Part shown: piece by piece, positions 1-64,000 of the stretch | Layout of the letters: every line of letters starts with the position of its first letter | Position numbering within the stretch: the stretch's first letter is position 1 | Assembly: GCA_020152595.1 (NCBI GenBank) | Contig: JAIGNY010002805.1 | Coordinates: 398,729 to 462,728 of the forward strand | Source of the DNA: Chiridota heheva | Lineage: Eukaryota; Echinodermata; Holothuroidea; Apodida; Chiridotidae | Length of the DNA stretch: 64,000 bases | Direction of reading: 5' to 3' | The notes under the pieces: generated by a model | Databases searched by the model: none | Told to the model about the DNA's origin: nothing | What the model saw: only the letters and a program-made list of their open reading frames with translations | Made by a program: the position numbers and the translations under genes

Positions 1-170
1 ATCACTTTATTTGGTTTAAGTTAGATTTAATTAAGGATTCATTATGCAATTTGTTTTTCATTGAATGACAGTTGTTCATTCACAAAAAGGAAACAGAAAC
101 TTCTTGTCAGAAAACTGAACAGAAATTAAATTCATAATTTTTTACCTTTGTTGGAGAATTTATGAGCAAC
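1..170. other. AT-rich flank, no recognised feature
   Basis: Single-copy AT-rich DNA before the first tandem array. I see no coding frame or RNA gene in it. Confidence 0.5.
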
Positions 171-2374
171 ATTGGGAGGTTACGTTAGGTAGATGGTTAG
201 ATTGGGTGGGTGCTTTACATCTCTCTCCCAACAGCTAAAGTTATATACTATATTGAAAGGTTACGTTAAGTAGATGGATAGATTGGGTGGGTGCTTTACA
301 TCTCTCTTCCAACAGCTAAAGTTATATACTATATTGGGAGGTTATGTTAGGTAGATGGATAGATTGTGTGAATGCTTTACATCTCTCTCCCAACAGCTAA
401 AGTGATATACTATATTGGGAGGTTATGTTAGGTAGATGGATAGATTGGGTGGGTGCTTCACATCTCTCTCTTCCAACAGCTAAAGTTATATACTATATTG
501 AGAGGCTATGTTAGATAGATGGATAGATTGGGTGGGTGCTTTACATCTCTCTCCCAACAGCTAAAGCTATATACTATATTGGGAGGTTATGTTAGGTAGA
601 TGGATAGATTGGGTGGGTGCTCTACATCTCTCTCCCAACAGCTAAAGCTATATACTATATTGGGAGGTTACGTTAGGTAGATGATTAGATTGGGTGGGTG
701 CTTCACATCTCTCTCTCAACAGCTAAAGCTATATACTATATTGAGAGGTTATATTAGGTAGATGGATAGATTGGGTGGGTGCTCTACATCTCTCTTCCAA
801 CAGCTAAAGTTATATACTATATTGAGAGGTTATGTTAGGTAGATGGATAGATTGTGTGAATGCTTTACATCTCTCTCCCAACAGCTAAAGTTATATACTA
901 TATTGGGAGGTTATGTTAGGTAGATGGATAAATTGGGTAGGTGCTTTACATGTACATCTCTCTCCCAACAGCTAAAGTTATATACTATATTGGGAGGTTA
1001 TGTTAGGTAGATGGATAGATTGATTGGGTACTTCACATCTCTCTCTCCCAACAGCTAAAGCTATATACTATATTGGGAGGTTATGTTAGGTAAATGGATA
1101 GATTGGGTGGGTGTTCTACATCTCTCTTCCAACAGCTAAAGTTATATACTATATTGGGAGGTTATGTTAGGTAGATGGATAGATTGATTGGGTACTTCAC
1201 ATCTCTCTCTCCCAACAGCTAAAGCTATATACTATATTGGGAGGTTATGTTAGGTAGATGGATAGATTGGGTGAGTGCTTCACATCTCTCTCCCAACAGC
1301 TAAAGTTATATACTATATTGAGAGGTTATATTAGGTAGATGGATAGATTGTGTGAATGCTTTACATCTCTCTCCCAACAGCTAAAGTTATATACTATATT
1401 GGGAGGTTATGTTAGGTAGATGGATAGATTGGGTGGGTGCTTCACATCTCTCTCCCAACAGCTAAAGTTATATACTATATTGAGAGGTTATGTTAGGTAG
1501 ATGGATAGATTGTGTGAATGCTTTACATCTCTCTCCCAACAGCTAAAGTTATATACTATATTGGGAGGTTATGTTAGGTAGATGGATAGATTGATTGGGT
1601 ACTTCACATCTCTCTCCCAACAGCTAAAGTTATATACTATATTGAGAGGTTATGTTAGGTAGATGGATAGATTGTGTGAATGCTTTACATCTCTCTCCCA
1701 ACAGCTAAAGTTATATACTATATTGGGAGGTTATGCTAGGTAGATGGATAGATTGGGTGGGTGCTTCACATCTCTCTCCCAACAGCTAAAGTTATATATC
1801 ATATTGAGAGGTTATATTAGGTAGATGGATAGATTGGGTGGGTGCTTTACATCTTTCTCCCAACAGCTAAAGTTATATACTATATTGGGAGGTTATGTTA
1901 GGTAGATGGATAGATTGGGTGGGTGGGTGCTTTACATCTCTCTCCCAACAGCTAAAGTTATATACTATATTAGGAGGTTATGTTAGGTAGATGGATAGAT
2001 TGGGTGGGTGCTTCACATCTCTCTCTTCCAACAGCTAAAGTTATATACTATATTGAGAGGTTATGTTAGGTAGATGGATAGATTGGGTGGGTGCTTCACA
2101 TCTCTCTCTTCCAACAGCTAAAGTTATATACTATATTGAGAGGCTATGTTAGATAGATGGATAGATTGGGTGGGTGCTTCACATCTCTCTCCCAACAGCT
2201 AAAGCTATATACTATATTGGGAGGTTATGTTAGGTAGATGGATAGATTGGGTGGGTGCTCTACATCTCTCTCCCAACAGCTAAAGCTATATACTATATTG
2301 GGAGGTTACGTTAGGTAGATGATTAGATTGGGTGGGTGCTTCACATCTCTCTCCCAACAGCTAAAGCTATATAC
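171..2374. repeat. 81-bp minisatellite, about 27 copies
   Basis: The phrase ATTGGGAGGTTAYGTTAGG recurs every 81 bp (171, 252, 333, 414 and onward). Each unit also carries a GATGGATAGATTGGG block, a CTCTCTCCCAACAGC block and TATATACTATATT. Variant units replace TTGGGTGGG with TTGTGTGAA or TTGATTGGG, and the types are interspersed. A block with rare variants (AGGCTATGTTAGATAG, then GTTACGTTAGGTAGATGATT) occurs at 503-690 and again exactly 1,638 bp later, so large segments of the array have been duplicated. No unit has a sustained reading frame. Confidence 0.97.
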
Positions 2375-2393
2375 AGCTGTCAAAAGCCATTTG

Positions 2394-2600
2394 ATAAACC
2401 AGTTATGAAGCAATGATGAATGAAGCTCCACCAGAGATTGAACCCTGGACCTCTAGCTTGCCCAGCTGGTGCTATGACCACTGATGTCTTTAGATATAAA
2501 CAAAAGTCAATACGTTGCTTTAAAGCTTGATGGAAGTACTCCTCCTTACCAGAGACCTCTAGCTTGCCCAGCTGATGCTTCCACTAAGTGACCACGGAGT
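2394..2600 (-). repeat. Degenerate tRNA-derived SINE fragments
   Basis: On the - strand the complement of 2434-2444 reads GGTTCAATCTC, close to the RNA polymerase III B box, and an A-box-like TAGCACCAGCTGG lies about 35 bp before it. A 26-bp stretch of this region (2448-2473) is repeated with one change at 2554-2579, so two partial copies seem to lie side by side. The arms do not fold into a clean tRNA, so I call it a SINE remnant rather than a tRNA gene. Confidence 0.4.
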
Positions 2601-2835
2601 TCTTTAATAAGTGAAAAGAAATTTTATTGTAAAGCCAGAGCAGAATACATTTAAACAGTGGTCACAAAACAGTTGGGTTCTTTATAAAATATATAATGAA
2701 CTTAACATTTGATTCTTAAAATGACTGGCCTCAGAAACCTAAAGAAACTAAAATGTGATATTAAACAAACTCTCATTTTAAGCTCACAACATGCAATCTT
2801 TACACATGCAGTTATCATTTTCAACAGGCAAGGCA

Positions 2836-3058
2836 ACTGTTCTCAAACAGTCAAGACTTTGCACTGTTGCTGGCATATGTATACTGTTCTCAAACAGTCA
2901 AGACTTTGCACTGTTGCTGGCATATGTATACTGTTCTCAAACAGTCAAGACTTTGCACTGTTGCTGGCATATGTATACTGTTCTCAAACAGTCAAGACTT
3001 TGCACTGTTGCTGGCATATGTATACTGTTCTCAAACAGTCAAGACTTTGCACTGTTGC
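2836..3058. repeat. 47-bp minisatellite, about 4.7 copies
   Basis: ACTGTTCTCAAACAGTCAAG recurs at 2836, 2883, 2930, 2977 and 3024. Each unit includes the imperfect palindrome ACTGTTCTCAAACAGT and CTGGCATATGTAT. The copies are almost identical, which suggests a recent expansion. Because 47 is not a multiple of three, the short open frames across it are a by-product. Confidence 0.95.
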
Positions 3059-3073
3059 TCCTAAAATGTAGAC

Positions 3074-3271
3074 CCCACAAAATCCTCCTCTCCACCAAAG
3101 ATAGCTCTCTGCTTCCACCCATTACTCTCCACCAGGAATACTGCCTGTAATAGCTCCCTGCTTCCACCCATCACTCTCCACCAGGGATACTGCCTGTAAT
3201 AGCTCTCTGCTTCCACCCATTACTCTCCACCAGGGATACTGCCTGTAATAGCTCCCTGCTTCCACCCATTA
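3074..3271. repeat. 49-bp minisatellite, about 4 copies
   Basis: TAGCTCYCTGCTTCCACCCA recurs at about 3102, 3151, 3200 and 3249, with ACTCTCCACCAGGGATACTG in each unit. It directly follows the 47-bp array but shares no sequence with it. Confidence 0.93.
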
Positions 3272-4679
3272 AACCCATGCAAGAGGTGACTACAGTGCAC
3301 CTGTTCACTACTTCCACCTATAAATATTTGTTATCAAGTGAATTCATACACGCATGATTGCAACAAGCGCACCAGACAAAGTAACAAGATCATAGATGCT
3401 GCAACGTATATTCAAACAATTTGGGCAAGGTTATTAAAAAACTATTAAATGCAATAAAAAGTCAATTAATTTGGCAGAATTCTTTGTACCTGTACTGGGC
3501 CTCAAGATCCGCAAATGCTTTTAATGCCTAGAGTGCCTTTCTGACTAAAATTAAGTTATAAGATTCATAAAACACTTCCAAGCAACGTCTGTGTGTTAAT
3601 ACCCATCTGACAGGGATCACTTGTAAAATTTAACTTTAAATCTTTCAAAATGCTTCCCTGAAATCATTCAATGTTTGTATTGTCAAATCCTTAAAGGATT
3701 GCCTTTTGATTTATCATCAATTTTTATTACATGAAAATAAAATATTCAAAGGAGGTGTTTCGGAAATTCTTTGTCACTAAGAATGAATTATGATATTGTG
3801 ATATGATATATGTGAGATGCTACAAGCACGACAAGTCCAAAAGTAAAGTGCCTTTCAAGGCCCATGTAAATCTGGAGGCAACACAGCAGCATTCACATTA
3901 AGATGCACAATTGCAGGATTCCTGCAAAAAATAATTAAATCCCCCAGAAAAGCAATTGCAAGGGAGAAAATTCTCGCAAAAATAACTGAATGACCCAAAA
4001 CTAAAATACACTACAGTATTTTTCACGCAACTACTTCATACGTCACAGTTGTAATGCTACAGCTTAGGCCATGACCGTTGAGGCATAAATTTAATTATAA
4101 AACGTGCTAAAATGCCGTAATAAGAAAAAAGGTAATTAAAATCGTGTTTCTACACCCTATGCTGGAAAAAATTGATGTTAGAGGGCAAAAAGAACGAAAA
4201 ACATGCCCATTCCGTACAGGCTTCTCACTCTGAGTGTCCGATGATCACGCTGTCCTTGGTGTTATGAAACATGCAATAAACATGATGAAATACAACATGT
4301 AATAGAAATGTGACCATGTCATCTGCTAGATATCTAGATAGTATAGTGTGTAGTGCATGTGATGTATGGCATACAATAATAATGGGAATGATGTGACTTA
4401 TAACACAATGTACTGCAGCAAAGGTACACTTCACTAAATAACGACTATCAAATAAACAGAAACTGTTTCAAGCTTTTTTTAACTGATGAACAATAAGAAT
4501 TTAAACACAACAAAGAGAAGGCAATGAGGGAGGAATGCCTTGTTATTTGGGTTTTTCTTTCCAGATTAGTGTTGTTTTTTAAATGTAAATTTATTCTTAT
4601 CGATCTACAATAGAAAGACACACAAGCAGTGCTTACCTCTAGTTTTGCAAATTGATTTAATTTTTCTTTCTCTTTTGCA
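3272..4679. other. Intergenic or intronic DNA, nothing recognised
   Basis: Roughly 1.4 kb of AT-rich, apparently single-copy sequence. Reading frames are short and of biased composition. I recognise no exon, RNA gene or mobile element. Confidence 0.5.
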
Positions 4680-5325
4680 CGATACATGTATTAACTATAA
4701 ACCTATGACACATGTATTAACTATAAACCTATGACACATGTATTAACTATGAACTTATGACACATGTATTAAATATGAACCTATGACATATGTATTAACT
4801 ATGAACCTATGACACATGTTTTAACTATAAAACTATGCCACATGTATTAACTATGAACCTATGGCACATATATTAACTATGAACCTGTGACACATGTATT
4901 AACTATGAACCTATGGCACATGTATTAACTATAAACCTATGACACATGTATTAACTATGCACCTATGACACATGTATTAACTATGAACCTATGACACATG
5001 TATTAACTATGAACCTATGACACATGTATTAACTATGAACCTGTGACCCATGTATTAACTATGAGCCTATGACACATGTATTAGCTATGAACCTATGACA
5101 CATGTATCAACTATGAACATATGACACATGTATCAACTATGAACCTATGACACATGTATCAACTATAAACCTATGACACATGTATTAACTATGAACCTAT
5201 GACACATGTATCAATTATGAACCTATGACACATGTATCAACTATGAACCTATGACACATGTATTAACTATGAACCTATGACACATGTATCAACTATGAAC
5301 CTATGACACATGTGCTAACTATGAA
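4680..5325. repeat. 26-bp minisatellite, about 25 copies
   Basis: The unit CACATGTATTAACTATGAAC plus CTATGA recurs every 26 bp (CATGTATTAA at 4685, 4711 and so on). Left copies carry ATAAAC, middle copies ATGAAC, and TATCAACT variants cluster from about 5105 onward, so variants are regionally grouped. Confidence 0.96.
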
Positions 5326-6310
5326 TCCGTTTTTACCCATGATGGATACTGTTCAGATTTCAGCAAGAAACATTAGAGTGAGGATACTGCTTAGCAATAA
5401 GTTATGATGTTAAAGAAACCTTTGTATGTTGGAAGATTTTAGCACTTCAAGTCCCCCTTTCAAAATCCCTTTATTCCCCCCCTCCCCCAAATGAATTCCT
5501 AGTGTGAATGCTGCAACACAGAATGTTTTAATATCTATCCAAAATCCCACAAGAAACTCATTACATGTGAAAGACCCTTGAGAGTGCATTCCTGTTACAA
5601 AGCAAACACTTGTTCTAAAGGGGTATTAGATGAAAATTGAGGGCACAAATTATTCAGTAAAGCTTTTTCACCCTCATGGAGAGCTTCAAAACTTCTCTAA
5701 CATAAATATTTATATCAAGTGTTTATAAACAATAACATTTTATCAGTTTGTGGGGAAAAAAAGGTCAATGATTATTTTTTTTTAAATTACCCAAAACACT
5801 TATGAGTCTAGTTACAATTTTCAAGTTTCAATGTATTTTGGAATCTTAAATCTTCAAAACAGCTAGAAGTTCATCAAAAGTGGTTAAGAATTGCCCATTT
5901 TAACAAAATGTTGACTTTTGAAATTTAACCAACATTTTTTTTTAAATGGGAGCAGGTGAATATGACCATCAGCTTTGGAATCATATTCTACACTCAATCA
6001 AAACTTAATTGTTGAAAACGGTCTGGTGATTTTCAGTGACTAAAATCTGAGGCATAAATTAAAATAATTACATTAAAGATTTTAATCTTAAACTGTCTTC
6101 TCTGTGATAAATAACAACTTTACATAGTTGAAACTGCATGTGATTTGGACTGATTGAAAGACTATTCTGTTCATAATTTAACGCTCCTTTTGATGAATAT
6201 AAAATCTCTACCAGTCTAAATACCTTTAATTTCTTCTTCTTTATGGTGTTGAAATATTTTAAATACTTTCATCTAAATTCTATATTTTTCTTATCAAATA
6301 CAATGAATTA
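5326..6310. other. AT-rich spacer, nothing recognised
   Basis: Low-complexity AT-rich sequence leading to the truncated retrotransposon. No exon, RNA or repeat is recognised. Confidence 0.5.
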
Positions 6311-6990
6311 GTGTGTAGTGTCCCAATGTCTAAACCGGCAGAAGATAAAGTTACAGCCATCCTTGAGTTTCCTCAGCTTGACTCCCTTCGCAAGTTCAGG
6401 GAATTTTTAGGTTGCATTAACTTCTACAGGCATTTCATCCCACATTGTGCTGAAATTGTTCAACCCCTAACAGATTTATTGTCATGTAAAAACAAAAACA
6501 ACGCAAGTCAGCTCTCAGAGCACGTACAGACTGCTTTCAAGCAAGCCAGGACAGCGTTAGCAGAAGCAACCTTGTTAAAACATCCTAAAGCCAATGCCCT
6601 CTTTTGTTTATCCGTTGATGCATCTGATTATGCAGTCGGAGCCATTAGTCAACACAACATTAATGATGTATTGCACCCAGTTGCATATTTCTCTAAGAGA
6701 TTACAGCCAGCAGAGATCAAATTTAGTACCGTCGGTCGCGAATTACTCGCTGTATATTTAGCAGTCAAACACTTCAAACACTTTTTGGAAGGTCAAGATT
6801 TGCACATCGCCACAGAGAACCAAACTTTAACCCATGCACTAGATGCAAGGCCTGATCGCTATTCTCCGTGAGAGTCTTAATCTAGATTGTGTTTCTCAAT
6901 TCAGCACAGATATACACTTTATTTTGGAAAGGATAACATAGTCGCAGATGCCTATCACGTTGCAAGCTTAGCTCCTTACAATCACCATGC
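6311..6990 (+). pseudogene. Ty3/gypsy pol remnant: RT connection and RNase H
   Basis: The translation of 6311-6871 begins in the RT thumb region (FLGCINFYRHFIP is the gypsy FLGxxNFYRRFIP block) and continues into RNase H: SVDASDYAVGA holds the first catalytic Asp, and STVGRELLAVYLAVKHF holds the Glu helix. The usual TDHxPLT block is altered to TENQTLT, so the catalytic Asp of that block is lost. After a stop near 6870 the family's KDNIVADA block is still readable in another frame near 6935. The copy is 5'-truncated: no gag, protease or first half of RT precedes it. It is an inactive fossil. Superfamily assignment is by recognised motif order. Confidence 0.88.
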
Positions 6991-7122
6991 AAGCCTATAA
7001 CAGTTATTGACTACCAAAACCTAGTCAAAGGGCAAGAGATCAAGAATTACTGCAGCTCAAGAAGGCAACGAATCTCGTTTTCCAGAGTTTAACAATCCCT
7101 TCTTCTGAACAAACTATACTTT

Positions 7123-8135
7123 GTGACACGTCAACAGCCAAACCACGACCATACATACCTTTGTCATTTGGACTTCAATTTTATTCTTTGCATGACTTAT
7201 CGTCTCATCCAGGCATACGAGCAACTCAGCGACTCATCACGCAGTGTTTTGTGTGGCCCTCGATCAAAAAGGACATCAAGCAGTGGACACCAAATTGCAT
7301 GCATTGTCAATGTCATTCACAGACCCCATTAGGTACCTTTGCGATGCCTGATGCTAGATTTGACCATGTTCACATAGATCTCGTTGGACCATTACCGCCA
7401 TCAAATGGGTTTACTTATCTTCTTACTGGCATCGACCGCTTCACTCGTTGGCCAGTAGCTGTTCCTATATCTTCAATTACAGCAGAGACAGTAGCTAAAT
7501 CTTTTGTAACTCGTTGGATAGGCAATTTTGGTGTGCCATCAAATATTACCACAGACAGAGGCAGTCAATTCGAGTCCGCACTCTTCAAGCTCCTCTTTGC
7601 ATTACTGGGCTCACAACGTGGTATGAACAACTTCTTACCACCCTGCATCAAATGGATTAGTAAAGCGCTTCCATCGCCACCTTAAGTCTCCTTTCAAGGT
7701 TCAATCTGAACCTCATAGATGGACTGAATCATTACCCCTTATTCTTCTTGGAATTCGTTCCTTGTTAAGGAAAATTTGGGTTGTTCATCCACAGAGCTAG
7801 TCTATGGCACAACGTTACACTTACCTGGGGAACTTGTTTTTGCTGTTACTCCATCAAGCCATTTAGATCCCAGTGATTACATTGACCGTCTGCATCATCA
7901 CATGGCTGAGATTAAACCCAAGCCAGCAAGATCAAATACAAGAGTGACATACTTACACAAAGATCTTCTTACCTGCACACTTGTGTTATTCAGAGTAGGT
8001 GCGGTCAAGAAACCACTGCAACTTCCATATGATGAACCATTCCATGTCATTCATCGGGAGGACAACATTTTGTCCTAGATATCAAGGGGCAGCACAAAAC
8101 CGTCAGTATTGATAGGCTAAAGTCGGACACATAGA
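7123..8135 (+). pseudogene. Ty3/gypsy integrase remnant, several frameshifts
   Basis: The frame at 7161-7625 shows HPGIRATQRLI, then the zinc-binding CMHC, then the catalytic core with HIDLVGPLPP (first Asp) and TTDRGSQF (second Asp). The rest of the core lies in another frame from about 7627. There the position expected for the catalytic Glu (family motif V-E-R-F) is an AAG lysine codon at 7663-7665. The C-terminal part shifts frame again near 7767 (CSSTELVYGTTLHLPGEL) and near 8055, where a conserved VSIDRLK end block is readable. At least three frameshifts and the lost glutamate make it non-functional. It continues the RNase H remnant as one pol gene. Confidence 0.87.
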
Positions 8136-9180
8136 TGTAGTCGAGCAGCCTCTCCAAAAGCATCAACCACTCCAAAAACATCCAACTCTCCAAAAACTTT
8201 CATCTCTACTGGAACAACCATCACCTATACAGTATATCCAAACTTACCTGATGTTCTCGGACAAGCCTGTTTTGATGACGTAAGCAAGGCAGATTTTAAT
8301 GTTGCACGCTCTCTAGCCTTTTGGAGCTTGCTCAGATAAACATATTTTCTAAGCAATAGCATTTAAACGTTAATCTTAAACTGATTAATATTGAGGCTAT
8401 AAAACCATCTAAGATTAAATTACACTCTTGGGGTCATTTCGCTTGTTTAGTAGCAATTTTACATAGGTTTTTAGGAGCTTCCAGCAATTTATCTTGAAAC
8501 ATCTTTTGCCCTTGAGCGTTAATGTAGCATTACTGCATTACCTTAGTATAAGCCTGCCATAGCATAACCTTAGGCTGGTTTAATGCTATCTTCGGCTCTG
8601 AATTAAGTAAATTCCTCAGCAATAAGCCTGTATTTTATTCAACACTGTCTTGATAGTTGATCTGCGTAACAAGTAGTAAGCGCCTGCTCAGTTTATTTGT
8701 TCAATTTATGTGACCAGCAAGTAGTGGTTCTATTCAACGACTAGCGCTGATTTTGATACCTAGTTGTATTATTCGACCAGCAGTAAAGTCCAAGCTATTA
8801 TGATGTAGTGGATTTTATTTAGTCCTGCCTTGAGTTGTAAACCATTGTTGGCATTGCTTGTGTATATAAACTTATTCTTCAATTATAAGAGCTACACTAT
8901 AATAAATCCTGAACGTTTACTTAGTCTTGGTGCTATGAACCAGAGCTGTTCTCCTGATCAGCCTTGGCAGCGTTTGCTCCATAAGTGTGACGGGTGCAGT
9001 TTCTGTGTTTAAACTTAATTGTACTTAGGTTATTTAATCAATATTAAAGAGCATTCCATTTGGTATTTCCCTGGCCTTCTCAACTGCATTTTGGTCTGGA
9101 CAAAATCAACCAGAATGGAAATGTGAGTTTAATTTCCTGTTTCTCCCAAACTGGACACTTCAGTTTTCTTACTACAGAAA
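8136..9180 (+). mobile_element. Gypsy 3' untranslated region and possible 3' LTR
   Basis: Non-coding sequence following pol. A short G-run (CTTGGGG near 8428) could be the polypurine-tract remnant. TATATAAA at 8863-8870 and ATTAAA near 9049 would suit an LTR promoter and polyadenylation signal. There is no upstream LTR in the window to compare with, and I cannot fix TG/CA ends, so boundaries are inferred. Confidence 0.35.
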
Positions 9181-9188
9181 CAAATTTA

Positions 9189-9220
9189 CTAACCTGATGG
9201 ATTTCTGCAAAGGATATTAA
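9189..9220. repeat. First, split unit of the 72-bp minisatellite
   Basis: CTAACCTGATGGATTTCTGC followed by AAAGGATATTAA matches the 72-bp unit that otherwise starts at 10262. The match stops at TTAA, where a transposon begins. Confidence 0.9.
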
Positions 9221-10257
9221 GCCTTACTCTACCACGCGGCAATACTATCGCCGTTTTCAAACTACCTTTTTCTAAAAATAAATTCAGGACTTTACCACAG
9301 TCCTATAGGAGTAATCTTGGTATCATTTTAAAGTACTCGGATAATTCTTTCACAAAGTGAAACTTTTTCATAAAGGTCATATTACCTAATTTTCAGAAAA
9401 GGTACATCGAAAAAGGGTAAAACTCAAAAATTGCTAAACAATTTACATTTTTTTTTTTTTTTTTTAAATCTTACAATAACTTCAAGATCACATTTTTGCT
9501 TCAAAATAAACATGCAAGTCCTAAGACATGATAGTATTGTTTTCTGGTATAATTTTTATAATCCCTACATGCAATCTTTTGTTCTGGAAAAATTTCTTTA
9601 AAATTTCATGAATTTCTGCCATTTTTGACCCGTTTTGTTTTCTCCAAAAAATCGTGTCCCCAAACCGTACATCACACATGCTTCGTTAAACCGTCATTCC
9701 AAAGCGTTTGAAATTTCCTTTTATTTGATATATAAATAAAGGCATACCCCCTCTATTTGGAACCTGTCCTATAAGAAATATATTACACCTCTCCAATTTG
9801 AATGACTACGTGGTGCAGAGGGAATGTGCGCGGCTAGCATGTGAGCGCTCCAGGTTCGAGTCTCACCGTGACCACTGCGTAATTATTTTTCTGCTGCAGC
9901 TTTCAGGTGTCGTTTGACTTTTATCATTGTTGATGTGTTTTAATCTTTCCTTTCTTTCTAAAAATTATTGATTAGTATCATTGGAAAGGAAATTTCAAAA
10001 AGAATCTAAATATTTAACACAAATCTCTGTTTTCAATACTGACAAGAAGTTATACTTCTGCAAAGATTGACCATTTGTTGACCAAATTTAGCCAAAAATT
10101 GCTTAATTTGCATAATTTTGTCCAATATTTCCTAAATTGGTTTTAATTACTTAAAAGATAAATATCTTAGCATCTCTTCCAACCAAACTTAAAACGAAAG
10201 AAAATAAAATAAAAAATGCATATGAAAAAAAAGTTATGAAAATTGGTAGAGTAAGGG
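9221..10257. mobile_element. Non-autonomous piggyBac-type element (1,037 bp)
   Basis: The left end GCCTTACTCTACCA (9221-9234) is the inverse of the right end TGGTAGAGTAAGGG (10244-10257), with 13 of 14 positions matching. TTAA directly flanks both sides (9217-9220 and 10258-10261). Removing the element and one TTAA rejoins GGATATTAATGAACTC, a variant actually present in the array near 11047. TTAA duplication with short termini starting CCYT is characteristic of piggyBac transposons. No transposase frame is visible, so it would need a transposase in trans. Confidence 0.82.
9808..9880 (+). repeat. tRNA-like SINE head inside the TTAA element
   Basis: GGTTCGAGTCT at 9853-9863 matches the pol III B box. 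About 45 bp upstream is GTGGTGCAGAGGG, and GGCTAGCATGTGAGCGC lies between. The T-arm does not pair properly, so it is not a functional tRNA gene. It may be a SINE fragment carried by the transposon. Confidence 0.4.
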
Positions 10258-10261
10258 TTAA

Positions 10262-11572
10262 TGAACTCAACATACCACTAATGTTACCGTATTGACGTAT
10301 CAGGGCTAACCTGTTGGATTTCTGCAAAGGATATGAACTCAACATTCCACTAATGTTACCGTACCAATGTATTAGGGCTAACCTGGTGGATTTCTGCAAA
10401 GGATATAAACTCAACATTCCACTAACGTTACCGTACCGATGTATCAGAGCTAACCTGATGGATTTCTGCAAAGGATATAAACTCAACATTCCACTAATGT
10501 TACCGTAGCGATGTATCAGGGCTAACCTGATGGATTTCTGCAAAGGATATGAACTCAACATTCCACTAATGTTACCGTACCAATGTATCAGGGCTAAGCT
10601 GATGGATTTCTGCAAAGGATATTAACTCAACATTCCACTAATGTTACCGTATTGACGTATCAGGGCTAACCTGTTGGATTTCTGCAAAGGATATGAACTC
10701 AACATTCCACTAACGTTACCGTACCAATGTATTAGGGCTAACCTGATGGATTTCTGCAAAGGATATAAACTCAACATTCCACTAACGTTACCGTACCGAT
10801 GTATCAGGGCTAACCTGATGGATTTCTGCAAAGGATATGAACTCAACATTCCACTAATGTTACCGTACCGATGTATCAGGGCTAACCTGATGGATTTCTG
10901 CAAAGAATATGAACTCAACATTCCACTAATGTTACCGTACCGATGTATTAGGGCTAACCTGATGGATTTTGCAAAGGATATAAACTCAACATTCCACTAA
11001 CATTACCGTACTGATATATCAGGGCTAACCTGATGAATTTCTGCAACTGATATTAATGAACTCAACATTCCACTAATGTTACCGTACCAATGTATCAGGG
11101 CTAACCTGATGGATTTCTGCAAAGGATATAAACTCAACATTCCACTAACGTTACCGTACTGATGTATCAGGGCTAAGCTGATGGATTTTTGCAAAGGATA
11201 TTAACTCAACATTCCACTAATGTTAACGTTACCTGATGGATTTCTGCAAAGGATATTAACTCAACACCGATGTATCAGGGCTAACCTGGTGGATTTCTGC
11301 AAAGGATATGAACTCAACATTCCACTAACGTTACTGTACCTATGTATCAGGGCTAACCTGATGGATTTCTACAAAGGATATGAACTCAACATTCCACTAA
11401 CGTTACTGTACTGATGTATCAGGGCTAACCTGGTGGATTTTTGCAAAGGATATAACTCAACATTCTACTAACGTTACTGTACCGATGTATCAGGGCTCAC
11501 CTGATGGATTTCTACAAAGGATATGAACTCAACATTCCACTAATGTTACCGTACCAATGTATTAGGGCGAGT
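10262..11572. repeat. 72-bp minisatellite, about 18 copies
   Basis: GGGCTAACCTGATGGATTTC recurs about every 72 bp, with AACTCAACATTCCACTAA and GTTACCGTACC in each unit. Since 72 is a multiple of three, short frames stay open on both strands across several copies, but the units also carry frame-breaking variants (72, 71 and shortened copies near 11220-11270). I do not think it encodes protein. Confidence 0.96.
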
Positions 11573-12197
11573 CCCTCATTATAACATCTCTAATATAAGA
11601 AACTAACAATCTCAAGCATTTTACCTATCAAATTTGCAACGTTCAATAACTAACCCAAATAAATACATGATGATTCAACCAAATTCACAAATTTGAAAGA
11701 TCAAAAAGTATGCAAAATGTCAAAGCACCCACTGGGTACTAAACATTTGTTTGACTTTTCTGAGGGCTAAATCACTTACCTTTTATCTGGCTTTCAGTCA
11801 CTGACAGATGACTCCTCGCCTTAAATGAACAAATGTTCCGTTTTGTTTTTGAACACAGAGTGAATACAATCAAATATATATTTTTGTGACCAAATCATGC
11901 TTGATGAGATACCAAGTCAAACGAATAACCTCTACGGCGGGCAATGCAAGTGTATCTTGATGCATTGAATAAGCTTCATTACCCCTTACCGTGTTTAAGG
12001 ACTGACTTGAAACATCTGTAACAAACATGAAGGTGAATTTTGTTAAACTAAGGAACGAGGAAGGGAAGATGGTTAGCCTACTATTGATGTTCCATGTAAG
12101 AGTCAAAGAGATAGCGAGAAATAATTACAAGAGTACTTGTACAAAAATTTAAAGAAATATATTAGAAGTCCGAGACATCTATCACAGGATGCAACCA
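11573..12197. other. Spacer with one weak microexon candidate
   Basis: Mostly AT-rich unique sequence. On the - strand, 11990-12015 is a 26-nt stretch bounded by an acceptor-like TTCATGTTTGTTACAG and a donor-like GTAAGG. Both splice signals match consensus well, but a 26-nt exon cannot be confirmed from sequence alone. Confidence 0.3.
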
Positions 12198-13432
12198 GAA
12201 CCAAAAGGCTTTGTGGTGGCGATGCTTTTTCTTACAAGCTGATTAATTTGCAAAATTTGTATTCACTGTCATGTCATTGTATATCATGAATTGTTCCATG
12301 ATATTTATTCATAAGCCAAACCCACCATGCAGATCAATAAAATTGTTGACATTAGCATTTGCACAATAATTAACAACATTATCATAGAAAGTATGATGCA
12401 AAAATAGTTGCTCATTTATTATATTTCAAGAATTTGTCAGTAAGCCCCACCTACTCATTAATATTCATGATATCACTACAACATTAGAACATATGTACAG
12501 ACCATGACCCATGTGTGTACGTGATATAGCAAGAATCTGATATATTGTTGTTCATGAGATACAGTATGGGGTTTACATCAATTAGCACTTTCACATTAAG
12601 CCACACACACCATGCATATTAATGACATCTGCTGATAACATAAGCATGTACACATCATGCCCAATATGATGCAAAATGGATATACAGTTGCTCATTTAAG
12701 ACTATTTCCTAATTTTCACTTTAAGCCCCCGCCCACTTATTAGTATGCATGATATAACCACTAAAAACAATAGGGCACATCTACAAACCATGGGCTATCT
12801 GTCTTACCACATATGAACTGAATCTCATGTACAGTTCTTGAGATACTGTGTTTACAAGCTCTTTTCAACAAAATCATGTGAAGCCCTGCCCATTATGTAC
12901 ATTAATGAAATTCAATGTTTTTACATCTTGAACATGTACACACCAGCTAACATCATAATTATCCTAAATATGAAACTAAACAGACATGCAGTTGTTAAAA
13001 TATAAACATTTAAAAATTGTACATTTAGCCACACTGACTCATTAATATGCATGACATTACTAGCAAAAACAATGGGGCACATCTACGGACAATGGGCTGT
13101 GTATCGAATATGACATGAATCCAGTTTACAGGTCTTGAGATACCATACAAGCTTTTTTTAGCAAAATTAGCCCCGCCCACTACGTATGTTAATACATTTC
13201 AACGTTTTGTACCATGAACATATACACACCAGCTAATATTATAATTACACCAAATATGAAACAAAATAGACAAGCGGTTGTAAAAAATATGAACATTTCA
13301 AGATTTTTACATTAAGCCCCACCTACTCATTAATATGCATGACATCACCATCAAAAACAATACGGCACATCTACGGTCCATGGGTTACCCGTGTACCACA
13401 TATAACATGAATCCATCGCATCGGAACCAAAA
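12198..13432. repeat. Dispersed 1.2-kb modular repeat family, copy 1
   Basis: This shares long blocks with 20759-21946, 26827-28230 and 47889-48932. It starts at GAACCAAAAGGCTTTGTG and ends with GCATCGGAACCAAAAA. Inside, two half-modules alternate with a full period near 300 bp: one reads GCCCAC-YATGCATATTAATGA, the other GCCTACTC-ATTAATATGCATGA. The cores ATGCATATTAAT and ATTAATATGCAT are reverse complements. No protein frame is present. The class of element is not recognised. Confidence 0.88.
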
Positions 13433-14018
13433 AAGAAATGATTTCAATATCTGTTATGAAGATATCGATATTAAAAGATGTAAATAAAATCACTGATGTA
13501 CAAATCTTCTTTGCAAAAAATGATGTCTCACATAAACTTATAAATGTATCATATTGGAAATAAATTTATTATTCTCTAATACAGAAAAACAAAGTTTTGC
13601 AAATTTCTTTTTAAAAGTGGCATTAATACTAATTTCTACGCAGTATTTGCATTGTTGTGACGCGTGCATTAAATCCCATTAATGCACGACCATCATTGTT
13701 TGGTTTATTCCATTTTCAAAACAGGAAATATTCTTAATAAAGCGATTAAATATATGTAAAATTTTCTTGTTTTTCATTCTTTTTCTTTTTTTTTCTTTTT
13801 TTATGCAATTTAAACAATTTAACACAAAAAGTTTACAAAAAGATGAATGTTTTGGCATCAATTTTATATGTGTATTCAATGCACGGTTCAAAGACTTTGC
13901 ACTCGTGAATGACCCTCCTAAAGACGGGCTGTTCACTCGTGCCAAAGATCTTTGCCCTGTGCAATAAATATGCATATTAAAACTCTTACCTCAACATACA
14001 TTTAATAACAAATCCCTA
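13433..14018. other. Spacer with a short inverted repeat
   Basis: CGTGCATTAA at 13663-13672 is mirrored by TTAATGCACG at 13679-13688, a 10-bp perfect stem with a 6-nt loop. A less AT-rich patch at 13880-13960 has an acceptor-like TTTATTGCACAG on the - strand, but no matching donor or persuasive frame. No gene is called. Confidence 0.4.
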
Positions 14019-14069
14019 CTCCCTGGTACCAGGGAGCTGCCATCTAGAAATAAAAATGGTAGCTCCCTG
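14019..14069. repeat. Palindrome with three mutually pairing arms
   Basis: CTCCCTGGTACCAGGGAG (14019-14036) is an 18-bp perfect palindrome. Its right half also pairs with a third arm: CAGGGAGCTGCCAT (14030-14043) against ATGGTAGCTCCCTG (14056-14069) with a 12-nt loop and one mismatch. A similar palindrome CCCAGGGTCCTGGG with the same following GAGCTG lies at 22132-22145. Confidence 0.75.
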
Positions 14070-14469
14070 TTGGTACAACTAGACACATACAAACTCCTCT
14101 TGTATCTTACATCTTAGCTCCTTGAATCTGACACGCGGTCATTAAATCCACTGGAGGCCATTTCCATTTACAAACTTCAATCAAAGAAGTATTAATCTTG
14201 ATTTCCCTCATTACATCTTTACACACCACATGTACTGTACATAGAAATTGTTAATGAAATATAACTAAATAACAAGTTACATTTTGGGCTGTATATGCAG
14301 CCAGCTCTGTTGAATTAAGAGTAAAGTTAACCATATTTCAAGTCTTAAGATTATAAGTTATGCTGGAAACCTGGTCAAAAATCAAATGAAATCAAATCCA
14401 TAGTTCAAATGTGCTTTAAACATACTTCCAACACAGAACTAAACAAAATCAATATTCTCATCCAGGAAT

Positions 14470-14700
14470 GGTTGCAGTGGCGTAAATCCATTTGAAGAAG
14501 TAAGGGGGGGGGGGGGTGATTTCTAATTAGGGACTGACTATGTGTCGCTGAAGGTGGCACTTGTGCTCGATTTGTGGCATGGGGTCCAAGGGTCCACTTG
14601 ATGGCCCTGAGTGGGGCGGGTCCAAGGATGAGGCTCTGGTAGGGGTCCAGGGGGCGAAGCCCCCAGAAGCTCTTGCGAAATTGACATTTTGAGGGTAAGA
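14470..14700. repeat. G-rich dispersed-type repeat with hairpin
   Basis: A run of 12 to 13 G residues near 14503 is followed by G-rich sequence (GGGGTCCAAGGGTCCA, GGGTCCAGGGGGCGAAGC). GGGGGCGAAGCCCCC at 14650-14664 is a 6-bp perfect stem with a GAA loop, followed by AGAAGCTCTTGC. From memory this composition and hairpin recur in marine invertebrate genomes as interspersed repeats, but no other copy is in this window, so the assignment is inference. The open frame on the opposite strand is compositional. Confidence 0.4.
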
Positions 14701-15233
14701 TAATACGATCCAGCATATAGGAAGAGGTGTATTTCAAAGGTAAGATATACTTCAAAATTGATGGTAAATATGATCTATAACACACTTTTAAGTTTTACTG
14801 CCAAATTACCAGAATGAAACAGGCAGCTTTAAATTATAAATTCATAAAGAAAAGTTGGGAGGTCTTAATTACTACAATTATTTTATCCTTGTATTTGTTT
14901 TGTGATTTTTCAAGCATACAAGAGAGCAAACTAAAAATTCTTATTCCTAAAAAAATTCTTTCTTTTTTTTTTTCGAAAAATTAATCTTAAAAGCAGATAT
15001 ACCGTTTGGTTTGGTCAGCTGGTGTTTATTGGCTATACCATATCGTCCCTTTTTTCACCAAGTGGCGAATCTGCAAATTTGGCAAAAATGAGTTTTTGGC
15101 ATAATCAGCTGTTGTATGGCGTGCTTTACAGTGCCATCTATGTGGGGAGCTACACCACAGACCGGTTTTCTAGATACAGATGGTAGACTTTGGCAAATGT
15201 CACCATTCAATTGCCTTTTTCATGAATTGACTA
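14701..15233. other. Spacer, nothing recognised
   Basis: AT-rich, apparently single-copy sequence with no recognised feature. Confidence 0.45.
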
Positions 15234-15272
15234 ATGTCTATTTGCCATTCCAGAAAAACAATAATTTTTCAG

Positions 15273-15509
15273 GGACACATATTTTTTCTTGAGGCTGACG
15301 AATCTGCTGGTGCTGTCAACACTATTTTCCTTTATGATGCAGGTTATCAAAGTTTGATATTTCCGCTTGTTTATGCTGCCGACTCCCAGATCTACTTTCA
15401 CCCCGCCACTGGCTACGGCAACTATGCCGACTCCCAGATCTACTTTCACACCACCACTGGCTACGGCAACTATGTGGACCTTTCTAACAGTACATCACCT
15501 CCTCTTTGA
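15273..15509 (+). CDS. Candidate terminal exon, unknown protein
   Basis: A strong acceptor-like AATAATTTTTCAG ends at 15272, and the frame then stays open for 78 codons to TGA at 15507-15509. The frame is also open upstream to an ATG at 15234. The translated segment has balanced composition and a tandem 16-residue duplication: ADSQIYFHPATGYGNY at 15378-15425 and ADSQIYFHTTTGYGNY at 15426-15473. The duplication is 48 bp and so in frame. No homologue is recognised and no donor partner is identified. It could be a last exon, a repeat-derived frame or chance. Confidence 0.3.
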   Translation, partial: GHIFFLEADESAGAVNTIFLYDAGYQSLIFPLVYAADSQIYFHPATGYGNYADSQIYFHTTTGYGNYVDLSNSTSPPL

Positions 15510-16357
15510 CTTCAATGAAGACTCCTGTAGTCATGGTGAACTTGTTAATATAAACCTTGCTAATGATCTGTACCCCACAAGCACCTTCTCCTTGAATTCA
15601 ACAAAACAAATACTGAATATCATCAAATAACATCATACAACTAACAAACCCCCACAGACCACATCCCTAACTGGAATCTCAAGAATACCAATTGTCCACT
15701 TCTCCAAAACCATCTGTAATTCTCATTTAACCTCTCATACCCTGGACAAGAAGATCCCACATGCCACCTTAAGCCTCCTACACTATCCCAAAAACCTCTA
15801 AATCGCCAAACCACCCCTTCCCACCCCCTTAAAAAAAAAAACCTGGGTTCAATGACTAGTGCAAAACTGCAATCAAGAAGAACGAGAAGAAAGCCCTTTT
15901 CAAACCCGACCCGACCACACATAATCTCAACCTATTTCTTATCTACCATGCAAAGGCAGTTACAAAACCACGACCTGAAATCAATGCAGAAAGGTGTATA
16001 GCAAGGGTGAGGCCAAAATATATATCCTTCAACGTATTTGCTACAATCTCAGTTTTGGCCCGAGTCATTGAGGCCATTCTTTTTGAGGAAAGAGTGTATC
16101 AATGGGGATGGAGGTGCCTCAAGGTAGCCACAGTGAGTAGCCACGATATTCAGGCTGTTACCAAAACTATGAGGGTCTAGAACTGATTGACCTTCAAAAT
16201 GTAAGAAACCTGTGCTTTGCATAAATTCCCCTCCCCCCTTCCCCCCGCACCCCCTTTTTTACAAAAAACCTACATTTAAGGAATGCATGAATAAGGCTTT
16301 AAGGTGCTATCCAATTTTTGTAATTAACTCATAAACCATATTCAAAGAAACATTTAC
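15510..16357. other. Spacer, nothing recognised
   Basis: Contains an A-run near 15829-15840 and a C-rich stretch at 16229-16254. No exon or mobile element is recognised. Confidence 0.45.
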
Positions 16358-16480
16358 CTGGACATAAATGACAAGATAATACGATGGCCCCCGTAAGTCA
16401 ATCTTCTCAGTTGTCAAACGGATCGTTATAAATGGTACAATTGAAGCAATTAAATGTCCATTGGATATCACAAGTGACAT
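16358..16480 (-). CDS. Weak candidate exon with donor site
   Basis: On the - strand a frame starting at ATG (16480-16478) runs 41 codons without a stop to a consensus donor, CAG followed by GTAAAT (exon edge at 16358). Its last residues read EKIDLRGPSYYLVIYVQ. No acceptor precedes it, since the stop upstream leaves no usable AG, so it would have to be a first coding exon. It lies downstream of the ankyrin-like exon, which also has its own start, so the two need not belong together. Chance is a serious alternative. Confidence 0.18.
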
Positions 16481-17163
16481 CAGATAACATTACACTCTCA
16501 AGTCTGGGAACCCCAAGGGGACATTCTAGGAATGAAATGCATCTTAATTGCCACTGCCCCAAAACACTTGGCAGCCATGGACGCATGGCACAGAGCGCGG
16601 CTGTTAAGAGTGTACAGCTGTGCAGTGCTATCAATATTTTAGATCAAATAATGTTATTTTCTTTAATCAAATATGTGTCTGAAATTAGAGAAATCATATT
16701 TATCTGAGACAGTGGACTGTGTGTATAGAATTCATGTGCATCAAGAATGTTGACCACCAGTTGTAATCTATTTTCCATGTTTTTCTTTCTATGACTTGAA
16801 CTAGTCTTTTAGATTTTCTAAATATATGCTCTTTGATTGTTGGGGGCAGAGACAAATATCCCCAACCCCTCTGACTATGATTTATTCATTGCAGAGGGAA
16901 GGTGGTCGCCAGCATATTTGCCTTGCATCCATACCAAAAAAAATATTTGGTCTCATATGAAAGCATCTTCTTCACTTCAGTAAAAATAAAACAAACCAAA
17001 TTTTCTGTAATTCATGATTTCAATCCTTTTCAAAGCATTTTACGCAAATGTTTTCAATTAGTATCCACATCACTAAATACCGCCAATATAGTTCTACATA
17101 AAAAATATAGTAAGTAAATATCACCCAAATATATCCCAAAAGTTATGAGTTCATTAAACTGAC

Positions 17164-17320
17164 CTCGTCTCTTATGTCCACAAACTCGCATTTTCGTAGG
17201 ATCTCCCGTGCACCATGTGTGTTGCCGTTGGTGATGTGCGAGAACAGTATACTCGCCTTGCTGATGCTTGACATCATTTCTATTTCAGTTGATGCATTTC
17301 ATTGTTTTAATGAGGTATTC
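17164..17320 (-). CDS. Coding exon, ankyrin-like repeat start
   Basis: On the - strand a textbook acceptor (CTTTTCTTTATCATTACCAG, ending at 17321) opens an exon of 157 nt that ends at a donor, GAG followed by GTCAGT (exon edge 17164). After 43 nt of probable 5' UTR, tandem ATG codons (17277-17272) begin 38 open codons with GC-rich third positions, unlike the AT-rich surroundings. The residues FSHITNGNTHGAREILRKC fit the two-helix body of an ankyrin repeat, and VDIRDE fits the following hairpin, which the intron would split before the usual G-T-P-L. I infer a first coding exon of an ankyrin-repeat protein. Later exons were not found with confidence in the window. The gene identity is unknown. 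Confidence 0.5.
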
Positions 17321-18285
17321 CTGGTAATGATAAAGAAAAGAATAAAGTTGATAATCAAATGAAACAAACTGTAACTATAATTAATTGGTTTGACATTGAA
17401 TTTTGTTTAACAAATTTGCCATTTCAAGTCTTTGTTTTACCACAAGATTGAAACAATCTCATTAAAATAGCGGATATATACTTCTTTCTCCTACTTTATT
17501 TTACTATTGCCTATTGTACTGTCTTCCATGCTACAATCATGGCCAAACGTGTTGAGGCAAAAATCCTCAAATATTATAAGCACCATTCCCTCTTTCAATT
17601 TTGTGCACCAGCAATTGGGTACAGTGGGGATGAGCAATGGTACTGTATATGGAGAATCTGCCAATGTTCTTCCTCTTGAAGTGCTGGTTTCCCCTCAAAA
17701 AGTCCTGCACATTACCTGCACATTACCTCGCACAAAACCTAGAACAATTTGACTTCCACCTACTTAATTTTTGCCATGATTGTAATGTTGCACTATTAAG
17801 CAAGATACAAACAAACTAGGATATTAGCACTCTCAAGAGCGCATACCTCCTGTTGCAATTCCAACCATGCCTAGAATAATTTTATTTGATCCCCATATCC
17901 AATATAATCTACCTCAAAATTCCTAGGCCCACCACAACGTTTTGATCTGTAGGCCTAATGAACATTTGCTATCTAAACACTTGAAGATCATCTTCTGACT
18001 GGATTTCTTCCAAGGCCATAACATTGTTTCCAGTTTTATTTGAAGCATCATTGTTTGAGCTCTATTCAGCCGGGATTTCACATTCCATCATTTTCCATTC
18101 ATGGAAGAAACAAATTATATCATTTTCATTGATTCCAGGAACACTTGATGTAAGTCTCTTTGAGTCCAGAAAATAGATTGTTCAGATCTTCATTCAGAGC
18201 ACAAAGTCATTGTTCAGCACATTCCATTGGGATGCCAACTTAGTCTTGATAACTTTGTCTTAACAGATCTCATCCTAAAACTTCC
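17321..18285. other. Spacer, possibly intron of the - strand gene
   Basis: AT-rich single-copy sequence upstream (in gene orientation) of the ankyrin-like exon. No exon or repeat is recognised. Confidence 0.4.
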
Positions 18286-18840
18286 CCACCCTCAATTTCT
18301 GCCCTTCCCCTGTTCCAATAGTCTTAAATTTCATCACTTCTTCATGAAACAGAATTAAAACTTCACACCAAATTCAATCAAAATCAATAATCAGTTCTGG
18401 GGATATCTTAATGACAGAAAACTCACCTTAAAATGTCCCCACCCCTCCATTTTCACCCTTCCCTGTTCCAATATGTCTCAAAAATTAGTAACTTCTTCCT
18501 TAAACATAACCAAACCACACACCAAATTTAAACCAAATCCAATTATCAGTTCAGGAAACAATTTGATGACAGACAGGCAAACAGAGGTAAAAATATCCCC
18601 CGCCTCCACCACCCCACCCCCATTTTCACCCTTCCCTTTCTGGAGATTCCAGTATGTCTCAAATTGTTATCACTCCCCTTCCAATATATCTCCAATTGCA
18701 GTAACAGTAACAAAACCACACCCCAAATTTAATCCAAATCCAGTCATCAGTTCTTCAGATATTTTGATGACAGGCAAACAAACAAACAAACACAGGCAAA
18801 AACCTAATCTCTGTGCAACTTGGTAGGCGGAGGTAACAAC
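18286..18840. repeat. Degenerate tandem repeat of about 160 bp, 3+ copies
   Basis: The order CCCCACCC, then TTCACCCTTCCCTGTTCC, then ACACCAAATTTAAACCAAAT, then ATCAGTTC, then GATGACAG repeats at about 18286, 18440 and 18605. Copies differ by substitutions and indels. The last ends with an AAACAAACAAACA tract and TTGGTAGGCGGAGGTAAC, a tail I associate with interspersed invertebrate repeats. The 117-codon frame here is an artefact of the C-rich repeat. Confidence 0.7.
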
Positions 18841-19146
18841 TAGTGATTCTGTGTGAACTCGTGAACATTTGGGTAGACCATCTGCACTGCATACTGCATG
18901 AACATAAATCACAACCTAAATTTTATTAATCAAAACATCAAAATTCTATTAAAATACCATTAATTTATAACTTTTCGCATGTAGTAAGCATTCAAATGGA
19001 AATATTTTACATTTCATGTATCATCCATAAATTAGTATTAGTATAATGAAAATGGGAACATTTCAGGTTATATTGCTGTAGATAATGGATTTAAAGGAAG
19101 GTAAATTACATTGAATGGAAACATTGAGGTCCACAACCTGCTAATT

Positions 19147-19400
19147 AAAGATCTCTGCATGGACAGATGAGATAACTTGACCAAAATTACTTAATATTCA
19201 TGTAAAGAACATGAAAAGCAGACATTCCTATTATCAGAAAGATCTCTGCATGGACAGATGAGATAACTTGACCAAAATTACTTATATTCATGTAAAGAAC
19301 ATGAAAAGCAGACATTATATTCAGAAAGATCTCTGCATGGACAGATGAGATAAAAGCATAAAAGAACATGAGAGGCAGACATTCTTATCATCAGAATCAG
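19147..19400. repeat. About 89-bp tandem repeat, 2.7 copies
   Basis: AAAGATCTCTGCATGGACAG starts at 19147, 19238 and 19325 (spacings 91 and 87). Units share GATGAGATAACTTGACC, AAGAACATGA and GCAGACATT. The third copy lacks an internal segment. Confidence 0.9.
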
Positions 19401-19788
19401 TTGAAATTGACCATTTTACCTTTCTTGCATCGCGAAGTGTTGAAATGCACTTTTCAAATCAAATGTGATTATGTATGAATAAGCATACAACATCATTTTC
19501 TTACGTAAATCTTTTTGATTTTTGATTAAGTACCGCAATTGATTGAAGGAAAGTAAGGTGGGGAGGGGATACACAAAAATGTTTTGGATCAGTTTGTGTT
19601 AAACATATGTACATCAAATTGTCTGATTTTCTTTTTGGAAAATGACGTATGCAGAGTTCAATGCCTGGTGAAAAAGTTGGTTTTAAAAATCCCAAAATAC
19701 TTGTTTATTTTGGGTTTTTCCTAGGCAGATCTGTGCACTATAACATCGCGGATTATCAAGCAAAATGTTATCTTTAGTTCTGTTATAA
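19401..19788. other. Spacer, nothing recognised
   Basis: Unique AT-rich sequence without a convincing frame. Confidence 0.4.
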
Positions 19789-19849
19789 AATGGCAGACTT
19801 GCTGCTTGTCAAAGGAAGGCTGATAAGAGAACCACCGACATCTGGCATG

Positions 19850-19965
19850 AATCCTTGTTATCGCGCGTGCTCTCAGCTTGTTGGTATTCAGGGATTATTT
19901 TGACGGGTTTTGTTTGTCACGTGACGCTGGGTTTGACGATTGGCCCACGGCCTAAGGCTGTTGTG
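19850..19965 (-). promoter_or_regulatory. Possible promoter: E-box and CCAAT box
   Basis: A local CpG-bearing island holds the perfect palindromic E-box GTCACGTGAC at 19916-19925 (the USF/MITF-type site). An inverted CCAAT (ATTGG at 19939-19943) and TGACG half-sites also lie here. Read on the - strand the order is CCAAT, E-box, then downstream sequence, which would suit transcription toward the ankyrin-like exon 2.6 kb away. No initiator or first-exon donor could be fixed, so this is inference from motif clustering. Confidence 0.25.
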
Positions 19966-20121
19966 AAATGATGGCTTTGGAAAAAATTAATTAAGAACTT
20001 TGGTCTATACCAACAGACCACAACTAATTTGACTATGGTCTCTACCAATCAACCACAATCAATTAGCTTAATAAAGTGATGAACAGGGGTCGAATTTTAA
20101 ATTTTTCACAGCTGTTCCACG

Positions 20122-20149
20122 GAATAGTGCTTTCTTAAAAACACTATTC
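20122..20149. repeat. Short hairpin GAATAGTG / CACTATTC
   Basis: Two 8-bp arms with a 12-nt loop, preceded by CCACG. A related hairpin, GAACAGTGA / TCACTGTTC, lies at 23112-23140 and is preceded by CCACA, so both may derive from one element. Confidence 0.5.
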
Positions 20150-20758
20150 TGGATCAAATTTCAGTTCCAAAATTTTGCCAATAAAAAAGCAAACTCCTTG
20201 CTTTAAATTGGATACACCTTTTTTGTCATAATTTACCTGTAGAGAAACAAGAAATAAATAATAGTCATAAGGCTGCTGTGCACGTGTCAAAATTATAAAC
20301 ACAAGTAAGGCTGTAACACGTATCGTATCATACAGTGTATGTACAGGGTAAATACGTAACACAACTAATGATAGTTGCGTTAGTTAACACATGCAAACAC
20401 AGTGTCAGGGATGTGAGGACAAAAATTATTTTAAAATTATGAATATGTAGCACAAATTCTAACGTCTTCGGCAAATGGCATGGAGGGTGGGGGAGAGAGG
20501 GGGTCAATTTGATCATACCACGTGCTGGAAAATATATTTTCCAAACAACAAAAAAACTTAAAAGGCATTGGGGAGAAAATTGAATTCATGGAGATATTTG
20601 AACATCAAAACATGCAATTCTAACGAAAGCTATGAGCTGTTTTGTATAAATTATAATATGTGGGTCAATGTGTAATTCTAACTTTTTCTTGCCAATTACG
20701 GAAGTTCTATGAATGACCTCTTGGTGGGAACTTATATTTTGTCACCAACAAAAAAACA

Positions 20759-21946
20759 GAACCAAAAGGTTTTGTGCATCCGGTGCTTCTTTTTCATAAG
20801 CTGATTAGTTTGCAAAATTTGTATTTACTGTCATTTCATTAAATATTATAAAATATTTGTTCCACAATATTTATTAATAAACCACACCCACCATACAGAT
20901 CAATACAAATGTTGACAATATTAGCAATTTCCACAATAATTAACAACATCATCATACCAAGTATCATGCAAAAACGATTGTTCATTTATCCTATTGCAAG
21001 AATTTGTCAGTATAGCCCCACCTACTCATTTATATTCACTACCACAACATTAAAACATATGTACAGACCATGACCCATCTGTGTACCTGAAATAGCATAG
21101 ATTTAATGTATTGTTCATTGGGTACGGTATGGTGTTTACATCATTTAGCACTTTCACATTAGGCCATGCCCACCATGCATATTAATGACATCTGCTGATA
21201 ACATAAGCATGTGCACAATAACCAACAAAATGATCATGCCCAATAAGATGCAAAACGGACATTGCTCATTTATCACTTTTTTTTTTAAATGTTCATTTTA
21301 ATACCCTCCCACTTATTAATATGCATGGTATCACCACCACAAACAATATGGCACATGTACAGACCATGGGCTATAAGTGTATCAAATATGACATGAATCC
21401 TTCTCATTCATTCTTGAGATAACGTTTACAACCTCTTTTCAGCAAAATCATATTAAGCCCCGCCCACTATGCATACTAATGAAATTCAACATTTTTACAT
21501 CATGAACATGTACACATCAACTAACATCATAATTATCCCAAATATGAAACAAAACAGACATGTGGTTGTTAAAATATTAACATTTCAAGATTTTTACTTT
21601 AAGCCCCGCCTACTAATTAATATGCAAGATATCAACACCAAAAACAATAGCACAAATCTACAGATCATGGGCTATCGGTGTACCACATATGAACTGATTC
21701 CAATTAATAGTTCGTAAGATACTGCCTTTACAAGCTATTTTTAACAAAATCATGTTAAGCCCCGCCCACTATGCATATTAATAAATTTCAACGTTTTTAC
21801 ATCATGTACATGTACACACCAGCAAACATCATAATTATCCCAAATATACACACACATACATACACACACCCATACATACATACATACACACACACATGCC
21901 ATCATGACCGCACAGGTTCCTGATGCTATTGCATCGGACCCAAAAA
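20759..21946. repeat. Dispersed 1.2-kb modular repeat family, copy 2
   Basis: Starts GAACCAAAAGGTTTTGTGCA and ends GCATCGGACCCAAAAAA. Module cores occur near 20880, 21014, 21163, 21299, 21455, 21601 and 21759, alternating between the two octamer orientations. Near the end a (CA)n/(TACA)n tract (21845-21896) precedes a terminal palindrome, CCTGATGC-TATT-GCATCGG. This end structure recurs in copies 3 and 4. Confidence 0.88.
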
Positions 21947-23111
21947 ATGAGGTCACACACAAAGTTCATTTAATGAGGTCTAGCATCCCACATTAATTTC
22001 TCAGAATTACTACACACGCATATCATTGTTTCTAGTTATTTATTCTACAAATGGAACACTTTTCAAGCAAGCATTAACATCCCCCTACAGATATATCCCC
22101 TGTTAGTAAATAAATCCCCAATTAAGCTAAGCCCAGGGTCCTGGGAGCTGTTATTTCTACAGATCCATGGTAAGCCTAAGAAGGAAACTGCCCAGGGAAA
22201 CTGTTCCCCAGGTAGTACGTCCTGAAATGCTTTCCACATGGAATGTGTACTGACATACTTTTAGAGCTGTGAACATTTAGAGATTTTAATAAACGTTTAC
22301 ACGCCAAAAAGTGAGTGTACACGCATTTAGTATCGTGAATTTCGGAAGTACACCAAAATTGCTTCAATTTACGATGCTAAGTAAACAAGATCGAGCGACC
22401 AGCATGGCAAAAGTATTGACCCCATTGCCCAAATAGATGCTGGAATTTTGCTTTCCAAATCATGAAAAGTGCATTTCCACAGTATAAATCATCATTTTTA
22501 TGGAAAATGGGCATGGAAATTTGGATAAGAAAGAACAGAAAAGTTTCCTTTAATGTCATGTAATCTTAACATCGCATAACGTTTTTGCCGTACTCGCAAG
22601 GGCTTTCAGTAAAAACCTTGGATGCTGTGATACCCCGGCACCTCGCCGTAATTAATTTCAAAATTACGCCATCACCCCAGAAATACAGTTAATCTGTAAA
22701 ATGGCTGCGATCTTCATGAAGCTGAAGCTGCAGAATTTCAGCCCTGCTGAACCCTTTTTCGTTTATTTATTTTACAATATTTTTTTTTACTTTCTTGCAA
22801 AATTAATTTGACTCATTAGGTAATGTTTACATGTAAATGTACTGATCACCACCATTAAAGAATTTTCACTGTGTATTTTGTGGTCAATTTTACAGCTTGT
22901 AAAACGGTCTTGACAGGAGTTAGATCAAAACCTAATGTTATGTTATTGTTAGTTTCAGCGGTCCATCTATGAATGATTGTGCCAGTAATTGCAGGAAAAG
23001 AAAAAAATATTTGTTACAAGGGATTTTACTCTTAGAACATATTTTATGAACAGAAAAAATATATTGCAGGCTGTTGATGTTATATGTTTGAGAAAAAACA
23101 ATTCTTCCACA
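21947..23111. other. Spacer with a palindrome at 22132
   Basis: CCCAGGGTCCTGGG at 22132-22145 is a near-perfect palindrome followed by GAGCTG, like the one at 14019. The rest is AT-rich with no convincing frame. Confidence 0.45.
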
Positions 23112-23140
23112 GAACAGTGATGTTTGAAAATTCACTGTTC
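23112..23140. repeat. Short hairpin GAACAGTGA / TCACTGTTC
   Basis: Perfect 9-bp arms with an 11-nt loop. Another CACTGTTC follows at 23153, giving a competing arm. Related to the hairpin at 20122. Confidence 0.55.
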
Positions 23141-23683
23141 CTGCTTAAAAAGCACTGTTCTCGGATGAATCTCTTGTGGTAAATATAAATTCCACACTGT
23201 ACAGCCCTCAGTAAACAAATACCCAAGCTGCTCTAGGTACTAAGCCCAATAGAGGGCGATCTTCCACTATTCTATTCACAGTGAAATACCACAGAGAATT
23301 TAGAGCTAACAATAACTAGGCTTCAGTAGGAAATTGATTGAATCTGCATCTGGTGTCTGGTTGCACAGTGCAGTGTCTTTTACAAACTGATCAGCACATA
23401 CTTGTAGGCACACCTATACTATGGGTCTATATTTTAGTTTAAGGCCAGCTATTATGTTTAAATGAAAATAAACATAAAATAAGTTTCTGACAGTCAAGAA
23501 AAAGAAAAATACTGACAAAGTCATGCAATCAATAGCCATGGTAGAAAATTTACAAAGAACCTTCTGAACTAAAATTATCAGCTCCATTTTGTAAAATGGC
23601 AAACACACAACGTAAATGGCACAGAAAGAGCTACTGTATGTCACAAAAACTATGATGTAAATGGTAATTCAAGTTTTGACTCC

Positions 23684-23756
23684 CTCCCTCCCTCCCTTCC
23701 TTCCTCCCTCCCTCCCTCCCTCCTCCCTCCCCTCCCCTCCCTCCCCCCCCCTCCAC
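23684..23756. repeat. CCCT/CTTC polypyrimidine tract
   Basis: About 70 bp of CCCTCCCT and CTTCCTTC repeats, purine-only on the other strand. Such a tract can adopt triplex structure. The frame read through it on the - strand is a run of Gly, Glu and Arg and is not a gene. Confidence 0.92.
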
Positions 23757-23974
23757 ATTGACACAGCCACAGTATAAAAGAATGGATTCAAAATTATGTA
23801 GAACTAAAGATGTTGGGGCACTGCACAATGTGTAAATTTAAGAAATAGTTTTAACAGAACCCCCTTCCCAGAATGTACCATCCACAATTTTTTGAATGAA
23901 AAATATTATCTTTACTAAAGCAAGGATTTTTTTTTGGAAACTTCCTGCCCTGCAGAGGTAACCAAACCCTCAGT

Positions 23975-24550
23975 CTAAGGAAGCGTCCAATTTGGAGAGT
24001 GAATTCAACTCCCCACCCAGCGTCTAATCTGGAGAGTGGATTCGGCTCCCTACCCAGCGTCCAATCTGGAGAGTGAATTCGGCTCCCTACCCAGCGTCCA
24101 ATCTGTAGAGTGGATTAGGCTCCCTACCCAGCGTCCAATCTGGAGAGTGGATTCGGCTCCCTACCCAGCGTCCAATCTGGAGAGTGGATTAGGCTCCGTA
24201 CCCAGCGTCCAATCTGGAGAGTGGATTCGGCTCCCTACCCAGCGTCCAATCTGTAGAGTGGATTAGGCTCCCTACCCAGCGTCCAATCTGAGAGTGGATT
24301 CGGCTCCCCACCCAGCGTCCAATCTGTAGAGTGGATTAGGCTCCCTACCCAGCGTCCAATCTGGAGAGTGGATTCGGCTCCCTACCCAGCGTCCAATCTG
24401 TGGAGTGGATTGGAGAGTGGGCTCCCCCACCCAGCGTCCAATCTGTAGAGTGGATTGGATTAGGCCCCTACCCAGCGTCTAATCTGGAGAGTGGATTCGG
24501 CTCCCTACCCAGCGTCCAATCTGGAAAGTGGATTCGGCTCCCTACCCACA
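23975..24550. repeat. 37-bp minisatellite, about 15 copies
   Basis: GGCTCCCTACCCAGCGTCCA recurs every 37 bp (24044, 24081, 24118 and on) with ATCTGKAGAGTGGATT. Two unit types, ATTCGGCTC with GGAGAG and ATTAGGCTC with GTAGAG, alternate for much of the array, suggesting a two-unit higher-order repeat of 74 bp. It is GC-richer than its surroundings. Confidence 0.95.
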
Positions 24551-24659
24551 GCAAACGCCTCCTAGTATACATCTCTAAAGAATACATTATTATAACCTGA
24601 ATATTTGACTTTCAATATCCTCCTATTTATTCAGGAGCAAAACACAACTGCTGCTTTAA

Positions 24660-24680
24660 TTTTTTTTTTTTTTTTTTTTT
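24660..24680. repeat. Poly(T) tract
   Basis: More than 20 consecutive T residues in AT-rich DNA. It could be the reversed tail of a retroposed sequence, but no body is recognised on either side. Confidence 0.85.
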
Positions 24681-25380
24681 ACTGGTTTTATGATTCCTTC
24701 AACGGGTTTAGTATTCTGTCAGTAGGAGCAGGTATATGCGCCGCCCTAGGAAGATATACTACCATGGAGATACAATACACCTTGGTGCTTCTAAATAAAG
24801 CCATGAATCCATAAGGGAAATCTACCAGCTGCAGTGGCAGTGAGATTAATTGAATTAATCAAACTTTGCAACATTCCTCCCTTCAGGCAACTTGATGAAG
24901 GATTCAAATAAGGCTACATGAACCCTAACTTATGAGTTTGATATATGATATACATAGAGGAAGTCACTGATAACAGGCATAGATGTGTACAGGGTGTAAA
25001 AGACACAGGCAGCAATAGGTACATTTCTACCAAACACTATCAAAAACCTAGGAAAAAGTACAATCTACATTGATTCAAATGTTTACAACTTTTTGAGTTT
25101 CCAGGGGTCATCATCAATCAATTCTGTGGTTGGAATATGCAAATTCCTCTGCCCTTCTCTCCTGAATCAACTTTCTTCATCCTACAGTACACACTAGCAA
25201 ATTCAAATATATGTTACACAAACAAGTCTTCATTTATCAACAATTTAGATCAAAATTCTAACAAATTTCATTTAGAACTTAAGTCTACAAATGATTAATG
25301 TATATAATTGAAACTGATCTATAAATGACTGATTGATCTCTATTGGTATCCTATGGAAAAGGCGCCTACTACAAATGAAC
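24681..25380. other. Spacer, nothing recognised
   Basis: Unique sequence with no recognised exon or element. Confidence 0.45.
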
Positions 25381-25412
25381 ATGGATGGATGGATGGATGG
25401 ATGGATGGATGG
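25381..25412. repeat. (GGAT)n microsatellite
   Basis: About eight perfect ATGG repeats. Confidence 0.95.
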
Positions 25413-25688
25413 TTAATCAATATGATTTAATCAATTCTTCATGATATATTGATGGGTTGATTGATCAACTTGTTGTTTTTGCATAACACAATTTTTTGGA
25501 AACATTAGAAACTAAAAACCAATTATAACTTGGAATTTCCAAGCCTTGTACTTGCATATCTACAAAGCAACTCATCTCTAACACATTCCTACTCAAATTT
25601 TACCAATCACTGAACTAAAAAATCAAATACCAGTAAAACATTAAACCAGAAAGAAAACAGGTTGTGTAAGGCAGTTACAAGAATTTTG

Positions 25689-26165
25689 AAGATGGGTACA
25701 AGGATTGTGTAAGATGGGTGCAAGGATTGTGTAAGATGGGCGCAAGGATTGCATAAGATGGGCGAAGGAATTGTGAAAGATGGGCGCAAGGATTGTGTAA
25801 GATGGGCGCAAGGATTGCATAAGATGGGCGCAAGGATTGCATAAGATGGGCGCAAGGATTGTGTAAGATGGGCACAAGGATTGTGTAAGATGGGCGCAAG
25901 GATTGCATAAGATGGGCGCAAGGATTGTGTAAGATGGGCACAAGGATTGTGTAAGGTGGGCGCAAGGATTGCATAAGATGGGCGCAAGGATTGTGTAAGA
26001 TGGGCACAAGGATTGTGTAAGATGGGCACAAGGATTGCATAAGATGGGTGCAAGGATTGTGTAAGATGGGCACAAGGATTGCATAAGATGGGCACAAGGA
26101 TTGTGTAAGATAGGCACAAGGATAGTGTAAGATGGGTGCAAGGATTATGTAAGATTAGTCCAAGG
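25689..26165. repeat. 22-bp minisatellite, about 22 copies
   Basis: AAGATGGGCGCAAGGATTGT plus GT recurs every 22 bp. Variant units have GGGCACAAGG or end ATTGCATAAG. Three units make 66 bp, so all three - strand frames stay open for 140 to 170 codons with a 22-residue period. Equal openness of three frames argues against coding. Confidence 0.96.
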
Positions 26166-26826
26166 ATAGTGTAGCTTATAACGGTAAAATTTCTTTAAAT
26201 AGGGCCTCTCTATATTGTGCGAGTCACCACAAATTTCAATACTGGGGCATCTTACTATTTGAACCCCTGCCATTGTAATGACAAAACTGACGTGTCCTCC
26301 CTGCAATTGGATAATCATGATCTAAATGAAAATCCTTCTGATTTCAAGACTTATGATATATAAATTTTCCATATTTTTGTAGATTTCAATATAAAAAAGT
26401 TCTATTTCACAATTCGCCCATCTAATTAGCATATTTCGGCTTTATTTGTAAAACATGACATATATTAATTACTATGTAATTACGATAAAGCAAAATAACA
26501 AAGCTACTAATTGTAACAATCTGGTTCAAATATTGTTATTTTGCTGTATATGCATTGTGTTTATTAGGCCCGATTACATTCGCAATAAAATGATCCAATT
26601 TGGAGACAGAAATAAGCTATTCTTTAGTGTGTACTTTGTATGTGGTACTTCTGTGAATATTTGAATTTTTAATTAACATATTTCAGTAAATTAACATAAG
26701 ATGGCTGTAATGTCATGAAGTGTGATGCTCAGAATATGGTCTCTTTAATATATAGAAATGATTATAACCAAAACACCTTTGATTTGAATTTGTTGTAGGT
26801 TATATTCTAATTCGACTAGCCTTAAT
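26166..26826. other. Spacer, nothing recognised
   Basis: AT-rich unique sequence. Confidence 0.45.
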
Positions 26827-27079
26827 GGACACATCTACAGACCTTTAGCTATCTGTGTACCAAATATGACATGAATCCAGTTTACCATTTTTAAACTGTA
26901 TTTACAAGCTCTTTTCAGCAAAATCATATTAAGCCCCGCCTATTATGCATATTAATGAAATTTAACATTTTACATCACGAACATGTACACACCAGCTAAC
27001 ATCATAATTACACCATATGAAACAAAATAGGGATGCGGTTGTTAAAATATGAACATTTCAAGATTTTACATTAAGCCCT
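26827..27079. repeat. Dispersed modular repeat family, copy 3 (first part)
   Basis: Matches the family from its ACATCTACAGACC block to TTTACATTAAGCCC. The family's 5' end is missing, and the match breaks at 27079 inside a GC-box module. Confidence 0.8.
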
Positions 27080-27474
27080 GCTGTAATGAGATAGAATTTT
27101 ATAATTAAATAAGAAGGTGACTTTCAGAGTTAGAAAGTCACCAAAGTTTATCTCGTCATTAAAATCGTTAATCAATTGAATCTTTAAATTTGTTTTGGCT
27201 GGGTCGTTGGGTTTTGATTAATGCCTTGAATGCCAGTGTGTAAGCCAGCGTAGCATTCAGGTACTAGTTTGTTTACCAGTGGCGCAAATAAAAGCAACCG
27301 ATGGATTTGAAGTTTCAGTTGTATCATAGCAGTTACTTAATACGTGATCTTTGGGCAACTTGGTCTGAATTGCTCATCGCAACATTGGAATTAAATATCG
27401 TTAACCGTCTGGACATTCTCTTTGTCGTTTCTTTTATCGTACTTGTGATCTCCGCTTCATCTCGCTAAACCTCC
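27080..27474. other. Unrelated segment within copy 3, possible solo LTR
   Basis: A roughly 395-bp segment, not of the family, separates the two parts of copy 3. It begins TGTAATGAGATAG and has an AATAAA near 27286. It contains a 10-bp perfect stem, GGTGACTTTC (27116-27125) against GAAAGTCACC (27133-27142), with a 7-nt loop. About 70 bp of the family consensus is missing at the breakpoint and no target duplication is evident, so it is not a clean insertion. Confidence 0.35.
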
Positions 27475-28230
27475 ATCAGTATCTGTGTACCAAATATGCC
27501 ACGAATCCAGTTTACCATTCCTGAGATACTGTGTTTATAAGCTCTTTTCAGCAAAATCATATTAAGCCCGCCTACTATGCATATTAATGAAAGTCAATGT
27601 TTTTATATCATGAACATGTACACACCAGCTAACATCATAATTATACCATATGAAACAAACAAGACATGTGGTTGTTAAAATATGAATATTTCAAGATTTT
27701 TACATTAAGCCCCGCCTACTAATTAATATGCATGACATTATATAAAAGGGCACATCTATAAACCATGGGCTATCTGTGTACCTAATATGAGATGAATCCA
27801 TGCAGGGTATACCATTCTTCAGATATCGTGTTTACAAGCTATTTTCAGTAAAATCATATTAAGCCCTGCCCATTATGCATATTAATTGAAATTCAATGTT
27901 TTTAACATCATGATCATGTACACACCAGCTAACATCATAATTATACCAAATATGGAACAAAACCGACAATGCAGTTGTTAAAATATGAACATTTAAAGAT
28001 TTTACATTAAGCCCCGCCTACTCATTAATATGCATAACATCACCATAAAAAAAAAAATAGGGCACATCTACGGACCATGTGCTATCTGTGTACCAATATG
28101 ACCCAAATCCAGTGTATCATTCTCGAGATACTGTGTTTACGAGCTGGCCTTCACATACATATATACACACATACACACACACGATATCATGACCACATAC
28201 GTTCCTGATGCTATCGCATCAGAACCAAAA
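27475..28230. repeat. Dispersed modular repeat family, copy 3 (second part)
   Basis: Resumes at TATCTGTGTACCAAATATG and continues through several GC-box and octamer modules to the (CA)n tract (28154-28184). It ends with the terminal palindrome CCTGATGC-TATC-GCATCAG and then AACCAAAAA. Confidence 0.86.
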
Positions 28231-28324
28231 ATCAATGATCCTCAATCAAGCACTTGAACTTTGACCTCTGCAGTCAGCTGATACCTCAATATTTGTTTTG
28301 TTGTTCTGATGATCCTATTCTCAC

Positions 28325-29139
28325 TTAGCTAAAACATGCAACAAATAACAGGAAGTAATCTTCTCAACTCAAGCGTGGTCAAACCAAGATTATCGCAACC
28401 TAGATTCATATGAGAAGATTTCGTATTCGGGAATAAGTCTCATTAGTGGCTCTTTGCTGAACCTGCTCCAAAATGAACTTATTTTCTTATAAAATGGACT
28501 CCAACCCTGAATAGCATACTCAAGGTGAGGCCTGACTAACTGCTTTTACAAATTAAGAACAACCTCTCTACCAAGAAAACAAAAATTTCTTCTAATCAAA
28601 CCAAGCATCCTATTTGCCATTGCAGTTGCTAAAGCACACTGTTTAGAAGGCTCAGATTGCTAGTAATAACAACACATAGATCCCTTTCTTGATCAACACA
28701 ACCAAGATTTGAATCATTTATGCAGTAATCAAAAGCCAAATTGTTCTGACCAAAATGAATAACTTTGCATTTTTCAACATTGAATGACATCAACCATGTT
28801 TGGGACCAAGCAACTAATTATCCAGATCAGTTTGCAAAAGTGAAGAATCCCTAGCATCATCAACAATCCTGTACAGCTTAGTGTCATCAGCAAATTTACA
28901 AATCCTGGAGCCAAGGGAAAATCAATATCATAAATGAAGATTAAGAAAAGAAGGGGACCCAATACAGAACCCTGAGGAACACCACTTGTAACCTTCTTCC
29001 ACAGAGATACTTCACCATTAACAAGAACTCTTTGTGACCTGTCATCTAACCGAGAATATATCCAACTGGCACACTTTCCCTCCACACCAAGTGCTCTTGT
29101 TTTCATCATGAGCCTGCCCAATGAAACCTTATCAAATGC
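28325..29139 (-). pseudogene. CR1/jockey-type LINE reverse transcriptase remnant
   Basis: Read from 29139 down, the frame opens at [10 protein letters not shown] (RT motif A region), then [13 protein letters not shown], then [14 protein letters not shown], the hallmark RT motif B. A frameshift follows. The catalytic FADD box is read in the next frame at 28894-28883, followed after another shift by [10 protein letters not shown] and then degraded C-terminal blocks (RPHLEYAIQGWSPFY). The copy is truncated at motif A, as expected from incomplete reverse transcription, and carries several stops. Clade placement (CR1/jockey superfamily) is by motif style. Confidence 0.85.
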
Positions 29140-29230
29140 AGCCTACTGCACAACACAGAGTCTGGCAAGGCCTGCATGACAGACTAGCCTACCTAGTTAC
29201 AGCCTACTGCACTACACAGAACCTGGCAAG
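29140..29230. repeat. Short direct duplication between two LINEs
   Basis: CAGCCTACTGCAC and a following CTGGCAAGG block occur at about 29140-29170 and again at 29199-29231. They lie between the end of the - strand LINE and the start of the + strand L1-like element, perhaps a scar of insertion. Confidence 0.6.
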
Positions 29231-29752
29231 GACAAAGACTCAGAATCTGAACACAATGCCAGCGAGGAATTTAGTTCAGCAATTGCAAATATCCAACACA
29301 ATATAACCAAAGAACTTAAGCGACTAGAATTGGAATTTAATAGAGCTACTGAGGACCTAAGGCAAACAATGAACGAAATTACAACAGAAAACACTTTACT
29401 AAAAGAGAAATGTATAATTCATTGAAACACCAGGTACAACTAGAAAGCGATAAAGGTAAACCATGATTTTTAATTAATAAAAACTAATGAGAAGAAACAA
29501 TATTCCAATAGTTGGTGTCAAAACAAATGAGAATGACAACTGTATGGAATTAGCCTCTAAAATAATCGAGAAAACTGGCGTTTAAATCCCTGAAGATTGA
29601 ACGGGCCCATCGGGACGGAAAATTGATCAGGGGAAAAGACTGTCATCTTCTTGTTAAACTTTCCTTCTACGCAAGACAAGCACTGACCTCCAAGGGGTAC
29701 TTCATTGTAGAGGACCTCACATGCTCTGATTTACAGGAGAAACGTAAGTGCA
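29231..29752 (+). pseudogene. L1-like LINE ORF1 remnant
   Basis: The first frame (29231-29424) gives a charged heptad-rich segment (NITKELKRLELEFNRA, TENTLLKEK), as in the coiled coil of L1 ORF1. After frameshifts, RRNNIPIVGV begins the RNA-binding domain, and IERAHRDGK, HLLVKLSFYARQALT and GYFIVEDLT match successive conserved blocks of L1 ORF1 (an RRM followed by a C-terminal domain). The family protein packages its own RNA as a trimer. Here stops and at least two frameshifts interrupt it, and it runs into the 50-bp array right after an EKRK motif. It belongs with the ORF2 pieces downstream. Confidence 0.8.
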
Positions 29753-32700
29753 TGGTTGTCCCTGATGCAGTCTTACTGCTATCACCTAATGGGTATGATT
29801 TCATGTTGTCCCTAATGAAGTCTTACTGCTATCACCTAATGGGTATGTTTTTATGTTGTCCCTGATGCAGTCTTACTGCTATCACCTAATGGGTATAAGT
29901 TCATGAATCCCTAATGCAGTCCACTGCTATCACCTAATGGGTATGATTTCATGTTGTCCCTGATGCAGTCTTACTTCTATCACCTAATTTAATTTCATGT
30001 TATCCCTGCTGCAGTCTAACTGCTATCACCTAACAGGTATAATTTCATGTTATCCCTTTCTAACATATCACCTAATCAGGTATAATTTCATGTTATTTGC
30101 AGTCTAACTGCTATCACCTAACAGGTATAATTTCATGTTATCCCTGCTGCAGTCTTTTGCTATCACCTAATGGTATAATTTCATGTTAATGCAGTCTGAC
30201 TGCTATCACCTAATAGGTATAATTTCATGTTATCCCTGATGCAGTCTTACTGCTATCACCTAATAGGTGTAATTTCATGTTATCCCTGATGCAGTCTTAC
30301 TGCTATCACTTAACAGGTATAATTTCATGTTGTCCCTGCTGCAGTCTAACTGCTATCACCTAACAGGTATAATTTCATGTTATCCCTGCTGCAGTCTAAC
30401 TGCTATCACCCAACAGGTATAATTTCATGTTATCCCTGCTGCAGTCTAACTGCTATCACCTAATAGGTAAAATTTCATGTTATCCCTGATGCAGTCTAAC
30501 TGCTATCACCTAACAGGTATAATTTCATGTTATCCCTGCTGCAGTCTAACTGCTATCACCTAATAGGTATAATTTCATGTTATCCCTGATGCAGTCTAAC
30601 TGCTATCACCTAATGGGTATGATTTCATGTTGTCCCTGCTGCAGTCTAACTGCTATCACCTAATAGGTATAATTTCATGTTATCCCTGATGCAGTCTAAC
30701 TGCTATCACCTAACAGGTATAATTTCATGTTGTCCCTGATGCAGTCTTACTGCTATCACCTAATAGGTATAATTTCATGTTATCCCTGCTGCAGTCTAAC
30801 TGCTATCACCTAATGGGTATGATTTCATGTTATCCCTGCTGCAGTCTAACTGCTATCACCTAATAGGTATAATTTCATGTTATCCCTAATGCAGTATAAC
30901 TGCTATCAACTAACAGGTATAATTTCATGTTGTCCCTGCTGCAGTCTAACTGCTATCACCTAACAGGTATAATTTCATGTTATCCCTGCTGCAGTCTAAC
31001 TGCTATCACCTAATAGGTATAATTTCATGTTATCCCTGCTGCAGTCTAACTGCTATCACCTAATGGGTATGATTTCATGTTGTCCCTGCTGCAGTCTTAC
31101 TGCTATCACCTAATGGGTATGATTTCATGTTATCCCTGATGCAGTCTAACTGCTATCACCTAACAGGTATAATTTCATGTTATCCCTGATGCAGTCTTAC
31201 TGCTATCACCTAATAGGTATAATTTCATGTTATCCCTGCTGCAGTCTTACTGCTATCACCTAACGGGTATGATTTCATGTTATCCCTGCTGCAGTCTAAC
31301 TGCTATCACCTAATAGGTATAATTTCATGTTATCCCTGCTGCAGTCTAACTGCTATCACCTAACAGGTATAATTTCATGTTATCCCTGCTGCAGTCTAAC
31401 TGCTATCACCTAACAGGTATAATTTCATGTTATCCCTGATGCAGTCTTACTACTATCACCTAATAGGTATAATTTCATGTTATCCCTGCTGCAGTCTAAT
31501 TGCTATCACCTAATAGGTATAATTTCATGTTATCCCTGATGCAGTCTAACTGCTATCACCTAATGGGTATGAGTTCATGTTGTCCCTAATGCAGTCTTAC
31601 TGCTATCACCTAATGGGTATGATTTCATGTTGTCCCTAATGCAGTCTTACTGCTATCACCTAATGGGTATGATTTCATGTTGTCCCTAATGCAGTCTTAC
31701 TGCTATCACCTAATGGGTATGATTTCATGTTGTCCCTAATGCAGTCTTACTCCTATTACCTAATGGGTATGATTTCATGTTGTCCCTAATGCAGTCTTAC
31801 TGCTATCACCTAATGGGTATGATTTCATGTTGTCCCTAATGCAGTCTTAATGCTATCACCTATGGGTATGATTTCATGTTGTCCCTAATGCAGTCTTACT
31901 GCTATCACCTAATGGGTATGATTTCATGTTGTCCCTAATGCAGTCTTACTGCTATCACCTAATGGGTATGATTTCATGTTGTCCCTAATGCAGTCTTACT
32001 GCTATCACCTAATGGGTATGATTTCATGTTGTCCCTGCTGCAGTCTAACTGCTATCACCTAATGGGTATGATTTCATGTTGTCCCTAATGCAGTCTTAAT
32101 GCTATCACCTATGGGTATGATTTCATGTTGTCCCTGCTGCAGTCTAACTGCTATCACCTAATGGGTATGATTTCATGTTGTCCCTAATGCAGTCTTACTG
32201 CTATCACCTAATGGGTATGATTTCATGTTGTCCCTAATGCAGTCTTAATGCTATCACCTATGGGTATGATTTCATGTTGTCCCTAATGCAGTCTTACTGC
32301 TATCACCTAATGGGTATGAGTTCATGTTGTCCCTAATGCAGTCTTACTGCTATCACCTAATGGGTATGATTTCATGTTGTCCCTAATGCAGTCTTAATGC
32401 TATCACCTAATGGGTATGATTTCATGTTGTCCCTAATGCAGTCTTAATGCTATCACCTAATGGGTATGATTTCATGTTGTCCCTAATGCAGTCTTACTGC
32501 TATCACCTAATGGGTATGAGTTCATGTTGTCCCTAATGCAATCTTACTGCTATCACCTAATGGGTATGATTTCATGTTGTCCCTAATGCAGTCTTACTGC
32601 TATCACCTAATGGGTATGATTTCATGTTGTCCCTAATGCAGTCTTACTGCTATCACCTAATGGGTATGATTTCATGTTGTCCCTAATGCAGTCTTAATGC

Positions 32701-34345
32701 TATCACCTATGGGTATGATTTCATGTTGTCCCTAATGCAGTCTTACTGCTATCACCTAATGGGTATGATTTCATGTTGTCCCTAATGCAGTCTTAATGCT
32801 ATCACCTAATGGGTATGATTTCATGTTGTCCCTAATGCAGTCTTAATGCTATCACCTATGGGTATGATTTCATGTTGTCCCTAATGCAGTCTTACTGCTA
32901 TCACCTAATGGGTATGAGTTCATGTTGTCCCTAATGCAATCTTACTGCTATCACCTAATGGGTATGATTTCATGTTGTCCCTAATGCAGTCTTAATGCTA
33001 TCACCTAATGGGTATGATTTCATGTTGTCCCTAATGCAGTCTTACTGCTATCACCTAATGGGTATGAGTTCATGTTGTCCCTAATGCAATCTTACTGCTA
33101 TCACCTAATGGGTATGATTTCATGTTGTCCCTAATGCAGTCTTAATGCTATCACCTAATGGGTATGATTTCATGTTGTCCCTAATGCAGTCTAACTGCTA
33201 TCACCTAATGGGTATGATTTCATGTTGTCCCTAATGCAGTCTTACTGCTATCACCTAATGGGTATGATTTCATGTTGTCCCTAATGCAGTCTTACTGCTA
33301 TCACCTAATGGGTATGATTTCATGTTGTCCCTAATGCAGTCTTACTGCTATCACCTAATGGGTATGATTTCATGTTGTCCCTAATGCAGTCTTAATGCTA
33401 TCACCTATGGGTATGATTTCATGTTGTCCCTAATGCAGTCTTACTGCTATCACCTAATGGGTATGAGTTCATGTTATCCCTGCTGCAGTCTTACTGTTAT
33501 CACCTAATGGGTATGAGTTCATGTTGTTCCTGATGCAGTCTTACTGCTATCACCTATGGGTATGATTTCATGTTGTCCCTAATGCAGTCTTACTGCTATC
33601 ACCTAATGGGTATGATTTCATGTTGTCCCTAATGCAGTCTTACTGCTATCACCTAATGGGTATGATTTCATGTTGTCCCTAATGCAGTCTTACTGCTATC
33701 ACCTAATGGGTATGAGTTCATGTTATCCCTGCTGCAGTCTTACTGCTATCACCTAATGGGTATGAGTTCATGTTGTTCCTGATGCAGTCTTAATGCTATC
33801 ACCTATGGGTATGATTTCATGTTGTCCCTAATGCAGTCTTACTGCTATCACCTAATGGGTATGAGTTCATGTTATCCCTGCTGCAGTCTTACTGCTATCA
33901 CCTAATGGGTATGAGTTCATGTTGTCCCTGATGCAGTCTTACTGCTATCACCTAATGGGTATGAGTTCATGTTGTCCCTAATGCAGTCTTACTGCTATCA
34001 CCTAATGGGTATGAGTTCATGTTGTTCCTGATGCAGTCTTAATGCTATCACCTATGGGTATGATTTCATGTTGTCCCTAATGCAGTCTTACTGCTATCAC
34101 CTAATGGGTATGAGTTCATGTTATCCCTGCTGCAGTCTTACTGCTATCACCTAATGGGTATGAGTTCATGTTGTTCCTGATGCAGTCTTACTGCTATCAC
34201 CTATGGGTATGATTTCATGTTGTTCCTGATGCAGTCTTACTGCTATCACCTAATGGGTATGATTTCATGTTGTCCCTAATGCAGTCTAACTGCTATCACC
34301 TAATGGGTATGATTTCATGTTGTCCCTAATGCAGTGTTATTGCTC
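29753..34345. repeat. 50-bp minisatellite, about 92 copies
   Basis: The unit joins TGCAGTCTTACTGCTATCAC, CTAATGGGTATGATTTCATG and TTGTCCCTAA. Two subfamilies exist. From about 30000 to 31540 most units read ACAGGTATAATTTC with TTATCCCTGCTG. From about 31550 on they read ATGGGTATGATTTC with TTGTCCCTAATG. A 49-bp variant (CACCTATGGGTATG) recurs in the right half, usually after CTTAATGC. The array lies exactly between ORF1 and ORF2 of one L1-like element. Confidence 0.97.
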
Positions 34346-34383
34346 TGCATCTTCATGTATATGTTGATTCCTCTCCCTCTCTA

Positions 34384-34890
34384 TGAGTAGCCTAAAGTTT
34401 TGTTCTTTTAACATCCGAGGTATGCGGGACAACAAAAAAAGAAGATAAATATTTGCATATTTTCACAAGCAATATTATGATTTCATATTTTAGCAGGAAA
34501 CGCATTCTACTCCCTTCAATGATCATTTCTGGTCCAATGAATGGGGTGGTAGTTTATTTCTCGCCCATGGTACAAACCTTAGTAGGGTCTTGCTAATTTG
34601 GTAAAACCATCAGTCACCTTTTCCCTAAACAACATTATCAAGCATAATGATGGTTATTTTATCTTTCTTGTTATTACAGTGAACGGATTGCATCTTGTGT
34701 TAGTCAATATTTATGGTCCAAATCGTGATAATTACTTCATCTGTTTCTGACCATATTTCTAGTACTGTTAATATTTGGGATTTCATCATTTGGGGAGGGG
34801 ACTTCAATTTTGTAATGAACTTAGCTTTGGATAATAAGGGGGGGCTTGCCACATACCAATTCTTATGTTCGATCTTCTGTAATCTATTTT
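34384..34890 (+). pseudogene. L1-like ORF2: APE-type endonuclease remnant
   Basis: The translation shows FCSFNIRGMRDNKKR (the N-terminal N of apurinic-type endonucleases), then QETHSTPFNDHFWSNEWGG (QE-H block with the metal-binding Glu). After frameshifts come NIYGPN and IIWGGDFNFVMN (the GGDFN catalytic block). This order is the L1/Tx1-type endonuclease, which nicks target DNA to prime reverse transcription. Stops occur between the blocks, so it is inactive. It begins 40 bp after the 50-bp array. Confidence 0.85.
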
Positions 34891-35930
34891 ATGCAACTTT
34901 TTGACCTAATTGATATCTGGCATTAGCGCAACCTGAAAAGCCATCTTTATTTGTGGCATTCTAACATAGATAACTTTATTCATTGTAGGTTAGATTTTTT
35001 ATCATATTACGTCATTTAAGGAACTTGGTTACTGATTCTAGTATGTCCTATTTTTGGCTCTGGTCATTCCAGTATTTCTTTATCTTTATCCATAGGCAGT
35101 AAAAGGGGTAAGGGGATCTGGAAAATTAAATACTTCCTTGCTTCAAGGTAATACTTAATGTTGACCTTATAAAAAACACAGTGAATAACACTGTGTTATC
35201 TAATCAGAACCTTAATCCTGCATCACTTTGGGAATTATGTAAACTGAATATCAGAACATATTTGATAGCGTATTCCTAGTCTAAGGCTAAGCATCATAAT
35301 CATCAGGAACGTAAGTTAATTGAAAAATTTCAGCCTTAGAACAATTAATAGTTATAACCCCTTTTGTTGAAATTCAGACTCGGTTAAATGACGCCAGAAA
35401 TCCATAAGAACTGTTTTACGAACATAAACTTAAAGGTATGATAAATAGATCCAGGGCAAGGTGGCTGCAAGAGGGGGATACAAATACTCACCACTTTTTA
35501 AATCTAGAAAAGAGGAATAAAGAGTTTAATACAATTTAAGGAGCTCATTTTTGATAATAATGTTACTATTTTTAATCCCGAGGATATCTTGAATGAGGCA
35601 AATTTCTTTTATAAAAATCTCTGCACTGAAAATCATAATGTTTCTTTTGACATTTTTTGTAATAACTTGAATGTTGATCATATTAAGTTAGCTGATGTGC
35701 AGAAAGATTCATGTGATAGCCTTTTAACTTTTAATGAGTGTAAGAACTTTTTGTTCTATATGTCCGTCAATAAGTCCCCTGGCTCTGACGACCTCCCTAC
35801 TAAATTCTATAAAATGTTTTGGAACGATATTGGTGATCTCATTGTTAATTCTTTTAATTATGCATTTCATTCAGGCCAGATATCTGATGAACAGGGCAGG
35901 GAGTGTATAACTATGATTCCAAAACATTCA
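34891..35930 (+). pseudogene. L1-like ORF2: linker and first RT segment
   Basis: The linker is degraded, with recognisable pieces such as ASLWELCKLNIRTYLIAYS. An open frame from 35589 then carries FYKNLCTENHNV and NECKNFLFYMSVNKSPGSDD, followed by LPTKFYKMFWNDIGDLIVNS and ECITMIPKHSK. These are the conserved L1 blocks that begin the RT fingers (KSPGxDGLPxEFYK and ITLIPK). The frame enters the 18-bp array without interruption at 35931. Confidence 0.9.
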
Positions 35931-38900
35931 AAATACCCTAGGTATATTAAATACCCTGGGTATATTAAATACCCTAGGTATATTGAATACCTAGGTTTAT
36001 CAAATACCCTAGGTATATCAAATGCCCTAGGTATATTAAATACCCTAGGTATATTAAATACCTTAGGTATATTAAATACCCTATGTATATTAAATACCCT
36101 AGGTATATTGAATACCCTAGGTTTATCAAATACCCTAGGTATATCAAATACCCTAGGTATATTAAATACCTTAGGTATATTAAATACCCTATGTATATTA
36201 AATACCTAGGTATATTGAATACCTAGGTTTATCAAATACCTAGGTATATCAAAATACCTAGGTATATTAAATACCCTAGGTATATTGAATGCCCTAGGTT
36301 TATCAAATGCCCTAGGTATATTAAATACCCTAGGTATATTGAATACCCTAGGTATATTGAATACCCTAGGTATATCAAATACCCTAGGTATATCAAATAC
36401 CCTAGGTATATTAAATACCTAGGTATATTGAATACCCTAGGTTTATCAAATACCCTAGGTATATTAAATACCCTAGGTATATTGAATACCCTAGGTATAT
36501 CAAATACCTAGGTATATCAAATACCCTAGGTATATTAAATACCCTATGTATATTAAATACCCTAGGTATATTGAATACCCTAGGTTTATCAAATACCCTA
36601 GGTATATCAAATACCCTAGGTATATTAAATACCCTATGTATATTAAATACCCTAGGTTTATTGAATACCCTATGTATATTAAATACCTAGGTATATTGAA
36701 TGCCTAGGTTTATCAAATACCCTAGGTATATTAAATACCTAGGTATATTGAATACCTAGGTATATCAAATACCCTAGGTATATCAAATGCCCTAGGTATA
36801 TTAAATACCCTAGGTATATTGAATACCCTAGGTTTATCAAATACCCTAGGTATATTAAATACCTAGGTATATTGAATACCCTAGGTATATCAAATACCCT
36901 AGGTATATCAAATACCCTAGGTATATTAAATACCCTATGTATATTAAATACCCTAGGTATATTGAATACCCTAGGTTTATCAAATACCCTAGGTATATCA
37001 AATACCTAGGTATATTAAATACCCAGGTATATTAAATACCCTAGGTATATTGAATACCCTAGGTTTATCAAATACCCTAGGTATATCAAATACCCTAGGT
37101 ATATTAAATACCCTATGTATATTAAATACCCTAGGTATATTGAATACCTAGGTTTATCAAATACCTAGGTATATCAAATACCCTAGGTATATTAAATACC
37201 CTATGTATATTAAATACCCTATGTTTATCAAATACCCTAGGTATATTAAATACCCTAGGTATATTGAATACCTAGGTTTATCAAATACCCTAGGTATATT
37301 GAATACCCTAGGTATATTGAATACCTAGGTATATTGAATACCCTAGGTATATTAAATACCCTAGGTTTATCAAATACCCTAGGTATATTGAATACCCTAG
37401 GTATATTGAATACCCTAGGTTTATCAAATACCTAGGTATATTAAATACCCTAGGTATATCAAATACCTAGGTTTATCAAATACCCTATGTATATTAAATA
37501 CCCTAGGTATATTGAATACCCTAGGTTTATCAAATACCCTAGGTATATTAAATAGCCCTAGGTATATTGAATACCCTAGGTATATCAAATACCCTAGGTA
37601 TATCAAATACCCTAGGTATATTGAATACCCTAGGTATATTGAATACCCTAGGTATATTGAATACCCTAGGTATATTAAATACCCTAGGTTTATCAAATAC
37701 CCTAGGTATATTGAATACCTAGGTATATTGAATACCCTAGGTTTATCAAATACCCTATGTATATTAAATACCTAGGTATATTGAATACCCTAGGTATATC
37801 AAATACCCTAGGTTTATCAAATACCTAGGTATATTGAATACCCTAGGTATATTGAATACCCTAGGTATATTGAATACCTAGGTATATTAAATACCCTAGG
37901 TTTATCAAATACCTAGGTATATTGAATACCCTAGGTATATTGAATACCCTAGGTTTATCAAATACCTAGGTATATTAAATACCCTAGGTATATCAAATAC
38001 CCTAGGTTTATCAAATACCCTATGTATATTAAATACCCTAGGTATATTGAATACCCTAGGTTTATCAAATACCCTAGGTATATTAAATACCCTAGGTATA
38101 TTGAATACCCTAGGTATATCAAATACCTAGGTATATCAAATACCCTAGGTATATTAAATACCCTATGTATATTAAATACCCTAGGTATTTGAATACCCTA
38201 GGTTTATCAAATACCCTAGGTATATCAAATACCCTAGGTATATTAAATACCCTAGGTATATTGAATACCCTAGGTTTATCAAATACCCTAGGTATATTAA
38301 ATACCCTATGTATATTAAATACCTTAGGTATATTGAATACCCTAGGTTTATCAAATACCCTAGGTATATCAAATACCCTAGGTATATTAAATACCCTAGG
38401 TATATTGAATACCCTAGGTTTATCAAATACCCTAGGTATATCAAATACCCTAGGTATATTAAATACCCTAGGTATATTGAATACCCTAGGTTTATCAAAT
38501 ACCTAGGTATATCAAATACCCTAGGTATATCAAATACCCTAGGTATATTAAATACCTAGGTATATTGAATGCCTAGGTTTATCAAATACCCTAGGTATAT
38601 TGAATACCCTAGGTATATTGAATACCCTAGGTATATTGAATACCCTAGGTATATTGAATACCCTAGGTTTATCAAATACCTAGGTATATCAAATACCCTA
38701 GGTATATTAAATACCCTAGGTATATTGAATACCCTAGGTTTATCAAATACCCTAGGTATATCAAATACCCTAGGTATATTAAATACCCTAGGTATATTGA
38801 ATACCCTAGGTTTATCAAATACCTAGGTATATTAAATACCTAGGTATATTGAATACCTAGGTATATCAAATACCCTAGGTATATCAAATACCCTAGGTAT

Positions 38901-39885
38901 ATTAAATGCCCTATGTATATTAAATACCTAGGTATATTGAATACCTAGGTTTATCAAATACCCTAGGTATATCAAATACCTAGGTATATTAAATACCCTA
39001 GGTATATTGAATACCTAGGTTTATCAAATACCCTAGGTATATTAAATACCCTAGGTATATTGAATACCCTAGGTATATTGAATACCTAGGTATATCAAAT
39101 ACCCTAGGTTTATCAAATACCCTAGGTATATTAAATACCCTAGGTATATTGAATACCCTAGGTATATTAAATACCCTAGGTATATCAAATACCCTATGTA
39201 TATTAAATACCCTAGGTATATTGAATACCCTAGGTATATCAAATACCCTAGGTATATCAAATACCCTAGGTATATTAAATACCTTAGGTATATTAAATAC
39301 CCTATGTATATTAAATACCTAGGTATATTAAATACCCTAGGTATATTGAATACCTAGGTTTATCAAATACCCTAGGTATATCAAATACCCTAGGTATATT
39401 AAATACCCTAGGTATATTAAATACCTTAGGTATATTAAATACCCTATGTATATTAAATGCCTAGGTATATTAAATACCTTTGGGTATATTAAATACCCTA
39501 TGTATATTAAATACCTAGGTATATTAAATACCCTAGGTATATTAAATACCCTAGGTATATTGAATACCTAGGTTTATCAAATACCTAGGTATATCAAATA
39601 CCCTAGGTATATTAAATACCCTAGGTATATTAAATACCTTAGGTATATTAAATACCCTATGTATATTAAATACCCTAGGTATATTAAATACCCTAGGTAT
39701 ATTAAATACCCTAGGTATATTAAATACCCTAGGTATATTGAATACCTAGGTTTATCAAATACCCTAGGTATATCAAATACCCTAGGTATATTAAATACCC
39801 TAGGTATATTAAATACCTTAGGTATATTAAATACCCTATGTATATTAAATACCCTAGGTATATTAAATACCCTAGGTATATTAAA
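35931..39885. repeat. 18-bp minisatellite, about 220 copies, within L1 ORF2
   Basis: The unit AAATACCCTAGGTATATT encodes KYPRYI in the ORF2 frame. The array sits between MIPKHSK and the codons for KNWR, exactly where L1 elements have a short K-x-P-x-Y-I-K-N-W-R segment, so the unit is the element's own sequence expanded in place. Variants include TTGAATAC, TATCAAAT, TTTATCAAA and CCTATGTATA, and they recur in a fixed order, giving higher-order repeats of several units. Many units lack one C (17 bp), which makes TACCTAGGTA a perfect palindrome. Confidence 0.97.
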
Positions 39886-40037
39886 AACTGGAGACAATTG
39901 CTCTATTAGATGTAGATTGTAAGATCGCATCAAAAGCCATAGCCTCTAGATTAAACTATGTACTTCCCGATATAATAAGTAATGACCAAACTGGGGATCA
40001 AACCGGCTTTGTTAAAGGTCGTTCTATAGAGGGATTT
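39886..40037 (+). pseudogene. L1-like ORF2: RT segment after the 18-bp array
   Basis: The sequence resumes with codons for KNWR, and after one frameshift reads ALLDVDCKIASKAIASRLN and then GFVKGRSIE. These are consecutive L1 RT blocks (NWRPISLLNTDYKI, then QTGFVKGR). A 12-bp duplication repeats QTG. It continues the pre-array segment with little or nothing missing, supporting expansion rather than replacement. It ends at an insertion near 40038. Confidence 0.88.
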
Positions 40038-40600
40038 CACAACATGACTCTTAACTCATCTGGAAGCCATTTTGCAGGGCAAGCATCGTTGCGTTTCACG
40101 CGTCATTACACAGCTCAGTCACATCACACGTACAATGCATGCTAAACCTACCTACCAGTTCAGCGAATTTTACTGTATACATTTTTTTTTTAGCTTCCAA
40201 ATTTACTTCATATTTTCCTTACGTTTTTTATATTCATACGAAGAGTAAGTTTTACAATAATGCTATCTGATTGTTTGTTATACGCAGACAAAGCATACAT
40301 AACTGATATAAAGTGCTCAGTGCAAATCCTAGTGTGAAGTGTAGGTTGAAAGCCGTTGCGTAACACAGATTTGATTTGATTTGATTGATTAATTTCCACA
40401 CTAATCATGAGAATTTAACATCAAAGCTGTACATTCAGATAAAAAGATGATTGGTGGAGGTCTGAACGAGCTGTTGCTCTTACACAGCAGACCCCTTGTA
40501 CAAAGAAACAAATTAAGAAAATTAGATAATGAAACTAATATATACAGAAAAAATACATATGAAACAAACAATGATAATACCCCTACCCCAATGGTAAAAA
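40038..40600. mobile_element. Unidentified 0.56-kb insertion in L1 ORF2
   Basis: RT homology stops after GRSIE and resumes near 40601 at DLISYCNDNS. The intervening sequence has no RT similarity. It contains (TTTGA)n-like TTTGATTTGATTTGATTGA (40370-40388) and an inverted pair GGTCTG / CAGACC (40458 and 40488). It could be a SINE or small DNA element. I find no clear target duplication. Confidence 0.45.
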
Positions 40601-41201
40601 CATTTGACTTATTTGTGATCTTATTTCCTATTGTAATGATAATTCTGTCCCAGGTACTCTGCCTTTACTAGACTTCGAGAAGGCTTTTGATTTTTTAGAT
40701 TGGTCTTTTATCAAACAAACTCTTTCATACTTTAACTTTGGTTTTTTGTTTATTCAATGGATTTCGGTCTTTTATAGTAACGCATCCTCGTGTATCATTA
40801 ATAATGGCTTCCTATCCAAGTATTTCAATGTTTCAAGAGACTTTCGTCAGGGATGTCTCTCAGCCCTTACTTATTCATCATCTCTACTGACATTCTAAAT
40901 ATGTTGATTAATTCTAATGTATTATTTATTGTAATTATATTTATAATGATTATATTTATAATGATTATATTAAAGTCTCCTAATATGCAGATGACACTGT
41001 TCATGATGTACTTAACCATTTTAGGAATTTTTTTCTATTTGTAACGGTCAACTTACGTATTTGGGCATTTCTTTCACACACTATCACGATGACTTCTAAC
41101 TATGTCCCAAAGCTGGCGAGAATTAAAAATATGTTGCAAACAAGGTCTACTCATGACCTAACCCCTATCAACAAACTTCAAATTCTAAAATCTTCTGCTA
41201 T
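40601..41201 (+). pseudogene. L1-like ORF2: RT palm with YADD
   Basis: The translation gives LPLLDFEKAFDFLDWSFIK (RT motif A, catalytic Asp), FIQWISVFYSNASSCIINNG and a shifted RQGC / LSPYLFIISTDILNMLI (motif B), then YADDTV at 40984-40999 (the catalytic box). Further on it reads NYVPKLARIKNMLQ and LTPINKLQILKSSAISQLVY, the thumb blocks. Sequence between motif B and YADD, and between YADD and the thumb, is shorter than in intact L1, so internal deletions occurred. Stops and frameshifts make it inactive. Confidence 0.9.
40920..40977. repeat. Short 18-bp duplication inside the L1 RT
   Basis: TTATAATGATTATATTTA is repeated about 2.5 times, in frame, between the motif B region and YADD. It may be an early-stage expansion of the same kind as the larger arrays in this element. 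Confidence 0.7.
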
Positions 41202-41379
41202 TTCTCAATTGGTTTACTTTCTAACGATTCTTCTCAATTGGTTTACCTTCTAACGATTCTTCTCAATTGGTTTACCTTCTAACGGTTCTTCTCAATTGGT
41301 TTACCTTCTAACGGTTCTTCTCAATTGGTTTACCTTCTAACGGTTCTTCTCAATTAGTTTACCTTCTAACGGTTCTTCC
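41202..41379. repeat. 29-bp minisatellite, about 6 copies, within L1 ORF2
   Basis: TTCTCAATTGGTTTACCTTC plus TAACGGTTC recurs at 41202, 41231, 41260 and on. One unit encodes the end of SQLVYFLT, and the sequence resumes after the array with LPNPPTNFFNN. L1 elements have precisely this thumb segment (S-x-L-x-x-L-x-x-x-LPNPP), so this array too is a tandem expansion of native LINE sequence. At 29 bp it changes frame each copy. Confidence 0.93.
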
Positions 41380-42470
41380 CAACCCTCCCACCAACTTTTT
41401 TAATAATTTAAATTTTTTTTTCTTTTTTTTTGCTTTCATTTGAAACAAAAAGCCAGATAAGGTTAAAAGAACTGTTTTGTGCAATAACAAATGTGATAGA
41501 GGCCTTCGTATGATTGATTTATTCAGTTTTTCCCAAAGTTTAAAATGTAAGTGGGTGAAGGTGTATTTAAATGACGATTATAGATCATGGATATTGCTTT
41601 TTGACTATGAATTAAATAGATATGGTTCAAAATCCTTTTCAGCTGTAATTTTGCTAAGCATGATCTTGATGTTTCAAATCTTTTTATTCTTCATGTTTGC
41701 CAAGCATGGTCTAGTTATTCATTCATTATCCATGTAATAATAATTATGCTACTCAGTGTGTCCTTAGTAATTCTTACATTAAAATCGGTAACAAGTTATT
41801 GTTTAGTAAGCTCATGCTAAATGCAACTGTTTATTTTGTAAAAGACTTTTTCAATGATGCAAATTGTCCTCACCATTATAATTCTTTTACTAACAATCAT
41901 ATCTTGCGGAACTTTCCGTTTACAGTTTTCTTTAGTATTATAAATGCTATCCCGACCATTTGAAAAAATAATCTTCACCCAATTCATATGTGTAATGACG
42001 ACACTCAACGTTTACTTCAATTTTCAGCTTCTTTGCATACTACTAAACATGTTTATCAGTCTTTAATGAGTAAAAGTGTATCAATTCTAACAGCACTTGG
42101 GAGCAGCACATTGATTGCCCAGTTGACTGGAAGATCATTGTTAAACTACCGTTCATTTCTGAAGACATACTAAGATTCATTATTTTCAATTTCGATTTTT
42201 ACATAGAATCATAGGTAGAAATACATTTTGGTTTAAAATTGACTTCATTGTGTGACTCCCCACATTGTACATTTTGTAATATGGAGGATAAAACTTTGGC
42301 ACATTTAATTTGGTCATGTCCGAACATGTCTATGAATCTTTGTATTAAGCCAAATTTAAATATCAGCCAACTGATTGTTTTCTTTGGTTACTGTGGCATA
42401 AGATATACCAGCCCAAATGACAGTTTTTCTGCTCCATGCAAAATACTATATTTTGTAATGTAAAATGAAC
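41380..42470 (+). pseudogene. L1-like ORF2: C-terminal region and Cys tail
   Basis: Blocks in order are PNPPTNFFNNLN, KPDKVKRTVLCNNKCDRGLR, MIDLFSFSQSLKCKWVKVYL, NDDYRSWILLFDYELNRYG and, after a shift, the connecting region near 41760-41960. At 42239-42330 comes CDSPHCTFCNMEDKTLAHLI followed by WSCP, the Cys-rich C-terminal motif (CxxC-x-HLxWxCP) of L1-type ORF2. Several frameshifts and stops are present. Confidence 0.88.
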
Positions 42471-42759
42471 CAATTGAATCCTGATGCTATGTCTTTTATC
42501 ATAAGTTCAACTTTATTCTCAAGGTGGAATAGTACGTTAGTAAACGTTACCCTAATATAAAGATATTTTTAACCTTCTATCTTCAAATTAGTATTGTTTT
42601 ATTGCACATTATTGCCTTCGATCAATACCATGTAATTTCCCCTTTCGTTGTTATTCTACTAATTGTATATTCATTGTTATGAAGTGATTTATAATTTGTT
42701 GAGTTGCAAAAAATGTCCAGCACTACCTTTACTTCAATTTTTGTTGATTAAATGAATAC
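42471..42759 (+). mobile_element. L1-like 3' untranslated end
   Basis: AT-rich sequence with a few faded coding blocks leads to the next minisatellite. No poly(A) tail is visible, and the 3' edge is set by the start of the 36-bp array, so the boundary is approximate. Confidence 0.5.
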
Positions 42760-43948
42760 CTGCATCTACCCCTGCATGCTAGGCATTGAGCAATAATCTA
42801 TCTATCCCTCCATGTTAGTCATTGAGCAATGATCTATCTATCCCTGCATGCTAGGCATTGAGCAATGATCTATCTATCCCTGCATGTTAGGCATTGAGCA
42901 ATGATCTAGCTATCCCTCCATGTTAGGCATTGAGCAATGATCTATCTATCCCTGCATGCTAGTCATTGAACAATAATCTATCTATCCCTGCATGCTAGGC
43001 ATTGAGCAATAATCTATCTATCCCTGCATGCTAGGCATTGAGCAATGATCTATCTACCCCTGCATGCTAGGCATTGAGCAAAGATCTATCTATCCCTGCA
43101 TGCTAGGCATTGAGCAATGATCTATCTATCCCTGCATGCTAGGCATTGAGCAATGATCTATCTATCCCTGCATGTTAGGCATTGAGCAATGATCTATCTA
43201 TCCCTGCATGCTAGGCATTGAGCAATGATCTATCTATGCATGTTAGGCATTGAGCAATGATCTATCTATCCTGCATGCTAGGCATTGAGCAATGATCTAT
43301 CTATCCTGCATGCTAGGCATTAAGCAATAATCTATCTATCCCTGCATGTTAGGCATTGAGCAATGATCTATATATCTCTGCATGCTAGGCATTGAGCAAT
43401 GATCTATCTATCCCTGCATGCTAGGCATTGAGCAATGATCTATATATCTCTGCATGCTAGGCATTGAGCAATAATCTATCTATCCCTGCATGCTAAGCAT
43501 TGAGCAATGATCTATCTATCCCTGCATGTTAGGCATTGAGCAATGATCTATCTATCTCTGAATGCTAGGCATTGAGCAATGATCTATCTATCCCTGCATG
43601 CTAGGCATTGAGCAATGATCTATCTATCCCTGCATGCTAGGCATTGAGCAATGATCTATCTATCCTGCATGCTAGGCATTAAGCAATATTCTATCTATCC
43701 TGCATGCTAGGCATTGAGCAATGATCTACCATTCTGCATGCTAGGCATTGAGCAATGATCTATCTATCCCTGCATGTTAGGCATTGAGCAATAATCTATC
43801 TATCCCTGCATGCTAGGCATTGAGCAATGATCTACCATCCTGCACGCTAGGCATTGAGCAATAATCTATCTATCCATGCATGTTAGGCATTGAGCAATGA
43901 TTTATATATCCCTCCCCTGGATGTTAGGCATTGAGGGATGATCTATTT
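42760..43948. repeat. 36-bp minisatellite, about 33 copies
   Basis: CCCTGCATGCTAGGCATTGA plus GCAATGATCTATCTAT recurs every 36 bp, with 35-bp (single-C deletion) and shorter variants. It abuts the 3' end of the L1-like element. Both GCATGC and GCATGTTAG versions occur. Confidence 0.96.
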
Positions 43949-44743
43949 ACACTTTAATTTGTTAACAAATATACATTTACTTCTAAAATAATGAAAAGAT
44001 TGACAGTAAATGATGGAAAAAATATTTTTTAAAAATCAAAATACAGAGCTACTCAAACTTGAAAATCCCGTCACGCATTCATATACAAATATGTGAAAAA
44101 GCAAAATTGTATGCTTAAAAGAATCAAAGCACAAATAAATGATCTCTGTAAACTAATCTTCAACGGGTGAAATGGTAATCTTCAACGGGTGAAATGATTT
44201 ATAATTTCATTTCACATTTTGTGTTTTCTCCTTTCCTCTCAAATTATGATTGGATAATGATATTAAAAGCTCAAAGACGTTCATTCAATCTCATATTGCC
44301 CCTCCATATTTGATGGTTCTTCGAATCATTCATATAACATTTCTGATTTTAATAAACAAATGCATAATTCACCTAGAGGTAATGAGTTCCAATAAATTAC
44401 AGCTAAGACGGCTTCATAAATTCTCATGTTGGGCGAAATGGCAGGATCATTTTTAATTCAGAATTGCTTGCATGTGAAATGTGTATGATGCTTTGCTACA
44501 GTATATAACATTGAGTAAGGAAGGAAACTGACTGCATGGATCGATGATTAATAAACTAAAAAAAAAAAAAGAGGTCGATTGAAGATTTGTGATGTGGTCT
44601 AAAATTTTATGTTTAAAATAAAAAAAGCTTGGAGAAGTTTTTTTAAATATTTAATAATACTATAAAGATACTACTAATAATAATAGAATAAAAAAGAACA
44701 AAAAGAGATAACACAATTTCATTTCCAGACATATAGGGAGCTC
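43949..44743. other. Spacer with a 21-bp duplication
   Basis: TCTTCAACGGGTGAAATG occurs twice in tandem at 44157-44197. The remainder is AT-rich, with no recognised gene. Confidence 0.5.
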
Positions 44744-45345
44744 TAAATGCATCGTGTTAGTTAAAATGCATTGTGTTAGTTAAAATGCATCGTGTTAGTT
44801 AAAATGCATCGTGTTAGTTAAAATGCATCGTGTGAGTTAAAATGCATCGTGTTAGTTAAATACATCGTCTTACTTAAAATGCATCATGTTAGTTAAAATG
44901 CATCATGTTAGTTAAAATGCATCGTGTTAGTTCAATACATCGTGTTACTTAAAATGCATCATGTTACTTAAAATGCATCGTGTTAGTTAAATGCATCATG
45001 TTACTTAAAATGTATCGTGTTAGTTAAAATGCATTGTGTTAGTTAAATACATCGTCTTAGCTAAAATGCATCGTGTTAGTTAAAATGCATTGTGTTAGTT
45101 AAATACATCGTGTTACTTAAAATGCATCATGTTAGTTAAAATGCATCGTGTTAGTTAAATACATCGTGTTAGTTAAAATGCATCGTATTAGTTAAAAATG
45201 CATTGTGTTAGTTAAAATGCATCGTGTTAGTTAAAATGCATCGTGTTAGTTAAAATGCATATGTTAAAATGCATCATGTTAGTTAAAATATATCATGTTA
45301 GTTAAAATGCATCATGTTACTTAAAATGCATCATATCCATCATGC
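44744..45345. repeat. 19-bp minisatellite, about 31 copies
   Basis: AAAATGCATCGTGTTAGTT recurs with 18- and 19-bp spacing. ATGCATCATG, ATACATCG and TTACTT variants are interspersed in short recurrent groups. Confidence 0.95.
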
Positions 45346-45944
45346 TGGTTTAAATACACCATGATACATGTACAGTAGTTGATATATCATGTTAGTAAAA
45401 ATGCAACATGTTACTTAAAAATGTACATGTTTCCCACATTGATTCACATGATAAACACAATAGACACCGAGGACATTGAAAATATACCATACTAATTGAA
45501 AGTAGCTGGTTAGCCTCATTAACCCTAACTTGACACTTTGGCACACAGTAAACTGGATGAAATAATTTTAAACTTAATATTTCACATGGCAGTACGTTTC
45601 TCTAATTTTTGACTGATTTATACATTCATTGTAAATGGTGGGCTATTATAGTTACTTTGTTAGATCTAGCTTCTGCAGTCACATAAAGATGTCCAATATC
45701 ACAAAATGCTAAGAAAAAGATTTCAATAACATAAACCCACTCCAATTTGAGGATTGTCATGATCATGTGTACCCAATCTGTGATAGATGCAAGCTTCAAT
45801 TTTTTCACCACCATTTTGTTCCTTCCACTGCCCTCTATCACATAAGCTTCAAAGAGCATGGCTGACTGTTAAATTGATCCTACACGACTGACGAGGCTAA
45901 CGTTTACAATTGCATTCTACATTCAGGCATGTTTTGTATTCTTC
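45346..45944. other. Spacer, nothing recognised
   Basis: Decayed repeat units persist to about 45430, then unique AT-rich sequence. Confidence 0.45.
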
Positions 45945-46389
45945 AAAATCTTATAAGTCCACGGTAACCCATGTGTATTAAGTTCCACGTACCATAGTAA
46001 TAATACTCAAAATCATCCAAGTCCTTGGTAACCCACGTGTACTAAGTTTCACGTACCATAGTAATAATACTAAAAATCATCCAAGTCCACAGTAACCCAC
46101 GTGTACCAAGTTCCACGTACCATAGTAATAATACTCAAATTCATCCAAGTCCACGGTAACCCACGTGTACTAAGTTTCACGTACCATAGTAATAATACTA
46201 AAAATCATCCAAGTCCACGGTAACCCACGTGTACTAAGTTCCACGTACCATAGTAATAATACTCAAAATCATCCAAGTCCCGGTAACCCACGTGTACTAA
46301 GTTTCACGTACCATAGTAATAATACTCAAAATCATCCAAGTCCACGGTAACCCACGTGTACTAAGTTCCACGTACCATAGTAATAAAAC
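45945..46389. repeat. 64-bp minisatellite, about 7 copies
   Basis: ATCCAAGTCCACGGTAACCC begins units at 46015, 46079, 46143 and on. Each unit includes ACGTGTACTAAGTTYCACGT and ACCATAGTAATAATACTC. Units with TTTCACG and TTCCACG alternate. Most units carry the E-box hexamer CACGTG. Confidence 0.95.
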
Positions 46390-46599
46390 TCCCACTTTTG
46401 ATGAAACAAGAAATAACAAGCATCCCTTAAGAGCTGAAATCTCAGCCCATGACTTGAATTATTGCTGCAAAAAGACTCTTCCAGCGTAAGAAGTATATAA
46501 GAGCCTCTCAATATGAAATATTAAATCTTCTTCCAAACTGATATGGATATTTAATTCCATCCTCTACAGGTTATCCCTTGTTATGTGATTCTTTAATAA
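46390..46599. other. Short spacer between arrays
   Basis: Unique sequence. Its right edge contains the CCTTGTTATGTGATTCTTTA segment that recurs inside the next array. Confidence 0.5.
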
Positions 46600-47757
46600 A
46601 TCATGTGTCTTTCGCGGGCACTCAGGGTGTAAGCTAATAAATCATGTGTCTTTCCCGAGCACTCAGAGTGTAAGCTAATAAATCATGTGTCTTTCGCGAG
46701 CAACTCAGAGTGTAAGCTAGTGGAAGGGGTGTGTTACGAGGGCAAGATACAAAGATCCCTTGTAATGTGATTCTTTAATAAATCATGTGTCTTTCGCGAG
46801 CACTCAGAGAGTAAGCTAATAAATCATGTGTCTTTCGCGAGCACTCAGAGTGTAAGCTAATAAATCGTGCATCTTTCGCGAGCACTCAGAGAGTAAGCTA
46901 ATAAATCATGTGTCTTTCGCGAGCACTCAGAGAGTAAGCTAATAAATCATGTGTCTTTCGCGAGCACTCAGAGTGTAAGCTAATAAATCATGTGTCTTTC
47001 GCGAGCACTCAAAGTGTAAGCTAATAAATCATGTCTTTCGCGAGCACTCAGAGTGTAAGCTAGTAAATCATGTGTCTTTCGCGAGCACTCAGAGTGTAAG
47101 CTAATAAATCATGTGTCTTTCATGAGCACTCAGGGTGTAAGCTAATAAATCATGTCTTTCGCGAGCACTCAGAGTGTAAGCTAGTAAATCATGTGTCTTT
47201 CGCCAGCAACTCAGAGTGTAAGCTAGTGGACGGGGTGTGTTACGAGGGCAAGATACAAAGATCCCTTGTAATGTGATTCTTTAATAAATCATGTCTTTCG
47301 CGAGCACTCAGAGTGTAAACTAATAAATCATGTGTCTTTCGCGAGCACTCAGAGTGTAAGCTAATAAATCATGTGTCTTTCGCGAGCACTCAGAGTGTAA
47401 GCTAATAAATCATGTGTCTTTAGCGAGCACTCAGAGAGTAAGCTAATAAGTCATGTGTCTTTCGCGAGCACTCAGAGAGTAAGCTAATAAATCCTGTGTC
47501 TTTCGCGAGCACTCAGAGTGTAAGCTAATAAATCATGTGTCTTTCGCGAGCACTCAAAGTGTAAGCTAATAAATCTTGTCTTTCGTGAGCACTCAGAGTG
47601 TAAGCTAGTAAATCATGTGTCTTTCGCGAGCACTCAGAGTGTAAGCTAATAAATCATGTGTCTCTCACGAGCACTCAAGAGTGTAAGCTAATAAATCCTG
47701 TGTCTTTCGCGAGTAGCTCAGAGTGTAAGCTAGTGGAAGGGGTGTTACGAGGGCAAG
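46600..47757. repeat. 41-bp minisatellite with 506-bp higher-order repeat
   Basis: TAATAAATCATGTGTCTTTC plus GCGAGCACTCAGAGTGTAAGC recurs about every 41 bp. A longer insert, TAGTGGAAGGGGTGTGTTAC followed by GAGGGCAAGATACAAAGATC, interrupts it at 46719, 47224 and 47731, spacings of 505 and 507. Blocks of about a dozen units have therefore been copied as a whole. The unit is unusually CpG-rich (TTTCGCGAG) for this region. Confidence 0.95.
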
Positions 47758-47888
47758 ATACAAAGATAGCGCATTTATGCTTACCAGAAACATAGAGGTG
47801 TATACCATTGGGCTCTTTGGCTACATCACTTCACATCCAACATTTATCTTATAGATTTGGGAGATGATGAGATGAAAGAGAGAAACCA

Positions 47889-48932
47889 GAGCCAAAAAAT
47901 TGTTGTGCTTCCGATGCTTCTTTTTTATTAGCTGATTGATTCACAAAATTTGTATTTACTGTTATGTCATTGCATATCATGAAATATTTGCTTCACGATA
48001 TGTATTCATAAACCACACCCACCATGCAGATCAATAAAAATGTTGACAACATTAGCATTTGCACAACAATTAACAACATTACCATACCAAGTATCATACA
48101 AAAACGGCTGCTCATTTATCCCATGGCAAGAATTTGTCAGTGAGCCCCACCTAGTCATTTATCTTCATGAAATTGCTACCATAACATTATACAGACCATA
48201 ACCCATCTGTGTACCTGATATAGCATAAATCTGATGCATCATTTATGGGGTACTGTATGGTGTTTACATCATGTAGCACTTTCACATTAAGCCACACCCA
48301 CCATGCATATTAATGATATCTGTTGATAAGATAAGCATGTACACAATAACCAACAAACTTATATTGCCCAACCAATATGATGCAAAATGGACATATACTG
48401 TTGATCATTTATCACTTTTTCAAAATGTTCATTTTAAGCCAGCCTACTTATTAATGTGCATGATATCACCACCCCAAAACAATAGAGCACATGCACAGAC
48501 CATAGGCTATCAGTGTACCATGAATACAGTATATGCAGTTTACTGTTCTCAAGATCCAGTGTTTACAATCTCTTTTCAGCAAAATCATATTACGCCCCGC
48601 CTACTATGCATATTAATGAAATTCAATGTACACACCAGCTAACATCATAATAATCCCAAATATGAAACAAAACAGACATCAGGTTGTAAAATATGAAGAT
48701 TTCAAGATTAAGCCCCGCCTACTTATTAATATGCATGATATCACCACCAAATATAATAGAGCACATCTACAGACCATAGGCAATATGTGTTCCAAATATG
48801 ATACAAATCAAACATACATACATACATACACACATACATACAAACATACACCCACACACACCCACACACACACATATATACACATGCTATCATGACCGCA
48901 TAGGTTCCTGATGATGCTATCTCATCAGAACC
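47889..48932. repeat. Dispersed 1.2-kb modular repeat family, copy 4
   Basis: Starts GAGCCAAAAAATTGTTGTGC and ends with CTCATCAGAACCCAACAG. It holds the same alternating GC-box and octamer modules (for example near 48298, 48434, 48595 and 48713), then an (ACAT)n/(CA)n tract (48815-48880) and a broken terminal palindrome with a duplicated GATGAT. Confidence 0.87.
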
Positions 48933-49756
48933 CAACAGATCTTTAGTGCCACTTAATTCCCTGCTTTAATACACTTTGTGCCATCCAGCTATCAATTTTT
49001 CACATAATACAATTTAAAGAGACTGAAAATCAGCTATTCCACAGCAAATGAACTGTGGTCTTCAATTCGATCTCACACTCAATAATGCCTCAATTCTTGA
49101 CAGTTGTTCTCGAGTAAGACAGCTTGCTCCTCTCAAATCAGTGTACTAACAATTCTACTAAATGAGTAGAAAAACTGTGATCAACTGTGTCCTAATGGAC
49201 CTTCCTGATATATTTAGAAAGGATTTCAATTTTCCTTCAGCTAAAAAATATCTGAAAGTATATTGTGACATTCCTCTGCATATGCATTCTGTAAGTCCAA
49301 TGCTTCTTCCTGGTGACTAGACTTCTGACACCAGTCATTTTAATTTGAACAAGACTGGTGACATCTTCCATATGTAGCAGACTAAACAATAGAGATACCT
49401 CACAAAACCCTACACAGGTCTTGGTAGTTGTCCAAGTAAACGAAAGTTAGGACTTATCACAGAATAGACTTTGAAACTCAACAAGTACATACCCTACACT
49501 GATGTATCCCATAAATCCATAACTACAGTAACATGGCAAACACAGGGCAAGCACCCTGTTCACATGAAACGAAAAAAAGAACCAGAAATCAACCCAGTTT
49601 CTACCTTTGTGTGAGGCTACATACAAGAACTGGAATTTAAATGGCTACCACAAAACATGTGCCAAGATATGCCTGTATCTGATTGGTTGGTTTAGTTTGC
49701 AAAACATCAAAGCTACAACATTTGACTATATAACTTGTGTATGGAACAATGTGCAC
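48933..49756. other. Spacer, nothing recognised
   Basis: Unique AT-rich sequence without a convincing exon. Confidence 0.45.
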
Positions 49757-50815
49757 AGACTAGGCAGCGATCTGCTATGATCCACATGAGTATCTCCCCT
49801 AGGCAGCGATCTGTTATGATCCACATGAGTATCTCCCCTAGGCAGCGATCTGTTATGATCCACATAAGTATCTTCCCTAGGCAGCGATCTGTTATGATCC
49901 ACATTAGTATCTTCCCCAGGCAGGGATCTGTTATGATCCACATAAGTATCTCCCCTAGGCAGCAATCTGCTATGATCCACATGAGTATCTCCCCTAGGCA
50001 GCGATCTGTTATGATCCACATGAGTATCTCCCTTAGGCAGCGATCTGCTATGATCCACATGAGTATCTCCCCTAGGCAGCGATCTGTTATGATCCACATG
50101 AGTATCTCCCCTAGGCAGCGATCTGTTACGATCCACATGAGTGTCTCCCCTAGGCAGGGATCTGCTATGATCCACATGAGTATCTACCCTAGGCAGCGAT
50201 CTGCTATGATCCACATGAGTATCTCCCCTAGGCAGCGATCTGTTATGATCCACATGAGTATCTCCCCTGGGCAGCAATCTGTTATGATCCACATGAGTAT
50301 CTCCCCTGGGCAGCGATCTGTTATGATCCACATGAGTATCTACCCTAGGCAGCGATATGTTATGATCCACATGAGTATCTCCCCTAGGCAGCGATCTGTT
50401 ATGATCAACATGAGTGTCTCCCCTAGGCAGCGTTCTGTTATGATCCACATGAGTATCTCCCCTGGGCAGCAATCTGTTATGATCCACATGAGTATCTCCC
50501 CTGGGCAGCGATCTGTTATGATCCACATGAGTATCTACCCTAGGCAGCGATATGTTATGATCCACATGAGTATCTCCCCTAGGCAGCAATCTGTTATGAT
50601 CCACATGAGTATCTATTCTGGGCAGCAATCTGTTATGATCCACATGAGTATCTACCCTGGGGAGCGATCTGTTATGATCCACATGAGTATCTCCCCTAGG
50701 CAGCGATCTGTTATGATCCACATGAGTGTCTCCCCAAGGCAGCGATCTGCTATGATCCACATGAGTATCTCCCCTAGGCAGCGATCTGCTATGATCCACA
50801 TGAGTATCTCCCTCT
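49757..50815. repeat. 39-bp minisatellite, about 27 copies, open on both strands
   Basis: ATGATCCACATGAGTATCTC plus CCCTAGGCAGCGATCTGTT recurs exactly every 39 bp. Because 39 is a multiple of three and indels are absent, a 367-codon frame (unit SVMIHMSISPRQR) runs on + and a 357-codon frame (unit RSLPRGDTHVDHN) runs on -. Substitutions alter both freely. No start context, signal peptide or splice site distinguishes either, so I treat this as a repeat, though translation is not excluded. Confidence 0.93.
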
Positions 50816-52299
50816 TTCAGAAAGTTCAGATTTCCTAGATCAAGTTACAAATCCAAGGGAGCAAACTAATGGCACTTTTAACAGTCTAATAATGAAAATT
50901 AATAAGAAAAAAATCATGATACAAACATGATTTGCACTTTCCAATCCATCCTATTTCTCAAAATGCTCTCCACAATTCATGACAAGAATTTAACTGATAT
51001 AAATGCCTTTTAAGCAGCAATCCAGTGTCAATAACTCATAAAGGTGATCAACTTTATTTATGCAATCTTGAATTCTTGAGAAGCAGAAGATAAATCATGT
51101 CTGATGGGTTGACATGAAGTAATTGCTCAAACTCTTCTGATAAACTAATCTCCTTTGACAGAATTCTGCACATATCGTGATCGTATTCGTACAAAATTGA
51201 CAAGGTGTTTCCAAATTCACTTGTTTTGCAAGTGGACCTAAGGTTGAAACTCCCGAGCTTTATTAATTGTTAATTTCATTTTTCAGGGAAAAGTCTTAGA
51301 AAATGCCCAGCAGGAGGAAGAATGATCTTTATGACAAGTACAGGTTAGCAGATAACATAACTATCTGCTTCAAATGCCATCAAATGCTTAAAGTTCTAGG
51401 TGTGAGTAAAAACAATTCAACTCATTGACAGATACACCTCTGAATGCAAAGGCCTACAAACTAAACTCTTTGTCATCAATGCAAATCAAGGTACAATTAC
51501 ATCTTTCAAATTCATTAGCAATAATCAGACCTCAAAATCTTCAAAAAACAGCCAGCTACAGTACTAACAAATTCTGATTGAAATTTAACCTTTTGCCATT
51601 ATTTTAAAAAGACTTTACACCAATCTAGCTGTGCTGCCTCTAGGTTTTATTTCCACTTTAAAATCAATCCCAGCAGTTAAAATGCTCATCTAAGCACCAT
51701 CTGATTACGCTCTAAAAACCAGAATATAAACGCAATCAAAATCAGAAGCAAGAAAGGGAAGTGAGAACTTTCCCACCTCAAGCAGGAAATGTGTCATTTT
51801 GCTATAACATTTCTTGTTATTCAAAGATCCAAGATTCATTAATGAGAGAAATGAACAACTACAAAACGCTTTGAAGTTATCCCTCGGGAAAGATTCTACT
51901 TGACCTTGCCTGGATTCAGCAGAGGGTGTCTTTTTTTAGGATTTCTCTCACGTTTTTGCTTTTCATCAGTCAAGACCTGTTTGATGTCACAGAGAATTTT
52001 GAAGCATTTTACATTGATGAATATAGGTCAGAATACACAAAGCTTCCTTATTTTGCTTCTTTCTACAGAAACAAACAATTTAAGGAACAAGTCTGATTTG
52101 ATTCAGCATGTGTATTTGTGAATAGAAGCAGGTAAACTTTTAACAATAAACATTCTAAATTGAAGAAATGATATGACAATATGATATAACAATGGAAAGA
52201 CAGTGTGAGCAATTCATTGATACAATAGTTTACACTCAACACTAACCAGAAATTGTAAATTATTCCTAATTTATTACTCTCCAAATATATTTTTCTATA
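50816..52299. other. Spacer, nothing recognised
   Basis: About 1.5 kb of unique AT-rich sequence. No exon or mobile element is recognised. Confidence 0.45.
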
Positions 52300-52425
52300 G
52301 GTTGACTATGTTGTAGAAGCATCGTCTTATCTAGTCTTCCTCCACTGTATATAATACACTTTGTGAACTTCTTATTTCCACATCTGCATTTTGGAAAATA
52401 AATCTTGAATCTTGAAACAGTTATC
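52300..52425 (+). mobile_element. Likely LINE 3' tail fragment
   Basis: The segment ends GAAAATAAATCTTGAATCTTGAAAC. A tandem TTGAATC-type end after AATAAA is typical of CR1/jockey-type LINE 3' termini. No coding block precedes it, so only a short tail is present. Confidence 0.35.
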
Positions 52426-52819
52426 AACGAAAGAAGATGAACCTACCCTAATAGGTATAATGATCAAACACATGCATTCCATGAGGTAGGACAAATAGAG
52501 ATATGTGGTGAAAAGGCTTCTAGACACAACAGGTTGCTGTATCAAATATTACAGATCCATCAGTGTGCTTGAAAGTGACTGGTGTTATAAGTCTAATTCA
52601 ATTTTGTTATATATGGAGAATATATGGGTAGATGGGGTCCAATGAACTGTGGTGTCTTCAGCTAGGTTTTTACTGAAATGATCTCAGAGATTTAACTTTC
52701 AATAACTCGTAAGATATCAACATTTATTTCTTTTATTGTCTTCTATCATGTGGCGATGGGAATATTTCTTTAACAAGGAATGATTAACTTCCACAAAAAA
52801 TTACAGCAGGCCTCCCACT

Positions 52820-53225
52820 AAGTCTTTTTTTAAATAAAGGTTTTTCTAAAGGTTGGAAAAGTTTAAATAAAGGTTTTTTTTAAAGTTTTGGATTTAAATA
52901 AAAAGGTTTATAAAGGTTAATTCATGGAATAAACTAAGCATATTCTGGGGCAAGAGGCAGTTGGTGGCACCAAAAGTCCATTACTTACGTGAAGTTGGAA
53001 ATTTTATTTTGGTCCTGCTACTTTTTAAATGTGTGTTGAGAACAGATATGCAATTAAATGGATGTGTATACTTACCAATGAAGCTAAAACCTTGGCACTC
53101 GAATCATTTGCCTAACATTACTTTAAAAATAAAGGTTTTTAAAGGTTTTAAAGGTTATTTTGAAAGGAATAAAGGTTCAATTTGTCAATAAAGGTTTTTA
53201 AAGGTTTTAAAGGTTTTAAAGGGAG
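52820..53225. repeat. Two AAAGGTTTT-rich stretches
   Basis: Irregular repeats of TAAAGGTTTTTAAAGG occur at 52833-52920 and 53130-53222, flanking about 200 bp of unique sequence. This is a short-period degenerate repeat of 8 to 10 bp. Confidence 0.75.
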
Positions 53226-54236
53226 CCCTGTTACAGCTTTGATGGAGCCAGACTTTCAAACGACTTTGAAGAGTACAAAGTACGTCATCTCGCGGATATA
53301 ATATAATTCATTTTTGCGCTTCTTGGAAAAAGATCACCTGTTTAAGTAGTGGGGGAACACATTTCCTATAAAGTTACAGGGGCACGTTAATTCCTCGCCA
53401 AACAGCCACCAGTGTTTGGAGAAGTTGATTTGGGTCCTTGGCTGTCAGTTCTGAAAGTGCCATTGATAATTGTTGAACACATGTTGTGGTTCTAGATTTA
53501 ATCACTTAAGCACAAACAATTATAAGAAATCACATATAATAATCAAAAACAACTTATTCTGATCACATTACGATCACAAAGTCTCGGCAAGGTAGCATTT
53601 ATAAAAGCATGAAACCTGATCACATCCTCCTTTTTGTCTCCTTCTTAAGAACATTGTTGAACAACACTTTCCCTTTCGTGAAACTCATTTCTCGGGTCTT
53701 CTTCGTATTCCCCATTGATAGTAAATGGAAGCTGAACACGTCAAATAGCAGTATAAGTGGCTCATAAAAACCATCCAACCATTCACTTCAATATCAAATG
53801 ACAGTTTTTCCAAGATTCTCTGTCTATTATATTGTCTATGTAAGCTTAAATCTGCAGAACATTTCATCCCACAGAACTTCCAACCACTCATTCTGCCACA
53901 TTTTTATCTGGAAATTATCATTGTCATTATAAATTACTTTAAAAAATATACATAAAAAACCTTGATATTTGCTAAGGTGTGGACATGATGCACGCACAGG
54001 GTATCAAGCGCTGGGAGGCTGGCAATTTTCATATACAAGACTCTGAAAGACAATCTGTTGAATCCCAATAGTCTCTGAACTCATGCCAAGGCGATGAAAG
54101 GTGCTTCCATCTGCCTAGCATTTTGCATGCATAGCAGGATCTACTACACAGATATGGAATAGTTGAGGACATTCATATCAACAAAAAACATAACAAATCT
54201 CACATTCTCAATCTTACATAATCTAACACCGACAAA
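53226..54236. other. Spacer, nothing firmly recognised
   Basis: A short - strand frame near 53640-53730 reads LPFTINGEYEEDPRNEF after an acceptor-like TTTGACGTGTTCAG. No donor confirms it. Confidence 0.35.
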
Positions 54237-54497
54237 TTATGGAAAAAATTGTGAGTTAATGTGAGTTCTGTAACAACAATCGTGTCATGCATGTACACTT
54301 ATTACGGAAAAAAGTGTGAGTTAATGTGAGTTTTGTAACAACAATCGTGTCATGCATGTACACTTATTACGGAAAAAAGCATGAGTTAATGTGAGTTGTG
54401 TAACAACAATCGTGTCATGCATGTACACTTATTATGGAAAAAAGTGTGAGTTAATGTGAGCTCTGTAACAACAATCGTGTCATGCATGTACACTTAT
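54237..54497. repeat. 65-bp minisatellite, 4 copies
   Basis: ATTACGGAAAAAAGTGTGAG recurs at about 54237, 54301, 54366 and 54431. Units share TAACAACAATCGTGTCATGC and ATGTACACTT. Confidence 0.95.
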
Positions 54498-54869
54498 GCT
54501 GATTGTACCAATACCATCAATATGTATTAGAGGAATGTTACACATTCAAAAACACCATTCCCACTTCAAAAAGATACTTGTTCGCAGTCACTGATTAATT
54601 TGTGCATAAATTATGTAATCAATGACATAGAAAAAGACACAAAATCTATGACATTTCTACATTACTGTATTTCTGTCCCTATTAATAAAGGACTTCATGG
54701 TTTCCTGCTATGAGCTTGTAGATGATTTCTTGAACCAATCTGAAGTTATCAAAGACTAAGCCATCATGGTATGTTTGAAGTACACACTGATTATTGAATT
54801 ACAGTACAAGGAAAGTCATTCTGGAGCGTGTAAGCTGAATTCAAGCATGTTCAGAGGATGAGGCAAAAC
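54498..54869. other. Spacer, nothing recognised
   Basis: Unique AT-rich sequence. Confidence 0.45.
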
Positions 54870-55170
54870 ATTCATAGAAATGCTTATTTAAGAGTTGTTT
54901 GTTTCTAAAAACTCCATGGCAACTTACAATTCTAAATTCAATTTTTGGAACTAAGGTTTATTAACATAATTCAAATAAGAAAACATTCAGAGAAATTTTC
55001 ACTTGAAATTTGTTTGTTTCTGAAGACCTGAACTTGCAATTCTAAATTTAATTTTCGGAACTTTAGTTTTATCAAAATAAATCTAATGGGAAAACATTCA
55101 TTGAAATTATCTTGTCTGTTTATGATGGCTTCATGTTCCTTTAACACCTTACAATTCTTTGCCATTTTTA
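54870..55170. repeat. Degenerate repeat of about 120 bp, 2 to 3 copies
   Basis: The order AAAACATTCA, TTTGTTTGTTTCT, CAATTCTAAATT and TTTTGGAACT occurs at about 54870 and 54985, with a weaker third version near 55090. Divergent, so probably old. Confidence 0.55.
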
Positions 55171-55254
55171 AAACTTAAAACGTCTCTTAAATTAGCTTTA
55201 AGAAATTAAAAAGTTACATATTTTAATCTGTCTTCCTGTTCATGAGATTCTTCT

Positions 55255-57232
55255 ACCTAAAGCTCATTTGTGATGTAATGCAGGAGCTCATTTGAGATGT
55301 AATGCAAGAGCTCATTTGTGATGTAATGCAAGAGCTCATTTGAGATGTAATGCAAGAGCTCATTTGTGATGTAATGCAGGAGCTCATTTGTGATGTAATG
55401 CAAGAGCTCATTTGAGATGTAATGCAAGAGCTCATTTGTGATGTAATGCAAGAGCTCATTTGAGATGTAATGCAAGAGCTCATTTGAGATGTAATGCAAG
55501 AGCTCATTTGTGATGTAATGCAGGAGCTCATTTGTGATGTAATGCAAGAGCTCATTTGAGATGTAATGCAAGAGCTCATTTGTGATGTAATGCAAGAGCT
55601 CATTTGTGATGTAATGCAAGAGCTCATTTGAGATGTAATGCAAGAGCTCATTTGAGATGTAATGCAAGAGCTCATTTGAGATGTAATGCAAGAGCTCATT
55701 TGTGATGTAATGCAAGAGCTCATTTGTGATGTAATGCAAGAGCTCATTTGAGATGTAATGCAAGAGCTCATTTGAGATGTAATGCAAGAGCTCATTTGTG
55801 ATGTAATGCAAGAGCTCATTTGAGATGTAATGCAAGAGCTCATTTGAGATGTAATGCAAGAGCTCATTTGTGATGTAATGCAGGAGCTCATTTGTGATGT
55901 AATGCAAGAGCTCATTTGAGATGTAATGCAAGAGCTCATTTGAGATGTAATGCAAGAGCTCATTTGAGATGTAATGCAAGAGCTCATTTGTGATGTAATG
56001 CAAGAGCTCATTTGAGATGTAATGCAAGAGCTCATTTGAGATGTAATGCAAGAGCTCATTTGAGATGTAATGCAAGAGCTCATTTGTGATGTAATGCAAG
56101 AGCTCATTTGAGATGTAATGCAAGAGCTCATTTGAGATGTAATGCAAGAGCTCATTTGTGATGTAATGCAGGAGCTCATTTGTGATGTAATGCAAGAGCT
56201 CATTTGAGATGTAATGCAAGAGCTCATTTGTGATGTAATGCAAGAGCTCATTTGTGATGTAATGCAAGAGCTCATTTGAGATGTAATGCAAGAGCTCATT
56301 TGTGATGTAATGCAGGAGCTCATTTGTGATGTAATGCAAGAGCTCATTTGAGATGTAATGCAAGAGCTCATTTGTGATGTAATGCAAGAGCTCATTTGTG
56401 ATGTAATGCAAGAGCTCATTTGAGATGTAATGCAAGAGCTCATTTGAGATGTAATGCAAGAGCTCATTTGAGATGTAATGCAAGAGCTCATTTGAGATGT
56501 AATGCAAGAGCTCATTTGTGATGTAATGCAGGAGCTCATTTGTGATGGTAATGCAAGAGCTCGTTTGAAATGTAATGCAACAGCTCATTTGAGATGTAAT
56601 GCAAGAGCTCATTTGAGATGTAATGCAAGAGCTCATTTGAGATGTAATGCAAGAGCTCATTTGAGATGTAATGCAAGAGCTCATTTGAGATGTAATGCAA
56701 GAGCTCATTTGAGATGTAATGCAAGAGCTCATTTGAGATGTAATGCAAGAGCTCATTTGAGATGTAATGCAAGAGCTTATTTGAGATGTAATGCAAGAGC
56801 TCATTTGAGATGTAATGCAACAGCTCATTGAGATGTAATGCAACAGCTCATTTGAGATGTAATGCAAGAGCTCATTTGTGATGTAATGCAACAGCTCATT
56901 TGAGATGTAATGCAACAGCTCATTTGAGATGTAATGCAAGAGCTCATTTGAGATGTAATGCAAGAGCTCATTTGTGATGTAATGCAAGAGCTCATTTGAG
57001 ATGTAATGCAAGAGCTCATTTGAGATGTAATGCAACAGCTCATTTGAGATGTAATGCAAGAGCTCATTTGTGATGTAATGCAACAGCTCATTTGAGATGT
57101 AATGCAAGAGCTCATTTGAGATGTAATGCAAGAGCTCATTTGTGAGATGTAATGCAACAGCTCATTTGAGATGTAATGCAACAGCTCATTTGAGATGTAA
57201 TGCAACAGCTCATTGAGATGTAATGCAAGAGC
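55255..57232. repeat. 24-bp minisatellite, about 82 copies
   Basis: GAGCTCATTTGAGATGTAAT plus GCAA recurs every 24 bp. Units differ mainly at GTGATG versus GAGATG and at GCAAGAG, GCAGGAG or GCAACAG. GCAGGAG units are nearly always followed by a GTGATG unit, a repeated word that reveals block duplications. GCAACAG units cluster at 56575 and 56820-57220. Two - strand frames are open (428 and 624 codons) purely because 24 is a multiple of three. Confidence 0.97.
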
Positions 57233-58021
57233 TGTGCATATAACCTTTGATATAAAATGTTTATGGTTGTGTAGTTACCACATAACCAACCATATTCTCT
57301 AAAGAAACAGTAAAATCCCTAAATTAAAAAAAAAAAAACATTTTTCTTCTTAACCAACAAAGTGTCAACTAATTTTTATGAATAATTTCTATCTCTTAAT
57401 TCTCAGGAAATGAAGAATATGACATGTGGAATATACTGACTTCAAATGCATGACATCAATGTAGACTCTTGGCAGACAAACTTCTCCATTCAATGTAAAC
57501 AAGGCACTTGAATTATCGATAAACATTTTCAGATTTCAATCATTCAAATATGAAATAATACTCTAAAGTATCAATGTGTGCATCTAAGAGAAAGAGATGT
57601 TATAATTCAAAGGAATGTACCTTGTAAATACATCAAAATGGACCTCAACCAAACGCATTATTTATGGGCTGCATCACTACCTCCACACTCACTCCTAAAT
57701 ACTGACATAAGCACGTTAACATCAAGGGGAAGTATTTAAGCATATAAGGAATTGTTTCTCAAATCTTTGTTAAGAAATGAGCCTATTTGCAAATTATCAT
57801 TGTTACAAGAATTGAACAGATCTATAGAAAGGACACCTAATCCTAAGTAATAATCCAAAAGGGTTTTATTTTTGATACTTTTAAACCAATCACTTTTAAA
57901 AGAAATTTATGCTGGACAATAACAAACTTTTTTGCTTTTATTTCCAATTAGATAATTTTGAGCAAAACCTTCGTTACAAACACACCTTAGAACGAAGCCT
58001 GAAAAAAGTGAATATTGCTGT
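57233..58021. other. Spacer, nothing recognised
   Basis: Unique AT-rich sequence with an A-run near 57326. Confidence 0.45.
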
Positions 58022-58470
58022 GGACCATTTGGAGGAGCTCGTTCGTTTGTTAAATGGATAACTGTGGACCATTAGGAGTTCGTTGGTTAAATGGAGAACT
58101 GTGGACCATTAGGAGGAGTTGGTTAAATGGATAACTGTGGACCATTAGGAGGAGTTGGTTGGTTAAATGGAGAACTGTGGACCATTAGGAGGAGTTGGTT
58201 GGTTAAATGGAAAACTGTGGACCATTAGGAGGAGTTGGTTGGTTAAATGGAGAACTGTGGACCATTAGGAGGAGTTGGTTAAATGGAGAACTGTGGACCA
58301 TTAGGAGGAGTTGGTTGGTTAAATAGAGAACTGTGGACCATTAGGAGAAGTTGGTTGGTTAAATGGATAACTGTGGACCATTAGAAGTTCGTTGGTTAAA
58401 TGGAGAACTGTGGACCATTAGGAGTTCTTTGGTTAAATAGAGAACTGTGGACCATTAGGAGTTCATTGTT
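58022..58470. repeat. 36/40-bp minisatellite, left part
   Basis: AGAACTGTGGACCATTAGGA plus GGAGTTGGTTGGTTAAATGG recurs. 36-bp units lack one GGTT, and GGAGTTCGTTGG units are shorter. About 11 copies precede a LINE insertion, and the array continues at 59790. Confidence 0.95.
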
Positions 58471-58479
58471 TGTTTGATG

Positions 58480-59789
58480 TTTGTTTGATGAGGTCTTAAC
58501 GGCACCACGACAACGAAGGTCAAATTGTGCCTGAGAGGTCAGATCATTTTAGAGGTAGTAAGGAAAGAGACCAGGGGAAGAATGAGAGAAATTCAAGAAC
58601 AAAAGCCAGAAAGCTGTGATCGAGAGAGGAGGTGCATGGGTAAAACTAAAAACAGAGTAGAGAGGGGGTGGAAGAGGAGGATTAAATATGGTTGTAGAGG
58701 GATGCATGCTGAAGGAAGGAGACTATTTTATCTGGAGGATTTTTTTGGAAGAACTCAGCAATTGAGTTGTGGGGAGCGAGAGAAGCTCTGGGAAGGTTGT
58801 ACAGGGGGCAAGCAAGGAGAACGTGTTGGATTGTAAGGATGCAGTGGCAATTGTTACAGAGGGGTTGGGGGGGGAACCAATAAGGAGGTGGGAGGAGTGA
58901 GGTGGGTGTGACCAATTCTAAGACGGGTAATATGAACGTTGTCAATACGAGAAAGGTTGTTGATGGTGGATTTGATCGGGATTGTGGGCTGGATAACATG
59001 GAGTTTGTTATCAATTTGGAAGTTCCATAAGGTTTGCCAGCGGTCACGAACAAGAGAAGCGATAAGCGGTTTGATGTCAGAGAGGGATTTGGGAAAAGGG
59101 GAAGGAGGAGGTTAAGGGCAAGCTTAGCGGCTGTATCAGCCCTGTCATTGCCAGGGATGCCAACATGGCTGGGTATCCAGAAGAAAAGAACACTTTTCCT
59201 GCAGAGGGTGGGAGAAAAGAGTTTCCGGAGGAGGAGGTGGCAGGTGAGGTTATCCCACGAAGATTGAGTAATGAAGTAAGAACAGCCTTTGAGTCAGAGA
59301 AAATGGCAAAGTGACTAAGAGGAGAGTACTCAATAAAGTTGAGGGCGAGGAGAATGGCCTTAGCCTCGGCTGAAAAGATGGATGAGTGGTCAGGAAGTCT
59401 GCTACTGAGGGTGATGTCTTGGATGATGGCAGCAGCAGCTGTCTTGTTGCCTTCCTTGGAGCCATCAGTATAGATAGAGGTGTAATTTGAGAGTTGGTCT
59501 TGATTTGGTTGTGGAGATTGATGAAGAGATTAGGGTGAGTTTGAGTTTTGTTATAAGTGGAGAGGTCTAGGTGGACAGAAGGAAGGGGGGGCCCCAGGCG
59601 GAAAAGTGGGCCAGGAATAGGTGCCGAGAGTGGCGGGGTTGATGCCAAGTTGAAAGAGGTCTGATTTAATGCGTAAGCTGAAGGGGGGCGATAGGGTTTT
59701 AGTCCTATCAAAGAGGGAGGAGAAATTGGGGTACCTAATGAGGTTGTAAACAGGGTTCTGAGTGTTGGTGAGGACTCTAAAAGCATAGG
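58480..59789 (-). pseudogene. I-like LINE, RT end and RNase H, 5'-truncated
   Basis: Read from 59789 down: a post-RT block (NPVYNLIRYPNFSSLFD, LGTYSWPTFPPG), then an RNase H domain with YTDGSKEGNK (near 59470), SAEAKAILLALNFIE and FSDSKAVLTSL (near 59295) and HVGIPGNDRAD (near 59155). These hold the catalytic D-E-D residues. Then comes a C-terminal RIGHTHLT and CNNC zinc-knuckle-like block followed by HVLLACPLYN. RNase H placed after RT is the layout of the I group of LINEs. At least two frameshifts break it. The 3' end TTGTCGTGGTGCCGTTAAGA, followed by CATCAAACAAACAT repeats, matches the tail style of such elements. Confidence 0.85.
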
Positions 59790-59922
59790 AGTGAGAACTG
59801 TGGACCATTAGGAGTTTGTTGGTTAAATGGAGAACTGTGGACCATTAGGAGGAGTTGGTTGGTTAATGGAGAACTGTGGACCATTAGGAGTTCGTTGGTT
59901 AAATGGAGAACTGCAGTAAGGA
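59790..59922. repeat. 36/40-bp minisatellite, right part
   Basis: Three more units with GAGAACTGTGGACCATTAGG follow directly after the LINE, so the LINE interrupts one array. Confidence 0.93.
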
Positions 59923-60175
59923 ATACAACCACACTTGTGGAATTCAAGAGAAATGAGAGATGTGCCAGGCAACATGAATTGCAGCACAATACTGCTGCCC
60001 TTACTGACTCTAACTTAACATGTACCACTTGTGGAATACTTCCCCTCAAATGCAGGTTTATCCACACACAGGAGAGCCAGGAATTGCCACAATTAGTTGT
60101 TCCCAGCAGTCATCATCGGTGACAATGGACAGCCGAAGAAGATAGGAGTAGGACAGTTTTATAATTTTGAAAATC
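59895..60175 (+). pseudogene. LINE C-terminal zinc-finger tail remnant
   Basis: The frame from about 59905 reads WRTAVRNTTTLVEFKRNER and then ALTDSNLTCTTCG, the start of the CxxC zinc finger found at the C-terminus of many CR1/jockey-type LINE polyproteins (W-R-T-A-V-R-K-G ... C-x-x-C ... G-L-x-x-H). The finger's second half is degraded. A shifted frame at 60109-60135 reads VIIGDNGQP, a typical last block of that family. No RT precedes it here. The first codons overlap the last unit of the minisatellite. Confidence 0.6.
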
Positions 60176-60374
60176 ATTTTACCTAATTTATAATCTTAGG
60201 TTATCAAAACTGATTTTTTCAACACGTTGGGGGAATGTAACAATAATAAAAATTATTATTAGGGCGATTATCCCCCTTGCTTAATTACCCTGTGCGCATC
60301 AATGAATGAACGTGCATGACCAGTTTGTTAAGTTAAATCCCATCAAAACTTGAGGGCTTATACAGACTGTGCAT

Positions 60375-60560
60375 ATAACCTGTTTCCATGATGCTAAGTG
60401 GATATACTTGACCCCCACTGGATGGGACACCTGTCTAGCGCTGGTTCTCCCCAGCTGAAACTGGTACTCATTTCACAGCTGAGTGAGTAGAAGCAAGAGG
60501 GATAAAGTGCTTGCTCAAAGACACAGCACAGCACCCTGGCAGAGATTTTACCCAGGCTGT
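60375..60560. repeat. Interspersed repeat fragment
   Basis: The sequence order CCACTGGATGGGACACC, GCTGGTTCTCCCCAGC, GGTACTCATTT, then GATAAAGTGCTTGCTCAAAG and ACACAGCAC resembles a repeat I recall as widespread in marine invertebrate genomes. Identification is from memory of its style, with no second copy here. Confidence 0.4.
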
Positions 60561-63274
60561 TCTTTTTGAGTAAACTCCTTTAAAAAAATATTTCAAACAG
60601 TGTTTTAACAAATTTTGATTTGAAATTAAATTGGCTTTTATTTGGGGTACATTTCATCTTCACCAGTATCGTGGTGGTGAGTCCACATGAACGATCATGC
60701 ATGACATCTCCCAAAACGGAAATCTTAGACATATAAATATCCCTTACACATGCATTAAGGATCATGATAAATGCAACATTCTGGAATGGTAAGAACAGAC
60801 ATCAGCACTTACTGTCGTTTACACAGTCAAAACATGCATTGTTCATCCATCAAATGGAATAAATACATTTAATTTGATAAATGTATCCTCTGCACTTAAC
60901 TGTCAGAGTAGATTAAATACTGCAAGGCATACTGAATATGCTAAGTGCCCCCTCAAACCACAAAATGCTCAACCTCTACACATAAATTCATAATCTTCCC
61001 CACACTTCGATAAGATGCCTAACATTTCATGGACGTGATAAGAAAACAACGTATGTTTAAGGTATTATGGTCAGAAAGCTGAAAAGTTATTCAAGGTTGT
61101 GAGAGAATATCATTCTTTGTAAAGCTACAATTTTCATGTAAAATAATATGTTTGAAAATTAATTTTAAATCAAAGGAAAAGAAGAGAATGATGTAGACTG
61201 CACAATTGATCACAATAATTGTGATACACAATGAAGGCTACAGAGCGAGCAAATCAAATGTCTTGCAAAAAAGAGAAAACAATGAACAGAAAAGAGTTTT
61301 AAAAACCTCAAAATAGGCCGTAAATACAAAATCAAATTTCAATCATCCCCTTTTTATAATAATTTGAAATGTCATACCTAAAAACCAAATTACCCAAAAA
61401 AAGAAATATTTTTTGAAGATGCATTTAAATATGAGAATTTTTTTGATCAAATTAAGAACCTTAACTTCTTCATCTACAAATGATGGGCTACATTTGACTG
61501 AAGATTACTTCCTTCTGGAAGGAGGAAGCTTGAGAGACATACGACAGCAAGATGTTCATTTGATCTCATCACCCACTAAAAATATTTCACGCAAGAGTTC
61601 TCCTTATGTGCTGCGCATCAAGCAATCTCCCGCAGTTTGTGGAGCCATAAATCATATCTTAGAGAATGAATTTACTGCATATGTTCATAACTGAAGACGA
61701 GATGAGGCCCCAGTGAGGGATGCACGCATCACACCAGACAAATTGAAATCAAACCCGAATGATCTGAAGGGTTCAAAGAGGCAGAATATAGAGGTGGCAG
61801 TATGTTAATTTGATTTAAAAGGAAAGATTGTGAGTCACATGTACAGAGCCTGATTTAAATTACTGATTCAAAGTTATATTTTGGGCTTCCATGTAAAACT
61901 AAAAAGGCCTAGAAGCAATAACTCATTCCGAAGACATGAGAAGACATATAAGCAGGACTACGAGGGGCATAGGGCATGTGTATGTGTGTGGGTGTGCGTG
62001 TGTGTGTGTGTGGGAGGGGAGGGGAGTTTCCAACTTTTTTCCCAAATTATAGTCTTTTTAGATTGTTAACAAATTCCAGAGAGTTTTCAATATCACAAAT
62101 TTCAATGATTGATCCCTGGTTTGAAGACAGAATATGAATATATCTTACGATTTTCTTGGTCAACGATCGCCATGGATGTCTTTTGGACAATGTCTCGTCC
62201 AGTCAAATCACTGTACAGGTATGCCAGAAACAGCATCAAACTATTGTTCATGCATTCACTATTTTAAAGAAAGTGAAAGTGTGATATTTGACTTATACTG
62301 TAAAATCTTAACACTAGTCATTTCTTAAGAAACTTGTGGCATATTTAAAAGATTAGTTTAGTGGTCAAGCATGTCCATCTTATATGAAAGAAGACTTCAA
62401 AAGAAACAAAATAGTGAACAAAGCATTCAAAAACTTATTCCTTTACTACTGCTGTAGTAAGTCTACTTTGAAAAGTTGGCATCTTCATCCTCACATTCTT
62501 AACAATTGTCAATGTACATGTATTTTAAAGAAAGTTATTTGATTTTTTTTTTTCTTCAGGAGGTATTTTATAAATACCCTTCCTAGATTCAGTTTTACTA
62601 TTTTACTACTTTTTTGACAATTTCCATGGTTTTTAAGCCACAAAAAATTACAGGACAAAATATAATAGAATACATAGAGACTTGGAGGAATCTGAGGCTA
62701 TGACATCACAACTAGTCTGATTTCAGTTGTTTCTATGCAAATGATACAACACTTTTAATTTAGAAGGGAATACTACTTTTGAATGCTTTTTTCACTATTT
62801 TGTTTCATTTAAAGTCCTCTTTCAAATAAGATCTAAGACTTGCTTGACACTGAACTAATCATTTATCATCTCCTGAACAGACAAAATATTGGAAGTAGCT
62901 TCTTCGTAGTTCTGTTTGTCATTTTAAAAAATGGACACGTCATATTCCTCAAAATACTTAGACATCATCTTGATTTTCATTCAAATTGTCATCATTTTTA
63001 ACAAATGACTTAACTTTTTTACCCTAAAATTTCTCCCAGCATACACTTGTTGAATACATTCAATTAAATTCAAAAGCTTTTAAAGTGGGCTAACAAAATG
63101 AGATGGCTGCAAAATATTTATGGAGGACAGACTCACTCTTCCGATTTACTCACCACACCTGTTGTCACATCGCTACAATGTAACACTTTAACAAAACGAA
63201 GGAGCCAGGAATGTAAGTTTCCAATGTGAAGTGGTAGCATTACAGGAGTATAATGAAAGACAAGTAAAAGGGGC
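60561..63274. other. Long spacer, one microsatellite, no gene recognised
   Basis: About 2.7 kb of AT-rich sequence. A (GT)n tract at 61978-62011 is followed by G-rich DNA. The 93-codon frame at 61413-61694 has no recognisable motif, signal or splice context. It could be a hidden exon, but I would not call it. Confidence 0.45.
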
Positions 63275-63400
63275 CTAATGCAGCTGCTTAATTAGAATTC
63301 TTGCGCTCTTCCGTAAGCGAGACGGTGCCTCCTGTGCAGCACAGCACGGCTAATTACATTTCCTCAGCATCATTAATCTCAAAAGCAAGCAACATGAATA
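63275..63400. promoter_or_regulatory. Possible conserved regulatory element
   Basis: A less AT-rich stretch contains homeodomain-type sites TTAATTAG (63289) and GCTAATTACATTT (63349), with AGCATCATTAATCTC after them. Between lies GCGAGACGGTGCCTCCTG, unlike the repetitive surroundings. The pattern resembles developmental enhancers, but conservation cannot be seen from one sequence. Confidence 0.2.
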
Positions 63401-63401
63401 A

Positions 63402-63480
63402 TGATCCAGCTACATTAATAATAATCCAGCTACATTAATAATAATCCAGCTACATTAATAATGAGCAAGCTACATTAGTA
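63402..63480. repeat. 20-bp tandem repeat, about 3.5 copies
   Basis: CCAGCTACATTAATAATAAT recurs at about 63405, 63427 and 63447, then decays to AAGCTACATTAGTAAGC. Confidence 0.85.
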
Positions 63481-63654
63481 AGCAAGCCACATTAATAAAT
63501 AAACTACGTGCATAATGTGCCAAAATTCACAGAAGGGGCTAAAAATAAATCAAAAACTAAAAGTGAATATCCGCAGAAGAATTAAACCCTGAAATGAAAT
63601 TCCGTATCCCATGGATCGTCTGAGGCCCCCAGTTAGGTCCTCAAGAAGTTGTGC

Positions 63655-64000
63655 ATAAAAGCATAAGCTACATCCATGAACAGATTTAGACAATGAGGTA
63701 AGTACTTTTTAAAGCATAAGCTACATCCATGAACAGATCTAGGCCATGAGGAAAGTACTTTTCAAAGCATAAGCTACATCCATGAACAAATTCAGACCAT
63801 GGGGAAAGTACTTTTTTAAGCATAAGCTACATCCATGAGCAGATTCAGACCATGAAGAAAGTACTTTTTTAAGCATAAGCTACATTCATGAGCAGATTCA
63901 GACCATGAAGAAAGTACTTTTTTAAGCATAAGCTACTGTACATCCATGAGCAGATTCAGACCATGAGGGAAGTACTTTTTAAAGCATAAGCTACATCTGT
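63655..64000. repeat. 53-bp minisatellite, 6.5 copies, runs off the window
   Basis: GCATAAGCTACATCCATGAA recurs at 63661, 63714, 63767 and on, with CAGATTCAGACCATGAGG and AAAGTACTTTTTAA in each unit. The array continues past the window end. Confidence 0.95.

Follow-up and report, generated by a model that had tools for sequence, protein, structure and literature searches.

A minisatellite probably born in place from the reverse-transcriptase codons of a dead L1-like LINE copy

A minisatellite of 222 short units interrupts ORF2 of a decayed LINE in the sea cucumber Chiridota heheva. We put at roughly 90% the probability that it was born in place, by expansion of 18 bp of native reverse-transcriptase (RT) codons in one dead L1-like LINE copy. 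This reading follows from the gapless fit of the two flanks, from the better score of one unit than of any other number tested, and from the segments that related LINEs carry at the same site. On this account the unit derives from transposable element (TE) sequence at its own position, and the array is a TE-derived tandem repeat. A second array in the same ORF2 appears to have arisen in the same way.

The array was located by TRF at positions 35931-39885 of the window (the whole stretch of 64,000 nt that was analysed), with period 18, 222.2 copies and the consensus AAATACCCTAGGTATATT, which encodes KYPRYI. Because the last AAA is the K of the flanking KNWR, the units proper stop at 39882, and 35931-39882 (+ strand) splits into 222 units, 174 of 18 bp, 46 of 17 bp and 2 of 19 bp (the final unit is 21 bp if its trailing AAA is counted in). 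With up to two mismatches, the consensus matches 153 times in the window, always on the + strand and always within the array, against a mean of 0.00 in 100 shuffles; elsewhere in the 64,000 nt the unit does not occur at this threshold. Head-to-tail units in the range of about 10-100 bp and an array of kilobase size make this a minisatellite. The initial annotation had described a roughly 4-kb array inside an L1-like ORF2, "KYPRYI x ~220". The array is real, has all its units on one strand and is set in a decayed ORF2, and the copy number holds, but the formula overstates its uniformity, since 92 of the 222 units, each read in its own frame, encode exactly KYPRYI. In searches outside the window, the exact 18-bp unit turned up in four stretches of viral contigs, with one match each, which we take as chance, and a 23-base word from the array (up to two mismatches) was absent from all four genomes that carry the LINE relatives described below. 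Rfam and tRNA scans found nothing.

The host element can be followed in pieces on the + strand from 34368 to 42328 by tblastn with related LINE proteins, through an ORF2 decayed by stops and frameshifts and split by other DNA. Its left part (34383-35930; tblastn 34368-35951, with an ATG at 34383) spans the endonuclease and the start of the RT, itself contains frameshifts and stops, and ends in ...ECITMIPKHS at the array. The Exo_endo_phos match in this part (E 0.00083, for a peptide with X at stops) lies below the Pfam cut-off, and the stretch 35511-35948 by itself gives no Pfam match. Beyond the array, the segment 39883-40028 resumes the RT with KNWR, a frame change and ALLDVDCKIASKAIASRL...FVKGRS, as placed by alignment to human L1 ORF2p and by tblastn (39897-40028); its RVT_1 match (E 0.0056) is below the Pfam cut-off, and it holds an in-frame 12-bp duplication at 39984-40007, giving two copies (DQTG DQTG) where relatives have one. 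About 564 bp of other DNA (40029-40592) then splits the RT domain, flanked by what correspond in tblastn to residues 590 and 591 of the protein of relative L008. Further RT sequence (LLDFEKAFD...) follows at 40593-40918 (tblastn; RVT_1 E 0.019, below the Pfam cut-off), then a 15-bp x 3.3 array at 40923-40971 (TRF), the second expansion discussed below, and the C-terminal part at 41383-42328 (tblastn pieces 41348-41718 and 42083-42328). Upstream of ORF2, whose probable start is 34383, a 50-bp x 92.5 array (29755-34344, + strand; TRF) stops 38 bp short of that position and separates ORF2 from an ORF1-like region. That region, before 29755, resembles ORF1 in motif order only, by motifs that we take to be those of ORF1, and it gave no Pfam match and no significant tblastn match; the element holding the 50-bp array is probably the same LINE. 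Directly before the ORF1-like region lies a fragment of another RT, on the minus strand at 28774-29142 (RVT_1 E 2.3e-8, above the Pfam cut-off).

Is the unit native RT sequence? In translation, the left flank, one unit and the right flank read ...ECITMIPKHS, KYPRYI and KNWR, the flanking peptides being those reported in the initial annotation. Joined in this way, they match five distinct PDB sequences of human L1 ORF2p at E 1.8e-6 to 7.8e-6 and align without gaps, as four displayed alignments show, while the left flank by itself reaches L1 in PDB only at E 0.28-0.91. This bears out the proposal that a single conserved RT segment continues from one flank to the other. Among the best PDB matches, the RT is nearer to L1 ORF2p, at those E values, than to R2 proteins (0.021 and 0.029). 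The endonuclease domain precedes the RT (tblastn from 34368; the sub-threshold Exo_endo_phos match), and, judged on these sequence features, the host element is a dead copy of an L1-like non-LTR retrotransposon.

Related LINEs with which to compare the site came from contigs of bacterial assemblies, three labelled as Bathymodiolus mussel gill symbionts and two from other MAGs, all of which we infer to be animal DNA. Six stretches of genome contigs, and none of viral contigs, matched a degenerate DNA pattern that describes a conserved LINE motif; five of the six read as LINE RT, and the sixth, L007 (Microbulbifer), which does not, was dropped. In the four genomes to which these contigs belong, 21 matches had an E value of 0.01 or less. 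When loci L005-L031 were then aligned by tblastn, with an E limit of 1e-3 and a single alignment kept for each locus, 18 were reported, while L007, L019 and L025-L031 fell short of the limit. All of the 18 except L024 span the site of the array, and these 17 loci represent 11 distinct proteins; L009 and L014 are one element, and L013 and L020, which have equal scores, probably represent a single element shared by two mussel species. Other searches yielded no further relatives: viral contigs searched with the window's LINE peptides gave 2 + 20 pattern matches and genome contigs searched with the joined-flank query gave 202, none of them confirmed, and phages and plasmids gave no match by tblastn.

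One unit between the flanks scores above zero, two, three or four units in all 11 distinct related proteins. For L011, the scores for zero to four units are 202, 223, 207, 201 and 195. The margin is slim in the most distant relatives, L017 (113, 117, 115, 115 and 115) and L023 (137, 140, 134, 128 and 122). At 14 of the 17 loci the alignment is gapless at the site, and the other three (L009, L014 and L023) have one residue fewer. The segments found there are KDRQYI, KDRRFI, KDRRYM, KSRHFL, KPRHFL, RKRRYI, KDRTRL and GDKCDL, along with two that are one residue shorter. The unit is of this type, as had been claimed on the basis of the residues expected at this point; the residue after K, however, is mostly D, S or P in the relatives and Y in the unit. 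Sibling copies lacking the segment would have told against a native origin, and in the other LINE families where we looked the segment is present at all 17 loci and in all 11 proteins. The single-copy ancestor is thus reconstructed from other LINE families, at 34-48% protein identity.

How much weight can the six residues carry by themselves? Random stop-free hexamers from the window equal the KYPRYI score with a frequency of 0.004 against eight templates, 0.007 against nine and 0.012 against all 11, the rise from 0.004 to 0.012 coming with the addition of L017, L014 and L023. Of 24 stop-free registers on the two strands of the unit, only the flank-dictated KYPRYI scores above zero (53; next -6) against seven relatives, excluding those same three, and human L1. 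Given these frequencies and the register test, the six residues alone are only moderate evidence of native origin. What argues strongly for it is that one unit fits both junctions at once, in spacing as in register.

The second array lies in the same ORF2, upstream of LPNPP, at 41202-41382 (+ strand; TRF), and consists of 6.2 copies of a 29-bp unit (codons ISQLVYFLT|ILPNPP). One unit with its flanks reads AISQLVYLLTVLPNPPTNFF, which is gapless here against ALSKLVHLLTALPNLTQSRL of L011, and one unit is best in all nine relatives tested, which represent seven distinct elements (nine of the 12 mapped relatives' proteins were used, L014, L016 and L017 being left out). The L011 scores for zero to four units are 145, 205, 166, 166 and 166. 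Unit-number scoring thus points to a second in-place expansion of ORF2 codons, and since 29 is not a multiple of three, frame-keeping plays no role in it.

If a ready-made 18-bp satellite had inserted into the LINE, its likeness to the native codons would be a coincidence. The window is certainly rich in arrays, with 33 tandem-repeat blocks of period at least 10 covering 22,787 of its 64,000 bases (35.6%), and the chance of an equal hexamer match, 0.4-1.2%, is not vanishing. An inserted array, however, should still have the native residues next to it. What is seen is that one unit makes up exactly the missing segment, with both flanks in register. Moreover, the 29-bp array likewise reduces to a native single unit, and the 18-bp unit forms no other array in the window. 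We therefore regard an inserted satellite as very improbable, and the best score of one unit in 11 of 11 distinct relatives agrees with the initial annotation that this is an expansion of native sequence.

Somewhat less remote, though still improbable, is the idea that the array is a family trait of a mobile LINE, carried to this locus by retrotransposition rather than grown after insertion. Some LINEs do have internal tandem repeats, Xenopus Tx1 being an example, and this lends the idea some substance. A multi-kilobase array in the RT core, however, should destroy RT function, and the 29-bp array of the same ORF2 breaks the frame. In addition, TRF was run on 13 sequences of relatives, a set in which some contigs are represented twice, and found no array at the site; two of the 13, L037 and L010, have arrays elsewhere. 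Growth of the 18-bp array at its present location is the reading that we retain.

The array could also be imagined as a coding tandem repeat held open by selection, given that a unit of 18 bp keeps the frame and that the listed 18-bp variants are free of stops from their first base. The claim that unit length preserves the frame does not survive a unit-by-unit reading, however: 46 of the 222 units are of 17 bp, the LINE frame is already lost at unit 4 (17 bp, starting at 35985), and the flanks MIPK and KNWR are out of phase by 1. Read on from the LINE, the array runs into many stops, and the remaining ORF2 is itself frameshifted and interrupted. Selection for an open frame is accordingly a very poor candidate, and we continue with expansion in a dead element.

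The 17-bp units raise a separate question of detail, namely whether they are real. In 44 of the 46, the change is the identical C deletion, CCC to CC before TAGG. Of the 194 units left when the TATG and CTTAGG types are set aside, 46 are of this length, as against none of the 21 TATG units (Fisher p 0.009). We considered that they might be inherited sub-types and found no support for this, because the 17-bp state is common to duplicated blocks at 111 of 174 sites, which is chance level (permutation mean 110.8, sd 6.5). The same lack of concordance, together with the confinement of 44 of 46 cases to one deletion in a single context, is what sequencing or consensus errors would produce, in which case the true array would be in frame; the CCC run of a 36-bp array in the window is also variable (4 of 21 copies). 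Against error, 32 of 37 other homopolymer runs in the window's arrays have no altered copy (for example CCC 0/45, GGG 0/53 and CC 0/68), the remaining altered runs being 2/17, 2/50, 1/20 and 1/8, and the absence of 17-bp forms among TATG units fits a hairpin-templated correction of a quasi-palindrome. The C deletion does turn the quasi-palindrome ACCCTAGGT into the perfect palindrome ACCTAGGT, and quasipalindrome template switching is a known process. Folds of three units have -8.0 kcal/mol for the 18-bp form, -11.5 for the 17-bp form and -2.9 for the TATG variant, with z-scores against shuffles of -1.55, -3.25 and -1.22, so that the 18-bp form folds only modestly better than its shuffles. The 17-bp units reflect either very frequent hairpin-templated correction or else a sequence-specific error, and we give the error reading something short of even odds.

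How might the arrays have begun and grown? The native segment starts with AAATAC, and 18 bp further on AAAAAC, encoding the K-N of KNWR, is alike at five of six bases. Similarly, TTCTCAA and TTCCCAA stand 29 bp apart at the second array and agree at six of seven bases. In both arrays the second word, which is like the beginning of the unit, follows directly on the last unit. Such likeness is equalled by 1.3% (AAATAC/AAAAAC) and 0.28% (TTCTCAA/TTCCCAA) of window words, and the identity could be partly that of a trailing partial unit. The first duplication would have come about by slippage between AAATAC and AAAAAC, and that of the 29-bp array by slippage between TTCTCAA and TTCCCAA; we infer that the most likely mechanism is slippage, in an element already dead, from one short imperfect direct repeat to the other. 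The near-palindromic unit can fold into hairpins, which may stall the polymerase and favour slippage. After that the array, not bound by coding constraint, would have grown as blocks of several units were duplicated. In the 18-bp array, 17 pairs of blocks share at least eight units of identical types, against a mean of 0.185 and a maximum of 3 in 200 shuffles of unit order, and 11 such pairs extend over 10-19 units, against a mean of 0.01. The first 10 units, for instance, recur starting at unit 202 and again at unit 212. Block pairs so far above the shuffles indicate that substitutions were copied along with the blocks. As this LINE copy carries several breaks, it is simplest to suppose that the array grew after the copy had died.

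With 33 blocks over more than a third of the window, the array probably reflects a property of the genome rather than of the LINE, although the arrays in two of 13 relatives' sequences count against this, even with none at the site. Several other repeats share the window. A similar unit of 37-40 bp occurs on both sides (58018-58461 and 59793-59913) of a LINE-like fragment whose RNase H match, on the minus strand, has E 1.5e-5 and narrowly misses the Pfam cut-off, as if the fragment had inserted into an array of that unit. An internally repetitive dispersed repeat of about 1 kb is found at 12193-13421, 20753-21843, 26824-28145 and 47883-48809, followed at two places (21844 and 48812) by an AC/ACAT microsatellite; in build it is reminiscent of bivalve mobile elements that have a tandem core. 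At 6263-8078 lie the remnants of a retrotransposon, with an RNase H and an integrase domain, which we take to be Ty3/gypsy-like.

How minisatellites originate is difficult to investigate, since the single-copy sequence from which they grew seldom survives. For two arrays of this element, homology to related proteins restores that ancestor almost codon by codon. Where a genome is rich in arrays, its LINE copies could therefore serve to measure the sites, the frequency and the seeds of array birth. A bolder proposal, which we hold only tentatively and think rather unlikely as a whole, is that short direct repeats give rise to minisatellites in this genome at a very high rate, and that the 18-bp array undergoes recurrent hairpin-templated one-base deletions that outpace block duplication. 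If such a rate were real, dead LINEs would be calibrated recorders of minisatellite birth.

The general process is already known, but two cases in one copy, and an ancestor resolved so well, are unusual. In the open-licence PMC literature we found no paper describing an array of comparable kind in LINE RT codons, and a peptide-based literature query returned none. In the parts of the sources on which we draw, the closest parallel is human: Ahmed and Liang (2012; PMC3389668) count 7,276 human minisatellites and satellites (23%) as TE-derived, with postulated mechanisms explaining the start of only 6% of the TE-derived minisatellites, and a majority of the 6,817 unexplained cases having two units. 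As here, the repeats began and grew inside individual TE copies; unlike the cases described there, the present unit lies in LINE RT codons and has reached 222 copies, and two arrays can be reduced to a native unit. The same source cites Haber and Louis (1998) and Taylor and Breden (2000) for minisatellite birth by slippage at short direct or noncontiguous repeats. A birth of the Haber-Louis type would have direct repeats of 5-10 bp around the seed; our seeds have candidate short repeats at their edges that recall those models as cited, but they are imperfect, at five of six and six of seven bases. Satellites derived from LINE ORF2 include PROsat of Phodopus, Pvc 20 of seal and HinfI of chicken CR1, as summarized in PMC9659126, and they share with our array a tandem monomer containing LINE ORF2 sequence; those are described as satellite DNAs, whereas the 18-bp unit is found at one locus, inside its parent element. 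The initial annotation saw here a route from retrotransposon to satellite, but a satellite family would have arrays at several loci, and in the window the unit has this array only. Finally, Lathyrus satellites have been traced to tandem repeats of the Ogre retrotransposon (PMC7004042). Like the array described here, the Ogre arrays are short arrays embedded in an element, but in that account they come after the gag-pol coding region and are seen in many reads, whereas the C. heheva array occupies coding sequence in one copy.
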